Assembly: GCF_000003815.2 (NCBI RefSeq)
Contig: NC_049979.1
Coordinates: 19,337,686-19,401,685, forward strand
Direction: 5' to 3'
DNA from: Branchiostoma floridae
Taxonomy: Eukaryota; Chordata; Leptocardii; Amphioxiformes; Branchiostomatidae
DNA: 64,000 nucleotides
In this document: positions 1 to 64,000 of the stretch, piece by piece
How the letters are laid out: each line of letters starts with the position of its first letter
Position numbering within the stretch: position 1 is the first letter of the stretch
Position numbers and translations under genes: made by a program
Notes under the pieces: model-generated
The model's database searches: none
What the model was told of the DNA's origin: nothing
The model's input: only the letters and a program-made list of their open reading frames with translations

Positions 1-1540
1 GTCGATACTATATTGTTCGGTGCAACATGACATTGAAATGAAAAAGACAATTTTTGCAGCTGAGGTGGCATAAAAACAGTGCTACTGCGAACGTATAAAT
101 CAACACCGTCTATGGTACGGAATACGTCAGCTATATGTTTTCAATTTGTCACAGTGTTTTCTTTCTTGTGCTGGAAACATTTCCAAAGCACTAACAAAAA
201 CACACGTGAATAATAGTTTCTCATTATAAACACTATCTACGCGCAAGTTGATATAGCTGTTGCTAAATGCTACATAAACACTGGTAAAGTACCAGTCTTA
301 AGAAACGCGGGTAAATGCATCAGTTCCTAAATACTAGAAAAAACAGTCATGTTGGAGGTGAAGATATCCCTTGGCCAGGTGCATATACCAAAATGTGCGT
401 TATTCTAATTAATACCTAATATTTGCATAATTAATAAAGACATTACATAGTTCTTTTGTGGTCACTTCATGGTAGAGACTTCCTATTGGAGATATATAGG
501 TTGCTTGAGGACAGGTGAATACAATGAAATACATCTTATGTCAAGACTCAGGTATATGCAATAATGGGAATACAAGGGACCCAACCCTCCTTGTCTGAAA
601 CAAGTTCAACTATCTTATTACCATGTAATTACGTTAATATTGATACTATGAATGGAGTTATGTATCAAACTCGTGTACTTATTTCATTTTGAAACTGCAT
701 TTTGTGATTTATACCAACCAACTTCTAAAATGTCATGTAAACCCGTTTTTTTTGGGAGGGGGCGAAATCGCTAAAGGGGGGCGAGGTAGGGGGGCGAGAT
801 CACTAGCCGGGGAGGGCGAGATCGCTAGTGATTTCGCCCCGGGGGGGCGAGATCGCTAGTGATTTCGCCCCGGGGGGGGGGGGGGGCGAAATCCCGGGGG
901 GGGGGGGGAAATCCCTGTCCCCCCCGTAAATATGGGACCCGATATTTCTTCAAACCTCCAGATCGAAAGGGGGTCAACGTGACTTTTTTTTAAAACAAAA
1001 ACTTAACTGTGAAAGCTTTGCTTTAAGGGTACCCTGTCTTAAGCTCATGTTTGACATCCTCGGAGTACCCCAAAACTAGTGCGTGAGGGCGAAAAAAGAA
1101 CAATCCAGCCAAAAAATGCTGTTAAATCACAGGACTCAACATCCAGTCCATTCTTCAAAAAAAGACCAGTCAGAGACAGAAAAACCGGTCAACAGGTCAA
1201 AACGACCTAAAAACAACTCACCTGCTCACGAGACGGAAGAACCCCAGCGAAAACAACAAAAAGGTGCCCCACCTCCACAACAAAGTGGCACGACCTGAGG
1301 CTAGTGACACCGCATAACGAACTGGACCGGATACTGGACTCATAGGTCTCTGGATTATGGATTGTACAAAGCAAATACGAACTGAGTTCATTATGATATT
1401 AATACAAGCCAAAGGTGAGTGCTTTATGCCTCAATGCTCTTGTCAAACGGTGGAATGTGAGGAGCAGAATGGTGATACGCTGTTTGTTAACATCAACAAA
1501 ATAAACAGCATCAAAGTAACGTTAATTGTACCATCAACAT
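1..1540. other. Non-coding left edge
   Basis: I see no convincing exon here. The stretch is AT-rich except for the G-rich block at about 753-926. A short segment near 940-975 (around the words cgatatttcttcaaac) resembles 11180-11205 in intron 2 of the second SLC27 gene. It may therefore be the upstream part of intron 2 of the first SLC27 copy, which would place that copy's exons 1 and 2 left of the window. The match is short and imperfect, so this is tentative. Confidence 0.5.
753..926. repeat. G-rich imperfect tandem repeat
   Basis: Runs of 4 to 14 G are separated by a recurring unit containing gcgagatcgctagtgat followed by ttcgcccc, repeated about three times with partial copies on either side. 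The unit is partly self-complementary (ggggcgaaat against atttcgcccc). The multiple G runs could form G-quadruplexes on the plus strand. The exact lengths of the long G runs are doubtful because such runs are hard to sequence. Confidence 0.75.
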
Positions 1541-1861
1541 GAGCTTGTGTAACTTATCTCATATCTCCCAACGTTCGAGGACTCCTCGAAAAAAACAAAA
1601 ACAGGATCAATACTTTCATTTGTAAAGAGACAAAAAGCTGACGTAATATTTCTCCAGGAAACACATTTCACCAATGACACCAGACATGTTCTAACTAAAG
1701 AATGGCAAGGTCCATGCTTTCGGAGCTTCGGATCAAATTCAAGCAGAGGCCTCGCCGTACTGATTAAACCTACTCTTGATTTTGTCCTACATGATTGTAA
1801 TTCCGTAGATTGTGATGGCAGAACACTTCTCTTGAAGGTGTAGAGCTTTGTCTCGTGAACA

Positions 1862-3085
1862 TATAGATAGATAGAACTTTATTGCACGACAATTGCACAT
1901 GGTACAAAGTATGGCAACAACAATTACATAAAGTACAAAATGGAGGTATAGGATAACGCTTAACACTCGTTCTCATTGAAATGTCGAAAATGGCATTTTT
2001 TTGGTCGAAAAATAAATCGGCTTTATTTTCACTAAAAACTACTTGGTTGTTTAGGAAAATTCCTCTTTTAACCATAGCCAAAAAATGGCAACTTATTATT
2101 TTCGGTCCCATTGATAATGCATTACAGGGCGTGTAACAAACGTTACCGGTAACGTTTGTTACAACAGTAGACTTTACCTGTTTTCTTCGAAAGGACTTAC
2201 CTTATTGACTACATCATTTAGGTATAAGTGGATGTCCCTCGAGACATTTAAAAAGTGGGCAGCTTTTTTACACCAGGTCAAATAGAAAGCTTAGACAGCA
2301 TCGAACAATGGTAACGTTTGTTACAATCATTTCTGTACAACATTTGGTTAAGCAAGGTGGGATACAAATGACAGTCAACAACCCTTTCTTGTTTCTTTAG
2401 AAAGTCAGAAAAATTGTACAGCGTCACAAAAACGGCCATTTGTAGTCTTATACGTGCATAATATAACCGTGGCAGCCATCGTACTAGTGGTGGTAACGTT
2501 TGTTACAGAATCTGGCGACAGGTATAAACCACCTCACACAGCCTCCAAGATCAGTGACAGGAGCGATCTGACGTGATCGGGCAGAGGGCCTGGGTAGCTG
2601 GTTTCACCTGCCGAACAATCATTCTGGGAACTGAATTTTTACATTTTGGGCTGCTATTTGAATTCTTCGTTTTTTCTCAGGCGACAGCCATTTTTTAGGG
2701 TGTGAAATCCCATCCGTGGCTACAATAATCTTCTAACCCATCAACCTCTACGAATGCTGTTGTGCATCTTTTGTAAAACATTACAGGGGTTGTGGAAAAA
2801 TGAAGGGACCGGTGATGTTCTCTATAATTTGCTCCATATCAAGGAGTAAAGTCAGGCGACAGCATTTCGACATTTAAATGAGAACGAGCCTCAAACAAGC
2901 TAGTTAACATAACAATAAGGGCTAACATAATTCATTCATATAGTATCATAATGAAGTAAGCTAATCATTAGCTTCAGTATTCTTTCTAATAGCGAAGCAG
3001 TCCTTGATATATTTGCCTATTTTTGCATTATGGGAGTTCTGACATCTAAATATATGTGCAAATCTGTCTGTAGCATTAAGTCTTT
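1862..3085 (-). mobile_element. LINE 3' end nested in the L1-like fragment
   Basis: The plus strand starts with tagatagatagaactttattg, which on the minus strand is an AATAAA followed by a short (TATC)n tail, as in CR1/L2-type 3' ends. The two outer parts (1866-1970 and 2895-3045) match 41645-41880, where a second copy of the same 3' end lies without the internal insertion. At about 2990-3035 the minus strand encodes a C-terminus like that of the other copy (a KIGKYIKDC-like stretch). The insertion splits the endonuclease motif of the surrounding LINE. It is itself split by the element at 1976-2888. Confidence 0.65.
1976..2888. mobile_element. Non-autonomous DNA transposon (MITE-like), 913 bp
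   Basis: The ends are inverted repeats of 24 bp with one mismatch, starting CTCGTTCTCATT at both termini. The 41.6 kb copy of the host LINE 3' end gives the empty site and confirms that this block is an insertion. Imperfect flanks (cttaaca and ctcaaaca) may be a decayed 7-8 bp target duplication. No reading frame of note is present. Inside, the 16-mer GGTAACGTTTGTTACA occurs at 2148-2163, 2310-2325 and 2492-2507, and inverted at 2132-2147, so 2132-2163 is a perfect 32-bp palindrome. Confidence 0.7.
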
Positions 3086-4408
3086 TATGCCCCCAACAGA
3101 ACCAAGGAAAGAAATGATTTCTTTAAAAAGGTATCCAACTGGTTTAAGTGTCACAATCCAATTGATCTACTCTGTGGAGGAGATATGAATTGTGCAAAAA
3201 AATCCCCTTGTTTACAAAAAAAGGTGGTAGAGCTGACACAGCACTAAGATAAGTTACAGCTATGAAAAACCTATGCTCTAAGTTAGATATGTGTGATGCC
3301 TGGAGGTCAGTGAATGCTGACACCCGACAATATACATGGAGGAGCTTGGCCCAAAATGTGGCATGTAGACTTGATTATTGGCTCATCCATAAAAGACTAG
3401 TAGAAAATATAGAAAAATGTGACATTAGACCTGCAATTCTTACTTATCACCAGGCGGCCTTTCTAAAGCTCAGGTTCGATAGAAGCTCTCGAGGCCCTGG
3501 GCTATTTAAACTAAATGTGACTCTCTTAGAAGATGAAGAATATGTCTTAGACGTTTTTGATATAATAGAAGAACAGAAAAACAGTAGCATTAACTCAAGC
3601 AGAGATAAGGTAGACATGTACCTCGTAAAAATATCAGAATTCTCCAGACAATACGGGGCAAAGAAAGCTAGGCAAAACAGGGAAAATATGGAACGTCTTG
3701 CGAGAAAATTATGTCATCTCACAACTGTAGTTGATGGAAATCCAACAAATGAAGACATCCTGACCTATAAGCAAGTTAAATCTGATCCAGAAATTCTTTA
3801 CAAGAAAAAGTGCCATGGTGAATATATTAGATGTCGAGCCAAATGGAGAGAAGAAGGGGAAAAACTGTCTAAATATTTCTTGAATCTGGAAAAAAACGAG
3901 GCATAGATAAGGAAATTGATTGTTTATATATTGAGGGAAAGAAAGTGACAGAGACCACAGAAATCTTGAATGAATGCACCAATTATTGCACCTACCTCTT
4001 AGACTGTTAGAGACAATTGTCGCCATTTCAATAACGTTTTTGTTGCCATTCTTCCAAGGGCGATGTGGCCCCATGCTCAGACCCTGGGCCTCCTCACCCT
4101 GGAGAGCAGATCCTCTGGCAAGCATATTGACTAGGGATGCTATGATGCTATTGGGTCACATGTGGCCAGTTTTTTTAACAGGCGAAAATCGCTCGCGCGG
4201 ATGTCATCCATCAGACTAAGACGGTGTGGCCTAACGTACACCGGGTTCTCTCTTTGGCACTCTATAAGTCTTAATGGTTGTGTGTTTTATTTCTCTTGTT
4301 ATAGAAAAAAACACAATTAGAAACGCCACAATATGATGTGCAGAATGAAGACGGAGCCACATATGAAACAGTGAACATGACTCAATTGCAATCTCCTTTT
4401 TCGAAAAG

Positions 4409-7400
4409 GTTTTCCCAAAGCTGCCAAAGTGACCATGGGAAGGTTTTCCAAATCAGCCTGTTTCTTCGGGGTTTCGAACGTGAAGGCCAATGATGTTGTG
4501 TACGTGACTCTGCCCCTGTACCATTCCAACGCGCTGACTTTCGGACTGGGAGGCGCCATTGAGTATGGTACGTATCATACTTGGTGGATTTTTAAGATAC
4601 TCGTTGAATTATCTGCTTTTAAGTCTATAAACAGGGGGGATATTCGGAAGACCCGCACGTACACACACGCACATACACGAACCTGGTTTGTTTTGCAGGG
4701 CACACTATGGCATTGGCCAGGAAGTTTTCAGTGACACGATTTTGGGACGACTGTCGCAAATACAACGCAACAATCATCCTGTACATCGGAGAGCTACTTA
4801 GATACCTTTGTGCTCCACCAAAGGTACTTTAATTTTCATATCAAACAAATTGGGGTTTGATTGGGATATCAAATAATAACATGATATAAGGGCCAACATA
4901 CAGCTCAGTTTGCAAGTGCACATCTTACACCAGACCCCTGCCGAGCTTCTCGATCATGTCGGGGATCATGTACCTACAATTATCATTATATACATATCTT
5001 ATTTGATTTTGTTGTGTTTTAGTGATAACGTATTGTTATCTGATATACGTACGTTGTTCTGATGGCTCCCGATTTCAACAACATTGTCTCCAATCAATCA
5101 GCAGACGGTTGAAAACATTTTATTGCCCGGATTTTCAACCAATCATGCAGTTGTGAGAATTCACGAGTTATCCCTACTTTTCACGACCTATATTTCCAGC
5201 CAATTAGTTCCTTACATTCAAGATTTTGCATTGTTTATTGGCGCTACCCCGTTGCCAACAAATACTGCACCCGCCTTACAAATCACTGACCAGCTGTCCC
5301 CTAAATGCTCATCGATATGATTAAGTGTATTGAACAAGAGTCGCTGAGAGCCCAAAATACAAACTGAGGATATCTGAAAAATGATACTGACATGTTCATG
5401 AAAGAAAAAAATATTATCAATGTTGGGACATCTGAATAACAGCCATCACCTGTTTTAGACTCCATTTGACAGGAATCACAGCGCCCGACTGGCCTTTGGG
5501 AACGGACTCCGGCCTGACGTCTGGGTAAAGTTCCGGGACAGGTTTGGGGTAGGGGAGATTATAGAGCTCTTCGGGTCCACGGAGGGGAACGTAGGGTTCG
5601 CCAATCTCACCAATAAAACTGGTGCCGTCGGCATGCTGACTCCATTGCTTAAGGTAAGCAAAGGTTACATGAAAAGAAAATACAACGTTTCCTGATTAAC
5701 GTTACATTCATTGCTTGTAGTATTAAAATACGTACGCGTTTAGCCAGATATACATCAGCAGGCTCTTTTATTTAACATCACATCACCGTAGAAGTATTAC
5801 TTCTATATCTGGTGGCCTCTCAAAGGTACGTATTTCGCGAACCACAGACTGAGTTTCCGAAGTGGTGGATGTGTTCACTGTGACGTCACATACAATCATC
5901 CCATAAACGAACTAAATTTAACGTTAACTTGCGAGGAGTATGCTTGGCTTAATCTGTTTATATTCGTCTTTTTGTTTTCCTGTACAGAGAAATAACGGAG
6001 CCTCCTTTCTGAAAGTAGACCCTGAAACGAGCGAACCTGTCAGAGACCAGAATGGCAGATGCATTCCTGTGAAGCCGGGTAAGTTGAGAACATTTTGCTT
6101 TTCATTATTACCAAGAGAGTGTGAAGGAGTGAGCTGTCGCATGAAAATAAACCATAAAAAATTGTTTCACTCATCGGATTGTAAAATTCTGCTGTGTAAG
6201 GTCCTATTCCTCCACTTCTTAGGGGAGCCGGGTCTTCTTGTTGGTCCTATAACAGACGCCACCCCCTTCTTTGGGTATGAAGGAGACAGGAAGTTAACAG
6301 ACGAGAAGATTCTTCGCAACGTCTTTAAGGAAGGCGACGCTTTTTTCAACACGGGGGACCTGATGATGATGGACAAGGACTACTATGTGTACTTCATAGA
6401 CCGACTGGGGGACACCTACAGGTTCTTCATTATAATTATATTATCACAGTACTTATCACCAGTTTAATTATATATCTCCATCTTGCATTCTTGGTGAACC
6501 GTTAAAATGGCTTTGTGACAAGTAAACAACAACACTATTAATATCAATAACAATTTTCTAAGTTCGTAAAGGATAGAGATGAAAAACAAAAGGAACATTT
6601 ATACAGTATATACAAGGTGTAGGATGACATACATATTATCTATAATGGAATACATAACATCACTTGTCAACAACAATATTTACTAATGAGGCGTCAGGGT
6701 CTGTATATACACGTGTATGGCTATGCGTAAGGTTCGCCTAGGCATTTCCACAGTTATCTTTTGAACGAAGCAGTAGAGGTGGCTGTGCGAGTAGTAGTAG
6801 GGAGAGTGTTAACGTTCCAGAGTGCTGTTGCTCTGTAGATGAATGTTCTCTGGCCTCTGGTGGACTTAGTGAGTTCAGATGTCAGGTGGTCGCTGTTCCT
6901 GAGGGAGTAACGTGACTCAGTGGCAGATGCACGGGTTTTGGGTACCAGGGATTGAAGGTGTGGAGGGCAGTGTCCGTTGAGGAGCTTGTACAGGGTGACA
7001 GCGGTGTGGAATTGTCGTCTGAACTGTAGTGATGGAAGGGATAACTGGGTGTACAGGGATTGGTATGACGGGTACGGGAGTCCATGTTGTTCACTGATTA
7101 TTCTGGCAGTTTGGTATTGAACTGATTCCAGTTTTGTTTCGTCGCGCTTGGTGAGTCCAGCCCAGACGATGTCAGCGTACTCCAGACCAGGTCTGGTGAT
7201 GGTTTTGTAGAGTCTGAGCAGGATATCCTTTGGTACCTTCTTTCTCAGTGCACACAGTAAGCCAGCAGATCTTCTTGACTTAGTGGAGGTTGTTTCAATG
7301 TGTTTAGACCAGGAAAGCGTGTTAGTTAAGGTGACACCCAGATGTTTGTAGCTAGTAACGACTTGTAGGGTACTACCGCCTAGGGTGACTGAAGCAGGGG

Positions 7401-8448
7401 GCCATCACTTTGCATTTGTCCTCGTTGGCTTCTAGCTTCCAGTTTGTTAGCCAGTTGGATACCGACCGTAGGTCCGTGTTGAGTGAGGTGACTACACGTT
7501 GGATGGATCGGTTGCTGGTTGAGAGTGATGTGTCGTCGGTGAACAGGTTTGCGTCGGACTGTGTGCAGCAGGAGGGTAGATCGTTGATGTAGAGGATGAA
7601 GAGGGTGGGACCTAGCACGGAACCTTGTGGGACACCAATGCTTAATATGTCATATCTGAAATACACCTGGCATTTGGTTCCTTACACGAGAGACGAAAAA
7701 GGATCCACAAAGAAAACAGTCATATTTCTTTCATGGGGGTTCAAGATATAACGTTATAGAAAACTAACGTACCAAGGGCTATGAGAGAGAATAGAATGTA
7801 TGATTACATTAGGGTGATTTCGTTTTATTGCCGGCAGATGGAAAGGGGAAAACGTGGCAACAACCGAGGTGGCAGAGGTCTTACATGACATTGAAGGTGT
7901 GCAGGAAGCTAACGTCTACGGGGTTACCGTGCCAGGTAGGAGGCAGGGCTTGTATAGTCACATAGAGATATATATCTAAATAGGGACCTTTATTTGAAGA
8001 TTACATTGATATTTTCACACCGTAATTCACCTGCGATTGCCTACAGCTGTCGAATATCCCTCCCAATGTTTTATACCCAATTTCTATGCATTCCAGCAAG
8101 ACTTAACAGCGCTTAAAGCTGATCAATGTGTATGTTCAAGGTCATGATGGTCGAGCTGGGATGGCCGCCATTGTTGTACATCCGGGACACCTGCCGAACA
8201 TGTGGGAGTGGTACGCCCATCTGTCCTCCCGCCTACCAGGCTACGCCCGCCCGTTGTTCCTCCGTCTCACGCAGCACTTAACCCACACCACCACGTTCAA
8301 ACAGACCAAGGCAGAACTGATAAAGGAGGGATTTGATCCCAACGTTGTCACGGATCGTCTGTACTTTCGTGACGACTCTAAGAAGACCTACGTCCCACTA
8401 GATTCGGAGGTTTACAAGACCATTGCTGTCGGCAAGGCAAAACTTTGA
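4409..8448 (+). CDS. SLC27/FATP acyl-CoA synthetase, copy 1 (exons 3-9 in window)
   Basis: This is a paralogue of the gene at 9788. Exons by GT-AG rules: 4409-4567, 4699-4823, 5459-5653, 5988-6078, 6223-6421, 7838-7935 and 8141-8448. All phases match copy 2. Visible family motifs are GFPKAAK after the missing AMP-binding loop, [40 protein letters not shown] and the FATP/VLACS segment [12 protein letters not shown]. Members activate long or very-long-chain fatty acids to acyl-CoA and promote their uptake at the plasma membrane, ER or peroxisome. Exons 1-2, which would carry the N-terminal membrane segment and the TSGTTG loop, are absent. They are either left of the window or lost. Exon 6 is 12 nt shorter than in copy 2. 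Intron 7 holds a LINE. No frameshift or stop was seen in the seven exons. Confidence 0.88.
6754..7666 (-). mobile_element. CR1/L2/jockey-like LINE 3' fragment
   Basis: The minus strand encodes a reverse transcriptase fragment: [20 protein letters not shown], then FTDDTS where the catalytic box is normally (F/Y)ADD. After a frameshift near 7390 it continues through the thumb and C-terminal region ([31 protein letters not shown]) to a stop at about 6754. The AxDD alanine is changed to Thr and the frame is broken, so the fragment is inactive. It sits in intron 7 of SLC27 copy 1. Copy 2 lacks it, so it was inserted after the gene duplication or lost from copy 2. Confidence 0.8.
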
Positions 8449-9757
8449 AAGAACCGTAAAAACGGCTTACTGTACGATCACCAAATTTGCAGGGGGTGAT
8501 ATGATCGTCGTGTTTCATAATTCCTGGTTTTTATATCATTATGACGTAATATGACGTAATTATGACGTAATTAATTGAATTTTTGGCTAAAACGTGGAAT
8601 TCCCATAATATTTCACACAAAAAGTTACCAACAATTTTTAAGTGTTATAAGACTTCTGTTGTCAAAAGCCGACGCAACGACGTCAAAATGACGTTATAGA
8701 ATGACGTCATCTGTAGTTTAGCTATCCGTCATCTTGGATTATCAACCTTAAATGTCTTAAGATACATTTTTTTCAACATACAACGCTAAATCCCCATGAA
8801 GATGAATTGAAAACGTTCACATGAATGTTTTCTGTAAGAAAATAACAAGTAGTGATGAAATCCGAGTGAAAATATTTAATAAGCTGGTTATACTTTTCAA
8901 AATGATATTGTCGGCCATCTTGTATTTTGACCAATTAGGTAATCTCATTAGCATAATTTATGAATATTTAATTAAAAATGTTTAACTAAGATGTGTTAGA
9001 TTTTAAAGATGTATGAAAAGAAGTTTAGTCTAGCAAGAAAATCTTAAAATACCATTGTTTAAACCAAAATTAGTGATTTTTGTAAAATTTGCCTTTCAGA
9101 AACCCGTTGCCATGGCAACACGAAAAATCATAAACTTACTCTATTTTTTTTAAATTGTTGCCAACAATATTCTAGGAAAAGTCACCAAGTTTGGTTGTTC
9201 TAGCCGTTTGGGAGCTATACATATAGGCGACGTCAAAGCTTTTAGCCAATCCCAACACCCCCCACCCCCCAGTCCGGATAGGGTTAATGTGTGAACCACT
9301 AGCATGTTGTATGCGTGTCGTAATCAAGAAATAAACATGTGATTACAGTACAGTACTAGTTTGAACGTACCGTAGTTTCGGCCAAGACATTATGCAGCAT
9401 TCTCGCATGGGATGATTTTTTTTTTCAAATTCAATTTTGGAACAGTCCATTTTTGTAAAAGGAGGAGGTTGGGTGAAAATTGCTGAATTTGCTCATAAGC
9501 TTTCTAGTTTATCATATAGTAGTACGGCTATCACCTCGCTACCCTGTTCAGAAGAATTTGTCCGGAACTTTTCAAATACTTTCCTCAATACTTCATAGAT
9601 CCAAATACTACAGCCTTCTCGTATAAACACCGTGCAGTGCATGCGACCTTGCGGTCAATGGCCTTAACTTTCAAAAGTCAGCCTTCAAATCTATGACAAA
9701 GGTCAGGGGTAACGCCACAATCTGACTTCACGGAAGTCGCATCTTTACAGAGAGTAA
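8449..9757. other. Spacer between the SLC27 copies
   Basis: No exon is visible. At 8542-8576 the motif atgacgtaa occurs three times almost in tandem, and further tgacgt words lie at 8670-8710; these are CRE/ATF-like half sites. Part of the spacer (for example agtccggatagggttaa at 9270) also resembles a phrase at 47177, so at least part is an interspersed repeat. The 5' region of SLC27 copy 2 must lie in the right half, but I cannot fix its start site. Confidence 0.5.
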
Positions 9758-9787
9758 TTGAGTCGCTCTGTGCTCGTCTCCTACGCC

Positions 9788-11900
9788 ATGGTTAAGCCAA
9801 CAGAAGCCGCGCTGTATGCGACAGTTGGTGGTATCTCTACCGCCGTGGCGGCTCTCAATGTTTTCTACCCGCAAATCCGACAGGACTTGAAGTTTATGTG
9901 GCAATTTCGAGGCGCAATGTCCCGTTTTAGGCGGTACACGTCAGCCCAGCCTCCCGTTTCCCTGGTGGACCGTTTCCTCCACCAGGTGCAGCTCCAACCC
10001 GACAAGCCCTTCGTTCTGTTCGAGGACCAGCTCTACACGTACAAGGACGTGGATGTCATGTCCAACAAGGTGGCCAATGTTTTCCACGGGGAGGTGGTTA
10101 CGTGCGGGGACACCGTCGCCATGTTGGTTTACAACGAACCGGCCTTCATCTGGACTTTCCTGGGCCTGGCTAAGTTGGGAGTGAAGATCGCCCTGTTGAA
10201 CACCAACCTGAGGAACAAGTCCTTAGTGCACTGTTTCAAGGCGGCAGAGGCGAAGGTTCTTATTGTGGGACAAGGTGAGAAGTACCTTCAGACAGATGAT
10301 TAAGTGAGGAGTTCTGTGTTCTGAAACAAGTTTGAAAGTTATGAAAGTTAGTGACAGGATGAACTTTAGAAAGGGGCATGCAGAAAGCCTTTTATCAATA
10401 TAACCCTTCATTCTTTTTACTTCAGCATGCCCATTTCCCGTGTTTAAGATACCTCAGACCCGCGTCGAACCATTTATCATCTCATATAAATGGAGATATA
10501 GTTTTGTGTGTGTGCGTGTATGTTTACTAACCCGATGAAACTATTTAATGATATGTAGGTCATTCACCTGTTGGTCACTCACCTTTGGTCTTACAATTTA
10601 CATGTACAGGAAAAGTTGAATGGTTTTGGGACACGCTGACATCTTGAAAGAGGGACCTTATGGTACCGTCACAGAAGAACCCCTCTCTCTCTGTTATGAT
10701 AAGGTTTTACCATTGAGCTTGCTTTAAGTTGCCTGATGCTTGCAAAGTTGTTCCAAAAGAGAACCATTCTATCTGTATGTTAACTCGCTCATCATACTTT
10801 CTTATGCTATGCACAGGCCAACCTTTACTGGAAGCAACAGTAGAAATCTTACCGTCATTGGAACAGATAGGTGTGACGGTCTGGGTACAGGGAGACAACC
10901 CTGGTCTCAACGACTTTCGTTCATTGGATGATAAAATCAACCAAACCCCGGACCATCCAATCCCATTCAAGCTACGAGAAAACGTCCTCGTAAACGACAC
11001 TTTTTGTTACATCTATACATCTGGAACAACAGGTCAGTATAATTCCCTTTCTACAACTGTAATCTATCTAACAACAATTCTAACAACATCGCCATATCGC
11101 ATGTCAATTGTCCAGGAATTATGACATTTTTGTACTTAACGCTGCTACAAGTTTCCATGGGAACGGGTAAGTCTGGTACGCGATATCTCTTCAAACTTCG
11201 ATTGTGGGAGCGCGCCATTTCAATAATGTTTTTTTTATAGTCATTCTTGCCCAAATAAGGGGACAAGGGCGCTGTGGCCCAATGCCCAGACCATGTGCCT
11301 CCTTACCCTGGATAGCAGATCCTCTGGCAAGCATAAAATGCTGATTGACCTGGGATACTATGATGCTATTGGGTCACATGTGGCCAGGTTATTTAATTTA
11401 TTAGCCCTCGGGCAAGAATTTGCAATAAACATACTATTTAATTTATATAAGACAGTGTGGCCTAACGTCTCTGAAAAAAAACCCCAAACAAAACAAAATA
11501 CCAGTAGAAAACGCCATAAAATGACGTACAGAATCAAAACCACATGAAGCAGTGAACATCACTCAGTCTCATTTTTCCAAAAAAGGTTTGCCCAAAGCTG
11601 CCAAAGTGACCGTGGGAAGGTTATCCCAAGCAGCATGTTCATTCGGGGTTTCGAACGTGAAGGCCAATGATGTTGTGTACGTGACTCTGCCCCTGTACCA
11701 TTCCAACGCGCTGTTTGCCGGCCTGGGAGGCGCCATTGAGTATGGTACGTATCATACTTGGTGGATTGTTAAGATGCTCGTTGAATTATCTGCTTTTAAG
11801 TCTATAAATAGGGAAAAAGATCAGAAGACACACACACGCGCGCACGCACGAACGTACACACACACGCAAACACACACACACACACGCGCGCGCGCACGCA

Positions 11901-11933
<33 letters not shown>

Positions 11934-14338
11934 ACACACACACACACAGACACATAAACCTGGTTTGTTTTGCAGGGCACACTTTAGCACTTGCCAGGAA
12001 GTTTTCAGCAACACGATTTTGGGACGACTGTCGTAAATACAACGCAACTATCATCCTGTACATCGGAGAGCTACTGAGATACCTGTGCGCTCAACCAAAG
12101 GTACTATAATTTTTATCTGAAACAAATTAGTGTTTGATTGGAATTTCTTCACTATAAGGGCCAACACACAGGTCAGTTTGTAAGTACACCTCTTACACCC
12201 ACCCCGCTGCCCGCTGATCACATGTAACGAAAATTGCTCGGCTCGGCTCAACATCAGCTCGGCTCAAGACCATCCTTTTAATATTCATCCGTTTCCATTT
12301 CAAAATGCACACAAATAAATCTCAATGATAATATATACATATAGTTAAGGATATGATTTGAGCTTATATAACGTTGACATCTTGTTCAGTTGTTGTCGTA
12401 ATATCAATGTAGTACCATCTGAATAACCACCACCATCTCCATGTTTCAGACTCCCTTTGACAGGAATCACAGCGTCCGACTGGCCTTTGGGAACGGACTC
12501 CGGCCGGACGTGTGGGTAAAGTTCCGGGACAGGTTTGGGGTGGGGGAGATTATGGAGATCTACGGCTCCACGGAGGGGAACGTGTCGTTCATCAACATCA
12601 CCAACAAAACTGGTGCCGTCGGCATGCTGACTCCATTGCTTAGAGTAAGCAAAGGTTACATGAACGCACAAGATACGTTTTCTGACTGTATTCAACAACA
12701 TTGGTTGTAGTATTTAATACGTACGCTTTTAGCCAGATATACACCTTTCTCCTTTTATTAGATGTCGCACCACCAAAAGTGCATTATTTCTATCTCGCAA
12801 GGTAACAGTATGCAAAAAACCAAGTATTCTGATATTGTACAATTGCATAAAATCACGAAGATTGAGCTCTTATATGTACTTTTTCTTTCTTTATTCCCTG
12901 GACAGAGAATGAATGACAGATTCAAAGGGGCCTCCTTTCTGAAAGTAGACCCTGAAACGAACGAACCTGTCAGGGACCAGAATGCCAGATGCATTCCCGT
13001 GAAACCTGGTAAGTTGAGAATAGTTTAGTTTTTAACTATTTATTATCTGGTGTGTTACGCCGAAGGGCGGTTTCGCCGGCTATATAGATACGGATACAGA
13101 TCTCAAGAAATACGCCACAACAAATCACTCATCGGATACTAAACTTCTACGACTACTCCCCATTTCAGGAGAGCCGGGTCTTCTTGTTGGTCCTGTAACA
13201 GACGCCACTCCCTTCGTTGGGTACCAAGGAGATAGGAAGTTAACAGACAAGAAGATTCTTCGTAACGTCTTTAAGAAAGGCGACACCTTTTTCAACACGG
13301 GGGACCTGATGATGATGGACAAGGACTACTATGTGTACTTCATAGACCGTCTGGGGGACACCTACAGGTCGTTCATTATAATTATATCATTTACGTTACT
13401 GATAATAAATTCAAAGTAAAGGATAAGTAATAAATCTATGATTACATCAGATTCTATATGCATAAATATATATATATATCCATCTTGGTAAGCCGTTACC
13501 AGAAAAAAAAACGACTGGGACACTGGCAAAAAATACCAATGTTTTAATGTCATTACCTGGCCTCAATTTGAAGACGCCACACACCTGTTAGTCCGGCAGT
13601 TGCTTCCTAAAACGAGAGGCAAAAATGGCGAACACAGAAAACAGTCAAAACTAGCTTACCAATGAGTATCAGAGAGAATCTAATGTATGGTTACGTTGTA
13701 TTGCCGGCAGGTGGAAAGGCGAAAACGTGGCAACAACCGAGGTGGCAGAGGTCTTACATGATATAGAAGGTGTGCAGGAAGCTAACGTCTACGGGGTTAT
13801 CGTGCCAGGTAGGAGGCAACACTTGCATGGTCATTGAAAACAAAATAAAGTAAACTTGAACATGAGTTGCATTGATCCTTTCCCAGCGTAGTTGACCTGA
13901 TTGAAAATATGCCAAATATCTCTCTCACTAGTTTATGTGTAATTTTAAAAGTTAAAACTTTCTATGTATGCTGTCAGAATTAACAGGGCTTAGCCGTCTA
14001 ACAGCTGATCAATGTGTTTGTATTTTCAAGGTCATGACGGTCGAGCTGGGATGGCGGCCATTGTTGTACATCCGGGACACCTGCCGAACATGTGGGATTG
14101 GTACGCCCATCTGTCCTCCCGCCTACCAGGCTACGCCCGCCCGTTGTTCCTCCGTCTCACGCAGCACTTATCCCACACCACCACGTTCAAACAGACCAAG
14201 GCAGAGCTGATAAAGGAGGGATTTGATCCCAACGTTGTCACGGATCGTCTGTACTTTCGTGACGACTCTAAGAAGACCTACGTCCCACTAGATTCGGAGG
14301 TCTACAAGGCTATTGCCGTCGGCAAGGCAAAACTTTGA
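9788..14338 (+). CDS. SLC27/FATP very-long-chain acyl-CoA synthetase, copy 2 (complete)
   Basis: Nine exons: 9788-10274, 10817-11032, 11586-11744, 11976-12100, 12450-12644, 12906-13008, 13169-13367, 13711-13808 and 14031-14338. They join in frame to 629 aa, the usual family length (about 620-645). The start ATG at 9788 has a good context (gccATGg). In order: an N-terminal hydrophobic segment (about residues 5-22), the AMP-binding loop [14 protein letters not shown] split by intron 2, the substrate region [43 protein letters not shown] (ACS/FATP signature) and a C-terminus ending KAKL. The enzyme esterifies fatty acids to CoA using ATP. The sequence resembles SLC27A2/SLC27A6 more than A1/A4 by eye, but I cannot assign orthology. 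AATAAA at 15003 is a possible polyadenylation signal. Confidence 0.93.
11827..11956. repeat. (CA)n/(CGCA)n microsatellite in intron 3
   Basis: Alternating purine-pyrimidine tract of cacaca, cgcgcg and cacgcacg units. It sits in intron 3 of SLC27 copy 2, just upstream of the exon 4 acceptor (AG at 11974-11975). Only a remnant (acacacgcacataca) is present at the same place in copy 1 near 4662, so the tract expanded or contracted after duplication. Such tracts can adopt Z-DNA. Long Cys/Val open frames across it are artefacts. Confidence 0.9.
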
Positions 14339-15016
14339 AAGAACAGTGTGTCCAATTTGTTTACATCCCCAAATGTTGTAGCGTGATTTAATTTTCATAA
14401 CGGTTTTGTGTTATCATTTTTAAGAAAATTTTTCTACAATCCATGTTTTGTCAAAAGTGATTTGTCGTATACTTAGCAGACAACTTTTAGATCCTTTGAT
14501 AAGAATCCAGCATTCGCCCAGTAGACGAAACGTGGTCAGCCGTTAATGACATAAATGTAGCTGTCTTGAATTGTTCAGAAACTATCACAGAAGTTACACA
14601 CAACACTGGCTTCAGCAAAATCATTTGTTCAGTTGTATACATTTCATATGGAACAAAACAAGATGAAACAGATTGTCGATACATCATTATAGAATTAACA
14701 TTTATATAATTATATGGTTTGTTTATATATATAACAGTTATGACATTGACCCTTTCAGGTGATGTCAAGTAACTCACTCACCAATATTAATACTACATGT
14801 TCGTTTGAATATACACAGTAATGCATGTAATATTATATCAAATCCACTATCCATTCACCAGAATATATGCCAAAGGCTTCGATATCGTAACATTTTAAAT
14901 GATACATAATAAGTAAATCATAACAATATATTAAGATCCATGACGATGAAAGTCAGTTGCCCTGTTTTTTTTTAGTTTATCATCTTAATTGAAAGACGCC
15001 AAAATAAAAGCTTTTA
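14339..15016. other. Convergent intergenic region
   Basis: AT-rich spacer between the 3' end of SLC27 copy 2 (plus) and the 3' end of the receptor gene (minus). It must contain both 3' UTRs. I see AATAAA at 15003-15008 in the plus direction and no clear minus-strand signal. No exon or repeat is recognised. Confidence 0.5.
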
Positions 15017-18000
15017 TCATAAGTTCGAAGACCCTCCGTTCAGGTCTATGTAGCCATTTCCTTCTGACTCTGGCATGATGTAGCCTTCATAGTCTGTATC
15101 ATTGGCTGGATCTGTCTTCTCTGGCTGTGGTTCCACATACACACCCTCGTATCCTGGTATAGACCCGACCGGCGGTGGCGCGGGCGGCTCAGGATCGCCT
15201 TTACTGGCGTCCCCCTTGTCTTTCTCTGCCCGTAAATCTGCGTTCAGCGATGTATACGCGCCACCTTGCGATGTGTCTTTTCTATACAGGCTCCGCTGCT
15301 GTGTTCCGTCCAGCTCCATGTAGATGTCCTCGGGATCGGCGGAGCTGTAGTAGTGAGGTTCTTCGCCCGGACGCGGCGGGACAGGCGGGGGGACGTTCGC
15401 GCCCTTCTGCGATGAGTAGGCGGGGTTCGCTACGCCGCTTTTCTTCCTGGCACTAGCGGGCTGCAGACACACATAGGAACAATTACATACACAATTTCTT
15501 TAAATGGAACTACATCTAAAATTTCGCTTTTGGTATATTGATAGCTTGCAGATCGAAATACGACCGACATATTAAAATGGTGTAAACATGTTAGTACCGG
15601 AAATATATTAGGTTATTTGTTGGATGTCCATCGTCACTTCGATGAAGACTTCAATGGCGTCTCTGGTGCGACCGGAGGCCGAAGGCCGAGGCGCATATGC
15701 GTCCGCATGTCGGGCACACGACAGCGGTGCTGGGGGTGGGTCTTCCCTCCTTCTCTTTCTCCTTCCTTTCTTGTCGTTTCTTTTCTAGCTCATTTAGTCT
15801 GTTGTTTTCGAAGTTTCTTACTCCCTGATGGACAGCATGACGCCATGCGCATCTGTCCATTGCAGTAGCCTCCCATTCCCGGTGTGGAATGTTGCATGCA
15901 GAGAGGGACGACTTCAGTGAGTCCTTGAAGCGCTTGTAGGGACGTCCGACCTTTCTTGTGCCGGAAGCAAGCTCACAGTAGAACACTGTCTTCGGGAGTC
16001 GTGCTTCGTCCATACGCACCACGTGGCCAGCCCATCTCAGCTGAGCTTTCATGATGAGCGCTTCAATGCCCATCATGTTTGCTCGACGGAGCACTTCTGT
16101 GTTGGGAACCTTGTCTGTCCAGGAGATACCCATAATTCTTCGCAGGCAGCGGAGGTGAAATCCGTCCAGAGCTTTCAGCTGCTTTTTGTACAGTGTCCAT
16201 GTTTCACAGCTGTAGAGTAGCGCTGTGATAACAACTGCTTTGTAGACTGCCAGCTTTGTCTGAAGTCTGATGCCACGTTCACCCCACAGCCGCTTCCAGA
16301 GCCTACCAAAGGAGGAGCCGGCTTTCGCAATCCTGTTGGACACTTCCTTGTCTGTACTGCAGGATGAGGTCAGTGTACTTCCCAGGTAGGTAAAGCTCTC
16401 TACATTGTTTAGCTCTGTCCCTTCGATCATGATGTGAGGAGCTGCTAGTGACACTCCTGGCGCAGGTTGAAGCATCACTTCTGTCTTCTTCAGGCTAATT
16501 GTTAGCCCGAAGGCTTTGCTGGCTGTTGATAGGCAGTTAGCGAGCTCTTGCAGATCCGGTTCGCTAAGAGCAGCGAGGGCGCAATCATCTGCAAAGAGAA
16601 AGTCTCTCACCAGGGCCTCCAGCACCTTGGTTTTTGCTTTCAGACGCCGTAGATCAAAGACCCGCCCGTCGCATCTGTAGCGGATGGTTATCCCGGCATC
16701 TGTCGCAGAGAGTGCCTTGAACAGCATGGTGGCAAACATGAGGCTGAAAAGAGTGGGTGCCATAACACAGCCCTGTTTTACTCCATTCGTGATAGGGAAT
16801 GAGTCAGATACTGTGCCGTTTCCCACAACACGGGCCATCATCCCATCGTGGAATGACCTGATGATGCTGACGAACTTTGGGGGACATCCCAGTTTAGACA
16901 AGATTGACCACAGGCCCTCTCGGCTGACTGTGTCAAACGCCTTGGTTAAGTCCACAAACATGATGTACAGGTTTTGATTTTGTTCACGACACTTTTCCTG
17001 GATTTGGCGAAGTGTAAATACCATGTCAATGGTTCCTCTGTTACTTCTGAAGCCGCACTGGCTTTCTGACACCACGTCATCCAGCAGGTGCTGTGTGATG
17101 CGATTGAGGACAATGCGGGCCATGACTTTCCCAGCAGCACTCAGCAGCGAGATTCCCCTATGGTTGTCGCATGCTGCTCTGTCTCCCTTGTGCTTGTAGA
17201 GATGAATGATGTTGGCGTCCTTAAAGTCCTGCGGCACCGATCCCTCCTTCCAGAACATTTGCATCAGTTCTGTCAGTTTGGCTGTGACAGCATCTCCTCC
17301 CTCTTTGAGGACCTCAGGAGGTATGCCATCTGGCCCAGGTGCTTTACCTCCTTGGAGTTGCTTAATGGCCTTCTGGGTTTCTTCCAGGCTTGGAGGGTCA
17401 TCCAGAGAGGCCAAGAGTGGTCGCTGCGGCATGTCCTGGATTGCCTGTTGGTCGATATTGGAAGGTCTGTTGAGCAGCTGGCTGAAGTGTTGTCTCCAGC
17501 GCTCGGTTATGTCGCTCTTCTCTGTGAGGAGAGTACCATCAGCTGAGCGAACGGGTGCCATGGCATTGGACGAGGGACCATACACTGCTTTCAGACCTGA
17601 GAAGAACATTCTTGTGTTGTGGTCGTCTGCATACTGTTGCAGTTCTGCCGCCTTAGTCTCCCACCACTTGTCCTTCATTCTTCTGAGTTCTACCTGGACT
17701 TTACTCCTGAGGTGCTTCAGGTGGTCATGCTTTGCAGTGGAGTTCTTGTCGTTCAGCCACTGCGTAAACGCTTCTTGCTTTTTCTTGAGAAGGCTGGTGA
17801 TTTCTTCGTTATTGTTATCAAACCAGTCCTGGTGTTTACGCTTTGTGTGACCTAGTGTGCGTTCGGATGTGTCGTACATTACTTTGCGAAAGTTGCCCCA
17901 TGCTTTCTCTGGGTTACTTTCGGCGGGCAGTTTCTTGATCTGCTCCCTGAGGTTTCTTGCTAGCACCTCTTTTGTTTCCACATGTGAGAGTTTTGAGACA

Positions 18001-21000
18001 TCAAGCTTCTTCTTGGTGCTGTCTTTCCTCCTCATGTGTTTGCGGTCTGCCTTGGCTGTTGAAAAAGAGAGCTTTGATCGCAGTAGCGTGTGGTCAGTCC
18101 AGCAGTCTGCTCCTCTCATTGCCCTGGTGATGTGCACATCACGGATGTCTTGTCGTCTTGTTATTATGAAGTCAATTTGATGCCATCGCTTTGAGCGGGG
18201 ATGCATCCAAGTGGCCTTGTGAATGTCCGATAGTTGATACAGGGTGTTTGTGACTGTGAGGCCATGCTCAGAGCAGAGTGTAAGGAGCATTTGGCCATTC
18301 GAGTTCTCCCTCCCTATGCCATGGGGTCCGATGACACCTGGCCATGCTTCACAGTCGCTGCCCACGCGAGCATTAAAGTCCCCCATGAGCAGCATCTTGT
18401 CATGGTTGGGTACGGTACGCACTAAGTGTGCAAGCTTCTCGTAGAATTGTTCTTTCTGTTCCTGGGTATAGCTCATGGTAGGGGCATATGCACTGATGAG
18501 GGTCAACTGAGTATTCCCTTTCAGGGGTAGCCTCATCACCATAAGACGGTCATTGATTCCTTTGGGAAGGGTTTCTAGCTTTCTCACAAGTGAGGTGCGG
18601 ATGGCAAAGCCAACCCCGGATTCTCTGGGTTCATCTTGACACTTTCCTGACCAGAAGAATGTGTATCCGCCACCAGACTCGGTTACCTCCCCTGTGTCCG
18701 CCAAGCGTGTTTCGCTCAGCGCAGCAACGTCAATGTTGTATTGCCGTTATTTACATACGTACTAAAGTGCTATTCTATGATGTTTTGCACATAAAAGTTG
18801 CTAAGATAGTTCCCTTATGAGAAAGGAATCAAGAAAGCAAAGAAATCTGGTGTTCTTCAACCAAATTACCCCGCAAATTAATGAAAAGGGTATTACATAT
18901 TCAAACGTGTTAATGTGTTCATCAGTGCTTTCTCACACGTTCGTTCCTTTCCCGTCTAGTCTATATCCTCCAGTTCAGTGGATTCGACATTGGAATACAG
19001 TCTGAGGCAAGACACAAAGAAATATGTTTCCGTAAGATACATATCTTTCTGTCAAGAAGAAACGATGAAGGCACACGTACCAGATTAGTTCTCATTGTGC
19101 TCCGTTGTCTCCTAAAGGGAGGAGAGTTAAGATATAACGTTAGGTAAGCGCCAACAAGTAGCATCGTCTGTTGTGTAGTTGCGAACACGCATGGTCTACA
19201 GCAACATGTTATGAATGAAGCAGCATCACCAAAGCCAGTACATCTATATCAGAAATATCAATATATCTCATATCAAAATGTTATAGAATTCCGTTTCTAC
19301 AAATCCGTTCACCAGAGTGAAGCAGTGGGGAATCAGAACCATACAACAATCTTATTTAATTTAGTGCTGCACGTAACGAAACCGGGACTGAAAACTTACC
19401 CTGCAACTTTCCCGGCCCTGTAGAACAGGAATGCGATACTGGCACCTATTACTGCTAGCGCCAGGACCACACCCACAGCAACACCAATTATCATCGCTAG
19501 ATTACCTGTACATTAACAACAGAAACAAAGAAAATAATGAGTGGTCAAATCTTCAGAGTCACCGTGGTAGAGGCGAAAGGGGAGAATGGTGTCAGAATGC
19601 GCATTTTACAACAATGAGGTTATAGAGTTAAACCCCTTGTTATGCTTATCTATTGACAAAAATATCTAAATTCTACTTTCAAAGATAGAAGGTGTTTTTC
19701 CATGGAAAATGTAGCAAAGCTTATCAATGTTTGCAAAAAGCAAAACATTACACATATGGAGTATAATCAATTCAGTGGTACTTTCCATCAGTGTTAAGGT
19801 AATGTGAGTTTAGAAGACATAAAAATTGTGTAATGGATTCCATACACAGATGGTTTCTTGTATTACATCAAGCAAGGAGGTTAAACACTATTTTTAACCT
19901 CCTTGCATCAAGGAACTAGCTATAGGGTCTGTTGAGAACCCCCATTGTTGCAGGATTAGAATATATGGTATCGGCAATGATACATATATATTCAAAGGCT
20001 ATATTGAATAGAATATCCTTCATTGTGAATGGCATATATACGTACTTGATGACGCTGGCGGCGATGATGTTTGAGTTACTGGTGATGGTGTTTGAGTCGC
20101 TACAGTAGGGCTGGTCATAACTGATATTGGGTGAGTGACAGACATCGGACCTAGGCCGGATCCTGGGTGGAAAATAAAGATATCGAGTCATCACTCTGTT
20201 AAGTAAGGGATTACGCAACATACTTTTCATGCTTTGTTATGAATATGATCTAAGCAAACCAATTAATAGCTGAGTACATGCATTTGGTAACAATCGTTCT
20301 AATCCTGATTAAATTACAATGCAGTTCTTTATCACTGAAATTGGTCACTGGATGGTCACTGAAGAGTCACCACCTAAGTGGAAAAGGGATATGATAATCC
20401 AATGACTATATATAAGGAGAAAAAAGGACAGAAATTGAGGTTACAGATTCCCCAGTACTTTTGAAGTACTGTGCTCACATCACTTGATTGTTTGAAACGG
20501 CTAATTGGCATTTTCAAACAAGTAACTAGCTATTTTAAAGCGGCTTGTAGACTATCCTAAAACTTGTAACAATATTACAAGTGCTAGACATCTTTTGATC
20601 TCTAATTTTGTAGTAGATAAATTATTGTACATTCTAATAATAGTCATACCGGATCCAGTTCCGAAGTTACAGGGAGGTGTTCCCGACTGGTAGCTATCTG
20701 TATTAATAATTGAAAGAAAATGATAGGTCATGGATGACATTCATGGCATCTAACTCGTAAGAATCAGTCAAGAGCCAAACATTGATATGGAACCCCCACA
20801 CTCTCAAATAATCCTCTAGAACAACGTCTTAAAGGGTAACGGTAGGAATTACGATACTTGAAGTTGTACTTACACGCCGCCGTACCATCCAACTTGAACC
20901 TAACACAAGTCGGAGGGCTGGAGTTACACGATATGTCCAACTGTATGATCAGTCCGTCCACACAGGGGGACAGGTGGGCGGGGCCCCTCCACTGTAAAGA

Positions 21001-24000
21001 ATCATTACATTCATGAACAAAAGTAACAATACCACGTCCTCTCCGAGAAATCAACTTGTACATACATTGTGGACATGAATGAAAATACCCGTGACGGAAA
21101 GAAACAGAAACAGAGGTAGTTGACATATAAAGTTCGTATATTCTTTATCAGCGGCGTCTGATTTTCGTAGAAAATTAGTAAATGGCGTCGGAAAGGCTTG
21201 TATACAATTTCACAGAATGATTGTTAAGAACAATGCCCTTAACTAAGCTAAATGTTCTGAAGAAAAAAATGAAAAGTATTGTCTCGGTTCTTTGGTTTGT
21301 CCTTTGTCCAGATTGTTGTACATTTTTTGCATTGCCGCGCCAGCGGCAATGCCTTATGCCAGCTTTCTTCCATGGATCCATGGATCAATGGACGGACCTT
21401 TTAACCCAGCCCTTCCAAAGCCCCTTCCAAAGGCCCTTCTTTCCTACCGAGTTTCATTGCTTAGTTAGACAATGGTACATTCCAGGCGAGTATTAAAACT
21501 CTCTTCTAGACGCATGTTACTGTATGTGGTCCAGCGTAATAAATCTACGCTTTAACTCACCATGTTTATATAAAGATATATCACAAATTGCATCAGAAGG
21601 AACTTATTTTGTAATGAAAAATAATGCATATTCATTGTGGGTCAAAAAGTTTTACAAAACCTGTTTAATGTGCCAATAATTCATGTGACATAAATTATGA
21701 TAATGAGGTAAATTTCCAATATCCCCTTTTGCTGCATTTCCTACTGCAGTTGCTAGGTGTCGCTCTCAGCAGTTCAGTCATAAAATACGCGGCAATGCAC
21801 AGCTTTTAAAAGATTTCTTGTTTTACTAAAATCATATATCCACTTAGGAACGAGTACTGATCATGGAAAGATGTATTTGCTAAAGACGCCGGGTTGAAAT
21901 ACTAACCTTAATGTACATGTATCCATCTGAACGTGCGCTCAGTCTGAAGAACGGTCCACCGGCCCCGCTGTAGCTGAAGATGTAGCCCAGCGGCCACACG
22001 CCGGTTCTGTCCAAGTACAGCTCGTTTGTGACCTGACATGCCCCCGCCTGTGTCAGGAGGTTACCGCTCAGACGTAAGGCGGTCCTGGGCTGGAGGAAAA
22101 CTGACGACTGGCCTGCTGGGATCTCAAGCGTCTCATAGAGAGCATCTCCAACCGTCACGTAACACTGTGTCTGACTGTAACCTACACACAAAACAAATAC
22201 TGTAAATACATTTAATTTCGCGGGGATTTAATTTCGCGGTAGCAGGAAAAAGGACTTTTCGCGATGGATTTAATTTCGCGGTAACACCATAGACTGCAGT
22301 CTAATACCATAATAGAAAAATGTTCGCGGTGGTTTTAAGTTCGCGGTGAAGTGGTCACCGCGAAAACCGCAAACATTAATCCACCGCGAACATTTCTGCA
22401 TTTACAGTATCCTTTAATGGCTAGTCTTTCGACGTTTATAGAATATCAATCGTATTACACATATCGAGCATACAAATACCGCATTTCGCTGCAATTTAGT
22501 ACATTTGGTGGTGATGAAATAGAAGCAGATATCATTGTCTAAAATAGTGTAAAGCAAGTACCAGTGGATCACTCTTTCGTCGTATCCAAATTATGATATG
22601 TAGCAGGAACAGTATATTATAATATTACGGAAAAACACTGAAAATACACAATACGTCAACAGTATTCCTCACGAAATGAACGAAAGTTGGCAAACATTCC
22701 ATGCAGTTAACACTCTTTAACACAGAACATTTTAACATTATACATCTTTTTCATGCCATTGATCAATTCAATAAATAAATATAAAGCAATTCCGCAGACT
22801 ACCAAAAAGTGGTCACAATTGATTTACTCCTATACGTAAAGGTGATGAGAAGTACAGACTGTATTACAACAACGAGACAAAAATTGATATTTTTCTGATA
22901 TATGCATAGTATCTCTGAGCGATAGTTCCGCTACAAGCTAGATGTCAGCCTTGTATACGTAATTATTCCAAGTACAAGGCAGCTGCACGGTGACTCGTGA
23001 TATATGGATTATACGGGAGGTATTTGCGTTGGTGCCAGACACTGCCTATAGTGGCTCCACCCAGTCATGGAAGACTGGGTCAGATTAATGCGTTGTAGTT
23101 ACCAAATGCTGGTACTACATACTGACTACAACAATGGCAGTCTGATGCAAATCTGCGATATCGCACCCGTATACAGTTTACATTGTACATTGAGAACATC
23201 AAGGAAGACAAATAAGTGCAATGATCAGAAAATCCCGTGCTAGCATATGCGATCATCATATGCGATTAGATCTAGACATGGAGACTTAATTGAGTCACGC
23301 TTTTCTGCATAAGTCTTCTGGGATTAACCCTACCTTTAGTTATGTGGCATTGCCACGGGGCAAAGAGGGGATGGGGTGGCCTCAAAATGGACTCACCACA
23401 AGTAATTTCACAGCTTTAGCGCCCATAGATTTGTTTTTGCTGTTATGTCTATATGTACGCCTTGTTTGTATTTTCCCTAAGTCATCCTTATGGGAAATAT
23501 AATTTTGTAGATTTTTCTGTTTATCGGTCAAAACATACACCTTGCAAACATTGACACATATATAGCGTGACATATCAGGGACTTCTTTTGTCGGTTTCTC
23601 CTTTTCGTGCCACCTTTCCTATCGGCGCGCCTAGCCACTTCTTTGTTCCTCTCTAAACACAGCCTCGCTTGAAGGACTTACTCAGCCTTATTTTGAGAAG
23701 GTCATGAGTGGATTAGTTGCCATGGCGCTAAATGCACTAGTACCTTCCTGACACGTAACCACCGAAGTTCATGTAATGTTAGTAATAATTATGTGCCCTA
23801 CATTAAAGATACTCACTGCAAGCCTACACTTAAAACGTGGACAATCGTTTTGATTGCACAGTACGTACAATGGCATGACCTAAATAGACATTCCAGTGGA
23901 GGTAGTGTCGGTCTCTATGAATGCAATGGAATAGAATGACATAATTCATTGAGACATTTTAGATTAGCAAGGTATCCAAATTAGAATTGAATGAATTATT

Positions 24001-24483
24001 CATATATTTGTTTTTAGATTATGTCTGCTGCAAGACAAATACATATTCCTTCAGATCAGAAGCAACCTGTTGTTGTATAAGTATACTATTTTTCGACAAA
24101 ATACATGGCGATTCCCTTGAAATCTCACCTGTGGCTAGCTCCGTGTTGTTGCACACCTGTCTGTCGACGTCGAATACGTGCGTGCTCTGACGACACTTAC
24201 AAGCACACTGCTCCACACCACCATCGAACGTAAACTTCCCCACAAAATTTGCTTCCATCCCCGAGCAGTTGTCGTAACAGTGGCGCTGATTATTCGGCTC
24301 GACGTACTGACAAGGGTTAGTGAAAACGTCGCCATCATCTTCTCTATAGACATGGAACTGTTGATCGTAGTTGCAATCCAAAGCAGTGGCCAATATCCTT
24401 ATAGTCCAAAATAAAAACGTCGTCGAAAAGAGCAGCAAAGAAGATGGCGATGTCCAAAGTGGATTCATAGATACAGCTGCCAT
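15017..24483 (-). CDS. Unrecognised type I receptor with tyrosine-rich tail
   Basis: Eight exons (5' to 3' on minus): 24483-24129, 22181-21907, 20991-20874, 20697-20650, 20162-20046, 19505-19400, 19111-19081 and 15460-15017; 1494 nt, 497 aa, all junctions GT-AG and in frame. Exon 1 has a signal-anchor-like stretch (LLLFSTTFLFWTIRILATA) and a Cys-rich module of about ten cysteines. Exons 2-4 are beta-rich with scattered cysteines. Exon 5 is a Ser/Thr/Pro stalk. Exon 6 is the transmembrane helix (MIIGVAVGVVLALAVIG). The 147-residue tail has 11 tyrosines, NPAY, PPPVPPRP (SH3 ligand), three YxxL (YMEL, YTSL, YIDL) and two YxxP (YVEP, YIMP). I infer an adaptor-recruiting receptor. I do not recognise the ectodomain family. 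The start could be an upstream in-frame ATG (up to 24588). Confidence 0.75.
15619..18745 (-). mobile_element. RTE-like LINE with intact ORF (5'-truncated)
   Basis: One open frame (18704-15651, 1017 codons from its first ATG; the frame stays open to about 18745) encodes APE endonuclease then reverse transcriptase. Endonuclease boxes: VAALSETRLADTGEV, LMGDFNARVGSD and TDHTLL. Reverse transcriptase boxes: FVDLTKAFD, GVKQGCVMAPTLFS and FADDCALA. Downstream are YLGSTLTSS and GHVVRMDEARLPK, and the frame ends with a C2H2-like finger, CPTCGRICASAFGLRSHQRRH minus its last residues. The layout suits the RTE clade. The normal N-terminus is missing, so it is 5'-truncated. GTTATTT at 15612-15618 and 18746-18752 is a candidate target duplication. 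It lies in the last intron of the receptor gene. The lack of stops suggests a young insertion. Confidence 0.88.
19872..19906. repeat. Perfect 14-bp stem hairpin in receptor intron 5
   Basis: GCAAGGAGGTTAAA (19872-19885) is the exact reverse complement of 19893-19906, with a 7-nt loop. The words catcaag lie just outside both arms. It sits in the intron between the stalk and transmembrane exons. It may be a short foldback element or its footprint; no function can be read from it. Confidence 0.7.
21329..21352. repeat. Perfect 10-bp stem hairpin
   Basis: GCATTGCCGC, loop GCCA, then GCGGCAATGC. It lies in receptor intron 2 close to ccatggatccatgg (21370-21384), itself palindromic. It is probably part of an interspersed repeat. 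Confidence 0.6.
22197..22411. mobile_element. Foldback MITE with GCGG-rich interior, about 215 bp
   Basis: Both ends read inward as ATACTGTAAAT. The interior consists of repeated ttcgcgg / ccgcgaa units on both arms (aatttcgcggtaac, tgttcgcggtgg, caccgcgaaaaccgc), so the whole element can fold back. It lies in intron 1 of the receptor gene, 16 bp upstream of exon 2 in the transcript sense. Elements of this look are common in marine invertebrate genomes (from memory, not checked). Flanking target duplication is unclear. Confidence 0.7.
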
Positions 24484-24545
24484 CTTTTCGTTTGCCGGTT
24501 TCTCACGCATTTCAGCGGTGTTGTCTGTTTCAATCAACCGTACAA

Positions 24546-24553
24546 TGACGTCA
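24546..24553. promoter_or_regulatory. Perfect CRE (TGACGTCA)
   Basis: Palindromic cAMP-response element consensus, 63 bp upstream of the chosen start codon of the receptor gene (24483). The position suits a promoter or 5' UTR element bound by CREB/ATF factors. If translation begins at the more distal in-frame ATG it would be coding. Function is inferred from the motif only. Confidence 0.45.
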
Positions 24554-24589
24554 GTTCCGGTCAGTGTACCCACCTGTACCAGACGCACA

Positions 24590-25999
24590 ACTTAAAGTCG
24601 AAGCTTTAGAAAAACAAATGAATGGGGTCTTATGTTACCGGTGCTGTTGAGGGAATGTGGAGATTGTACGGTTCATTGCACGACAATGTAGTTCTAGGTG
24701 TCTAGAATGACCCCGTGTGACACTGAAACTAGGTATTTTTCAAGGACACGTGTGTCGCCGCGAGTACATCCCCGTGAAATAGTTGGGACTTATCAAAGCC
24801 GACGCTTGCAGCTTACGTTATGTGCCGTGAGAATTGTTTTCTTTATAGATTACGTTCTGAACTGCCCCTTGTCGCAATATCTATTTAAAACAACAAGAGG
24901 CAAAGCAAGAGACAATAGTTATATCTGTACTGATAGCATACACAAATATAAAATTTAGCCGAAAACATGTTCTCTATTCAACAGCTAATGTTCAAGCAGA
25001 TGTTAACGCTTTATTACTGCTAAATTTCACTAACAGCCACTTTCCGCAGTGTCGACCGTCAGAAAACATTAAATCTTCTACCCACTATCTGCTTGCCCAC
25101 CATCTGCTTGGAGATAAGGAACGCCCCCAAATTATAAGCCAACCACTCAGAATTAGGTTGGCCTCGTTCAGTAAAGTGTGGATGACATATGAGTAGACGG
25201 CTGTCTAGTTTTGTTTGGAGTACCGGCTTACACAGCAAATACAAGTCTTGCGGAATGACCCTTGACCTATTTACTTTGCCTCATGAATATTCATGACGTA
25301 GGGCCTAACCACCTGCTGAACTTTGCAATACATGTACAGGTGGGGTTTCCCGCTGTGTCCTGATTCTGGTTCAAACTGGTCAACACCAGTTTTAGAAACT
25401 GTACGTACTTCTTGTGCCTAAGATATATAGTTTATAGATGTCACTCATGATGTAGATTGAGTATCTGAGTATTATCATGAAATAACAAGTGGTCCACGTG
25501 GAATGAACTGAGCAAAATCGTTCGAAAAAAAAGAACTGGATGACACAAAACTTGATTTTATTCCTTTTTTCTGATACATGACTCTGACTGCTTAGAGGGC
25601 TGGAACTGGCACAATATACAGACGTCACGTCACATTACGTAATGCCGGGTGAATCCCCGAAGTTGTGGGATTCCCCTTTCTCATGATCACGCGACGACCC
25701 CGTGATGGGTACATTTTACAACGTACGTCATAATTCATGTATTTGAATTAATGACATATCTCTACGGAGTTCACTTTTAGCCATTCAACATATGCATGTG
25801 TTTGACAACTTTTGCCATGCGTTTGACAATTTTCAATCATTTTGACGCAAATGTAGTCAAAACCATGCATACCGTAAACAATGGTGTCTTTTGTTTGGTT
25901 AGGTGATTCCCCGTAGTATGGTACTTTCCACACAGTCGGACCCTAGTACGCAGCAAAATCATTTGAGAACATCACACTGATAGAGTACACAGACCAAGC
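24590..25999. other. Head-to-head spacer between receptor and TNFR-like gene A
   Basis: About 1.4 kb separate two divergent start codons. It contains gacgtcacgtcac and attacgtaat at 25621-25641 (CRE-like), the palindrome catgaatattcatg near 25281, an NF-kB consensus at 25667-25676, and near-matches to gaatcccc at 25650 and gattcccc at 25905. No exon is evident. It probably holds both promoters. Confidence 0.5.
25667..25676. promoter_or_regulatory. NF-kB consensus site upstream of TNFR-like gene A
   Basis: GGGATTCCCC fits GGGRNWYYCC exactly and lies 324 bp upstream of the ATG at 26000. An independent perfect site lies upstream of the paralogue (30004). Binding is inferred. Confidence 0.5.
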
Positions 26000-28461
26000 A
26001 TGGCGCGTTCTCTCGGTATGAGTCATTTCCCGATTGTCCTCTGTTGTGTTTTCATCATCATTGGGGCCGTGAAGGGGACAAGCTCTTCAGAAGATAGAGC
26101 GGACAGAAAGTGCGACGTTGACAAATATTATGACGAGTTTACTAGGAATTGCGAGGCGTGCAGCCTGTTGTGCGAGGTGGCGCGGGACACCATGAAGGAA
26201 TGCGAGCAGAAGTGTGGAGGTAAGTAAAATCACGTCAAGGTATTTTGCAGCTCTCTGTTTGTGTTTCAGACCGTGAAATTCCTTGAGCCAAGTTGTTTTA
26301 AAATTGAATACGTAACGCTAGTTCACTTTTATCCGTGGGGTAACATATGTCCGTTGTATTTAAAAACAGCATATATAGGGATATCAACTCAACGGGATAA
26401 TAACCTTAAAGGTTTTGAATTGCAATATTTTCACAATGTTGCAGTTTGAAACCACAGTCTGCCGACTTGATATCCCTAAATACCCAGCCTTGTTAAAATC
26501 ACAAAGAATATATCTCGCGGATGAATACTGAAAACAGGCTTTGTAACTTGAGATTTGATTGAAGTATTGATTGTGGATACTCCCTTATTCTAAGATTTGC
26601 AATCAGAAAATCTAAGTGAATGTTAAACAAACAACCATCTGTATGGTTTTCACGGCCACTTCTTTTATGGTATTTTATTTTACTGCTGGAATTTCCCTCA
26701 CGTCATTTTGGGGCTTTCCCTTGCTGTTGAAAATTGTGACTTTGACTCCTAGCCAACTCAAATAATAGTAGGCTCTGCTTGGACATGTCTTAAACACTGA
26801 AAGCCACATAACAGATATAGGCAATATAAATATTTATTGTTTTATTGTTGCATTGCAATGGGCATTATATCAGTATAACTGTATGCAATATATTAGTATC
26901 GGGGTTAATCTAAAAGCATATTTTGCCGCCTTTTTGTTTGTGCCTGACAGACTACCTGGCCATGGTGCAGCAGCAGACGACAACACCTGTGTACAGGCCA
27001 CGTCACGGTCATCACGGAGGTCAAGGTCACGGCACAGGAGAAGCAGTCCGGGTCGACAACGGTACGTGCGTTATTGACTTCGCACAGGTGGGGAGGGGGT
27101 ATACTTCAACTCTCATAGTTCCACCGGGGACACCAAAATGTAGCCTGGAATCCAGCCGTGTTGCGCTTTAGTCGCTCCCCAGAGTTGCGTGTTGGCAAGA
27201 AGCAGAGCGACCAAAGCACAACACAGCTGGATTCCAGGCTAACCAAAATGGTCACCTGGGTAAAATACGGTGACTTTAAAGTTCACAGTAGTGCAGCATC
27301 TATGTGTGCACATTTCAGAAGACCCTATAAGTATAACACGATATGTAGGATGGGAAATGAAACTATCATTGATATTTGACGTTACTTTTATTCTGGACCT
27401 TGTGACAATCTTTTGTCGTTTCATCCACACAGTTCAAATTGCAACCCAACTGAGTGCCATCAACGATAGCTTGCGGGCTATATTCTACGTCATCTTAGCC
27501 CTGACTGTCGTAGCCACGGGTACGGTGATCGGCGGAAGTTTCTACCTGTTAAAAGTAAAAAGGAAGCGATTGGACGAGGAGAGTTACTGCAGCCCTCCCA
27601 CACACCAATCCTCCATCGCGGTGCAAGTGGAGCCGCCTGCGCAAGAAAATGTACGAGACCATCCAGAAGGAGGTAAGTTGCTTGTCACTTGTTACAAGGA
27701 CACGTGCTTTATACCCAATGCATTGTTACACGAACGTAGCCTTCAAAATCCTTGTTACCACTCCGTCAGCCTACCGTGATTTGATGCTGTACTGTAGCCA
27801 TGTATATGTAATATTCAACGTTTTACAGAAATGAAAAACCGCTAAAAGATCGTACGTCTGGAGAGATTGAAGCAACTACGGTGATAATAATTGTAAATAT
27901 AATACTAGTTTATGCAAGTATGGGTCGTATTTACTATCTTCGTTTCTAGCCCCATGATTGTATTGTATTAATATTATAGCATTATAGCCTCCTTCGGAAG
28001 CGGCTGGGCTTATTTTTGGGAGCGCTGATTTGCGATTTTCAACATTTGCGCAGGTTCAGAGCAGAGTTATACCGCTCCCTTCCACGACATTGAGAACCTG
28101 AGCAAATGTTGAGGGAGGCTAGTAAAACATACGCCTGTCAGTAATCCAGTGTGAATGTAAAAGCTACATTCTTACATCGCACAATAGAATTAGAACACGA
28201 GAACTGACATCAACTCTCATAATGCCATAATACCACTAGATGAAAAAATATTGTTACAGAGGCTTTCTCAAGATTGTAATGAACACCTAAATATCTGTGC
28301 CTGAACTCACAGGTGAAGAAGCGGCGGAGACCAACCCCTCCCTCCCCGTACAGAACGCCAGCCGCTGCCCCTCCCACAGCCGCCTGAATGTGGAGGACGC
28401 CCTGAGGAACCAGCAAGCTCACGACGCAGGGCGCAGGAGTTCCTCAGAGTCTGATGTCTAA
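26000..28461 (+). CDS. TNF-receptor-like protein A, single BCMA/TACI-type module
   Basis: Four exons, 26000-26219, 26951-27061, 27433-27672 and 28313-28461, all split after codon position 1, give 239 aa. The ATG is in aagcATGgcg. Residues 1-26 form a signal peptide (FPIVLCCVFIIIGAVKG). Cysteines at 38, 51, 54, 58, 68 and 72 give C-x12-C-x2-C-x3-C-x9-C-x3-C with YYDEFTRNC, almost the spacing of the BCMA/TACI/Fn14 single modules, which bind TNF-family ligands. A His/Gly/Gln-rich linker (exon 2) follows, then a transmembrane helix (about 125-150) and a basic stop-transfer KVKRKR. The tail has PAQE, a fit to the TRAF2 motif (P/S/A/T)x(Q/E)E, and ends in a motif shared with gene B (ALRNQQAHDAGRRS). 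No death domain is seen. Identity as a TNFRSF member is likely; orthology is open. Confidence 0.8.
27141..27241. mobile_element. 101-bp foldback element with 9-bp target duplication
   Basis: TAGCCTGGAATCCAGC at the left end is the exact inverse of the right end, and the inner arms (gtgttgcgcttt.gtcgctc and gagcgac.aaagcacaacac) also pair. ACCAAAATG flanks it on both sides (27132-27140 and 27242-27250), a clean 9-bp target duplication. It lies in intron 2 of TNFR-like gene A. It codes for nothing and would have been moved by another element's transposase. Confidence 0.85.
27985..28121. mobile_element. 137-bp foldback element
   Basis: It begins TAGCCTCC and ends GGAGGCTA. Inner arms pair (caacatttgcgcaggttc with gaacctgagcaaatgttg, one mismatch; gggagcg with cgctccc). 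It lies in intron 3 of TNFR-like gene A. The termini share TAGCCT with the 101-bp element at 27141, so the two may belong to related families. No clear target duplication. Confidence 0.7.
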
Positions 28462-28909
28462 GGAGGAAAAGGAGAATATTGGTTTTGTTGTGCATGGAAG
28501 GGGAGATGCGATTTGGTTTCGCTGTTCTGTAAAACTTACTATAGCGTTATATTCGTGGTCTTGTGTTTATTTTGATAGTACATAATATAGACCTTTTATG
28601 AATACGTAATATTATGTACGAAGAGTCTTGTGTATTCTTAAGTTGTAAAATGTATGAATTATGGTAGAAATGTACATTCTTATAGACTGGACTACGTCTA
28701 TATAACTGACAATGTATAAATTTTCCTGTAACCAGAAAAGGATATACGGATAGATCTTAATTTTCGTCATAGTAAATACAATATCAAGCGCAGGCGTAAC
28801 ACTCTGTATTCTTGAATGGAAAACGTTTGTGAAATTAATGTATTATTGTGAGATGAAATGTTGTGTTTCTAGCAGAATTTGGAGTTGTGACAAAGTGCAT
28901 ACTTGTGTA

Positions 28910-28915
28910 AATAAA
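28910..28915 (+). terminator. Polyadenylation signal, TNFR-like gene A
   Basis: AATAAA 449 nt downstream of the stop codon at 28459-28461, followed by a GT-rich stretch (aaaagtgtgttcctgttg) at 28937. A usual signal plus downstream element. Confidence 0.6.
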
Positions 28916-29244
28916 AGCTAGTAACATGTAGCATACAAAAGTGTGTTCCTGTTGTAAATACTTGAAAGCCAGGAAGGTATTTCACTAGAAGTCGCTAGAA
29001 TATCTTCTATATAAGAACGACAAAGTCATGTACGTGTATATAAATCTAGGAAAATCTGCAGTCTATTGCAGCAATATCTTTTTGATTCATAAAGGATTGA
29101 CCACTCTACTAATTAAAGGTAAAAAGGGGGTGTAAATATTAAAAAAAAAACGAACCACAAAACAGCAGCAAACTTCTAATGTGCGCTATAGCACAATGGC
29201 TCACACATTCTATCCCTATAGCAAAGGAAATCGCAATCCATCCT

Positions 29245-29308
29245 TAATAATAACAATAACAATAATAACAATAATAATAATAATAATAATAACAATAATA
29301 ATAATAAT
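29245..29308. repeat. (AAT)n/(AAC)n microsatellite
   Basis: Trinucleotide run of aat with interspersed aac over about 64 bp, in the intergenic region between the two TNFR-like genes. Confidence 0.9.
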
Positions 29309-29710
29309 TAGCATGAGATCAGCATAAATGCACGGATTCCAAAATCATTTGACTTCACTTGAAACTGAAGTATATTGATGATGTGTCACACAGGGAAGTC
29401 ACAGTACAAGAATACCAGTAAGTTTAACTTGTTTAGGCCACACCAAGCAAATCTTATGGATGACATCAGCGCGCGCATTAATTTTCGCCTGATTTCAGAA
29501 AAAAAAACAAGTTTTTTCTTCTGCAGGGATAGTCAACATGACGATAAAGTACCAAAATGAGCAAATATATTGTGTTGTAGCCTAATAATTGTACTTGTAG
29601 AAGTGACACTTGCGAGGTACCCAGGATTGTAGTTGTAGAAATAAAACTTATTGGATAGTTGTACAAGTGACACCAATATGGAAGCTATGAGGGTGGTTAC
29701 CAACTTTGTC

Positions 29711-29966
29711 GGTGATGCCAGTCTACCACACTAGTGTCACTTTTACCACACCAGTACATGTCTTAAATACAGGAATAAATGCCTTGTAGGCTCTGATACC
29801 ATGTTTTGTCCATTTAATTCTTTTTACAACAGTCATCACAACTTTATGATGCCTAGTTTTGAAAATGTAACCATCTTGTTTTTTTCACCTATCTTGTCTT
29901 TTTTCGCCCTATCGCACTATTTTCGCAGTCTGCAGAGGATGTCATCCATAAAATTTACTTGCTGTG
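29711..29966. repeat. Interspersed repeat, copy 1 of 2
   Basis: Matches 47865-48131 over about 260 bp with scattered differences. Shared phrases include gatgccagtctaccacacta, ctctgataccatgttttgtc and ctgcagaggatgtcatccat. Copy 1 lies about 40 bp upstream of the NF-kB site of TNFR-like gene B and may form part of its promoter region. Element class unknown. Confidence 0.75.
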
Positions 29967-30003
29967 GCCTTACGTGCGTGCACGCCTTAGTAACGTGATG
30001 TTA

Positions 30004-30013
30004 GGGGATTCCC
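30004..30013. promoter_or_regulatory. NF-kB consensus site upstream of TNFR-like gene B
   Basis: GGGGATTCCC fits the consensus exactly and lies 96 bp upstream of the ATG at 30109. The paralogue A has its own perfect site. Function inferred from the motif. Confidence 0.5.
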
Positions 30014-30108
30014 ATTCGCTTTCTGTGTTTTCCCATAACACATCACCAAATAGAAGCAAGTGGCGCAGTTCAGAAAAACACACCCAGATCGCACACGCAC
30101 ACGACAAG

Positions 30109-32274
30109 ATGACTCATCGTACGAGAATGTCGTCCAAACTACTGGTCATTTTGCTGATAACGTCCTTTGGAAGTCCTATCGCTGGTAAGGATGGCGGGCA
30201 GTGCGACGTGGACCGCTATTATGACCAGTTCACTCGAAATTGCGAGCCATGTCGGCTGCTCTGCGAAGAGGCAAGGGGCACGATGGACGAATGTCGTGAG
30301 AAGTGTCCAGGTATCTATTTTCTTTCTTTTTTCATGTTGCAACAGTATCATAAATGTTGCATTCAAAATAGATTTAATACCTATGGATGTGAGAGTATGC
30401 AGGGTGATCTGTATGTCATCTAATATCCAAAACTGGATGCAAGTACTGGAAAACAGAATCATGTACTACACAATCATTTGCAGACTATGTTGTTGATGGT
30501 ATGCCGCCAGAAAATGCTACCTTGGGCTTGGATTTATTTGCACCGGGTTAACTTTCTGAACGAGACTGTGTATGTTGTAATGGCCTTGATGCTCAGTATT
30601 TGTGCAAAGATGCAAGTCTCTAGAGGCCCAATTGTTTACACCTGCCACCGATAGTCTGTCATCAATATGCAAAGTATCAAGCATACATATACATCATTCA
30701 ATGTTGCCATTTCCAGACGTATTTTGATTCGAAGCAGAAGGCAATATTTGCAAGAAACTATAGGAAAAATGATAACACCATATCACAAAATTGCTTACAT
30801 CTTTACACTGTAAAAACACATTTTTGTGTGAAAAGTAGGCCACATATATCTGAATTCCCCCGGGACTTTACTCACAGCACGATGGTAGTAGATATCCATA
30901 CAAGGGGACTTTTTATTACATGTGCTTTGAGCACTGCACAAACAGAAAATGTATCGTCATACATACAAGGGAAGTCCCCCTAGAACTACTGAGAACTAGA
31001 CGTTAACAAACAGATCCAGAGACAAGGAGACTTTTCAAGGACGGAGAGAACATTAGACCATTTGCTTGAAGATTTCTTTGTTCGGTCATGCTGATTTTGT
31101 TTTACATTATCTTCAATTTGCAGTAATGTGCGTCATATCCATTCATTTTGAGAAGCATACAATTGACACAGAAATATTTTACTGCTGTTATAGACTTTTT
31201 GGCAGAGCAACTCGCAAAGCAGACTGAACAGACGACCACAGCGACACACCGACACCGCCATCTTGGGACAAACCACAACGGTGAAGCATTTCGGGAAGGT
31301 ACACCTCTAAACTTTTAAATCAGTGTCTTATGTTCCAAATTCTGTCATACAGACATACTGACCGCTTTTCGCCAATGAAATGTTCTTGACGACTGGAATA
31401 GCAGCAAACCAACTGTAGAAATCTTCGCTCATATGGCATCGAAACGTAAAACTACATAATGTTCAATTGTCATACATTTTCACAAAACTATCTCAATAAC
31501 CCAATCATCCAGAAATAAAAGTGATTGAATATGCGGAGTGACAATCATTTCAACAGAATAAGATGTAAATTATTATCGATCTCCATTTCAGACGGCAGAA
31601 TCATCATCTCACACCACGAGGTGATGATGGGATACCTGATCATGGCGGCTCTGCTCCTTGTCCTGGTGGCCGCCATTGTTGTCATGGCGTTCGCGCTGTG
31701 TCGTCTGAATGGACGGCCGCAAACCATCGAGACGGACATCGAGAAAGCGATGATCTCTCTCGCCCCATCTCTGCAAGACGGCAAGCTAAAACGCCATACT
31801 CCAGATGGAGGTAGAGATGTTTAATAGTAAACTAAGATAGTTTATCATCATAATAGGTGATATTAAAGTGTTAACATCAAATATGATGACGGTGGATATA
31901 CTTATTCATTGAAATGATTCATCCCACTTTGTTATATTGTATATACTGTGGTTCGATGGGCAAACTGGAAGAGTTGCTACGTTCCTAGCTGCAAGCCGGT
32001 ATCTTTTCATTGAATTGTTGCAATGCATGCAAGTAATAAAATATTATTAGCTATGAGTTACATAAACTTTCTACTTAGACAAAAAGTCAAATGCAAATAA
32101 ATCTTCATTAATCTGCAAAAATCTACAGATGACGACAACCAGACCACTCCCAGCACCCCCATGCAGACCCTTGCCCGTCATCACTCCCGTGATGCCTTGT
32201 GCGCGGACACCGCTCTGCGCCAACAGCAGGCACATGACGAGGGGCGCCGAAGTCCTGAGGAACAGTTTGCCTGA
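30109..32274 (+). CDS. TNF-receptor-like protein B, single BCMA/TACI-type module
   Basis: Exons 30109-30310, 31194-31298, 31592-31810 and 32129-32274, all split after codon position 1 exactly as in gene A, give 223 aa. There is a signal peptide (MSSKLLVILLITSFGSPIAG) and one six-cysteine module with the same C-x12-C-x2-C-x3-C-x9-C-x3-C spacing (CDVDRYYDQFTRNCEPC). A Gln/Thr/His linker and a transmembrane helix (GYLIMAALLLVLVAAIVVMA, then FALCR) follow. The tail holds SPEE, a fit to the TRAF2-type motif, and ALRQQQAHDEGRRS, shared with gene A. The pair clearly arose by tandem duplication but has diverged strongly outside the cysteine module and the C-terminal motif. A TNF-family ligand is expected but not visible in the window. 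Confidence 0.8.
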
Positions 32275-32330
32275 AGCACCTCTTAACGGGCTTCACATTA
32301 GGACCATCTCGATCTTGACAAGCAGTCCAT

Positions 32331-32336
32331 ATTAAA
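32331..32336 (+). terminator. Possible polyadenylation signal (ATTAAA), TNFR-like gene B
   Basis: ATTAAA 57 nt after the stop codon of TNFR-like gene B. This is the commonest variant signal. The 3' UTR would be short; a more distal signal is possible. Confidence 0.35.
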
Positions 32337-34818
32337 GTTTAGATATAAATTCTGAAAATATTTACAGAGAGCTGATGTTATTTACAATCACCTATATGCT
32401 ATTTTTGGTGAGTGTCAGTTCGGTATCGTTCCTACCAGTCTTGTCGCATTTTACCGTAATGGTTATAGATTACATGTATACATGGCAAAGATGTCATATT
32501 TTGATAAAGTCCGACCCCTTTTGTAATAGCGTTTGAAAGAAGAAGGATTACAGCACGTTACGTGGTTCCCTCTGTTGTGTGTTTTGCGATATATGATGTA
32601 TTTTCCAAATGTTTAGAATGAGAATCTTGAGGCGGGTATTTCGAAGACATGCGGTGTATAGCCTTTTAGCCTTTTCGCTAGGCGTCGCTGTGACTTAAGT
32701 GTGATTCCCTCAGCTCATAAAGAGTGTCAAGTTGAACTCCTTTCTCTGGCCATCTTTGTGAATTATCTATAATCTATTCATAAAGTATCACGGAATTGTA
32801 GGTAAAACGTGAAGCAAGCGACGCATAGCCACGATAAACGCGTCACCCGGCGCATGTGTGGTGCGGATATACCTGTAATGTTGCTGTAGTGAATTAACTT
32901 GCCGCCCGACTCCAGTGGGCGTATTTGCTTGCATTCCCAGCATGCACAGGGACCCGGACCATGGTCCATTGGATAGGATTCCGCTTGCTACGATGTTCAT
33001 CCAGGAACTTGGGGTCTTTTAGCAGAAGTCACAAACTTTGGCCGACCGAACACAAGTCGTTCGGCAGTCAACGGCTGGCTTGGGCACTTTTAGCCCAGGC
33101 ACCCACCTAGCTAGATATGTTGATTCGCGTTTTGGTCGCGCCCATTGGCTCACGTTTGGCGTCTAGTTCGCGGTATTGCCACTTACAGCTTTTGCATTTT
33201 AAGACAAATTCTCCGTTCCAGGTGGCGCATTGGCGTTCCTTGGCGCCAATTGCCGGCGCATTGGCGCGATACGTGATCGCGAAGTCAATCGCCAACAGGC
33301 GCCAACGTACCATGCAGACCAGTGAGATACCCCATTTGATAAGACTGTTATCTAGGATTGGTTTCGCATGGCATTACGGATCAGCTGTCTCGGTCAAAAG
33401 ACCTTACAAGAGCAACCGGTGCGTGAGGTCAGAAATGGCCAACTGAAGCTATTTGGAATGGCTTGTAATGTAATACCCACAAGCTATTGCTCGTATCAAA
33501 CGTCGAACATTTGCAGCTAATGTCAGTTTGCTATAATAGTATTCTACTTTCGCAAACAATAGAAGGCAGCACAATTCACTCAATCTCTCGTACAAAATAA
33601 ACATCAGAAAGCTGTCCTGCGAGAGTACAGTAGACTACGATGTATAGTACGACAGTTTAAAAGAAACAAGTGTAAAGCGTCCATACGTTAGGTGAGGTAG
33701 GGATTTCAAATCGCTCTTCACTCTGCTTTTCGACAAAATGTATACTGTCTATTTCTAGTCAACATCAATTTAGTTCTGCGTGATTCCGCATTGCTGGTTA
33801 GAATTGCTGATGCAAACAAAAGATATAATAACACACATTACATTACAATTATTTGACACTTTATTCTGAATTTGATGTTATTACACGTTATTACAGTGTG
33901 AGCATCAGTTATAAGATGATGCATTAAATGTTCGATGAAAATTATATTCAATCAATCAGCTACCTAACCGTTTAACAAGTATATAGAATCTAGAAACACT
34001 CATGGTGACAACCTTTAACATTATGCAGTACGCTGACTAACATTCGCACATATGCAGAGGCTACTTTAGGTAGGATCGAGGGGTGAATAATTACAAGAAA
34101 CACTTCACGTCAGCATTTCTAAAAATCCTTTAGAAGAGAAATATGACGTTGAAACTTTTAACTGCTGACTGACCTTAACAATACATTAAATTTTATCCTC
34201 ATCCTGACTAATATAGAAACATTTCTTCTGGTCAACATTAAGCTGCCAAATACGCATCAAATATGACTATGAGAGACAGCAATCAACTCATATGTTTCAA
34301 ATTGAAATGAAAGTGTTTAGCAATTGCATGTACTTTATTGTATTACATGTGTATATAAACTTCAAAGCTATTGACTGTAAGATACTAAATAGCTCACGTA
34401 TTTATTTAATCTTAATCTAAAGAAAAGTTATTTGGAGATTGCCGTAATAAACAAAAATATCCTTAGTTAAGTCAATTTTGCACTATTGTTTCTTTATGGT
34501 ACATGTGTATCATAAGTCAGTCACATAATGTAATTCGGTAAAGAGTATCTATTTTCTCAAGAGAAATAAAGTGTGTCACTGGAGGAGAGTCACCCTTCAG
34601 TTTTACATGTAGGCTTCATGATATCTAACAGTAACTAGGGTAAGTGGCACATTAACATCAATTTGACTACCTGACTAATATTAATGTAAATACAATATAC
34701 GACTGATTGTTAAGTCATGTTGATAGTCAAATCAATTGATTAGTTAGCTTGTTTTTCTAGAGGAAGTAACAGTGGCAAATATTATTAGCATTGGGTTTTT
34801 GGGATGCATATTTTGGCT
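32337..34818. other. Intergenic region
   Basis: Convergent spacer between TNFR-like gene B (plus) and the Mieap-like gene (minus). At 33220-33310 there is a cluster of ttggcgcc and gccaac words that can pair with each other (cattggcgttccttggcgcc and gccaacaggcgccaac). I see no coding exon; the open frames near 32925-33446 lack splice context and family features. Confidence 0.45.
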
Positions 34819-37800
34819 CTAGACTTCACTATCCCCAGTGACCACAATACCCTTACAGGCGACTTTGCCATTCAGGTTGTAAAGCAAAGTTGGCCACAAG
34901 TAATGACGGATCCTTGTACTAGTGGCAGATTTACTTGTGGAAGACTGCTTATTTGACTGCTCATGCTTCATCTTATCAAATGTCCTATCATTATACTGAA
35001 TGTGCATGGATGGGGTCTGCACTACTAGTTGCCAGGCCAACTTGCAGCAATCTGAAATGAAGTTCTGCACGAGCCGCAATTTCTTGAATAGCAGACTTCT
35101 CTTCTCAGGTGGGTATCTCTTCTCAATGTCTGACAGAACATCCTACAAGAAAGATCATCATTAATGTTGAGTGTTATGATAACTTTTATGACTTTTGTCA
35201 ATTCCGGGTAAGGTTTTCTCCAAGATACTTCTTGACAGAATGAAGGAAAGAATCCCAGTTTGGTTTCAGAAGTGGTAGGGGCACAGTTGATGCCATATTT
35301 GTTGTAAGACAAATCCTGGAGAAAGCTAAGGAAAGAAAGGTTAACCTTCACTTCCTCTTCATTGACTTCAAGGCCGCCTTTGATACAGTATGGAGGAAAG
35401 CTCTATGGAAAATGATGAGAGATTGGGGTAGAGGCAAAAATTGTAAATATTATTGAAGAACTGTACAGGAACACTCAAAGCGCAATAACAATCAATAGAC
35501 AGATCACAAACTGGTTCCAAGTCGGTGTAGGAGTCAGACAGGGTTGCCTCATGTCCCCAGTCCTTTTCAACATATTCCTGGAGTTTGTTATGGATGAGCT
35601 GAAAAGTCTTGACACAACATTTCAACTCCATGATAACCTATCCACAGAGGAAAGGTATGCAGATGACACTACACTTATAGCAGCTATATTCAGTAAACTT
35701 CAGCTCTCGACAAATGAGCTCGAAGTAGCATGCAAGAAATGGGGCTTGAAAGTGAATGCAGCAAAGTGTAAAGTCATCTCTAGTATAGAACAAGAAAACA
35801 TCTCCATAGAGGGTACAAATGTTGAAAAAGTCCCTGAGTTTGTTTTCCTAGGAAGTGTTGTACCTGGCACCACAAATGATATAAAGAGAAGGATCTCCCT
35901 AGCCGCATCCGCATTTGGTAGGCTAAGGAAAACAGTTTGGAACTGCAAGGGTTTCAGTAGATGTCTTAAAATGCGTCTTTTCCAAGCACTTATACTCCCT
36001 ATTGCCACTTATGCATGTGAAACCTGGACTCTAAAAAAGTCTGATGAGATTCTCCTGTTAGCTTTCGAGATGATATGCCTAAGGGCGATTCTCAGTGTGT
36101 CACTCCGGGACCATATTCCGAATGCTGAAATAAGAGCGAGACTGGGTATAGAAAACACCATCGTCGATGCTATCAGACTCAGAAGACTAAGGTGGTTTGG
36201 TCACGTGGTGAGAAGGCCACCAAACACACTAGTCCACAAGGCATACTATCAAGATTTCCAAAAGTCCAGGACACGGGGGAGACCCCCGAAGCGATGGAGG
36301 GACCAAATTGCAAAGGACATCGGACAGAGTATCAAGTTTGCGGAAATGAGTGCGAGGAACCGTGCAATCTGGAGAAATCTTACGGAGGGGAGCAAGGGGC
36401 CAGCCACTGGCCTAGGCACGTAGGCAGGTAGGCAGGTTATGATAAGTATCTTGCCCAACTTATGATGACTCATGTGAATGACTAACGAATGTACATTGCA
36501 ATGATTGCTATAAATGATCCTTTTCACTTATGTTGCTATCAATCTAGAGTTTGACAATTTCAATAACAACTAAATTCACATTTATTTGACTTGTGATGAT
36601 GTGGATGGATGCGTTAATCAACGTCACCTGTGGTTAGTCAAAATCTCTTCTACAACTGTAGCAAGATTGTATGAAGCCAAAATGTGCATAATGGTAGTAA
36701 ATATGTGCCGTTTTCCTATTATTGAGCGTCGCACCATCCTCTTCCTTGGCGTTTTTAATTCATGATAATGTAATCATGACTCCGATTCTACCATGATAGT
36801 AAATGAAGTAGCCAGTTCAACGACTTGCATTATGGTTTGCAATGAACATAATTTTGAGAAGCAAACAGTGGTTAATATCAAAATGTGAAGGAAATACAAG
36901 ACATTGTGATATTCTTATGACAATACCTTTAAGTCTTAAGCTTTTCGATAATAAGCACTGTGTTTGCCATAGCATCATCGCTTGATTGGATTCCTTTGCC
37001 CCAAAAACCAAAGAATGATTTTGTGATGGTGCGATGTTCAATTACAGAACAAAGGTGCATATTTAGGCAAGTACCTGGTACTTAAGTTAATCATGTTAAT
37101 TGAGTTATAATATCTCTACAATACTACATTTTGGTGTCATAGGGCTTTGAAGTTTATAAATTTATGCATGTCAAATTTAGCACTTAAACCATTTAGTAGT
37201 GGTGTACTACACATTTGATACTCAATAATTGATATATTTAGCACCTCTTTCATAGCCGTGATGTCAACACTGCGTGATGTCCTCCTCAGATAGGCAGATA
37301 TGCTATCAGTGATGTTCTTAATGTCTGCATCTCTACGGCGTTTCTCCAATTCAGGTGTTGTGGTGTATTTGAAGTAAACTTCAATCTGGAATGACATGAA
37401 TGAAATACAATGTCAGTCAGTTACGTTTAATCTACATACCAGTCTATAATGCATCCTGTTAATAAGTGTCTTATGTTCTGGACATGCCATGGTCACAATT
37501 GGCGATATAAGGATATGCACCAGGGGTGTTTTATGGAAGACTTTGACAGAGGGTGAATCAAAGGATGAATGTATTTTCATGAACATTCCTACTATTAATG
37601 TTATGTCCCCATTTTCATAATCGTAACATGTTTGTCTACATGTATGCAGTGCAGTCAAAATGAAATTTTCCATAACAGTTTTCATATTTACTTTTCTGTG
37701 CAATCTATGTTCACAACGCAGCTTAGATAAATATGATATTATTATGTATAACATACAGGTTCTTCGCCTGCTTGCTGCTTTTGCTGTGATTTTACTGATG

Positions 37801-40800
37801 GTGTGCGAAGAGATGTTGGATTCACCAAGGTCCTTGGAATATGCTCTCGTACACTTGTGATTGCCACCGTTGCAACTTCAAAAGCAACCTGTTTGAGACA
37901 GAATATAATGACATCATCAAAACGTTACTGAATAATCTATTTACCCCATATTGGTAAAATCATTATGACAATAGCCATACTATAATGGCAACCTTTTTAA
38001 ATCAGATAGTCTGGGTGTACAAAAATGGACAGCTCCAAACGGTCTGTTAAACTATGCAAGCCATACATTACCACAGCTTAATTTTCGCGATAGCTCAAAA
38101 TACACATTTTTTTCGCTGGAAATGTCTATTTTCAAATTGTAGTCAATAAAGCAATGCATAAGCATACAGTTGAAAAAGGGAAATATCTGGAAATAATTTC
38201 TTTCTCTTTCATATTTGCTTACCCAGTAATGAGCAAATCTAATTGCATTTATTTTCTGATTTTGATATCCAGTTCATGAACTAAAGTCATATGTCAAGTT
38301 TTGTTAATATAATGCCAATTAGTGCACTTGTACATATGCTTGTTCATGTACCATTCATGTGACTGCCATTTTTCAGTTACTCGACGTTATGACACAGAAT
38401 TGCCTGTAATAAACAATTTTGATAGAAGTTTTCAGTAAGCTCCCTCGCTATTAACCGAGAAGGAAGGTAGTACGCATGTAGATTTGTACACTATGGCATT
38501 ATGTATGAAAAATATGGCATGATATGTCACATTATGGCAAAAATACTATCAGATGTTGTAACAAATTGGTAAAGTTATCTACATGTATGTGCTGAAGTAC
38601 GAGGGGACCAATAGATTCGGAGACTCATCGAGAAAGAAGAAACGTAACACACATTTCGGGGCATAATCATGTACTACTAGTAGTATGAAGTCTGTTATCA
38701 ATATCCACCAAATTTCAAATCATTGACAGTAACGTTACGTAGTTGCTACTTTCTAGTCGATGTTCTTTTGAATATCAGTAGGTAAGTCGTGAGTTGAACA
38801 AAAGTGAACTGTGATCAGGGCTATGTGCGTCGAGTTCCTCATGTCATAAAATCTTTAAAGACAATTGTTTCATGAGGATTCCCTATATAAAAAGCAGTCA
38901 ATTTCTGCCAGTGGGTTTCGGCAGAGCAAGTTGATTTGCAGTATGTGTACCGCAGGTCATGCTTTCCCTTCTCCCTGACCTAACATTACTTCGCGATTAC
39001 AAAATAATGGTCCGAATGACTTGATGACATCCATGAAAGGTTTTGTACTTTGTATGAAATTAAATTATGCACCTTATTTCTTGGTGAGGTACAGACCTTA
39101 TATACCCTTGTAGATTATGCAGAGTTGTACGATGTACTTTCTCCACAAAAGTCAAATGTTGGACATGCTGTAAACATACCTCAAATATCTCACAAACAAG
39201 CCTATGATTTGCATAGTGCTTATCTGGGAACTCTTTCTGAAGTGCATCGACTGCATCCATTCGATCTCCATCAATGAACTGGGTATAGAGTTGCCCAATC
39301 TGTGTTGGCCTGTTGGGATCTGTGATGTCCTCCACATTCTGTCGGTCTCTAACAGCACGTTCAGATGCCACACTTGCTGTGCTACAGTAGGTCGTCAAAA
39401 ATAAGAATTGATTTAAAAACTAGAGTTCGGCGACCTCATACCTTCATGAATATTTAGAGCTTTTGTTAATTTCATGCAAATGACTTAACATTAACATGAT
39501 TTATGCATTGTGTTGTTCATCATTGAATAACGTACAGTACACATGTCACAAGTAAAATTACCCAAATTCAGATCATTAATGATTAAGTTGTTTTGCATTT
39601 TTTGCATTAATTATGCAAATAAGTTCCTCATTTGCATATTTGATATCTACATATGTTCCACCGATTATAATTAACAAGTGTTACATTTATCGAAGTCCAG
39701 TTATTGCAAACAATGGAATTATACAATTTCCTCATTGATTATCCAAATTAAGTCCTCATTTGCATAAAATGCATATCATTATGAACATCTTTGCCCAAGC
39801 TACCTGCATACGTAAAATGCAGGTAATCCGTCGTTCCTTTCTGCAGTTATCCTTTTTGGAGTGTCTTGACAAAAAAGCCCCTGCAGTTCCACAATTATAT
39901 GTCAGGGGACTAAAGCTTGCCCACTTTGTCATGACGCTAAAAGCTATCTTCCACCCAAATGTCACGACCATATCACGTCCAGGACAAGAGATACATTGAA
40001 AAAAAACTGCAATGATTGAATATTCTCATTAATTATGCAAATGTACCCCTCTTTTGCATAATTAGTATTTTATCTTGTACAAAATTGTCCAACCATACCA
40101 ACATACAAAAAAATGTGAAAATCCGTTGTTCCCTTCTTGAGTTATCCTCGTCAGAAGTTTTTGACAAAATGCCCCTGCTATCCCCAGAATAGCCGCTAGG
40201 GGGGCAAAACTTATGTTGCTCATTTCTGAGCACAAGAGCTATCTAACACCTCAAAAATCGTGACCATAGCTTGTTCAGAACATGAGATGGCAAAACCGGA
40301 AGTTGCGCTGCAGTACCAAGGGGAGCCGCTAGGGGGCCCAAAATCTAATCCTTTCCAGCTTTTATCACACCCTACCAATACACAAAGTATGAAACCAATC
40401 CAGCCAACCGTTCTTGAATTATCTTGTTTACACACAGACAGACACACAAACGCGGGGTAATATATAACCTCCATGACATTTCATGGAGGTACAAAAACAC
40501 CTCATAGTAAATGGGAACGATATCAACAGGAAGAAGTCTCTGATTCTTATGTGTCACCGATAGAATTGACCAACCAATCAATTATATTGTTCTCAGGTGC
40601 AAGCTTCAGTGAAAATGTGGTCATGTGAGTGTCTTTGACCTTGAGGAGGATGCACTCAGTAGACAAAAAGTGAAAGTGTCATTGGATTGCTTAAAAGCTT
40701 GGAAAATGACTCAGTGAAAGAAAGGCAGGCAAAACAAGAGGTCTCATATCTATGTGAAATATTTAAAGGTAATACCAAGTTCTTTGATCGAAAGTTTCTT

Positions 40801-43800
40801 GCCGATTATTCAGAAAAGGTTGAAATTAGCATAATCTAAATATATTGCCCATTTGGGATCTACTGTAAATCTTGAACTGTTCGCGCTACTTTTATTTTTA
40901 AAAAATTGTGGTTTTCACCTTGGCGTCTCATCGGTAAAATTCTGACACCCCGCGCGAATATGTGATTGGTCTTTCGCCCTCCCCTTGCTACCAATCCCCG
41001 CCACACGCGTACGCACCCCCGCCCGACGATTCAGCAAGAAATGTCGAAAACACCCAGTCTAGTTATGGTTAAAACAAGAAAGCTTCTCAAAAAAGCTGGC
41101 TGGTGCGTATTTTGGAAAAAGCCTGGATGTTAAACAAAATCACATGAAAAAAGAGTTTTTAAACATCGAATTACTGAATTGGTCTGTCTTCTATTAAAAA
41201 AACATTACCTGAGATTTGTCTAACAAAGAAAAAAAATGACATAAGTGGGGATCGAACCCACGAATTACGGCTGCAGAAGCAAATTGCTACCTTCACCCAG
41301 TGCCGTAGGCCCTTAATCCACGGTGACACCATTACGTCATCGGGCGTATAGAAGGGTTTGGTTAAATTGAGTCGTAGTGGATCCATGCATTCATGCATTC
41401 GTTGGTTGGACTAACCGCTTCTCTCGCCAATAATTATCTTTAAAGAATGAAATGCAAATATTGACAGCTGAAATATCCTTTATTGCGTTTTTTCGTGTGA
41501 CTTTCCCTTTGAACAGGCGTTTTGCTGCGGTCCAACAAAGGATAAGACAAGAAGGGCTTGCTTGATCCATGCATCCATGCATGCATCCATGCATGGATCC
41601 ATTGACCCGCTTCTCCTGTCTCAGAGCTGGTGCTACGCACCAGCAAAAATAGTATGAACTTTATTGCTCGACATTTGTACAATGTATGGCAACGACTGTT
41701 ACACAAAGTACAAAATAGGTTTATAGAATAAGACTTAATATCCTAAGTAACATAACAAGAAGGGCTAACACAAGTCTTTGATATAGTGTTACAATCGAGT
41801 TGGGCTATACATGAGTTTCATTACTCTTTCTAATAGCAAAGCAGTCTTTTATATATTTGCCTATCTTTGTTAAATACATTCATGGGCGACTTTTCAGTCA
41901 GCCTTGTAATCAACCTCCTGGAGCTCGGTTGGGTTTTGGTGTGAACGCGCGTGTCACTCCACCATACCCGTAGGCATGTATGGTATGGGTAAGATATTGT
42001 TTTCGCCACGTTCTTCTTCTTATTCTCCTGGCATATAACATTCTTCAAATCTTCAAATGGATTCATCTTCGTCGATTCTAGGCCGAACGACCTGAATTTC
42101 GGCACGAGGATAAAGTGGGCCAATAACGCCCCCCTCCGTATTTCTAAGTTTTTTGGCCATATTCAGACCAAAACTATATAAGTTTGCCCCTTGTATGTGC
42201 TCTGGTATTACAACGATCTAATCCGAAATTTGGTATAGGTATACATGGGACATTTACTCAAGGCAAATATAACACAAATTCAACCCAAATATAATAACAC
42301 TTCAAAACAAGTTATCTTTTTAATTTTGGGGTGGGTCCCTCCCGCGGCGTTCCAATGAAATGACCCCACCTGGTATTTGTGGGGCGAGGTGAAGGTGTGA
42401 GTGATCACTAATCAATTGATTGAGTTATCCAATAGGCATGCAAAGTTTAGTATTAGCGATGGCCTGATTGGTTAACTCGGATTCAGCCATTATTATCATG
42501 TGTGTCTGTTTAATAATATTACATGGAGAGAGATAACGCATGTTGTTTCGTTTGCACCATAACCTTGTTGATATGCAATGTAATGTTTCAGAAATCCTTT
42601 TTGACACCGTGGAACAGTCGTTGACTTTGATGAGTGTGAGCTGACCGGAATTTCACAAAGAAGATCTATGTGGGATTTGTCCGGCACATCAGCTGTCTGT
42701 CAGATGAGACTCCATACCATGCAGATGTGAGGCTACGGCTTTCTACACTGGTTCTGCACTTGTTACTGTTCCGTGTTATAATTAACGCATACCTGGATAT
42801 AAATGGAGTCATGCAAATCATGAGCTAGTTTGGATAATCAATGAGGAAAGTTGATAAATCCACTGCATTTTATGATAGAATTCTCAAACATGTGGTAACT
42901 GAGATAGAGAGGAGTATCGATAGATATCAATTCTGCAAATAAAGCCCTAATTTGCATAGTTGGCAAAGTAATGACATAACGGCATTGCGGCATTTGAAAT
43001 CTATTAGGGCGTCATTTAAATAACTTATGAGCAAATGCTACAATAACCGTCTTTGCTAAGATGAGACTTTCATGGTGAGATTCTATTTTTGTCTGGGGGA
43101 TCTGTGTCCGTTTCTTTGCACCCACAAGTCAAGATCCTATGATACTGATTACCTTCACCAAGAAGGTTATATTTTGGGTATATCATTTGTGTTGTGTCCC
43201 AATATGTAGGTCAATCGTATATAACATGAGTAGCTGTGGATGGAATTTCATGATATTTGGTATTTGAGTAGTGGTTGCAAGAACGAAGGTATTGTTTAAA
43301 AACGGTTCACCTGGCACTATTCGTCGGGACTGCAGCGGGGTGAGATTGTGTATGTGTACGGTTGTGTACAAGATAACTTGAGTCGTTGTGGATCGTTTTG
43401 CATGGTATTTGGTAGTTATTTAGCGGTTGGGAAACCGAAGGTCAAGTTCGATAATGGGTCCCCTAGCGGCTTGCTAATGTACTGCAGTGGAACTTCAATT
43501 TCTGATATCTTGTGTCTTGGACATGCTGTGGTCGTGATGTTTGAGTGATAGATAGCCCTTGTGAGTTTGGGCCTCCTAGCAGCTTGTTCGAACTGCAGGC
43601 GCCGATTTCCTTTCAAACTTTGGACGAGAATAACTCCAGAACGTGTAGACGGATCGTCATGATTTTTGGTATGTAGATTGCCCAAATGACAATGTACACA
43701 ATGAGATACTAATTATGCAAATCAGTAGCTAATTTCCATAATCAATGAGGAAAGTTTGTAAATCTACTGCATTCCATGATAGGACTTTCAAACTTGTCAC

Positions 43801-45164
43801 ATTTGTAGCTGTGAAAGAGAGAAATACATATAAATTATGCAAATGACGACCTCATTTGCATAATTAATAGGAAAATATCAATGTGTTGACGGATCGTCAT
43901 GATTTTTGGTATGTAGATAGCCTCAGTGAAGACTTACGTAATGAGATGCTAATGATTAATGAGGAAACTTCATACATCCACTGCATGCCATGATAGGACT
44001 AAAATTGTCATATATGTACAAGTAACAGAGGAAGAGGAAAGAGAGTAGGAGGTGTATGTTAGGGTCCCTACCGGCTTTTTTTAAACTGCATGAGCCGCTT
44101 TACTTTCAGACTTTGAAAGAGAATAAGTCAAGAAAGGATGAACGGATTATCATGATTTTTGCTATGCTGATACAATTTGATATTGATTATGTACATTGGG
44201 ATCTAATTTGCATAATTAATGGTGAAATTTTATCAACCCACTCCGTTTCATAACTCAGGATAACTCAAGAAAGGATTTTCATGATTTTTGACATGTAGGT
44301 ACCTTAGACAATTTTGTACAAGACAAAATACTAATTATGGAAGATAGGAGGACATTTGCATAATTAATGAGAATATTCTATCACATGATATGGTCTTGAC
44401 ATTTGGGTGGTAGATAGCTTTTAGCGCCATGACAAAGTGGGACAAGTTTTCATCTGCGTTTTTGTCAAGATATTCCAATGAGGACAACTACAGAGAGGAA
44501 CGACGGATTGTCATCATTTTAGGCATGCAGGTAACTTAGGCAAAGATGTTCATAATGATATACATGTTATGCAAATCCTTTGTTTTGAATAATTGAACTT
44601 CAATAAATGTAACAGATGTAATTTATTATAGATGGAACATAAGCAGATACCAAATATGCAAATGAGGAATTTATGTCTTCAGTCATCATTTTACATAACA
44701 AAAATGGTTTATTTGGCGAAGGTATGTGTTCGTAGAACTCTAGTTGTATACTTAGTCTGTCATTCATTTGTCGGTAGTTTAAGTGGACATTAAACACCTT
44801 TGCCATATCACACATGATTACCTTACGGAGGATTGTGTCCTATGGACTCTTGAATACTTAAAAGTATTCATTCAGCAGCAATATCCTACATCAGATTCCA
44901 GGGGATTGTTTACGTTAAAACACGAGACAATGTATATGAAAGACCTCACCGTTCTTTCAGGTCCTGTAATTCCGCCGACAGTCTCGCGTTCTCTGACAAC
45001 AGGTGGGACATATCTTTGCTCCAACTGCCCACTGCCCATGTCAGATTACTAGCCAATGAACCTGCAAACTCATTCATCTTTCTTGGTAGGGCATGTTTCA
45101 TATCTTGTTCAGCTGGATCTGACATTTCCAGAGTTGGCTGAGCACGACCAGGCACAACCGCCAT
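34819..45164 (-). CDS. Mieap/SPATA18-like protein (mitochondria-eating protein C-terminal domain)
   Basis: Five exons on minus: 45164-44950, 39381-39180, 37888-37757, 37385-37245 and 35142-34819; 1014 nt, 337 aa, every junction GT-AG and in frame. Exon 1 ends in a heptad-like helix (SHLLSENARLSAELQDLKER). Exon 2 has DPNRPTQIGQLYTQFIDGDR and the last exon has CCKLAWQLVVQTP and YLWPTLLYNLNGKVACKGIV, which I recognise as the layout of the Mieap C-terminal domain. In vertebrates Mieap acts in mitochondrial quality control and in spermatogenesis. At 337 aa it is shorter than vertebrate Mieap (about 540), mainly at the N-terminal coiled coil, so further 5' exons are possible. In-frame ATGs upstream reach 45221. 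Family call moderate; gene structure stronger. Confidence 0.65.
35180..36440 (+). mobile_element. RTE-like LINE 3' half
   Basis: Reverse transcriptase with QFGFRSGRGTVDAIF, FIDFKAAFD (motif A), GVRQGCLMSPVLFN, YADDT (motif C), FLGSVVPGTT, YACETWTLKK and RWFGHVVRRPPN, ending RGRPPKRWRDQI and a short open frame to 36423. A frameshift near 35430 and stops before 35240 break the frame. It ends with a short tandem gtaggcagg repeat, a usual RTE-type tail. It lies in the last intron of the Mieap-like gene in the opposite orientation. It belongs to a different subfamily from the LINE at 15.6-18.7 kb. Confidence 0.85.
39419..40491 (-). mobile_element. Interspersed family R, copy a (reverse)
   Basis: In minus orientation it starts with the hairpin CCTCCATGA-n-TCATGGAGG (about 40468-40489) and ends GCCGAACTCTAG followed by T (39419). 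The interior has repeated phrases shared with the other copies: ctagggggc, aattatgcaaat, catttgcataatta and gtttttgacaaaatgcccct. It lies in intron 1 of the Mieap-like gene, ending about 35 nt before the exon 2 acceptor. Confidence 0.65.
41236..41345 (-). mobile_element. tRNA-derived SINE
   Basis: On the minus strand, TGTCACCGTGGATTAA fits a Pol III A box and GGGTTCGATCCC is a perfect B box inside a T-arm-like stem (GTGGG..CCCAC). They are about 60 bp apart, followed by a T-rich tail. The acceptor stem does not pair and the anticodon arm is poor, so it is not a functional tRNA gene. It lies in intron 1 of the Mieap-like gene. Confidence 0.65.
41564..41599. repeat. ATGCATCC palindromic repeat
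   Basis: Near-palindromic run of catgcatc units between two GATCC sites; a related run (ggatccatgcattcatgcattc) occurs at 41380-41400. Both runs are followed within 40 bp by ccgcttctc, so the pair may mark the arms of one repeat unit. Confidence 0.5.
41645..42123 (-). mobile_element. LINE 3' end, second copy
   Basis: Same family as 1862-3085. The minus strand encodes a LINE C-terminus (KDRQIYKRLLCY near the end), then a stop, a 3' UTR and AATAAAG near the tail at 41660. It lacks the DNA transposon found in the 1.9 kb copy, and so serves as the empty-site reference. It is in intron 1 of the Mieap-like gene. Confidence 0.65.
43145..44744 (+). mobile_element. Interspersed family R, copy b (longest)
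   Basis: Starts ttaccttcaccaagaaggtt (a hairpin-like end) and ends GTAGAACTCTAG followed by T. Inside are several diverged copies of a unit of about 200 bp: cggatcgtcatgatttttgg, tatgtagat, aattatgcaaat and catttgcataattaatgag. Some half sites occur three or more times, so the interior is a degenerate tandem array. It lies in intron 1 of the Mieap-like gene. Confidence 0.65.
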
Positions 45165-45221
45165 TACTGAAGTACGGGATTTGTAAGTCGTGTGCCGTGC
45201 ATGCCAACTTTGTACTGCCAT

Positions 45222-46306
45222 GTAATGAATACCCCAGAATAGGTTGTGAGAATATTAGCTATGATCAGACATGCAGGGAATTGGTACTTGACACATGAAC
45301 ATGAATATGGCAAGATTTTCACGACAGTTCGAAAGCAGAATGACGCAAATTGATATGCATAGATCTATCCACATAGTGATCAATATTTCAAGAAACCTTA
45401 GATAGAATAGCTATAGAGCTAACATCACATTGTGTAATCTAGGAAACATGAGCGGAAGATTGCGCTGAATACGCAGTAAAATTAATATAGATTCAGGTTG
45501 GCTAAGTCATTCTCGCGCAGAGAGCGCTGTATATATGGAACCTCACTTTAGCACGTGTAGCTAGTGTTGACTTCACTTTCTTTTCTCAAATATGAAACTT
45601 TTTTCTCAGAAATTGTCCGAAGCTATTCATGAACAGGAATTTCTCCGTACTCTTAGAGGCCTGAACAAACAATTACGTCAGATGTTGAAAGAAACACGGA
45701 GAGTGGCGAAACTATATCAAATAACTGGCCTACGTCTAAGTCTAAGCCACTTGAGAATTAAAGGTGTTGTAGAACTTTAAAGCTAAGCTAACGCACCAAA
45801 AGTTATTTAATAAGTCGTCGTACAGGTAATTTTGTTTTCTATTGGCGAATTCGAAGCGAAATTGCTAGATTATAAATTCGTTTGCATTCTCTTCTTTGAA
45901 ATCTGTTGTGAAGTTTTTGCGGCATTCAGTGCTGTGTACGACTTAAAATTGTCATTTTAACTATTACACTATCCTACTTTATGCACATGACACACTTATT
46001 GAGAACAGAGTTTGTTAAACGTGGTAGTTATATCCATGTGTCAAGTGTACTGTATACCTGCGTATCGTAATATAAACATGTCGGTTGAACCGTGAAACAA
46101 GACATTAAGCTGTTTTGTCGCCATCTACTGCTAACCCCTCTGTACATAATGGGAGCAAACAGTAAAAGGGGAAAGTTTACCGTTACCTATTGTCACAAAA
46201 ATAGCCTGGACTTTCCGTCCGCCATCTTACGACGTGTGACGCCTACGTTTTCAGGGCGTTATTGCTCACATAACACGGTTAATTCCCAGAGAGGGACGAC
46301 AGACTC
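45222..46306. other. Divergent spacer between Mieap-like and HSPA12-like genes
   Basis: About 1.1 kb between two start codons in opposite directions, so it should contain both promoters. A 62-codon plus-strand frame at 45592-45780 could encode a Lys/Arg/Leu-rich amphipathic helix, but it has no family resemblance and no supporting context. The segment before 46307 is probably the HSPA12-like 5' UTR. Confidence 0.45.
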
Positions 46307-48763
46307 ATGGCTAGATCAACTAGCCAGTACATGGCTGTAGTAGCCATTGACTTTGGAACGACATTCAGTGGTTTTGCATTTTCGTTCAACCATCGTGAAG
46401 GTGAAAGGGGAATATTAGTGAACAAAGCGTGGGGAAATGATCAAGGTTACCAGGCGCTGAAAACACCAACCTGTCTGCTTTTGGACACCGAACAGCAATT
46501 TCACAGCTTTGGCTTCGACGCAAAGGAGAAGTATGCCCAGCTTGAAGGAGCCGATCATAACAGGCAGTTCTATTTCTTCGATCTTTTTAAGATGGAGCTA
46601 TACAAGGAAGGTGAGGGACAGGTAAGATCGAGACTTATGTCATAACTGGGCGCGATAATGTTCGACACGGTTTTTTCAGACCTGGTGACACAAACATGTA
46701 ACTTGCGAGGGTTGTATATTTATTTATTTTCACCAAAATGTTTTCGGCGTGTTTGTGCGTATTCAGTGTGTGTGTGTGTGAGTGTGAGTGAGTGTGTGTG
46801 TGTGTGTGTGTGCGTGTGTGTGTATGTGTGTGCGTGTGCGCGTCTGTTTGTCTGTCGGTCTGTGAACCATGAAGCCTTGGATGGATCCTGATGATATTTG
46901 GTACGTTAGTTTTGACGACGTTGTGGTGACCAAAAGAAGTCTTAGAAGACTCAAATATTGATAAGAAGCCCTATATTGTGAACATTTTATGTGATAGCTT
47001 TCGGTAATACGGGAATTACCCATTTTAGAGAATAGAATAAATTAATGACGTCATATTAATGACATCATTTTACGTTATAATGATATCAAAAGTTCAGGAA
47101 TTCTAAAACGTAACAAGCACATCACTCCTTGCAAGTTTGGTAATGGTTTGAAATTACGAAGGCCCAAAAAAGCCAAGTCTGGATAGGGTTAACGCGTTAC
47201 AACTAGTTTTTAAAACGTCACGAGCAATACAACGATAACGGTTGATGTTGAATTAGAGTGGGTCGGCTACTATTAACGGTGCATTAATTAAGGGTTAATG
47301 ACCCGCCTCGAGGTGTATATGGTGACATAACGCCTGGTCCTTTGCTATAACCACCGAATGAAACAAAAGTACCAAAAATAACACTAACAGAGAATTGAAC
47401 ATAACAAAGCAATAATCCAATTCGGATTTGTAAATCATACAAGCAACTAGGAGAACTCAAAAGAATAACAACTCATACTCAATAACAAAAACAACTCAAG
47501 ATCACAAACTCATAAGGTCATTGGGCGGTCATTGCGGTCAGAGGTCAGATGTCAGTGCCATTTGTCCTGATCAATCGGACTGAACATAAGAAAAAATAAA
47601 CCAATTCGGATTAGTAAATCATATACGCAACTTACCAATAACAACCCATACACAATAACAACTCAAGATCACAAAATTCATAAGGTAATTGAACAGTCAT
47701 TGGGATCAGATGTCAGATGTCAGTGTTATGATATCAGAGACTGTTTGAAGGCTTTAAGAGTAGTTGCTTGTTTTGTCTCAGGTTTAAGTGTATTATATAT
47801 TTCAGCTGCCCTGTATGCAAATGTGTGTTGACCTGCTCTTGAACTGTAGTTAGGTTTATGTAGGAGTTGTGGCGATGCCAGTCTACCACACTAGTGTCAT
47901 TTTTACCACACCAGTACGTGTCTTGAATGTCAGGAATGAATACCTTGTTAGCTCTGATACCATGTTTTGTCCCTATCATTCGTGTTACATTAATCCCAAC
48001 TTTATAGTGCCTATTTTTGAAAATGTAGCCATCTTGTTATTTTTTCACCCATCTTGTTTTTTTTCGGTCTATCGCACTATTTTTGCAGTCTGCAGAGGAT
48101 GTCATCCATCAAATTTACTTGCTGTGGTCTTAGTCTAAATTTGATAGGGTATCAACAAGCTGAGGCTAAATTCCATTTAAAAAATGCAATAAATCTTGCA
48201 AGGATTTGGTTTTGCAAAAACTACGATGAAACTCTCTGAAACACTCTGCTGTGCAGTCAGTCATACAAGACAGTGATCAGCTTTATGTTGGCATGTTTCT
48301 CTGGGAAGATCACAGTTTGTACGTATGGTGCAATGAAATTCTCCTGAATATCGATATGCAATGCTATAGGGTTGATTTTACTTACCATGTAAAAAATGGT
48401 AGGAAAATTTCATTTTTGTATCGTCCTGATCTTATATAGTGCCTCTTTAGCACAATATGGACAAAATATCCTGGACGAACCCGGCCAAGCTTTTTTCAGA
48501 AGCACTTTTTTCACATTGCAGACCATCACAAGCGACACGACCCTGACTGCTAGAAATGGCAAACGTTTGCGTGCGATAGACGTATTTGCCCACGCCCTGC
48601 GTTTTCTAAAGGACCAGGCGTTGGACGTCATGCGAGAAAGGACGGATGTAAACTTCACAACAGACGACATACAGTGGGTTCTAACAGTTCCAGCGATCTG
48701 GCAACCTAGTGCTCGCCAGTTCATGAGAGATGCAGCGTACAAGGTACGATAGATGTCTCGGTT

Positions 48764-48797
<34 letters not shown>

Positions 48798-50440
48798 CCT
48801 CTCAGATTTACGTAATTACCATGGTTTTATCTAATGTAACTACTAGTACACTTGTGGGACTTGTGTGTACTAATTCTGTGAGTCAATATTTCACACCAGT
48901 TTTCCACCGTGCTTGTAATGAACGGTTGTGCATCGTCTTGCCCCCCCCCCCCCCGCCCGGGATGACAGATGATGATGATTATGATTAGTGTTAAAGTATT
49001 AACTGACATGGTATCAATGACATAACTATGTTTATTGAACTGATGACTTATTGTTTAAAATGATCCGGAGAACAGCCCTACTTCAAAAAGGATCTTACCT
49101 TTGCCAAGAAGGTTATATTTTGGGCAGCGTTGGCATGTAGGTATGTAAGTGTGTGTGTTTGTAGAAGACCAGCATAACTCAAGAACGCCTGCATGGATTG
49201 TATTCATAGTTGGTATGTGGTAGGTCTTGGTGAGATTTTGGCCCCCTAGTGGCTTGTTATTGTACTGCAGCGGAACTTCTGGGTTTGATATCTCAATTTC
49301 TGGACATGCTGTGGTCATGATGTTTTACTGATAGAGCTGTTGAGGCCGAGATTAAGTGGTATAAGGTTGCCCCCCAGCGGTTTGTTTAGGAACTGCAGGG
49401 GTTTTAGCACTAAAGTCAGACTTTGAAAGGGAATAGCACACGAAGGGGTTGATGGATCGTCATATTTTTTGTATGTAGATAGCTTTAGTTATGCTTCATA
49501 TACTTAAGCATTAATAATGCAAATCGGAAATTAATTTGGATAATTAATGAGCAAATGGTCTTAACCTTTTATGTTCCATTATTGGACCATTGCAATATGC
49601 GACATATGCAACTTCGAAAGAGATGACGGTTAATAGACAAATATTATGCAAATAGATCTAATTTGGATAAATAATGAGAAAATACTATAATCCCATTGCT
49701 GTAAATGATGGGGACTTTGTACTTTTATGTACTGGTGAACATTACTGAACATTAATTATGCAAATGACGACCCCATTTGCATAAATTATCAGGAAATGCG
49801 ATTAAAGCCTTCTTTCTTAACATACATTGTGTACATCTGTTATTTGGGTGGAGGAAATGATCAAATAATATAATCCACGTAAACGATGACTTTATTTTCA
49901 TTATTAATGACAAACACAATCCATACACCAGTTTTAAAGGCTAAAATCATTTTGCGAAGGTATGGGGTCGTGGAACTCTAGTTTATCAATGTTTTTGTTC
50001 GCTTTAGGCTAATCTGCTAAGCCCTGCGAATCCTGACCAACTCATCATCGCCCTGGAACCAGAGGCAGCGTCCCTGTGGTGTCGTCAGCGACAGCTTGTT
50101 GAATTTGCTGAGGAGAAGGGGGAAGCACTTGTTCGAGATGCCATCGCACGAAACGGCACGAGTTACATTGTGGTGGACTGTGGCGGTGAGTTTTCTGAAA
50201 ATGCCTCCCATCTCTTGAACGCTTGAGTAGCGACATAGCACAACCTGTCAATATGTCACAAAAACTATGTTCATGTATGTGGAGTTTATTTATCAATAAG
50301 GCAAATCATTGCTTCGTCATAAAGGACGTGAAATCAAGCGTTCAGCTTTGACCTGTAAAACTCTGCTTTATTACAAACATCAAAACATGTACTTATTACC
50401 TCCATGAAATGTCATGGAGGTTATATTTTTACTAGCGTTT

Positions 50441-50493
<53 letters not shown>

Positions 50494-53400
50494 TAGATAA
50501 CCCAAGACCGGCTGGGTGGATTGGTTTCATACTCGGTGTGTTGGTAGGGTGTGATGAAAGCTGGAAATGACTAGATTTTGGGTCCCCTTGCGGCTTCCCT
50601 TGGTACTGCAACATAACTTCCGTTTTTGCTATCTCGTGTTCTTTTTTTCATTGGTATACATATCAGACAAGACACAGTGGTAAATGCATTCTAGCAAAGC
50701 TAATATTAACTATAACTATAATGACAATGATGTTTATTGCATGTTCATGCCCCATAGGGCTAATTGCATTAAGTTTGATATAAAGTTAATAACAACAGAT
50801 AAACAATAATATATCCTAATTATAACTATTTTCTACAAGCTTCGCCCCTCCTTTTAAAACATGAGTAAACGAACTTACACAGTTCTTCCAATACGTTATA
50901 GTTAGTGGATGTCATCAGATATTTAAACAAGTCTACCTTTGTTAGGTGTGTATATTTCTCTTTTATACGTTTAACATGTACAAGGCTATTACGCATATCA
51001 TTGTACAGAGAAAACTCTAGCACAAAGTGCATTTCATTTTCTATATATCTGACATTCTTATTACAAAACATGCATATTCTATCATCAGGAGGAGTTCGGG
51101 TGTATCTGCCAGCTTCAATTTGCAGTGGATGATCGCTGATCCTTAATTTAGCCATGGCTCGGCGATAGCTAAAATTTATTATCTCTAGGTACTTTTCTCT
51201 TTCATAAGTAAGCTTGAATTTTCTGTAGGTTCTTAACTTATTACCTTGGTTTTCCTTTATACCAGGAGAATTCATTTCGGAGTAAAAATTTTGAACAAAG
51301 TTGTCTTTCAGTCTTTGGTTTTCTTCGGACGGAGAGAAAGATGTGTTGCGATCACTGTTAATCAAAAGATAGGCAAAACCAGACTCCTCCAGGATTTTAC
51401 TAACATTGGAGAACCAGCATGGTATGTTGCGACTGTGTAAGTCCTGCTGTACAAGAAAAGCTTCAAATTGTAGGCTATTATTTTCTTGGTACTTCTTTAA
51501 TTAATCTTTTATAGTATGAATACAATCTAGTATAAACTTCGATCCACAGAGGATACCTGCCTAGTTCTGCCCTTGTTGCAAGATTACTTGAGTTTTTTTC
51601 TTACGCCTAATAACGACTTACAAAACTTCAGATGAACTTGTTCAATGGGTGACTTATCATTTAATCCAATTTTTCCCCATACCTCTGCACCATAAGTCAA
51701 CATTGGGACAGCGCAGGCATCAAATAATTTACAATATACTGAAATTGAAGGATTGGTTTCTCCTAGTGTTGTTTTGATACTGAACAGAGCTCTTAGCGCC
51801 TTCTTTTGTAGGGTTGAGCCTACAAGGTCTTGAAGATTACAGAGAAGGGATTTTCTAAGTTGGTTGTAGTTAGGGCAGTACAATAGATAGTGGACAACGC
51901 TTTCACATCGGGAGCCACAGCTACAAGAAGGACTATCGACTAAATTACGTGTATATAAGCTAAAGTTCAAACTACAGGTCCCGATGCAGAGGCGTGTGAG
52001 TAAAACGCAGCCGTACCTGGGGCCGTGACTAAAATGTGTGTTAGGGGAAGGGCGAACTAATTTTACTAAGTAATTTTTGACTGTTGAAGGATTTTATGAC
52101 CGTACAGCTATATCCAGACCATTCCAGTGATATGTAGCATACGTAATAAAGGACCTCTGGTGACGAGTTGTGGTACAAGTCGGTGGCTGTAAATTGTGTT
52201 TGTTACGAAGGTCGTAGGGAGTAGAGGCAGAGACTAAAGATGACGAGTGTGACCATGAACAATTTTATAAAACAATGTCAAAGAGTGAATATGGCGACGG
52301 TCAGACAGTTTTTCCCACCCAAGTTCAGAAAGGAGTGACAAATATGAGGATCCTCTCACAGCACCTGATACTGTGAGTGAGCATCTATGTTGTACTCTAT
52401 ATATGTGCCGGGAGTCCGATATAGTGCAGCCATGCCATACTATGTCGGCGTACTCAAGAAGTGAACGAATGAAGGACTTATAGATAACTTCGAGTCCATG
52501 TCGTGGCAATTTGAATTTAAGTTTGTTCAGTGTGGACACATTTTGATACTTTGGCAATCATGTGTGTAATATGTTTTCCCAAGACATGGTGGACGTGACA
52601 AAAACTCCAATATGCTTGTGGTCTTTTACAGATTGAATGACACAATTAAAGGGGAGGATGACAGGGGGGGTTGATTTTCCTAGAAAAACACATTTTCTCA
52701 GTTTTTAAAGGATTCAGTTTCATAAGCCAGGTGGAAGCCCAAGATGATATCTTACTAAGATCAGAATTTAAACTTGACGCAGTTTGGGTTGGGCTATCCA
52801 CTATATCAACTAAGGAGCTGTCATCTGCAAAGAGAAATGGGCAAGTTGATAAATCGTCCACCATATCATTGATGCAAACAAGAAATAAGAGGGGGGCTAA
52901 TACACAACCCTGGGGTACGCCTGCGGGAACATTACACCAATCTGAATGCTGACCATTGATAGCTACTATTTGGACACGATCAGAAAGATAGCTGTGGAAC
53001 CAATTTAAAACCGGGCCCTCGACCCCATTTTATTGAAGCTTGAAAATGAGGCCTTTATGCCAAACTTTATCAAAAGCCCGAGAAAAATCTAGTAAACCGC
53101 TCGGACTTCTCTATTAGAGTCAAGAGCTTCAAGAATTGTGTCAGTTACACAAACAAGTTGGCCTCCACGGATAAATCCAGACTGGAGAGATATGATAAGT
53201 TTGGGGACATCAGGTGATTGTACAATTGTTTAAATACAATTTTTTCATGGATTTTAGACAGAGAGGGGAGTAGGGATACAGGTCGGTAATTCGACACATC
53301 CTCGGGGTCCCCCTTTTTGAAAATTGGTACCTGGTATTTGCTCTTTTCCAGGATTCAGGGAAGACTCCGTGATTTAGCGACAAATTAAAAACATGTGCAA

Positions 53401-56400
53401 TTTTGTCAGAGATATAGGGACATATGGATTTAAGAAAACGGTTGTCTACATTATCATAGCCACATGCTTTAGATACTAAATATGAGACATAAAGTTCTAT
53501 TTCAGCAGCTGATGTAACACACCGTGTAAGATGAGCACTAGTAAGGAAATCACCCGGGGGTGGAAGTCTAGCACTGGAGTCATCCACTGAGGCCTGAGAA
53601 GAGAAGAGAAATACAAATTAAACATAGTTGCCTTTTATATCTCGTGTTCTGAACAAACTGTGGTCACAATTTTAGCTGTTAGATAGCTCTTGTGATCAGG
53701 AAGAAGTGACATAAGTTTGGGCCCCTAGCAACTAGCTTGGGGATATCAGGGGCATTTTTGTCAAAAACTTCTTAAGAGGATAACTTAAGAAAGGAACAAT
53801 GGATTTTAATCATTTTTGGTATGTATGTACCTTTGACAATGTTGTACAAAATACAATACTAATTATGCAAAGTAGGAGTACATTTGCATAATTGATATGC
53901 AGTATTCTATCATAGCAGTTTTTGCAATTTATCCTTGTCCCGGACATGATATGGTCTTGACATTTGGGTGGTAGATAGCTTTCAGCGTCATGACAAATTT
54001 AAAGTTTAACATTTAATTTTGGAACTGCAGGGTATTTTTGTCAAGACATTCCAAAGGAGATGACTGCAGAAAGGAACGACGGATAGCCATCATATTAGGC
54101 ATGCTGGTAGCTTAGACAACGATGTTCATAACGATGAACGATGTACATGTTATGCAAATGAGGACTTAATTTGCATAAGTAATGAGGACAATGTATAATC
54201 CCATAGTTTTCAATAATCTAACTTCAATAAATGGAACACATGTAAATTATGATAGTTGGAATATAAGCAGATGCCAAATATGCAAATGAGGAACTTATTT
54301 TTCATAACATATGCAAAAATTGCAAAGGCGCTTAATGATTAATGATGGGAATTTGATACTTGTGACATGTGTCAATGATGAACATCACAATGCATAAATA
54401 ATGTAAATGTGTAAGTCGTTTGCATAAAAGTTACAAAAGCTCTAAATATTTAATGGAGGGATGAGGTCGCCGAACTCTAGTCTTTCTTTATTTCTTTAAT
54501 GCAGGCGCTAGCAGGCCCATGATAGAAACACACTACTTAAGACAGTGCTAGTGACCGTTCGAAAGTGCCAACTAGCTATGGCGATCACAGATACTAAAGG
54601 CCCGGTTATGTGGTCGTTCGCGCGTCACTTCTCTCAGCACACACTGTCAGCTCTAGGTGCAGGCTTTTGGTCTCCGTGGACTCCCGGTCTGATGAGGTCG
54701 GCTCAACGCGGCAGCGTTCCGGAAAAAGTGTAAATTTGAATTTCTTGAGACATTTAGCAGTTGCGTGAAGAGAAATGCAGTCGTGAACCATTGTCGTCGA
54801 GTTTCATGATTAACATTTTTCAGTTTTACAGTGTACATGTACATGTACATGTACATGCCAATGATAGAGAGATTGTGAAGTGAGAAGGTCACAATTAATA
54901 TCTACTACAGATACGTTGGATACGAAAAGTAGAGCTGTAACGGGGGCCGCCCTAAGATGCCCCCTGCCCTAAGATGCCCGGATTAAAAAAAAAAAAGATG
55001 CCCGGATTTTTTGCTGATCTTATTATGCATAAGTACGCCGTGTTTGTTGCCACTGTTGCATTGGTGGCTCGTGTCCATAAATAAACAACCAGTTAAAACA
55101 GCCACACAACTGTCATATACATAAGAAATAAAGCTTCACAAAAAACTACAAATATTTGTCTACAAATGTTTGTTGAGTAGAAGACCGGCCATAGAAAAAA
55201 CAACGTAAGCATCACCGCCGTTGTTTTCACCAGGGAGTGTGGCCCCGCAGGTGGCAGACGAGCGAACGCCCAAACTGAGATTTGTTACTCTAACAAATGA
55301 TTCGTACCGTCTATAAAAATGAAACTTAACAGACTGATGTCGAATATGTTTCCCAATACGTACACAACTAAGTACGAGTTTTTTTGGGGGGGGGGGGGGC
55401 GTTGTCGTTTTTCGTGATGATTTTGTTAGTCGGGCCGCCGCATTCAGTGCATTTCGCCCATGAAAACACGACCAGAATTGTGAAAGATTTAGCCCTCACA
55501 AGAAGCACACACAATAACAATTCTACTGTCAAAAGAAAGCTAATATATAAGAAAATTAGAATTTTTATTTATGTTTGTCTAAATTGGTCACCAGCTTCCG
55601 AAGAGAGCAAATTCCAAAAGCGGGGCAAGTTAGGGCGCACTGTTTAACGCAGCTCAAAATCGGAAATTATATTCACGATAACATCCTCAGCGTTTGCCAG
55701 TTGTAACGCGGAGGGTGAAGGGTTCATGAACAGTATGGATGCCTTCCTTATTCAAGGATGGTCTCTAGATGAATGTGTTAAAAATTTATTGTTCAAAACT
55801 TGATGACCACTCTTTGGCAACTAGTGATAGAGCGCCGTGAGTTCAAGCGCGTAAAAAAGCGGGCATCTTAGGGCGGCCCCCGTTATATTTAACTCCCGAG
55901 GCCAACCCCTTTTAATTCAAAATTGACACCAGCGAGGCACAAAAAATACACAGTGACTTACTTATAAAATAAAGCAGATTTCATATGGTCGTTTCTTTTT
56001 ATACTGCTTCCGTGATCATGTTTTTGTCAAGATAACTCTCCGCTCTCAGCCTTCGATGTTGTACATGTATTTACCTTTGCCAAAAACGATTTCGGTAGAG
56101 TTTGTATGTGTATGTGTGTGTTTGTGTGTGTATTTATGCTTGTATGATTGTGGATGAAGAGCATAATTCAAGAAGGCCTGGATGGATTGCATTGGTGTTT
56201 GGTATATGGGTAGGTCAGGATGAGACCTGGAAACAATTAGATCTTGCGGCTTATGATACTGCAGCGGAACTTCCGGTTTTGATATACATGTATCGGGTTT
56301 TAGACATGCTATAGTCGTGAACTTTGAGTGGTAGATCTATAGATAGCTCTTGTGGTCGAGGGAAAGTGTTGTAGGCTTCCCCCTAGCTTTTGTGGGACGG

Positions 56401-57610
56401 AAATGATGAAATGGAAATGTTGATGTGTGCTGATGGCGCCGATATGGTTTTCATTCGTTTAGGAGGCACTGTTGACATCACCGCTCATCATATTCAACCA
56501 GACGATTCCATCCACGAGATCTTCCGTGCAACAGGTGGAGCATGGGGTGGGGGTCAAGTCAACCTAGAATTCGAGATGAGGCTCAAGAGTATATTTGGGG
56601 AAGATTTTATTGATAACTTTAAGAATTCACATCCATCTGACTGGTTAGACATCATTGGGGACTTTGAGATGAAGAAACGGTCCACACGGCCCATCGAAGA
56701 TAAGCTTACTCGAATCAGGCTGACAACAAATTTTGTGAACTACTACCGCTGCTTTGTTACCCATCGTAATACCGATGATATCCAGGAAGCCATTGAAGAG
56801 CGGTATCCGGGGGGTGATGTAACGATTAATGGGGACTATCTTTGCCTTAAAGGTGGGATCATGAGAGACATGTTTGAGCCAGCAGTACGTTCTATTGTTG
56901 AGCACATTCGCAATCTCCTTCGCAAGCCCCAGTTGCGGAACGTGAAGTATTTCTTCCTTGTGGGTGGGTTTTCAGGGTCTGCCGTACTGCAGAAGGCCAT
57001 CAGAGACAACTTTAAGAATGACTACCGTATCTTAGTGCCAGCCGAACCTGACATGGCCATTGTAAAGGGTGCGGTTATGTTTGGAAAAACACCGAAGATC
57101 ATCCAAAGAAGGATTAGTGCAAGAACATACGGCGTTGGAGTGAATATGAATTTTATAGAGGGATATCATCCAACCAGTAAGAAGTTTTACACAAAGGCTG
57201 GCACCCCTAAGTGTAGAGACATATTTTCTACCCTCTTGACAATCAACGAGGTAGTCCGCCTTGGTGAAAGTAAGACATTTACTTTTTACCCTGTTGAGCC
57301 TGACCAGTCACGAGTTACCTTTGACTTCTACATGACAAAATCAGAGAATCCAAAGTATGTTGACGACAAAGGGGTGATTCCTGAGGGCTGTAGCATCACT
57401 GTCAGGAGTCCAAATATCTCAAAAGGAACAAACCGAGATATAGAATTGAAAATTGAGTTTGGCGGAACAGAAATCAAAGCAACAGCCATTGACGTTGATT
57501 CACGTTTAAATGTCACGTCTCATGTCAATCTGATAACAAGGGACAGGAACGAAGAAATTGCTTCTCTGTCATCCCTTAGCCTGGCAGACGTTGACGTTTC
57601 TGTGCCCTAA
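46307..57610 (+). CDS. HSPA12-like Hsp70-family ATPase
   Basis: Four exons, 46307-46621, 48522-48743, 50008-50185 and 56463-57610, join to 620 aa (vertebrate HSPA12A/B are about 675-685). ATPase signatures: IDFGTTFSG (phosphate 1, residues 14-22), KTPT and FHSFGFDAKEKY as in HSPA12, WVLTVPAIWQPSARQFMRDAA, IALEPEAAS, DCGGGTVDIT (phosphate 2, about 236-245, split by intron 3) and FFLVGGFSGSAVLQKAI (adenosine motif, about 400-415). The substrate-binding half is replaced by an HSPA12-type C-terminal region. HSPA12 proteins are atypical Hsp70s; in vertebrates they work in metabolism, vessel growth and immune signalling. The start ATG begins MARSTSQYMAVV. Introns of 1.9, 1.3 and 6.3 kb are full of repeats. 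AATAAA at 58135 is a possible signal. Confidence 0.92.
46766..46839. repeat. (GT)n microsatellite in HSPA12-like intron 1
   Basis: Interrupted gt dinucleotide tract with gagtgagt and gcgt variants. It is followed by tctgtcggtctgtgaaccatgaagcc, which resembles the start region of family R copies. Confidence 0.9.
47414..47728. repeat. Diverged tandem duplication (two units)
   Basis: Unit 1 (about 47414-47556) and unit 2 (about 47598-47728) share caattcggatt, gtaaatcata, caataacaa, caactcaagatcacaaa, cataaggt and gatgtcagtg in the same order. Intron 1 of the HSPA12-like gene. Class unknown. Confidence 0.75.
47865..48131. repeat. Interspersed repeat, copy 2 of 2
   Basis: Same orientation and order as 29711-29966; differs by substitutions and small indels. 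It lies in intron 1 of the HSPA12-like gene. The flanks differ from those of copy 1, so the shared block approximates the element's extent. Confidence 0.75.
49090..49980 (+). mobile_element. Interspersed family R, copy c
   Basis: Begins acctttgccaagaaggttat and ends GTGGAACTCTAG followed by T. It shares gtactgcagcggaacttc, gacatgctgtggtc, gatggatcgtcat and aattatgcaaatgacgac with the other copies. It ends only 26 nt before the exon 3 acceptor of the HSPA12-like gene. Confidence 0.65.
50391..50642 (+). mobile_element. Interspersed family R, copy d, left part
   Basis: Begins with the hairpin end CCTCCATGAAATGTCATGGAGG split here as CCTCCATGA, AATG, TCATGGAGG, then a (GT)n run. It continues to 50642, where the LINE at 50643-53637 interrupts it. 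The right part resumes at 53638 after the 13-bp target duplication. Confidence 0.7.
50643..53637 (-). mobile_element. CR1/jockey-like LINE insertion, degenerate and possibly chimeric
   Basis: TATCTCGTGTTCT occurs on both sides (50630-50642 and 53638-53650), a 13-bp target duplication, and the plus strand begins with a T run at 50641, so the minus-strand poly(A) end is on the left. Broken frames encode reverse transcriptase pieces: [31 protein letters not shown], then SCSCGSRCESVVHYLLYCP at about 51880. A second, different C-terminal region follows (YGAEVWGKIGL, ICMFCNKNVRYIENEMHF, to 50826). Two C-termini in one insertion suggest a chimera or a nested fragment. Confidence 0.8.
53638..54480 (+). 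mobile_element. Interspersed family R, copy d, right part
   Basis: Continues copy d after the LINE insertion and ends GCCGAACTCTAG followed by T. It carries ggcatgctggtagctta, gttatgcaaatgaggac and aatttgcataa, as in copies b and c. Intron 3 of the HSPA12-like gene. Confidence 0.7.
54833..54858. repeat. (TACATG)n short tandem repeat
   Basis: Four to five units of tacatg, each self-complementary (catgtaca-type), in HSPA12-like intron 3, about 80 bp left of the DNA transposon at 54940. Confidence 0.85.
54940..55883. mobile_element. DNA transposon with 23-bp perfect TIRs and TA target sites, 944 bp
   Basis: Both ends read inward ACGGGGGCCGCCCTAAGATG plus three more identical bases, and TA lies directly outside each end (54938-54939 and 55884-55885). 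The left end repeats ccctaagatgccc and agatgcccgg as subterminal copies. The only sizeable frame (55384-55647, 87 codons) has no transposase motif that I recognise, so it is non-autonomous. TA target use is shared by Tc1/mariner and some other superfamilies; I cannot assign it further. Intron 3 of the HSPA12-like gene. Confidence 0.85.
56066..56400 (+). mobile_element. Interspersed family R, copy e (5' part only)
   Basis: Begins ttacctttgccaaaaacg, then a tgtgtgtg run, caagaaggcctggatggattg, ggtaggtcaggatgag, actgcagcggaacttccgg and gacatgct, in the same order as copies c and d. The 3' part with CTAG is missing. It ends about 60 nt before the exon 4 acceptor of the HSPA12-like gene. Confidence 0.6.
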
Positions 57611-58834
57611 AATACCGTGCTTTGATAGCGCTATCACCTTGGCTATAAGTGAAGCATTTCAGTTTCTAAGAATCGTTCGTCAATATTTTGAGGGAAATGT
57701 GCCGATTAATTTGACCAAAAGTGCCAGTAATAATCAGCCCATCAGCAGTTTATAGTCGACTCGTCAGCCTATCAGGAGTGTATCAAACAAAGCAGGGCCA
57801 GTAAAACATGTGCTAATAGGACAAGTTGCCCCCCGATGATCTCTAGCCAGTTAGTTGATGCATTTTGTTGAAGTATGAAGGCATGTGACGCCAAAAAGTA
57901 GTTACTCAAGCAACTGGATATGGTTTTGAAACGGTCAGACGTTTCGGATAGAATCCACTATCCTTCGTCAATGACACTGAAGTGATCTGGAAGAAACAGG
58001 TCTTTTATACTCTAACTATGAATGAAGACATGTTGTCTATTGCTCACAACTACATATTAAGAAAGTTTTTTTGTAGTCATGTAGTTGTACATAATCCAAA
58101 TCTAAGGATGGTAAGCAAGTTATCTTTTAATCTGAATAAATTTACATGTAACAAAAGAAACGTCAAAGTCATAGACCATTAGCAAAGGTCGCAACCAATC
58201 AATCATGGTAAAATGCAAAGCTGGATTTTTTAAATAGAGGAAGATCTATTGACATGTTTTAACACAGTCGAATAAAACATAGAGGAATAGGACAAATTAT
58301 TAAAGAGGATAGAACGGAATATGAAGGAAAATAAGCAAAAAACATCAGTTTGAGTGAAGCTCGATATTATGTTTCTAGATTGGGTAGATGTAATGTAAAA
58401 ACATGAATCAGTTTGAAAATTTTCTGTATAACTGGCATGTTTTTCCCACTTTTTTTATTAGAATGTTGTCTACGTAAGGCAAAAGTGGTAACCATGTGTG
58501 TTATCAAGAGACTGTTATTAATACATATGTAGTCTTTAATTATTAGCCAAGTCTGCTTTGAATTTGACGAATGACACGGACTTTATGCGGAGTAGAGTTT
58601 TCCTGCATCATTTCCTGTGCAGCAATCTGATTTACACAATCATTTTCTCATGCTGCTCTCTTGATTTCTCAATTGACTTTAATCTTAGTTGATTTCTCAA
58701 TTGACGTTCATCTTAGTTAACATCTTTAGACACATTTCTAACGTCAAAATCATCTATCTATCTATCTATCTATATAAATATCTATCTATATCTATCTATC
58801 TATCTATATTTATATCTATCTATAGAAATATCTA

Positions 58835-58901
<67 letters not shown>

Positions 58902-60366
58902 TTCTATATATGACGACTACCTTATGTTTTATATATATGGTTTGTTTTATACATATTAATGTTTGTTGAATTCATTGCATTGTGTGACTTCATTTGTCGT
59001 CATTTAAATAAATTAAAGATTCAACGTGTGTTAAAAGCTGGCGCTGTGAAATCCTTGAAACCCTGACACTTTTTACTATCAATTCTTCGATCAATTCCGT
59101 TTCTGCTACTGGGCCCGGGCATCACACATGTACCTCGCGGACGCGAAAATGATTAGTGAGTGATGTAAAGCTGGTCGGTAAACAGCGCTTTAGTGTGGAC
59201 CAAAAACTGGTACAGCACCCCAAGGGACTAGTTATCGGGTAGATAAAATCACAGTCATGTATAATCAGGTGGCATTATCTCCATGATTGTCTAGATGAAG
59301 ACTAGATCTATTAGTATTTGGCCCACACCTATTTTGCGTGCTGACTCAGGATTCCATTGCTTGAATCGATGCATTCTAGTGTAAAGTCCACAGTGAGTTG
59401 TTTGATTCTCGTGCCAATTTGATGATAAAGTGACCTCATGGCATCGCCCTTTATCCTTTCAGCGTTTTGTACCTCTTCACCTTTCACAGGCTCGTCTTTG
59501 TACGTTCAAGGTACACCAGACACGTGTGCGTCATGAGAGTATTGACTTTATCAACAACAAATCTGTGTATGATATAACGCCCGTCCTTTGTTTAATGGGA
59601 CACTTGTCGTGGAATGTTAACATCAGGACACTAATATTTTAAAGACGTATATGGTGATTTCCCCATTTCAGTACATGATAGTAAAATGCGAAGTAACGTT
59701 TTTGCCGTCATTGTATGCTAGGCTGTTAGCTGTGTTCCAAGGATATCTAACTACCCAGCGCCTGTTGGCGACAAATTATTGCGGCAATTGCGAATTTTTC
59801 TCCAATTTTCCGTGTGGTCAAACAAAATGGCCGCGCCAGAAATGTCATGTCCTCACTTCTCGTCCCAAATTAGATACATGTAGAAGATAGCTTTGATGGA
59901 AATTGCAGCGCTACCGTCAACCAATGTACAATTATTAAGATTTTTGAAGAAGAGATTTGCAGTAATCACTGCGAATGTTTCATCTAAATAAAAAATCACA
60001 GCTCCAGGCAACAAACTGCACCGGTTGGTGCTGGTTGATGTTTGCATTCATATAGTTGAGATTTTGTCGATTGTTGGTGGCTGTCAAACCCCCTTCTCAA
60101 AACGAATTACTAGTATTGCATTAATTTACACAAACAAAATTACAATTACAGAAAACAAATGAGATCTGCGATAAAACTTTCGTGGTACAAATCCAGATTT
60201 ATTATCATTCAGTACTTCTAGTCCCTTTAATATCAATACATGAACACTCTTAAAACATTAGACCACCGGGGTGAATAAATATAAACAGTATGTATGCAAG
60301 AAACACAGTTATTGTTGGATTAGAACACGTTACATAGTGTTAATATTCTGAATCCCCAGTAGCATT
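57611..60366. other. Intergenic region between HSPA12-like and NTase genes
   Basis: Includes the HSPA12-like 3' UTR, with AATAAA at 58135-58140. The block at 57925-57985 (gacgtttcggatag..ctatccttcgtcaatgac) has a short hairpin and looks like an interspersed repeat; class unknown. A (CTAT)n array lies at 58751-58906. AATAAA on the minus strand at about 60198 could end the NTase transcript. No exon is recognised at 59000-60366. Confidence 0.5.
58751..58906. repeat. (CTAT)n tetranucleotide array
   Basis: About 155 bp of ctat units with short tatataa and taaatatc interruptions; the last 75 bp are almost pure. Confidence 0.95.
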
Positions 60367-63300
60367 CTACGAGCTCTGAACATAGACGCCAGAAAAATAA
60401 GCGCTTTTGCAAAGAAATCGTGCGATACACAAATCTTCAGTCCGACATGAAATATTTCTACCGCTGCCAGGGTTCTTCCCCAAATCATACACACAGTCAA
60501 CACACTCTTCGGCAATCTTCGGCCCGAACGTTGTGGCACGGAATGATACGATGGAACAAACTTCGTCGATGTTAGCCAATAAGGTCGTCTTGACGTATTC
60601 ATTGTGCTCTATGTTGTGTTGCAAATGCAGAGCTGCAGTGAAAAAGCGAACGTAATTTATCGTGGCCTGATCCTTGTAGGCGCAGGCCTCATCATGGAGG
60701 GGGATCAGTGTCGAGTAACTAAGGACGCTTTCGAGGCACTCCAAAACTCTTCCATTATTGCATTGTCTCATGTAAAAGAGGCATGCAGCCTGCAGGGTGA
60801 TCATTTTTGGATACACTTTCGTGTCTAAGCTATCTGAGGCATTCCATTGCTTCAGTTTGTTCAGCGCTGTATCGTACAGTCGATCTATGTCTTCATAGCG
60901 TTTCTGAGTTTCCAGCAGCTTTGAATAATTTAGTACATAAATGGCAATGTCCCATGGCACGACTGATTTGTCAGCTTGGAAAGAATCTCCAAACCTGTGA
61001 AATCGTTCTGCAATGGTTTGACTTTGGACATCGCCATGGGATTCCGAAGTAGTGTTTTCCTCTATCATTAGAGCCGCTTCCGATAAAAGTGGATGTAAAC
61101 AGTTGATCCAGCCCAGCCTGTGCTTCTCTGCTTCCTCTGGCATGGATAGCTCAGTGTAGGACCACCACAGCTGGAAACGAGTTGTCATCTCGTTTTCTCT
61201 ATTGTATTTGCGTTTATTTGAGGACCGCTCTAATTGAATATCTTCCTCGAGATACCTAACAGCAGTTGTGTGATCACCAAAAACCGCCGACAATCTGCCG
61301 ATTGGAACTACGCAAGCCTCTTTGCGTAATTCGCATCCTATGTACCCAGGCGGATAACTACGGTATGTGTGTTTCTTGTCTTCATTGATGGCAAAGTCTA
61401 GCATTTCAAGTGACAATCGCAAATCTCCTGTGCAGTAAAACAGAGCAGCAGCAATGCCATACATAAATGTAACAAAAGGACCACCGAACCCAAACGTCAG
61501 CGGGCCGTTGCAAAACTTGCGACAAAAATGCTCAATCTTGTAAAAGAGACCCAAAACAGGCGTTGCAGAAGCAGAGAAAATCACGTGAACATCAACAGGT
61601 GTCCTCTTTGTCACGTCGAAGATATATTTGACAAACTTTACAACAAATGACACGTCTTCTCCTGGGCCAAGGTCACTCAATAACAATCCTACTGTAAGGG
61701 CAGTCATAGGATCAGCTCTATATGTGTCCTTGTTGAAAGCAGAGCGAGAAATGTCAGTCAAATGATGAAACAGCTCGAACATATCAACTTGGCCGGTGTG
61801 GGACTTGATGATGGAAGCATGAACTGCTTTGTTTACCGCAGTGAGAAACTTATTCAAACAGACATGTAGTGGTATGAGCGTGTAGAACAATCGACTCCAA
61901 ATAACGTGGTATTCACGGTCTCACGTATTGTAAACCTTAAAGTTATTCATCGTCGAATTAAATCCCAACAACCCTCGCTGTGCTCTGTTCGCAAAGTATG
62001 TATGCAAGCGAAGTTCATCCACAATGGCAACGATTGTACTAAGATTATGATATCCGTCTGGGCCCAAAGCATTGATTTGCAATAAATTCCTCAGAGTGTG
62101 GCCCACACTTTCTCCGATACAGTTGAATAGTAAACCAAGCGATTCCACCATCAAACTACCTAAACGATATAAAACTTTCTTAACATTAACCGGGCCGCTT
62201 AAAATGGTAAACTGCCTCAAAATGGATTCCTTTGCTATGAAAAAATCCCCCAAGGATGCTAGTGCCCTCTCGGCCCTTACAGTCAAGCCAAGCCTTACTT
62301 GAGAGGGAAGATCAAGTAACTCCTGGACCCTGCTTCTGTAAGCCTCTACCAAGGTTTTCTCACCTGAGATCAAAGTCACGTTACAAAGCACATCAGCTAG
62401 GTGATACCCTTCTTTGACCGATCGCTCGTCCTTTTGCAGGTCCGCCATTTCACTCGGAGTCATGATGAGTTCTAGGGCAGGTTTAGACGCCGTCGGGTCT
62501 CTACCGAGGGCTGTCTTGCTTGCCCAGGGCATGGAGCCGTCAAAGCTGAATCCTTGAGGCGTCGTATTGTCGTAGTACCAGTCATTGTTCTTGTTGTTGA
62601 AGTCATTAAGGCTTTTGATTGTCATTGATGGCAGGATCGTCTCCTCTAAGTTTAAGACTTTCAAATGAAGTAAATGGGTGAGGGTGCGGAAGTAGATCTT
62701 GTTTTGATCTGTACACTTCCCTTCTTCCACCAAAATGGCGAACTCCATGTCGGAGTATGGCGTCATTTCCTCCTTGCATATCGACCCCATTCCTACAATG
62801 GCGCACTGACATGGAACTGGGCCTAGTGTTTTGATGCACTCTTCAACCATGTCAGCAATGAATTGCTTCATTTTGACTGCAACAGAGTGATACATTGACC
62901 TGACCGCTTCTGTTCGTCTCCTTTCAGCGTTTCTTGCCTCTTCACTCTCCATTGGATTGTCTTTGTGGGCATGATATTTGTGTGAAGAAATCATTTGAAG
63001 CTTCTTTCTGCACCTATGGCAAATTTTTCCCAGTTGTAGTTTGTGATTTATATCCTCCTTACGAGTAGAGGCGATAGGGTTTCGGATGCCAACAACGTAC
63101 CTCAGGAAGCATTTCTCCGTACGTTTGATGCGGTGCACCAGGCTCTGTCTACCGTCCCAGTCTGCGCATCGAACCAGTGCCGCGTTGTACAAGGCTGATG
63201 CTTTGGTGAAGTCTTTACCGTCTTTACTGATCCGGCTCTTGTGGAGATACACGTCACCGATACTTTTTAAGGCGACAACTTCCAACGGCTTGTCATCCAT

Positions 63301-63408
63301 CTCCACAGCATGTTTCAGAATCTGTGCGTATGCTTCTTCAGCAATTTCAAATAACCCGTGATAAAAGAGCATATCCACCGCAAGAAACTGATTCGACAAA
63401 GTCGCCAT
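60367..63408 (-). CDS. Nucleotidyltransferase-helical-repeat protein, interrupted by one in-frame TGA
   Basis: One uninterrupted genomic frame from 63408 to 60367 (1013 sense codons) except for TGA at 61923-61921 (codon 496). The N-terminus is helical and TPR-like (LFEIAEEAYAQILKHA). A zinc-like CHRCRKKL lies at about 130. A nucleotidyltransferase core VGMGS (205-209) with DME (220-222) fits the G-S...D-x-E pattern of the Pol-beta/DUF294 fold. GSMPWASKTALGRDP follows. The second half is all-helical, repeat-like (WWSYTELSMPEEAEKH, RYEDIDRLYDTALNKL). The ATG at 63408 (acaATGgcg) is preferred over 63483 because a TATA box lies 50 nt upstream. The 517 codons after the TGA stay open with family-like content, so the stop is recent, polymorphic, an error, or read through. 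I cannot name the substrate. Confidence 0.8.
61921..61923 (-). other. In-frame TGA within the NTase gene
   Basis: Local minus-strand sequence AATACGTGAGACCGTGAA reads N T stop D R E. Downstream codons continue in the same frame (YHVIWSRLFYTLIPLH). A CGA-to-TGA change at a CpG is the simplest origin. The same bases also spell a good splice donor (GTGAGA), so use of an alternative donor is possible. Confidence 0.85.
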
Positions 63409-63456
63409 TGTGGTAGACACGAAACTTTGATCTATTCTATGGGAAAGTTGTTTAAT

Positions 63457-63465
63457 CTTTATATA
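63457..63465 (-). promoter_or_regulatory. TATA box of the NTase gene
   Basis: TATATAAAG on the minus strand, about 50 nt upstream of the ATG at 63408. A start site 25-30 nt downstream would leave a 5' UTR of about 20 nt. This argues for the 63408 start and against an upstream exon. Confidence 0.6.
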
Positions 63466-64000
63466 CCATTTAAAAAGGAACATGTGCAGTAAAAATAGAA
63501 TGCCGTATGTACAGGGGACTTCCCACTGTTATGCTAATGGAGTCCGAAGACTTGTTTGTACATGTGTATGTACATGAGTTTGAGTAGAGCTAGAGTAAGA
63601 TTGACTCGGTTCCACTTCCCCTTGAGTATACAACGAGGCTAGCGTGGTGTAACTTAGATAACGTTAAACAGCCTGTCCCGTTATATGAGCGATGACTTCA
63701 CCCTTCCCCATTTTGCATAGTTTCGGTAATATACAAATAACACTCCAACTCTCACTTCCTTTTACGCACTTCAAGTGTACATGAAGGGATTCTATGTAAT
63801 GTGACTGCAAAGGCTTGTTTCGAAAGCACAAACAGTGTCTAATGACAAATATTTCTCAAAAGTAAGTCAGGCAGACGCTACCTTTGTTCGGTTTAGTAAA
63901 TCCAGACCCCCCCCCCCAAAAAAAAAAGTTAAAGGGCTTGCAGTACAGAGAAAGAATACGAAAGAGGAAGGGGTACTTATTCTTATGAAGTAATTGTAAA
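63466..64000. other. Right edge, upstream of the NTase gene
   Basis: No exon seen. Contains a C9 run followed by an A11 run at 63908-63928, a weak place for sequence accuracy. Confidence 0.4.

Follow-up and report, generated by a model that had tools for sequence, protein, structure and literature searches.

A candidate amphioxus family of single-pass receptors combining a Shavenoid-type N-terminal domain with a tyrosine-rich docking tail

A receptor gene on the minus strand of the window (the whole stretch of Branchiostoma floridae DNA analysed, 64,000 nucleotides on contig C1), spanning positions 24483..15017 and termed W here, probably belongs to a local amphioxus family of kinase-less, single-pass receptors that would dock partner proteins on tail phosphotyrosines and signal to local actin remodelling or to adhesion and uptake. 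On the best reading of the sequences, W and its paralogues A and B form a small, locally duplicated, kinase-less family of single-pass receptors. The ectodomain of W is predicted to begin with a domain that takes its name from the Drosophila protein Shavenoid, and a second ectodomain module recurs in nearby regions of the adhesion-GPCR type.

The gene model of W was predicted from genomic DNA and comprises eight exons (Table 1), with GT..AG boundaries at all seven introns and intron phases of 1,0,1,1,1,2,0. The coding sequence of 1494 nt specifies 497 amino acids plus TGA, and its frame is open throughout. The initial annotation had resolved seven introns into an in-frame protein of 497 residues, and its coordinates, strand and exon count proved exact. 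The 31-nt microexon is required for the frame, because omission of exon 7 leads to an early stop. The predicted product consists of a hydrophobic N terminus, a Cys-rich ectodomain with 14 cysteines, a Thr/Ser/Pro stalk, one transmembrane (TM) segment and a tail. In the hydropathy profile (19-residue means), windows above 1.6, reaching up to 2.83, cover residues 301-336 in addition to the N terminus. Intron 7 also contains the reading frame of a non-LTR retrotransposon with endonuclease and reverse transcriptase (15651..18746, minus strand), which is no part of the receptor.

Table 1. Predicted features of receptor W (window positions) and its paralogues (positions on contig C1).
Feature	Position	Strand	Content	Basis or comparison
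W exon 1	24129..24483	-	Start codon, signal peptide (residues 1-~35), Cys-rich Sha_B_N	
W Sha_B_N domain, within exon 1	24145-24357	-	Residues 43-113	Pfam
W exon 2	21907..22181	-	Second ectodomain module, first part, residues 119-210	
W exon 3	20874..20991	-	Second ectodomain module, second part, GLIIQLDISC..CVRFK, residues 211-250	
W exon 4	20650..20697	-	Short linker	Paralogue B exon of similar place and phase
W exon 5	20046..20162	-	Thr/Ser/Pro-rich stalk	
W exon 6	19400..19505	-	Single transmembrane helix	
W exon 7	19081..19111	-	31-nt juxtamembrane microexon	Same-phase short exons in B (25 nt) and A (37 nt)
W exon 8	15017..15460	-	Tail with VANPAY, YMEL, YTSL, YIDL, YVEP, YIMP, PPPVPPRP	
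W stop codon	15019-15017	-	TGA	
Paralogue A	C1:19426160-19431284		651 aa	Hand-spliced at canonical splice sites
Paralogue B	C1:19432607-19438156		550 aa	Hand-spliced at canonical splice sites

A Pfam scan of the W protein (E<=10) returned a single family, PF23328 (Sha_B_N, the Shavenoid isoform B N-terminal domain). The match reaches an E-value of 2.3e-6 and 28.2 bits in the whole protein, against a curated cut-off of 24.4, and 3.1e-8 and 34.2 bits when the domain is searched alone; positions 2-59 of the 62 in the profile are covered in both W and B. None of nine shuffles of the W domain with the cysteines held fixed matched Sha_B_N. The ectodomain had at first been regarded as unrecognised, which no longer holds for residues 43-113 but still holds for residues ~119-250. 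This second module has no match in Pfam and no convincing PDB chain, as sequence or profile searches of the PDB returned nothing beyond TM matches and hits with E-values no better than 0.067.

A chordate origin is strongly indicated by a query based on a Branchiostoma fluorescent protein, which has 69 matches in the genome at up to 85-88% identity; the majority are clustered on C4 and C17, the others lie on C3 and C14, and arrays of such genes are known from amphioxus. Genome-wide searches, covering 513 Mb in 431 contigs, yielded 11 scored candidates for Sha_B_N, six of them at E<=10. Two exons lie above the cut-off, namely exon 1 of W and an exon 71 kb away on the same chromosome (C1) and the opposite strand. 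The two full-length paralogues, A and B, come from the region of that second exon. Paralogue B carries Sha_B_N at 38.5 bits, above the 24.4 cut-off, and also overlaps BPTI_nem weakly (17.2 bits, under its cut-off of 27), whereas in paralogue A the domain was not matched at E<=10. With exon boundaries picked in knowledge of the W pattern, a choice narrowly constrained by frame and splice sites, the intron phases of B are 1,0,1,1,1,2,0 plus one additional phase-0 tail intron, and those of A (1,0,1,1,2,0,0) can be accommodated if stalk exons have fused and the tail has been split. A single TM segment is placed by hydropathy in W and by eye in A and B. Nine ectodomain cysteines are invariant in all three proteins, and all three carry V-x-N-P-x-Y just inside the membrane (VANPAY, VENPSY and VQNPGY). 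Compared with 300 shuffles for each pair, ectodomain similarity gives z values of 11.3 for W-B, 7.9 for W-A and 36 for A-B, with no shuffle reaching the score; blastp gives 1.8e-11 for W-A and 2e-7 for W-B. The tails of A and B are also similar (z 5.7, 0/300 shuffles). The tail of W is only weakly similar to those of B (z 3.2, score reached by 4/300) and A (z -0.4, score reached by 197/300).

Since genome-wide tblastn fails to connect W with A and B, matches within the 48-kb stretch holding A and B are weak (best E 0.002, for the TM exon) and exon 2 of W is only 20% identical to exon 2 of B, W is regarded as a distant member of the family. In those genome-wide searches, the W ectodomain retrieved, at E<=0.1, nothing but the three exons that encode it, and the ectodomains of A and B, which retrieved one another along with additional copies, missed W. 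The predicted membership of W is kept by its Sha_B_N match, exon phases, cysteines and NPxY motif.

The second ectodomain module is common to W and three nearby adhesion-GPCR-type regions further along the chromosome (C, D/E and F/G). Eight copies of its exon 2, all lacking a Pfam match, were aligned; across the other seven, identity to the B copy ranges from 20% (W) to 79%. Comparison of the B copy of the module with the C copy gives dN/dS of 0.41 and 0.54, values below 1 given without a significance test. Downstream of the module, region C has TSP_1 and a GAIN-like match under cut-off, where W instead has one TM segment and a docking tail. Regions D/E and F/G have 7tm_2 downstream; all three were compared as regions and not as assembled genes. 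Pfam returned no GAIN or 7tm_2 match in W, A or B, which sets these three apart from adhesion GPCRs.

The last exon of W encodes residues 351-497, that is, 147 amino acids with 11 tyrosines, a number above background (P(>=11 Tyr) = 0.005 at an assumed 3% background). All the motifs listed by the initial annotation for this 147-residue, 11-tyrosine tail are present: NPAY, three YxxL (YMEL, YTSL, YIDL), two YxxP (YVEP, YIMP) and PPPVPPRP. YxxP is a Crk site, YDEP an Nck-type site and PxxPxR a class II SH3 site. When the W tail was shuffled 5000 times, the three YxxL motifs (0.43 expected) were reached in 0.4% of shuffles, the hydrophobic-x-NPxY motif in 1.7% and the four YxxPhi-type matches (1.32 expected) in 2.8%. 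Plain NPxY, at 7.4%, is not very rare, and the observed numbers of YxxP (two; 47%) and PxxPxR (one; 22%) are at chance level. The tail of W contains no YxN or YxxM, no ITIM ([SIVLT]xYxx[ILV]) and no ITAM (Yxx[LI](6-12)Yxx[LI]), and the ITIM consensus count is likewise zero in the tails of A and B, which weakens an earlier suggestion of SHP/SYK-type recruitment. A kinase domain is absent from W, as its 147-residue last-exon tail has no Pfam match of any kind. In the comparison of the three tails, W has 11 tyrosines in 161 residues, A 15 in 304 and B 16 in 184. The tail of A contains seven YxxP (two of them YDEP) and five YxxL/I/V, and that of B one YxxP and six YxxL/I/V. The original description of W, as a receptor that crosses the membrane once and docks partners on a tyrosine-bearing tail, gains support from its sequence anatomy and from the architecture and V-x-NPxY motif that all three members share.

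From the perspective of mechanism, the N-terminal Sha_B_N domain and the unnamed Cys-containing module that follows it would be presented on a mucin-like stalk. Binding of a ligand, or contact with a neighbouring cell, may cluster the receptor, after which a Src- or Abl-type kinase would phosphorylate the tail. The NPxY motif could then bind a PTB protein (Shc-, Dab- or tensin-type), and SH2/SH3 adaptors, for example Crk or Nck, could be recruited to the YxxP, YxxL and polyproline sites. The likeliest output would be local actin remodelling or adhesion/uptake signalling, and not immune signalling of the ITIM/ITAM kind. Docking receptors or motif arrays that use NPxY and YxxP include LRP, Draper/CED-1 and p130Cas-like arrays. 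Like W, these combine NPxY with multiple SH2-type sites and have no enzyme domain; unlike them, W has no EMI, EGF, LDLa or SH3 domain detectable with Pfam.

Several published systems bear on this proposal. PTB domains are described as commonly binding NPxY, mostly with a preference for the unphosphorylated form, and phosphorylated YDxV is reported to recruit Nck, whereby actin is reorganised (PMC3507883). In Jurkat cells, Lck is reported to phosphorylate BbLcLRR, an inhibitory receptor of amphioxus that acts there via its tail tyrosines (PMC8211107). Like W, it is an amphioxus receptor with tail tyrosines, which in BbLcLRR are functional; it differs in its LRR ectodomain and ITIM-like motifs (PMC8211107), neither of which was found in W. 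In Drosophila, Shavenoid is reported to promote actin-rich hairs (PMC9375228); flies need it for trichomes, and it has been called a pioneer protein (PMC4053989). Hairs are described as lost or delayed in fly Shavenoid mutants, and over-expression of Shavenoid as bringing back hairs lost on pldo knock-down (PMC9375228, PMC4053989, PMC4346269). With PTB and Nck binding, BbLcLRR and the fly hair data taken together, actin or adhesion would be the most parsimonious guess at the output. The link of W to actin is itself a guess by analogy, carried over from fly Shavenoid via one domain.

A closer correspondence may be considered, in which the amphioxus family would be the direct counterpart of Shavenoid and would organise, at the membrane of epithelial or sensory cells, their actin-rich protrusions. 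Drosophila Shavenoid (sha/kojak) shares the N-terminal Cys-rich Sha_B_N domain with W and B, and adaptor motifs of the Nck/Crk kind are present, most of them in paralogue A. However, the likeness of W to Shavenoid, and the sharing tested, extend over one 62-position domain, and we consider direct correspondence rather improbable. Shavenoid is described as insect- or arthropod-specific in one report (PMC9375228), and no mention of shavenoid together with amphioxus was found in the literature searched; W may be undescribed, though not for certain.

It is also conceivable, but unlikely, that endocytosis or adhesion is the main task of W, whose NPxY and YxxPhi motifs would serve as sorting signals for clathrin uptake of a ligand, with no kinase signalling. 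The retention of NPxY beside the membrane in 3/3 members and the excess of YxxPhi-type matches in W are consistent with such a role. For sorting, however, tails of such length and tyrosine content would seem unnecessary, and YxxP, YDEP (in A) and polyproline motifs are present as well.

The position of W beside TNF-receptor-like genes had led to its being proposed as an immune or growth receptor. The W protein contains no TNFR_c6-type Cys-rich repeats in Pfam (E<=10; Sha_B_N only), and of the two BCMA-like neighbour exons scanned against Pfam, one has no match and the other a match under cut-off. The neighbourhood therefore lends no support to that proposal, and the search for relatives yielded other Sha-type receptors and regions of the adhesion-GPCR type. 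An ITIM- or ITAM-type receptor of innate immunity would fit with local duplication and fast-diverging tails, which seem to be common among immune receptors, and at least one ITIM-type receptor is reported from amphioxus (PMC8211107). Given tails of W free of both motif types, tails of A and B free of ITIMs and a W ectodomain in which Pfam found no immune-type domain, this identity is quite improbable. A chance assembly of exons or a decayed gene can be dismissed almost entirely, as exon 1 carries the Sha_B_N match, intron phases match in paralogue B and are compatible in A, the reading frame has no stop and dN/dS for the second module, compared between copies B and C, is below 1.

Placing W in a local family of phosphotyrosine-docking receptors also offers a perspective on the Sha_B_N domain. 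A chordate Sha_B_N family would imply a deeper age for the domain, and its union with a membrane anchor and a tail that docks adaptors would provide a testable mechanism. A bolder scenario, to which we assign a low probability, is that Sha_B_N identifies an ancient bilaterian class of receptors that sense ligands and serve actin-based protrusions, with Shavenoid as the arthropod branch, and that the ectodomain family was rewired twice in one amphioxus region: to phosphotyrosine docking tails in W, A and B, and to adhesion GPCRs by way of the second module, which is symmetrical (1-1). If this were true, related ectodomains would feed two different signalling outputs. This region of the amphioxus genome may show one ectodomain module common to docking receptors and adhesion GPCRs.

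The second ectodomain module, the unnamed Cys-containing segment encoded by exons 2 and 3 of the host receptor gene W, recurs in adhesion-GPCR-type regions of the same contig. In region C, a copy of these module exons is followed by six TSP1-type exons that are alike (one of the six was scanned), and the match of its GAIN-like exon falls below the cut-off. Each of the two regions with 7tm_2 exons carries one pair of module copies.

Features of the window and of contig C1, which carries it
Feature	Position	Strand	Basis or content
Acyl-CoA-synthetase-like genes, tandem pair	window ~4000-8450 and ~9750-14340	+	
Non-LTR retrotransposon	window 15651-18746	-	Exo_endo_phos and RVT_1 Pfam matches
Two short BCMA-like receptor exons	window ~26000-27800 and ~30100-31800	+	CDVDKYYDEFTRNCEAC.. 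and CDVDRYYDQFTRNCEPC..
HSPA12/HSP70-type ATPase-looking frames	window 46283-46645 and 56387-57610	+	by eye
DUF294 nucleotidyltransferase frame, then 517-codon open frame	window 60367-63528	-	Pfam match (DUF294 frame)
Region C	L006/L007, C1:19439500-19458999		copy of module exons 2+3, then TSP1-type exons, GAIN-like exon
Two adhesion-GPCR-type regions with 7tm_2 exons	L028-L031, C1:19511001-19551000		

In the Pfam scan, BCMA-Tall_bind was matched by the second BCMA-like exon (E 0.0039, below cut-off) and not by the first. The non-LTR retrotransposon, whose reading frame stays open for 1031 codons, lies within intron 7 of W, on the same strand as its host. The two acyl-CoA-synthetase-like copies are 88-97% identical, in blocks, and the single exon scanned, from the second copy, matched AMP-binding; the first copy contains frames that look by eye like reverse transcriptase (window 6754-7681, minus strand).

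The DUF294 match scored 24.8 bits against a cut-off of 21; neither the ensuing 517-codon frame nor the HSPA12/HSP70-type-looking frames gave a Pfam match at E<=0.01. Window 39593-54191 is dotted with short repeats (12 copies, 60 nt) that have ATTATGCAAAT..ATTTGCATAATTAATGAG-like ends in common and perhaps represent a MITE family.
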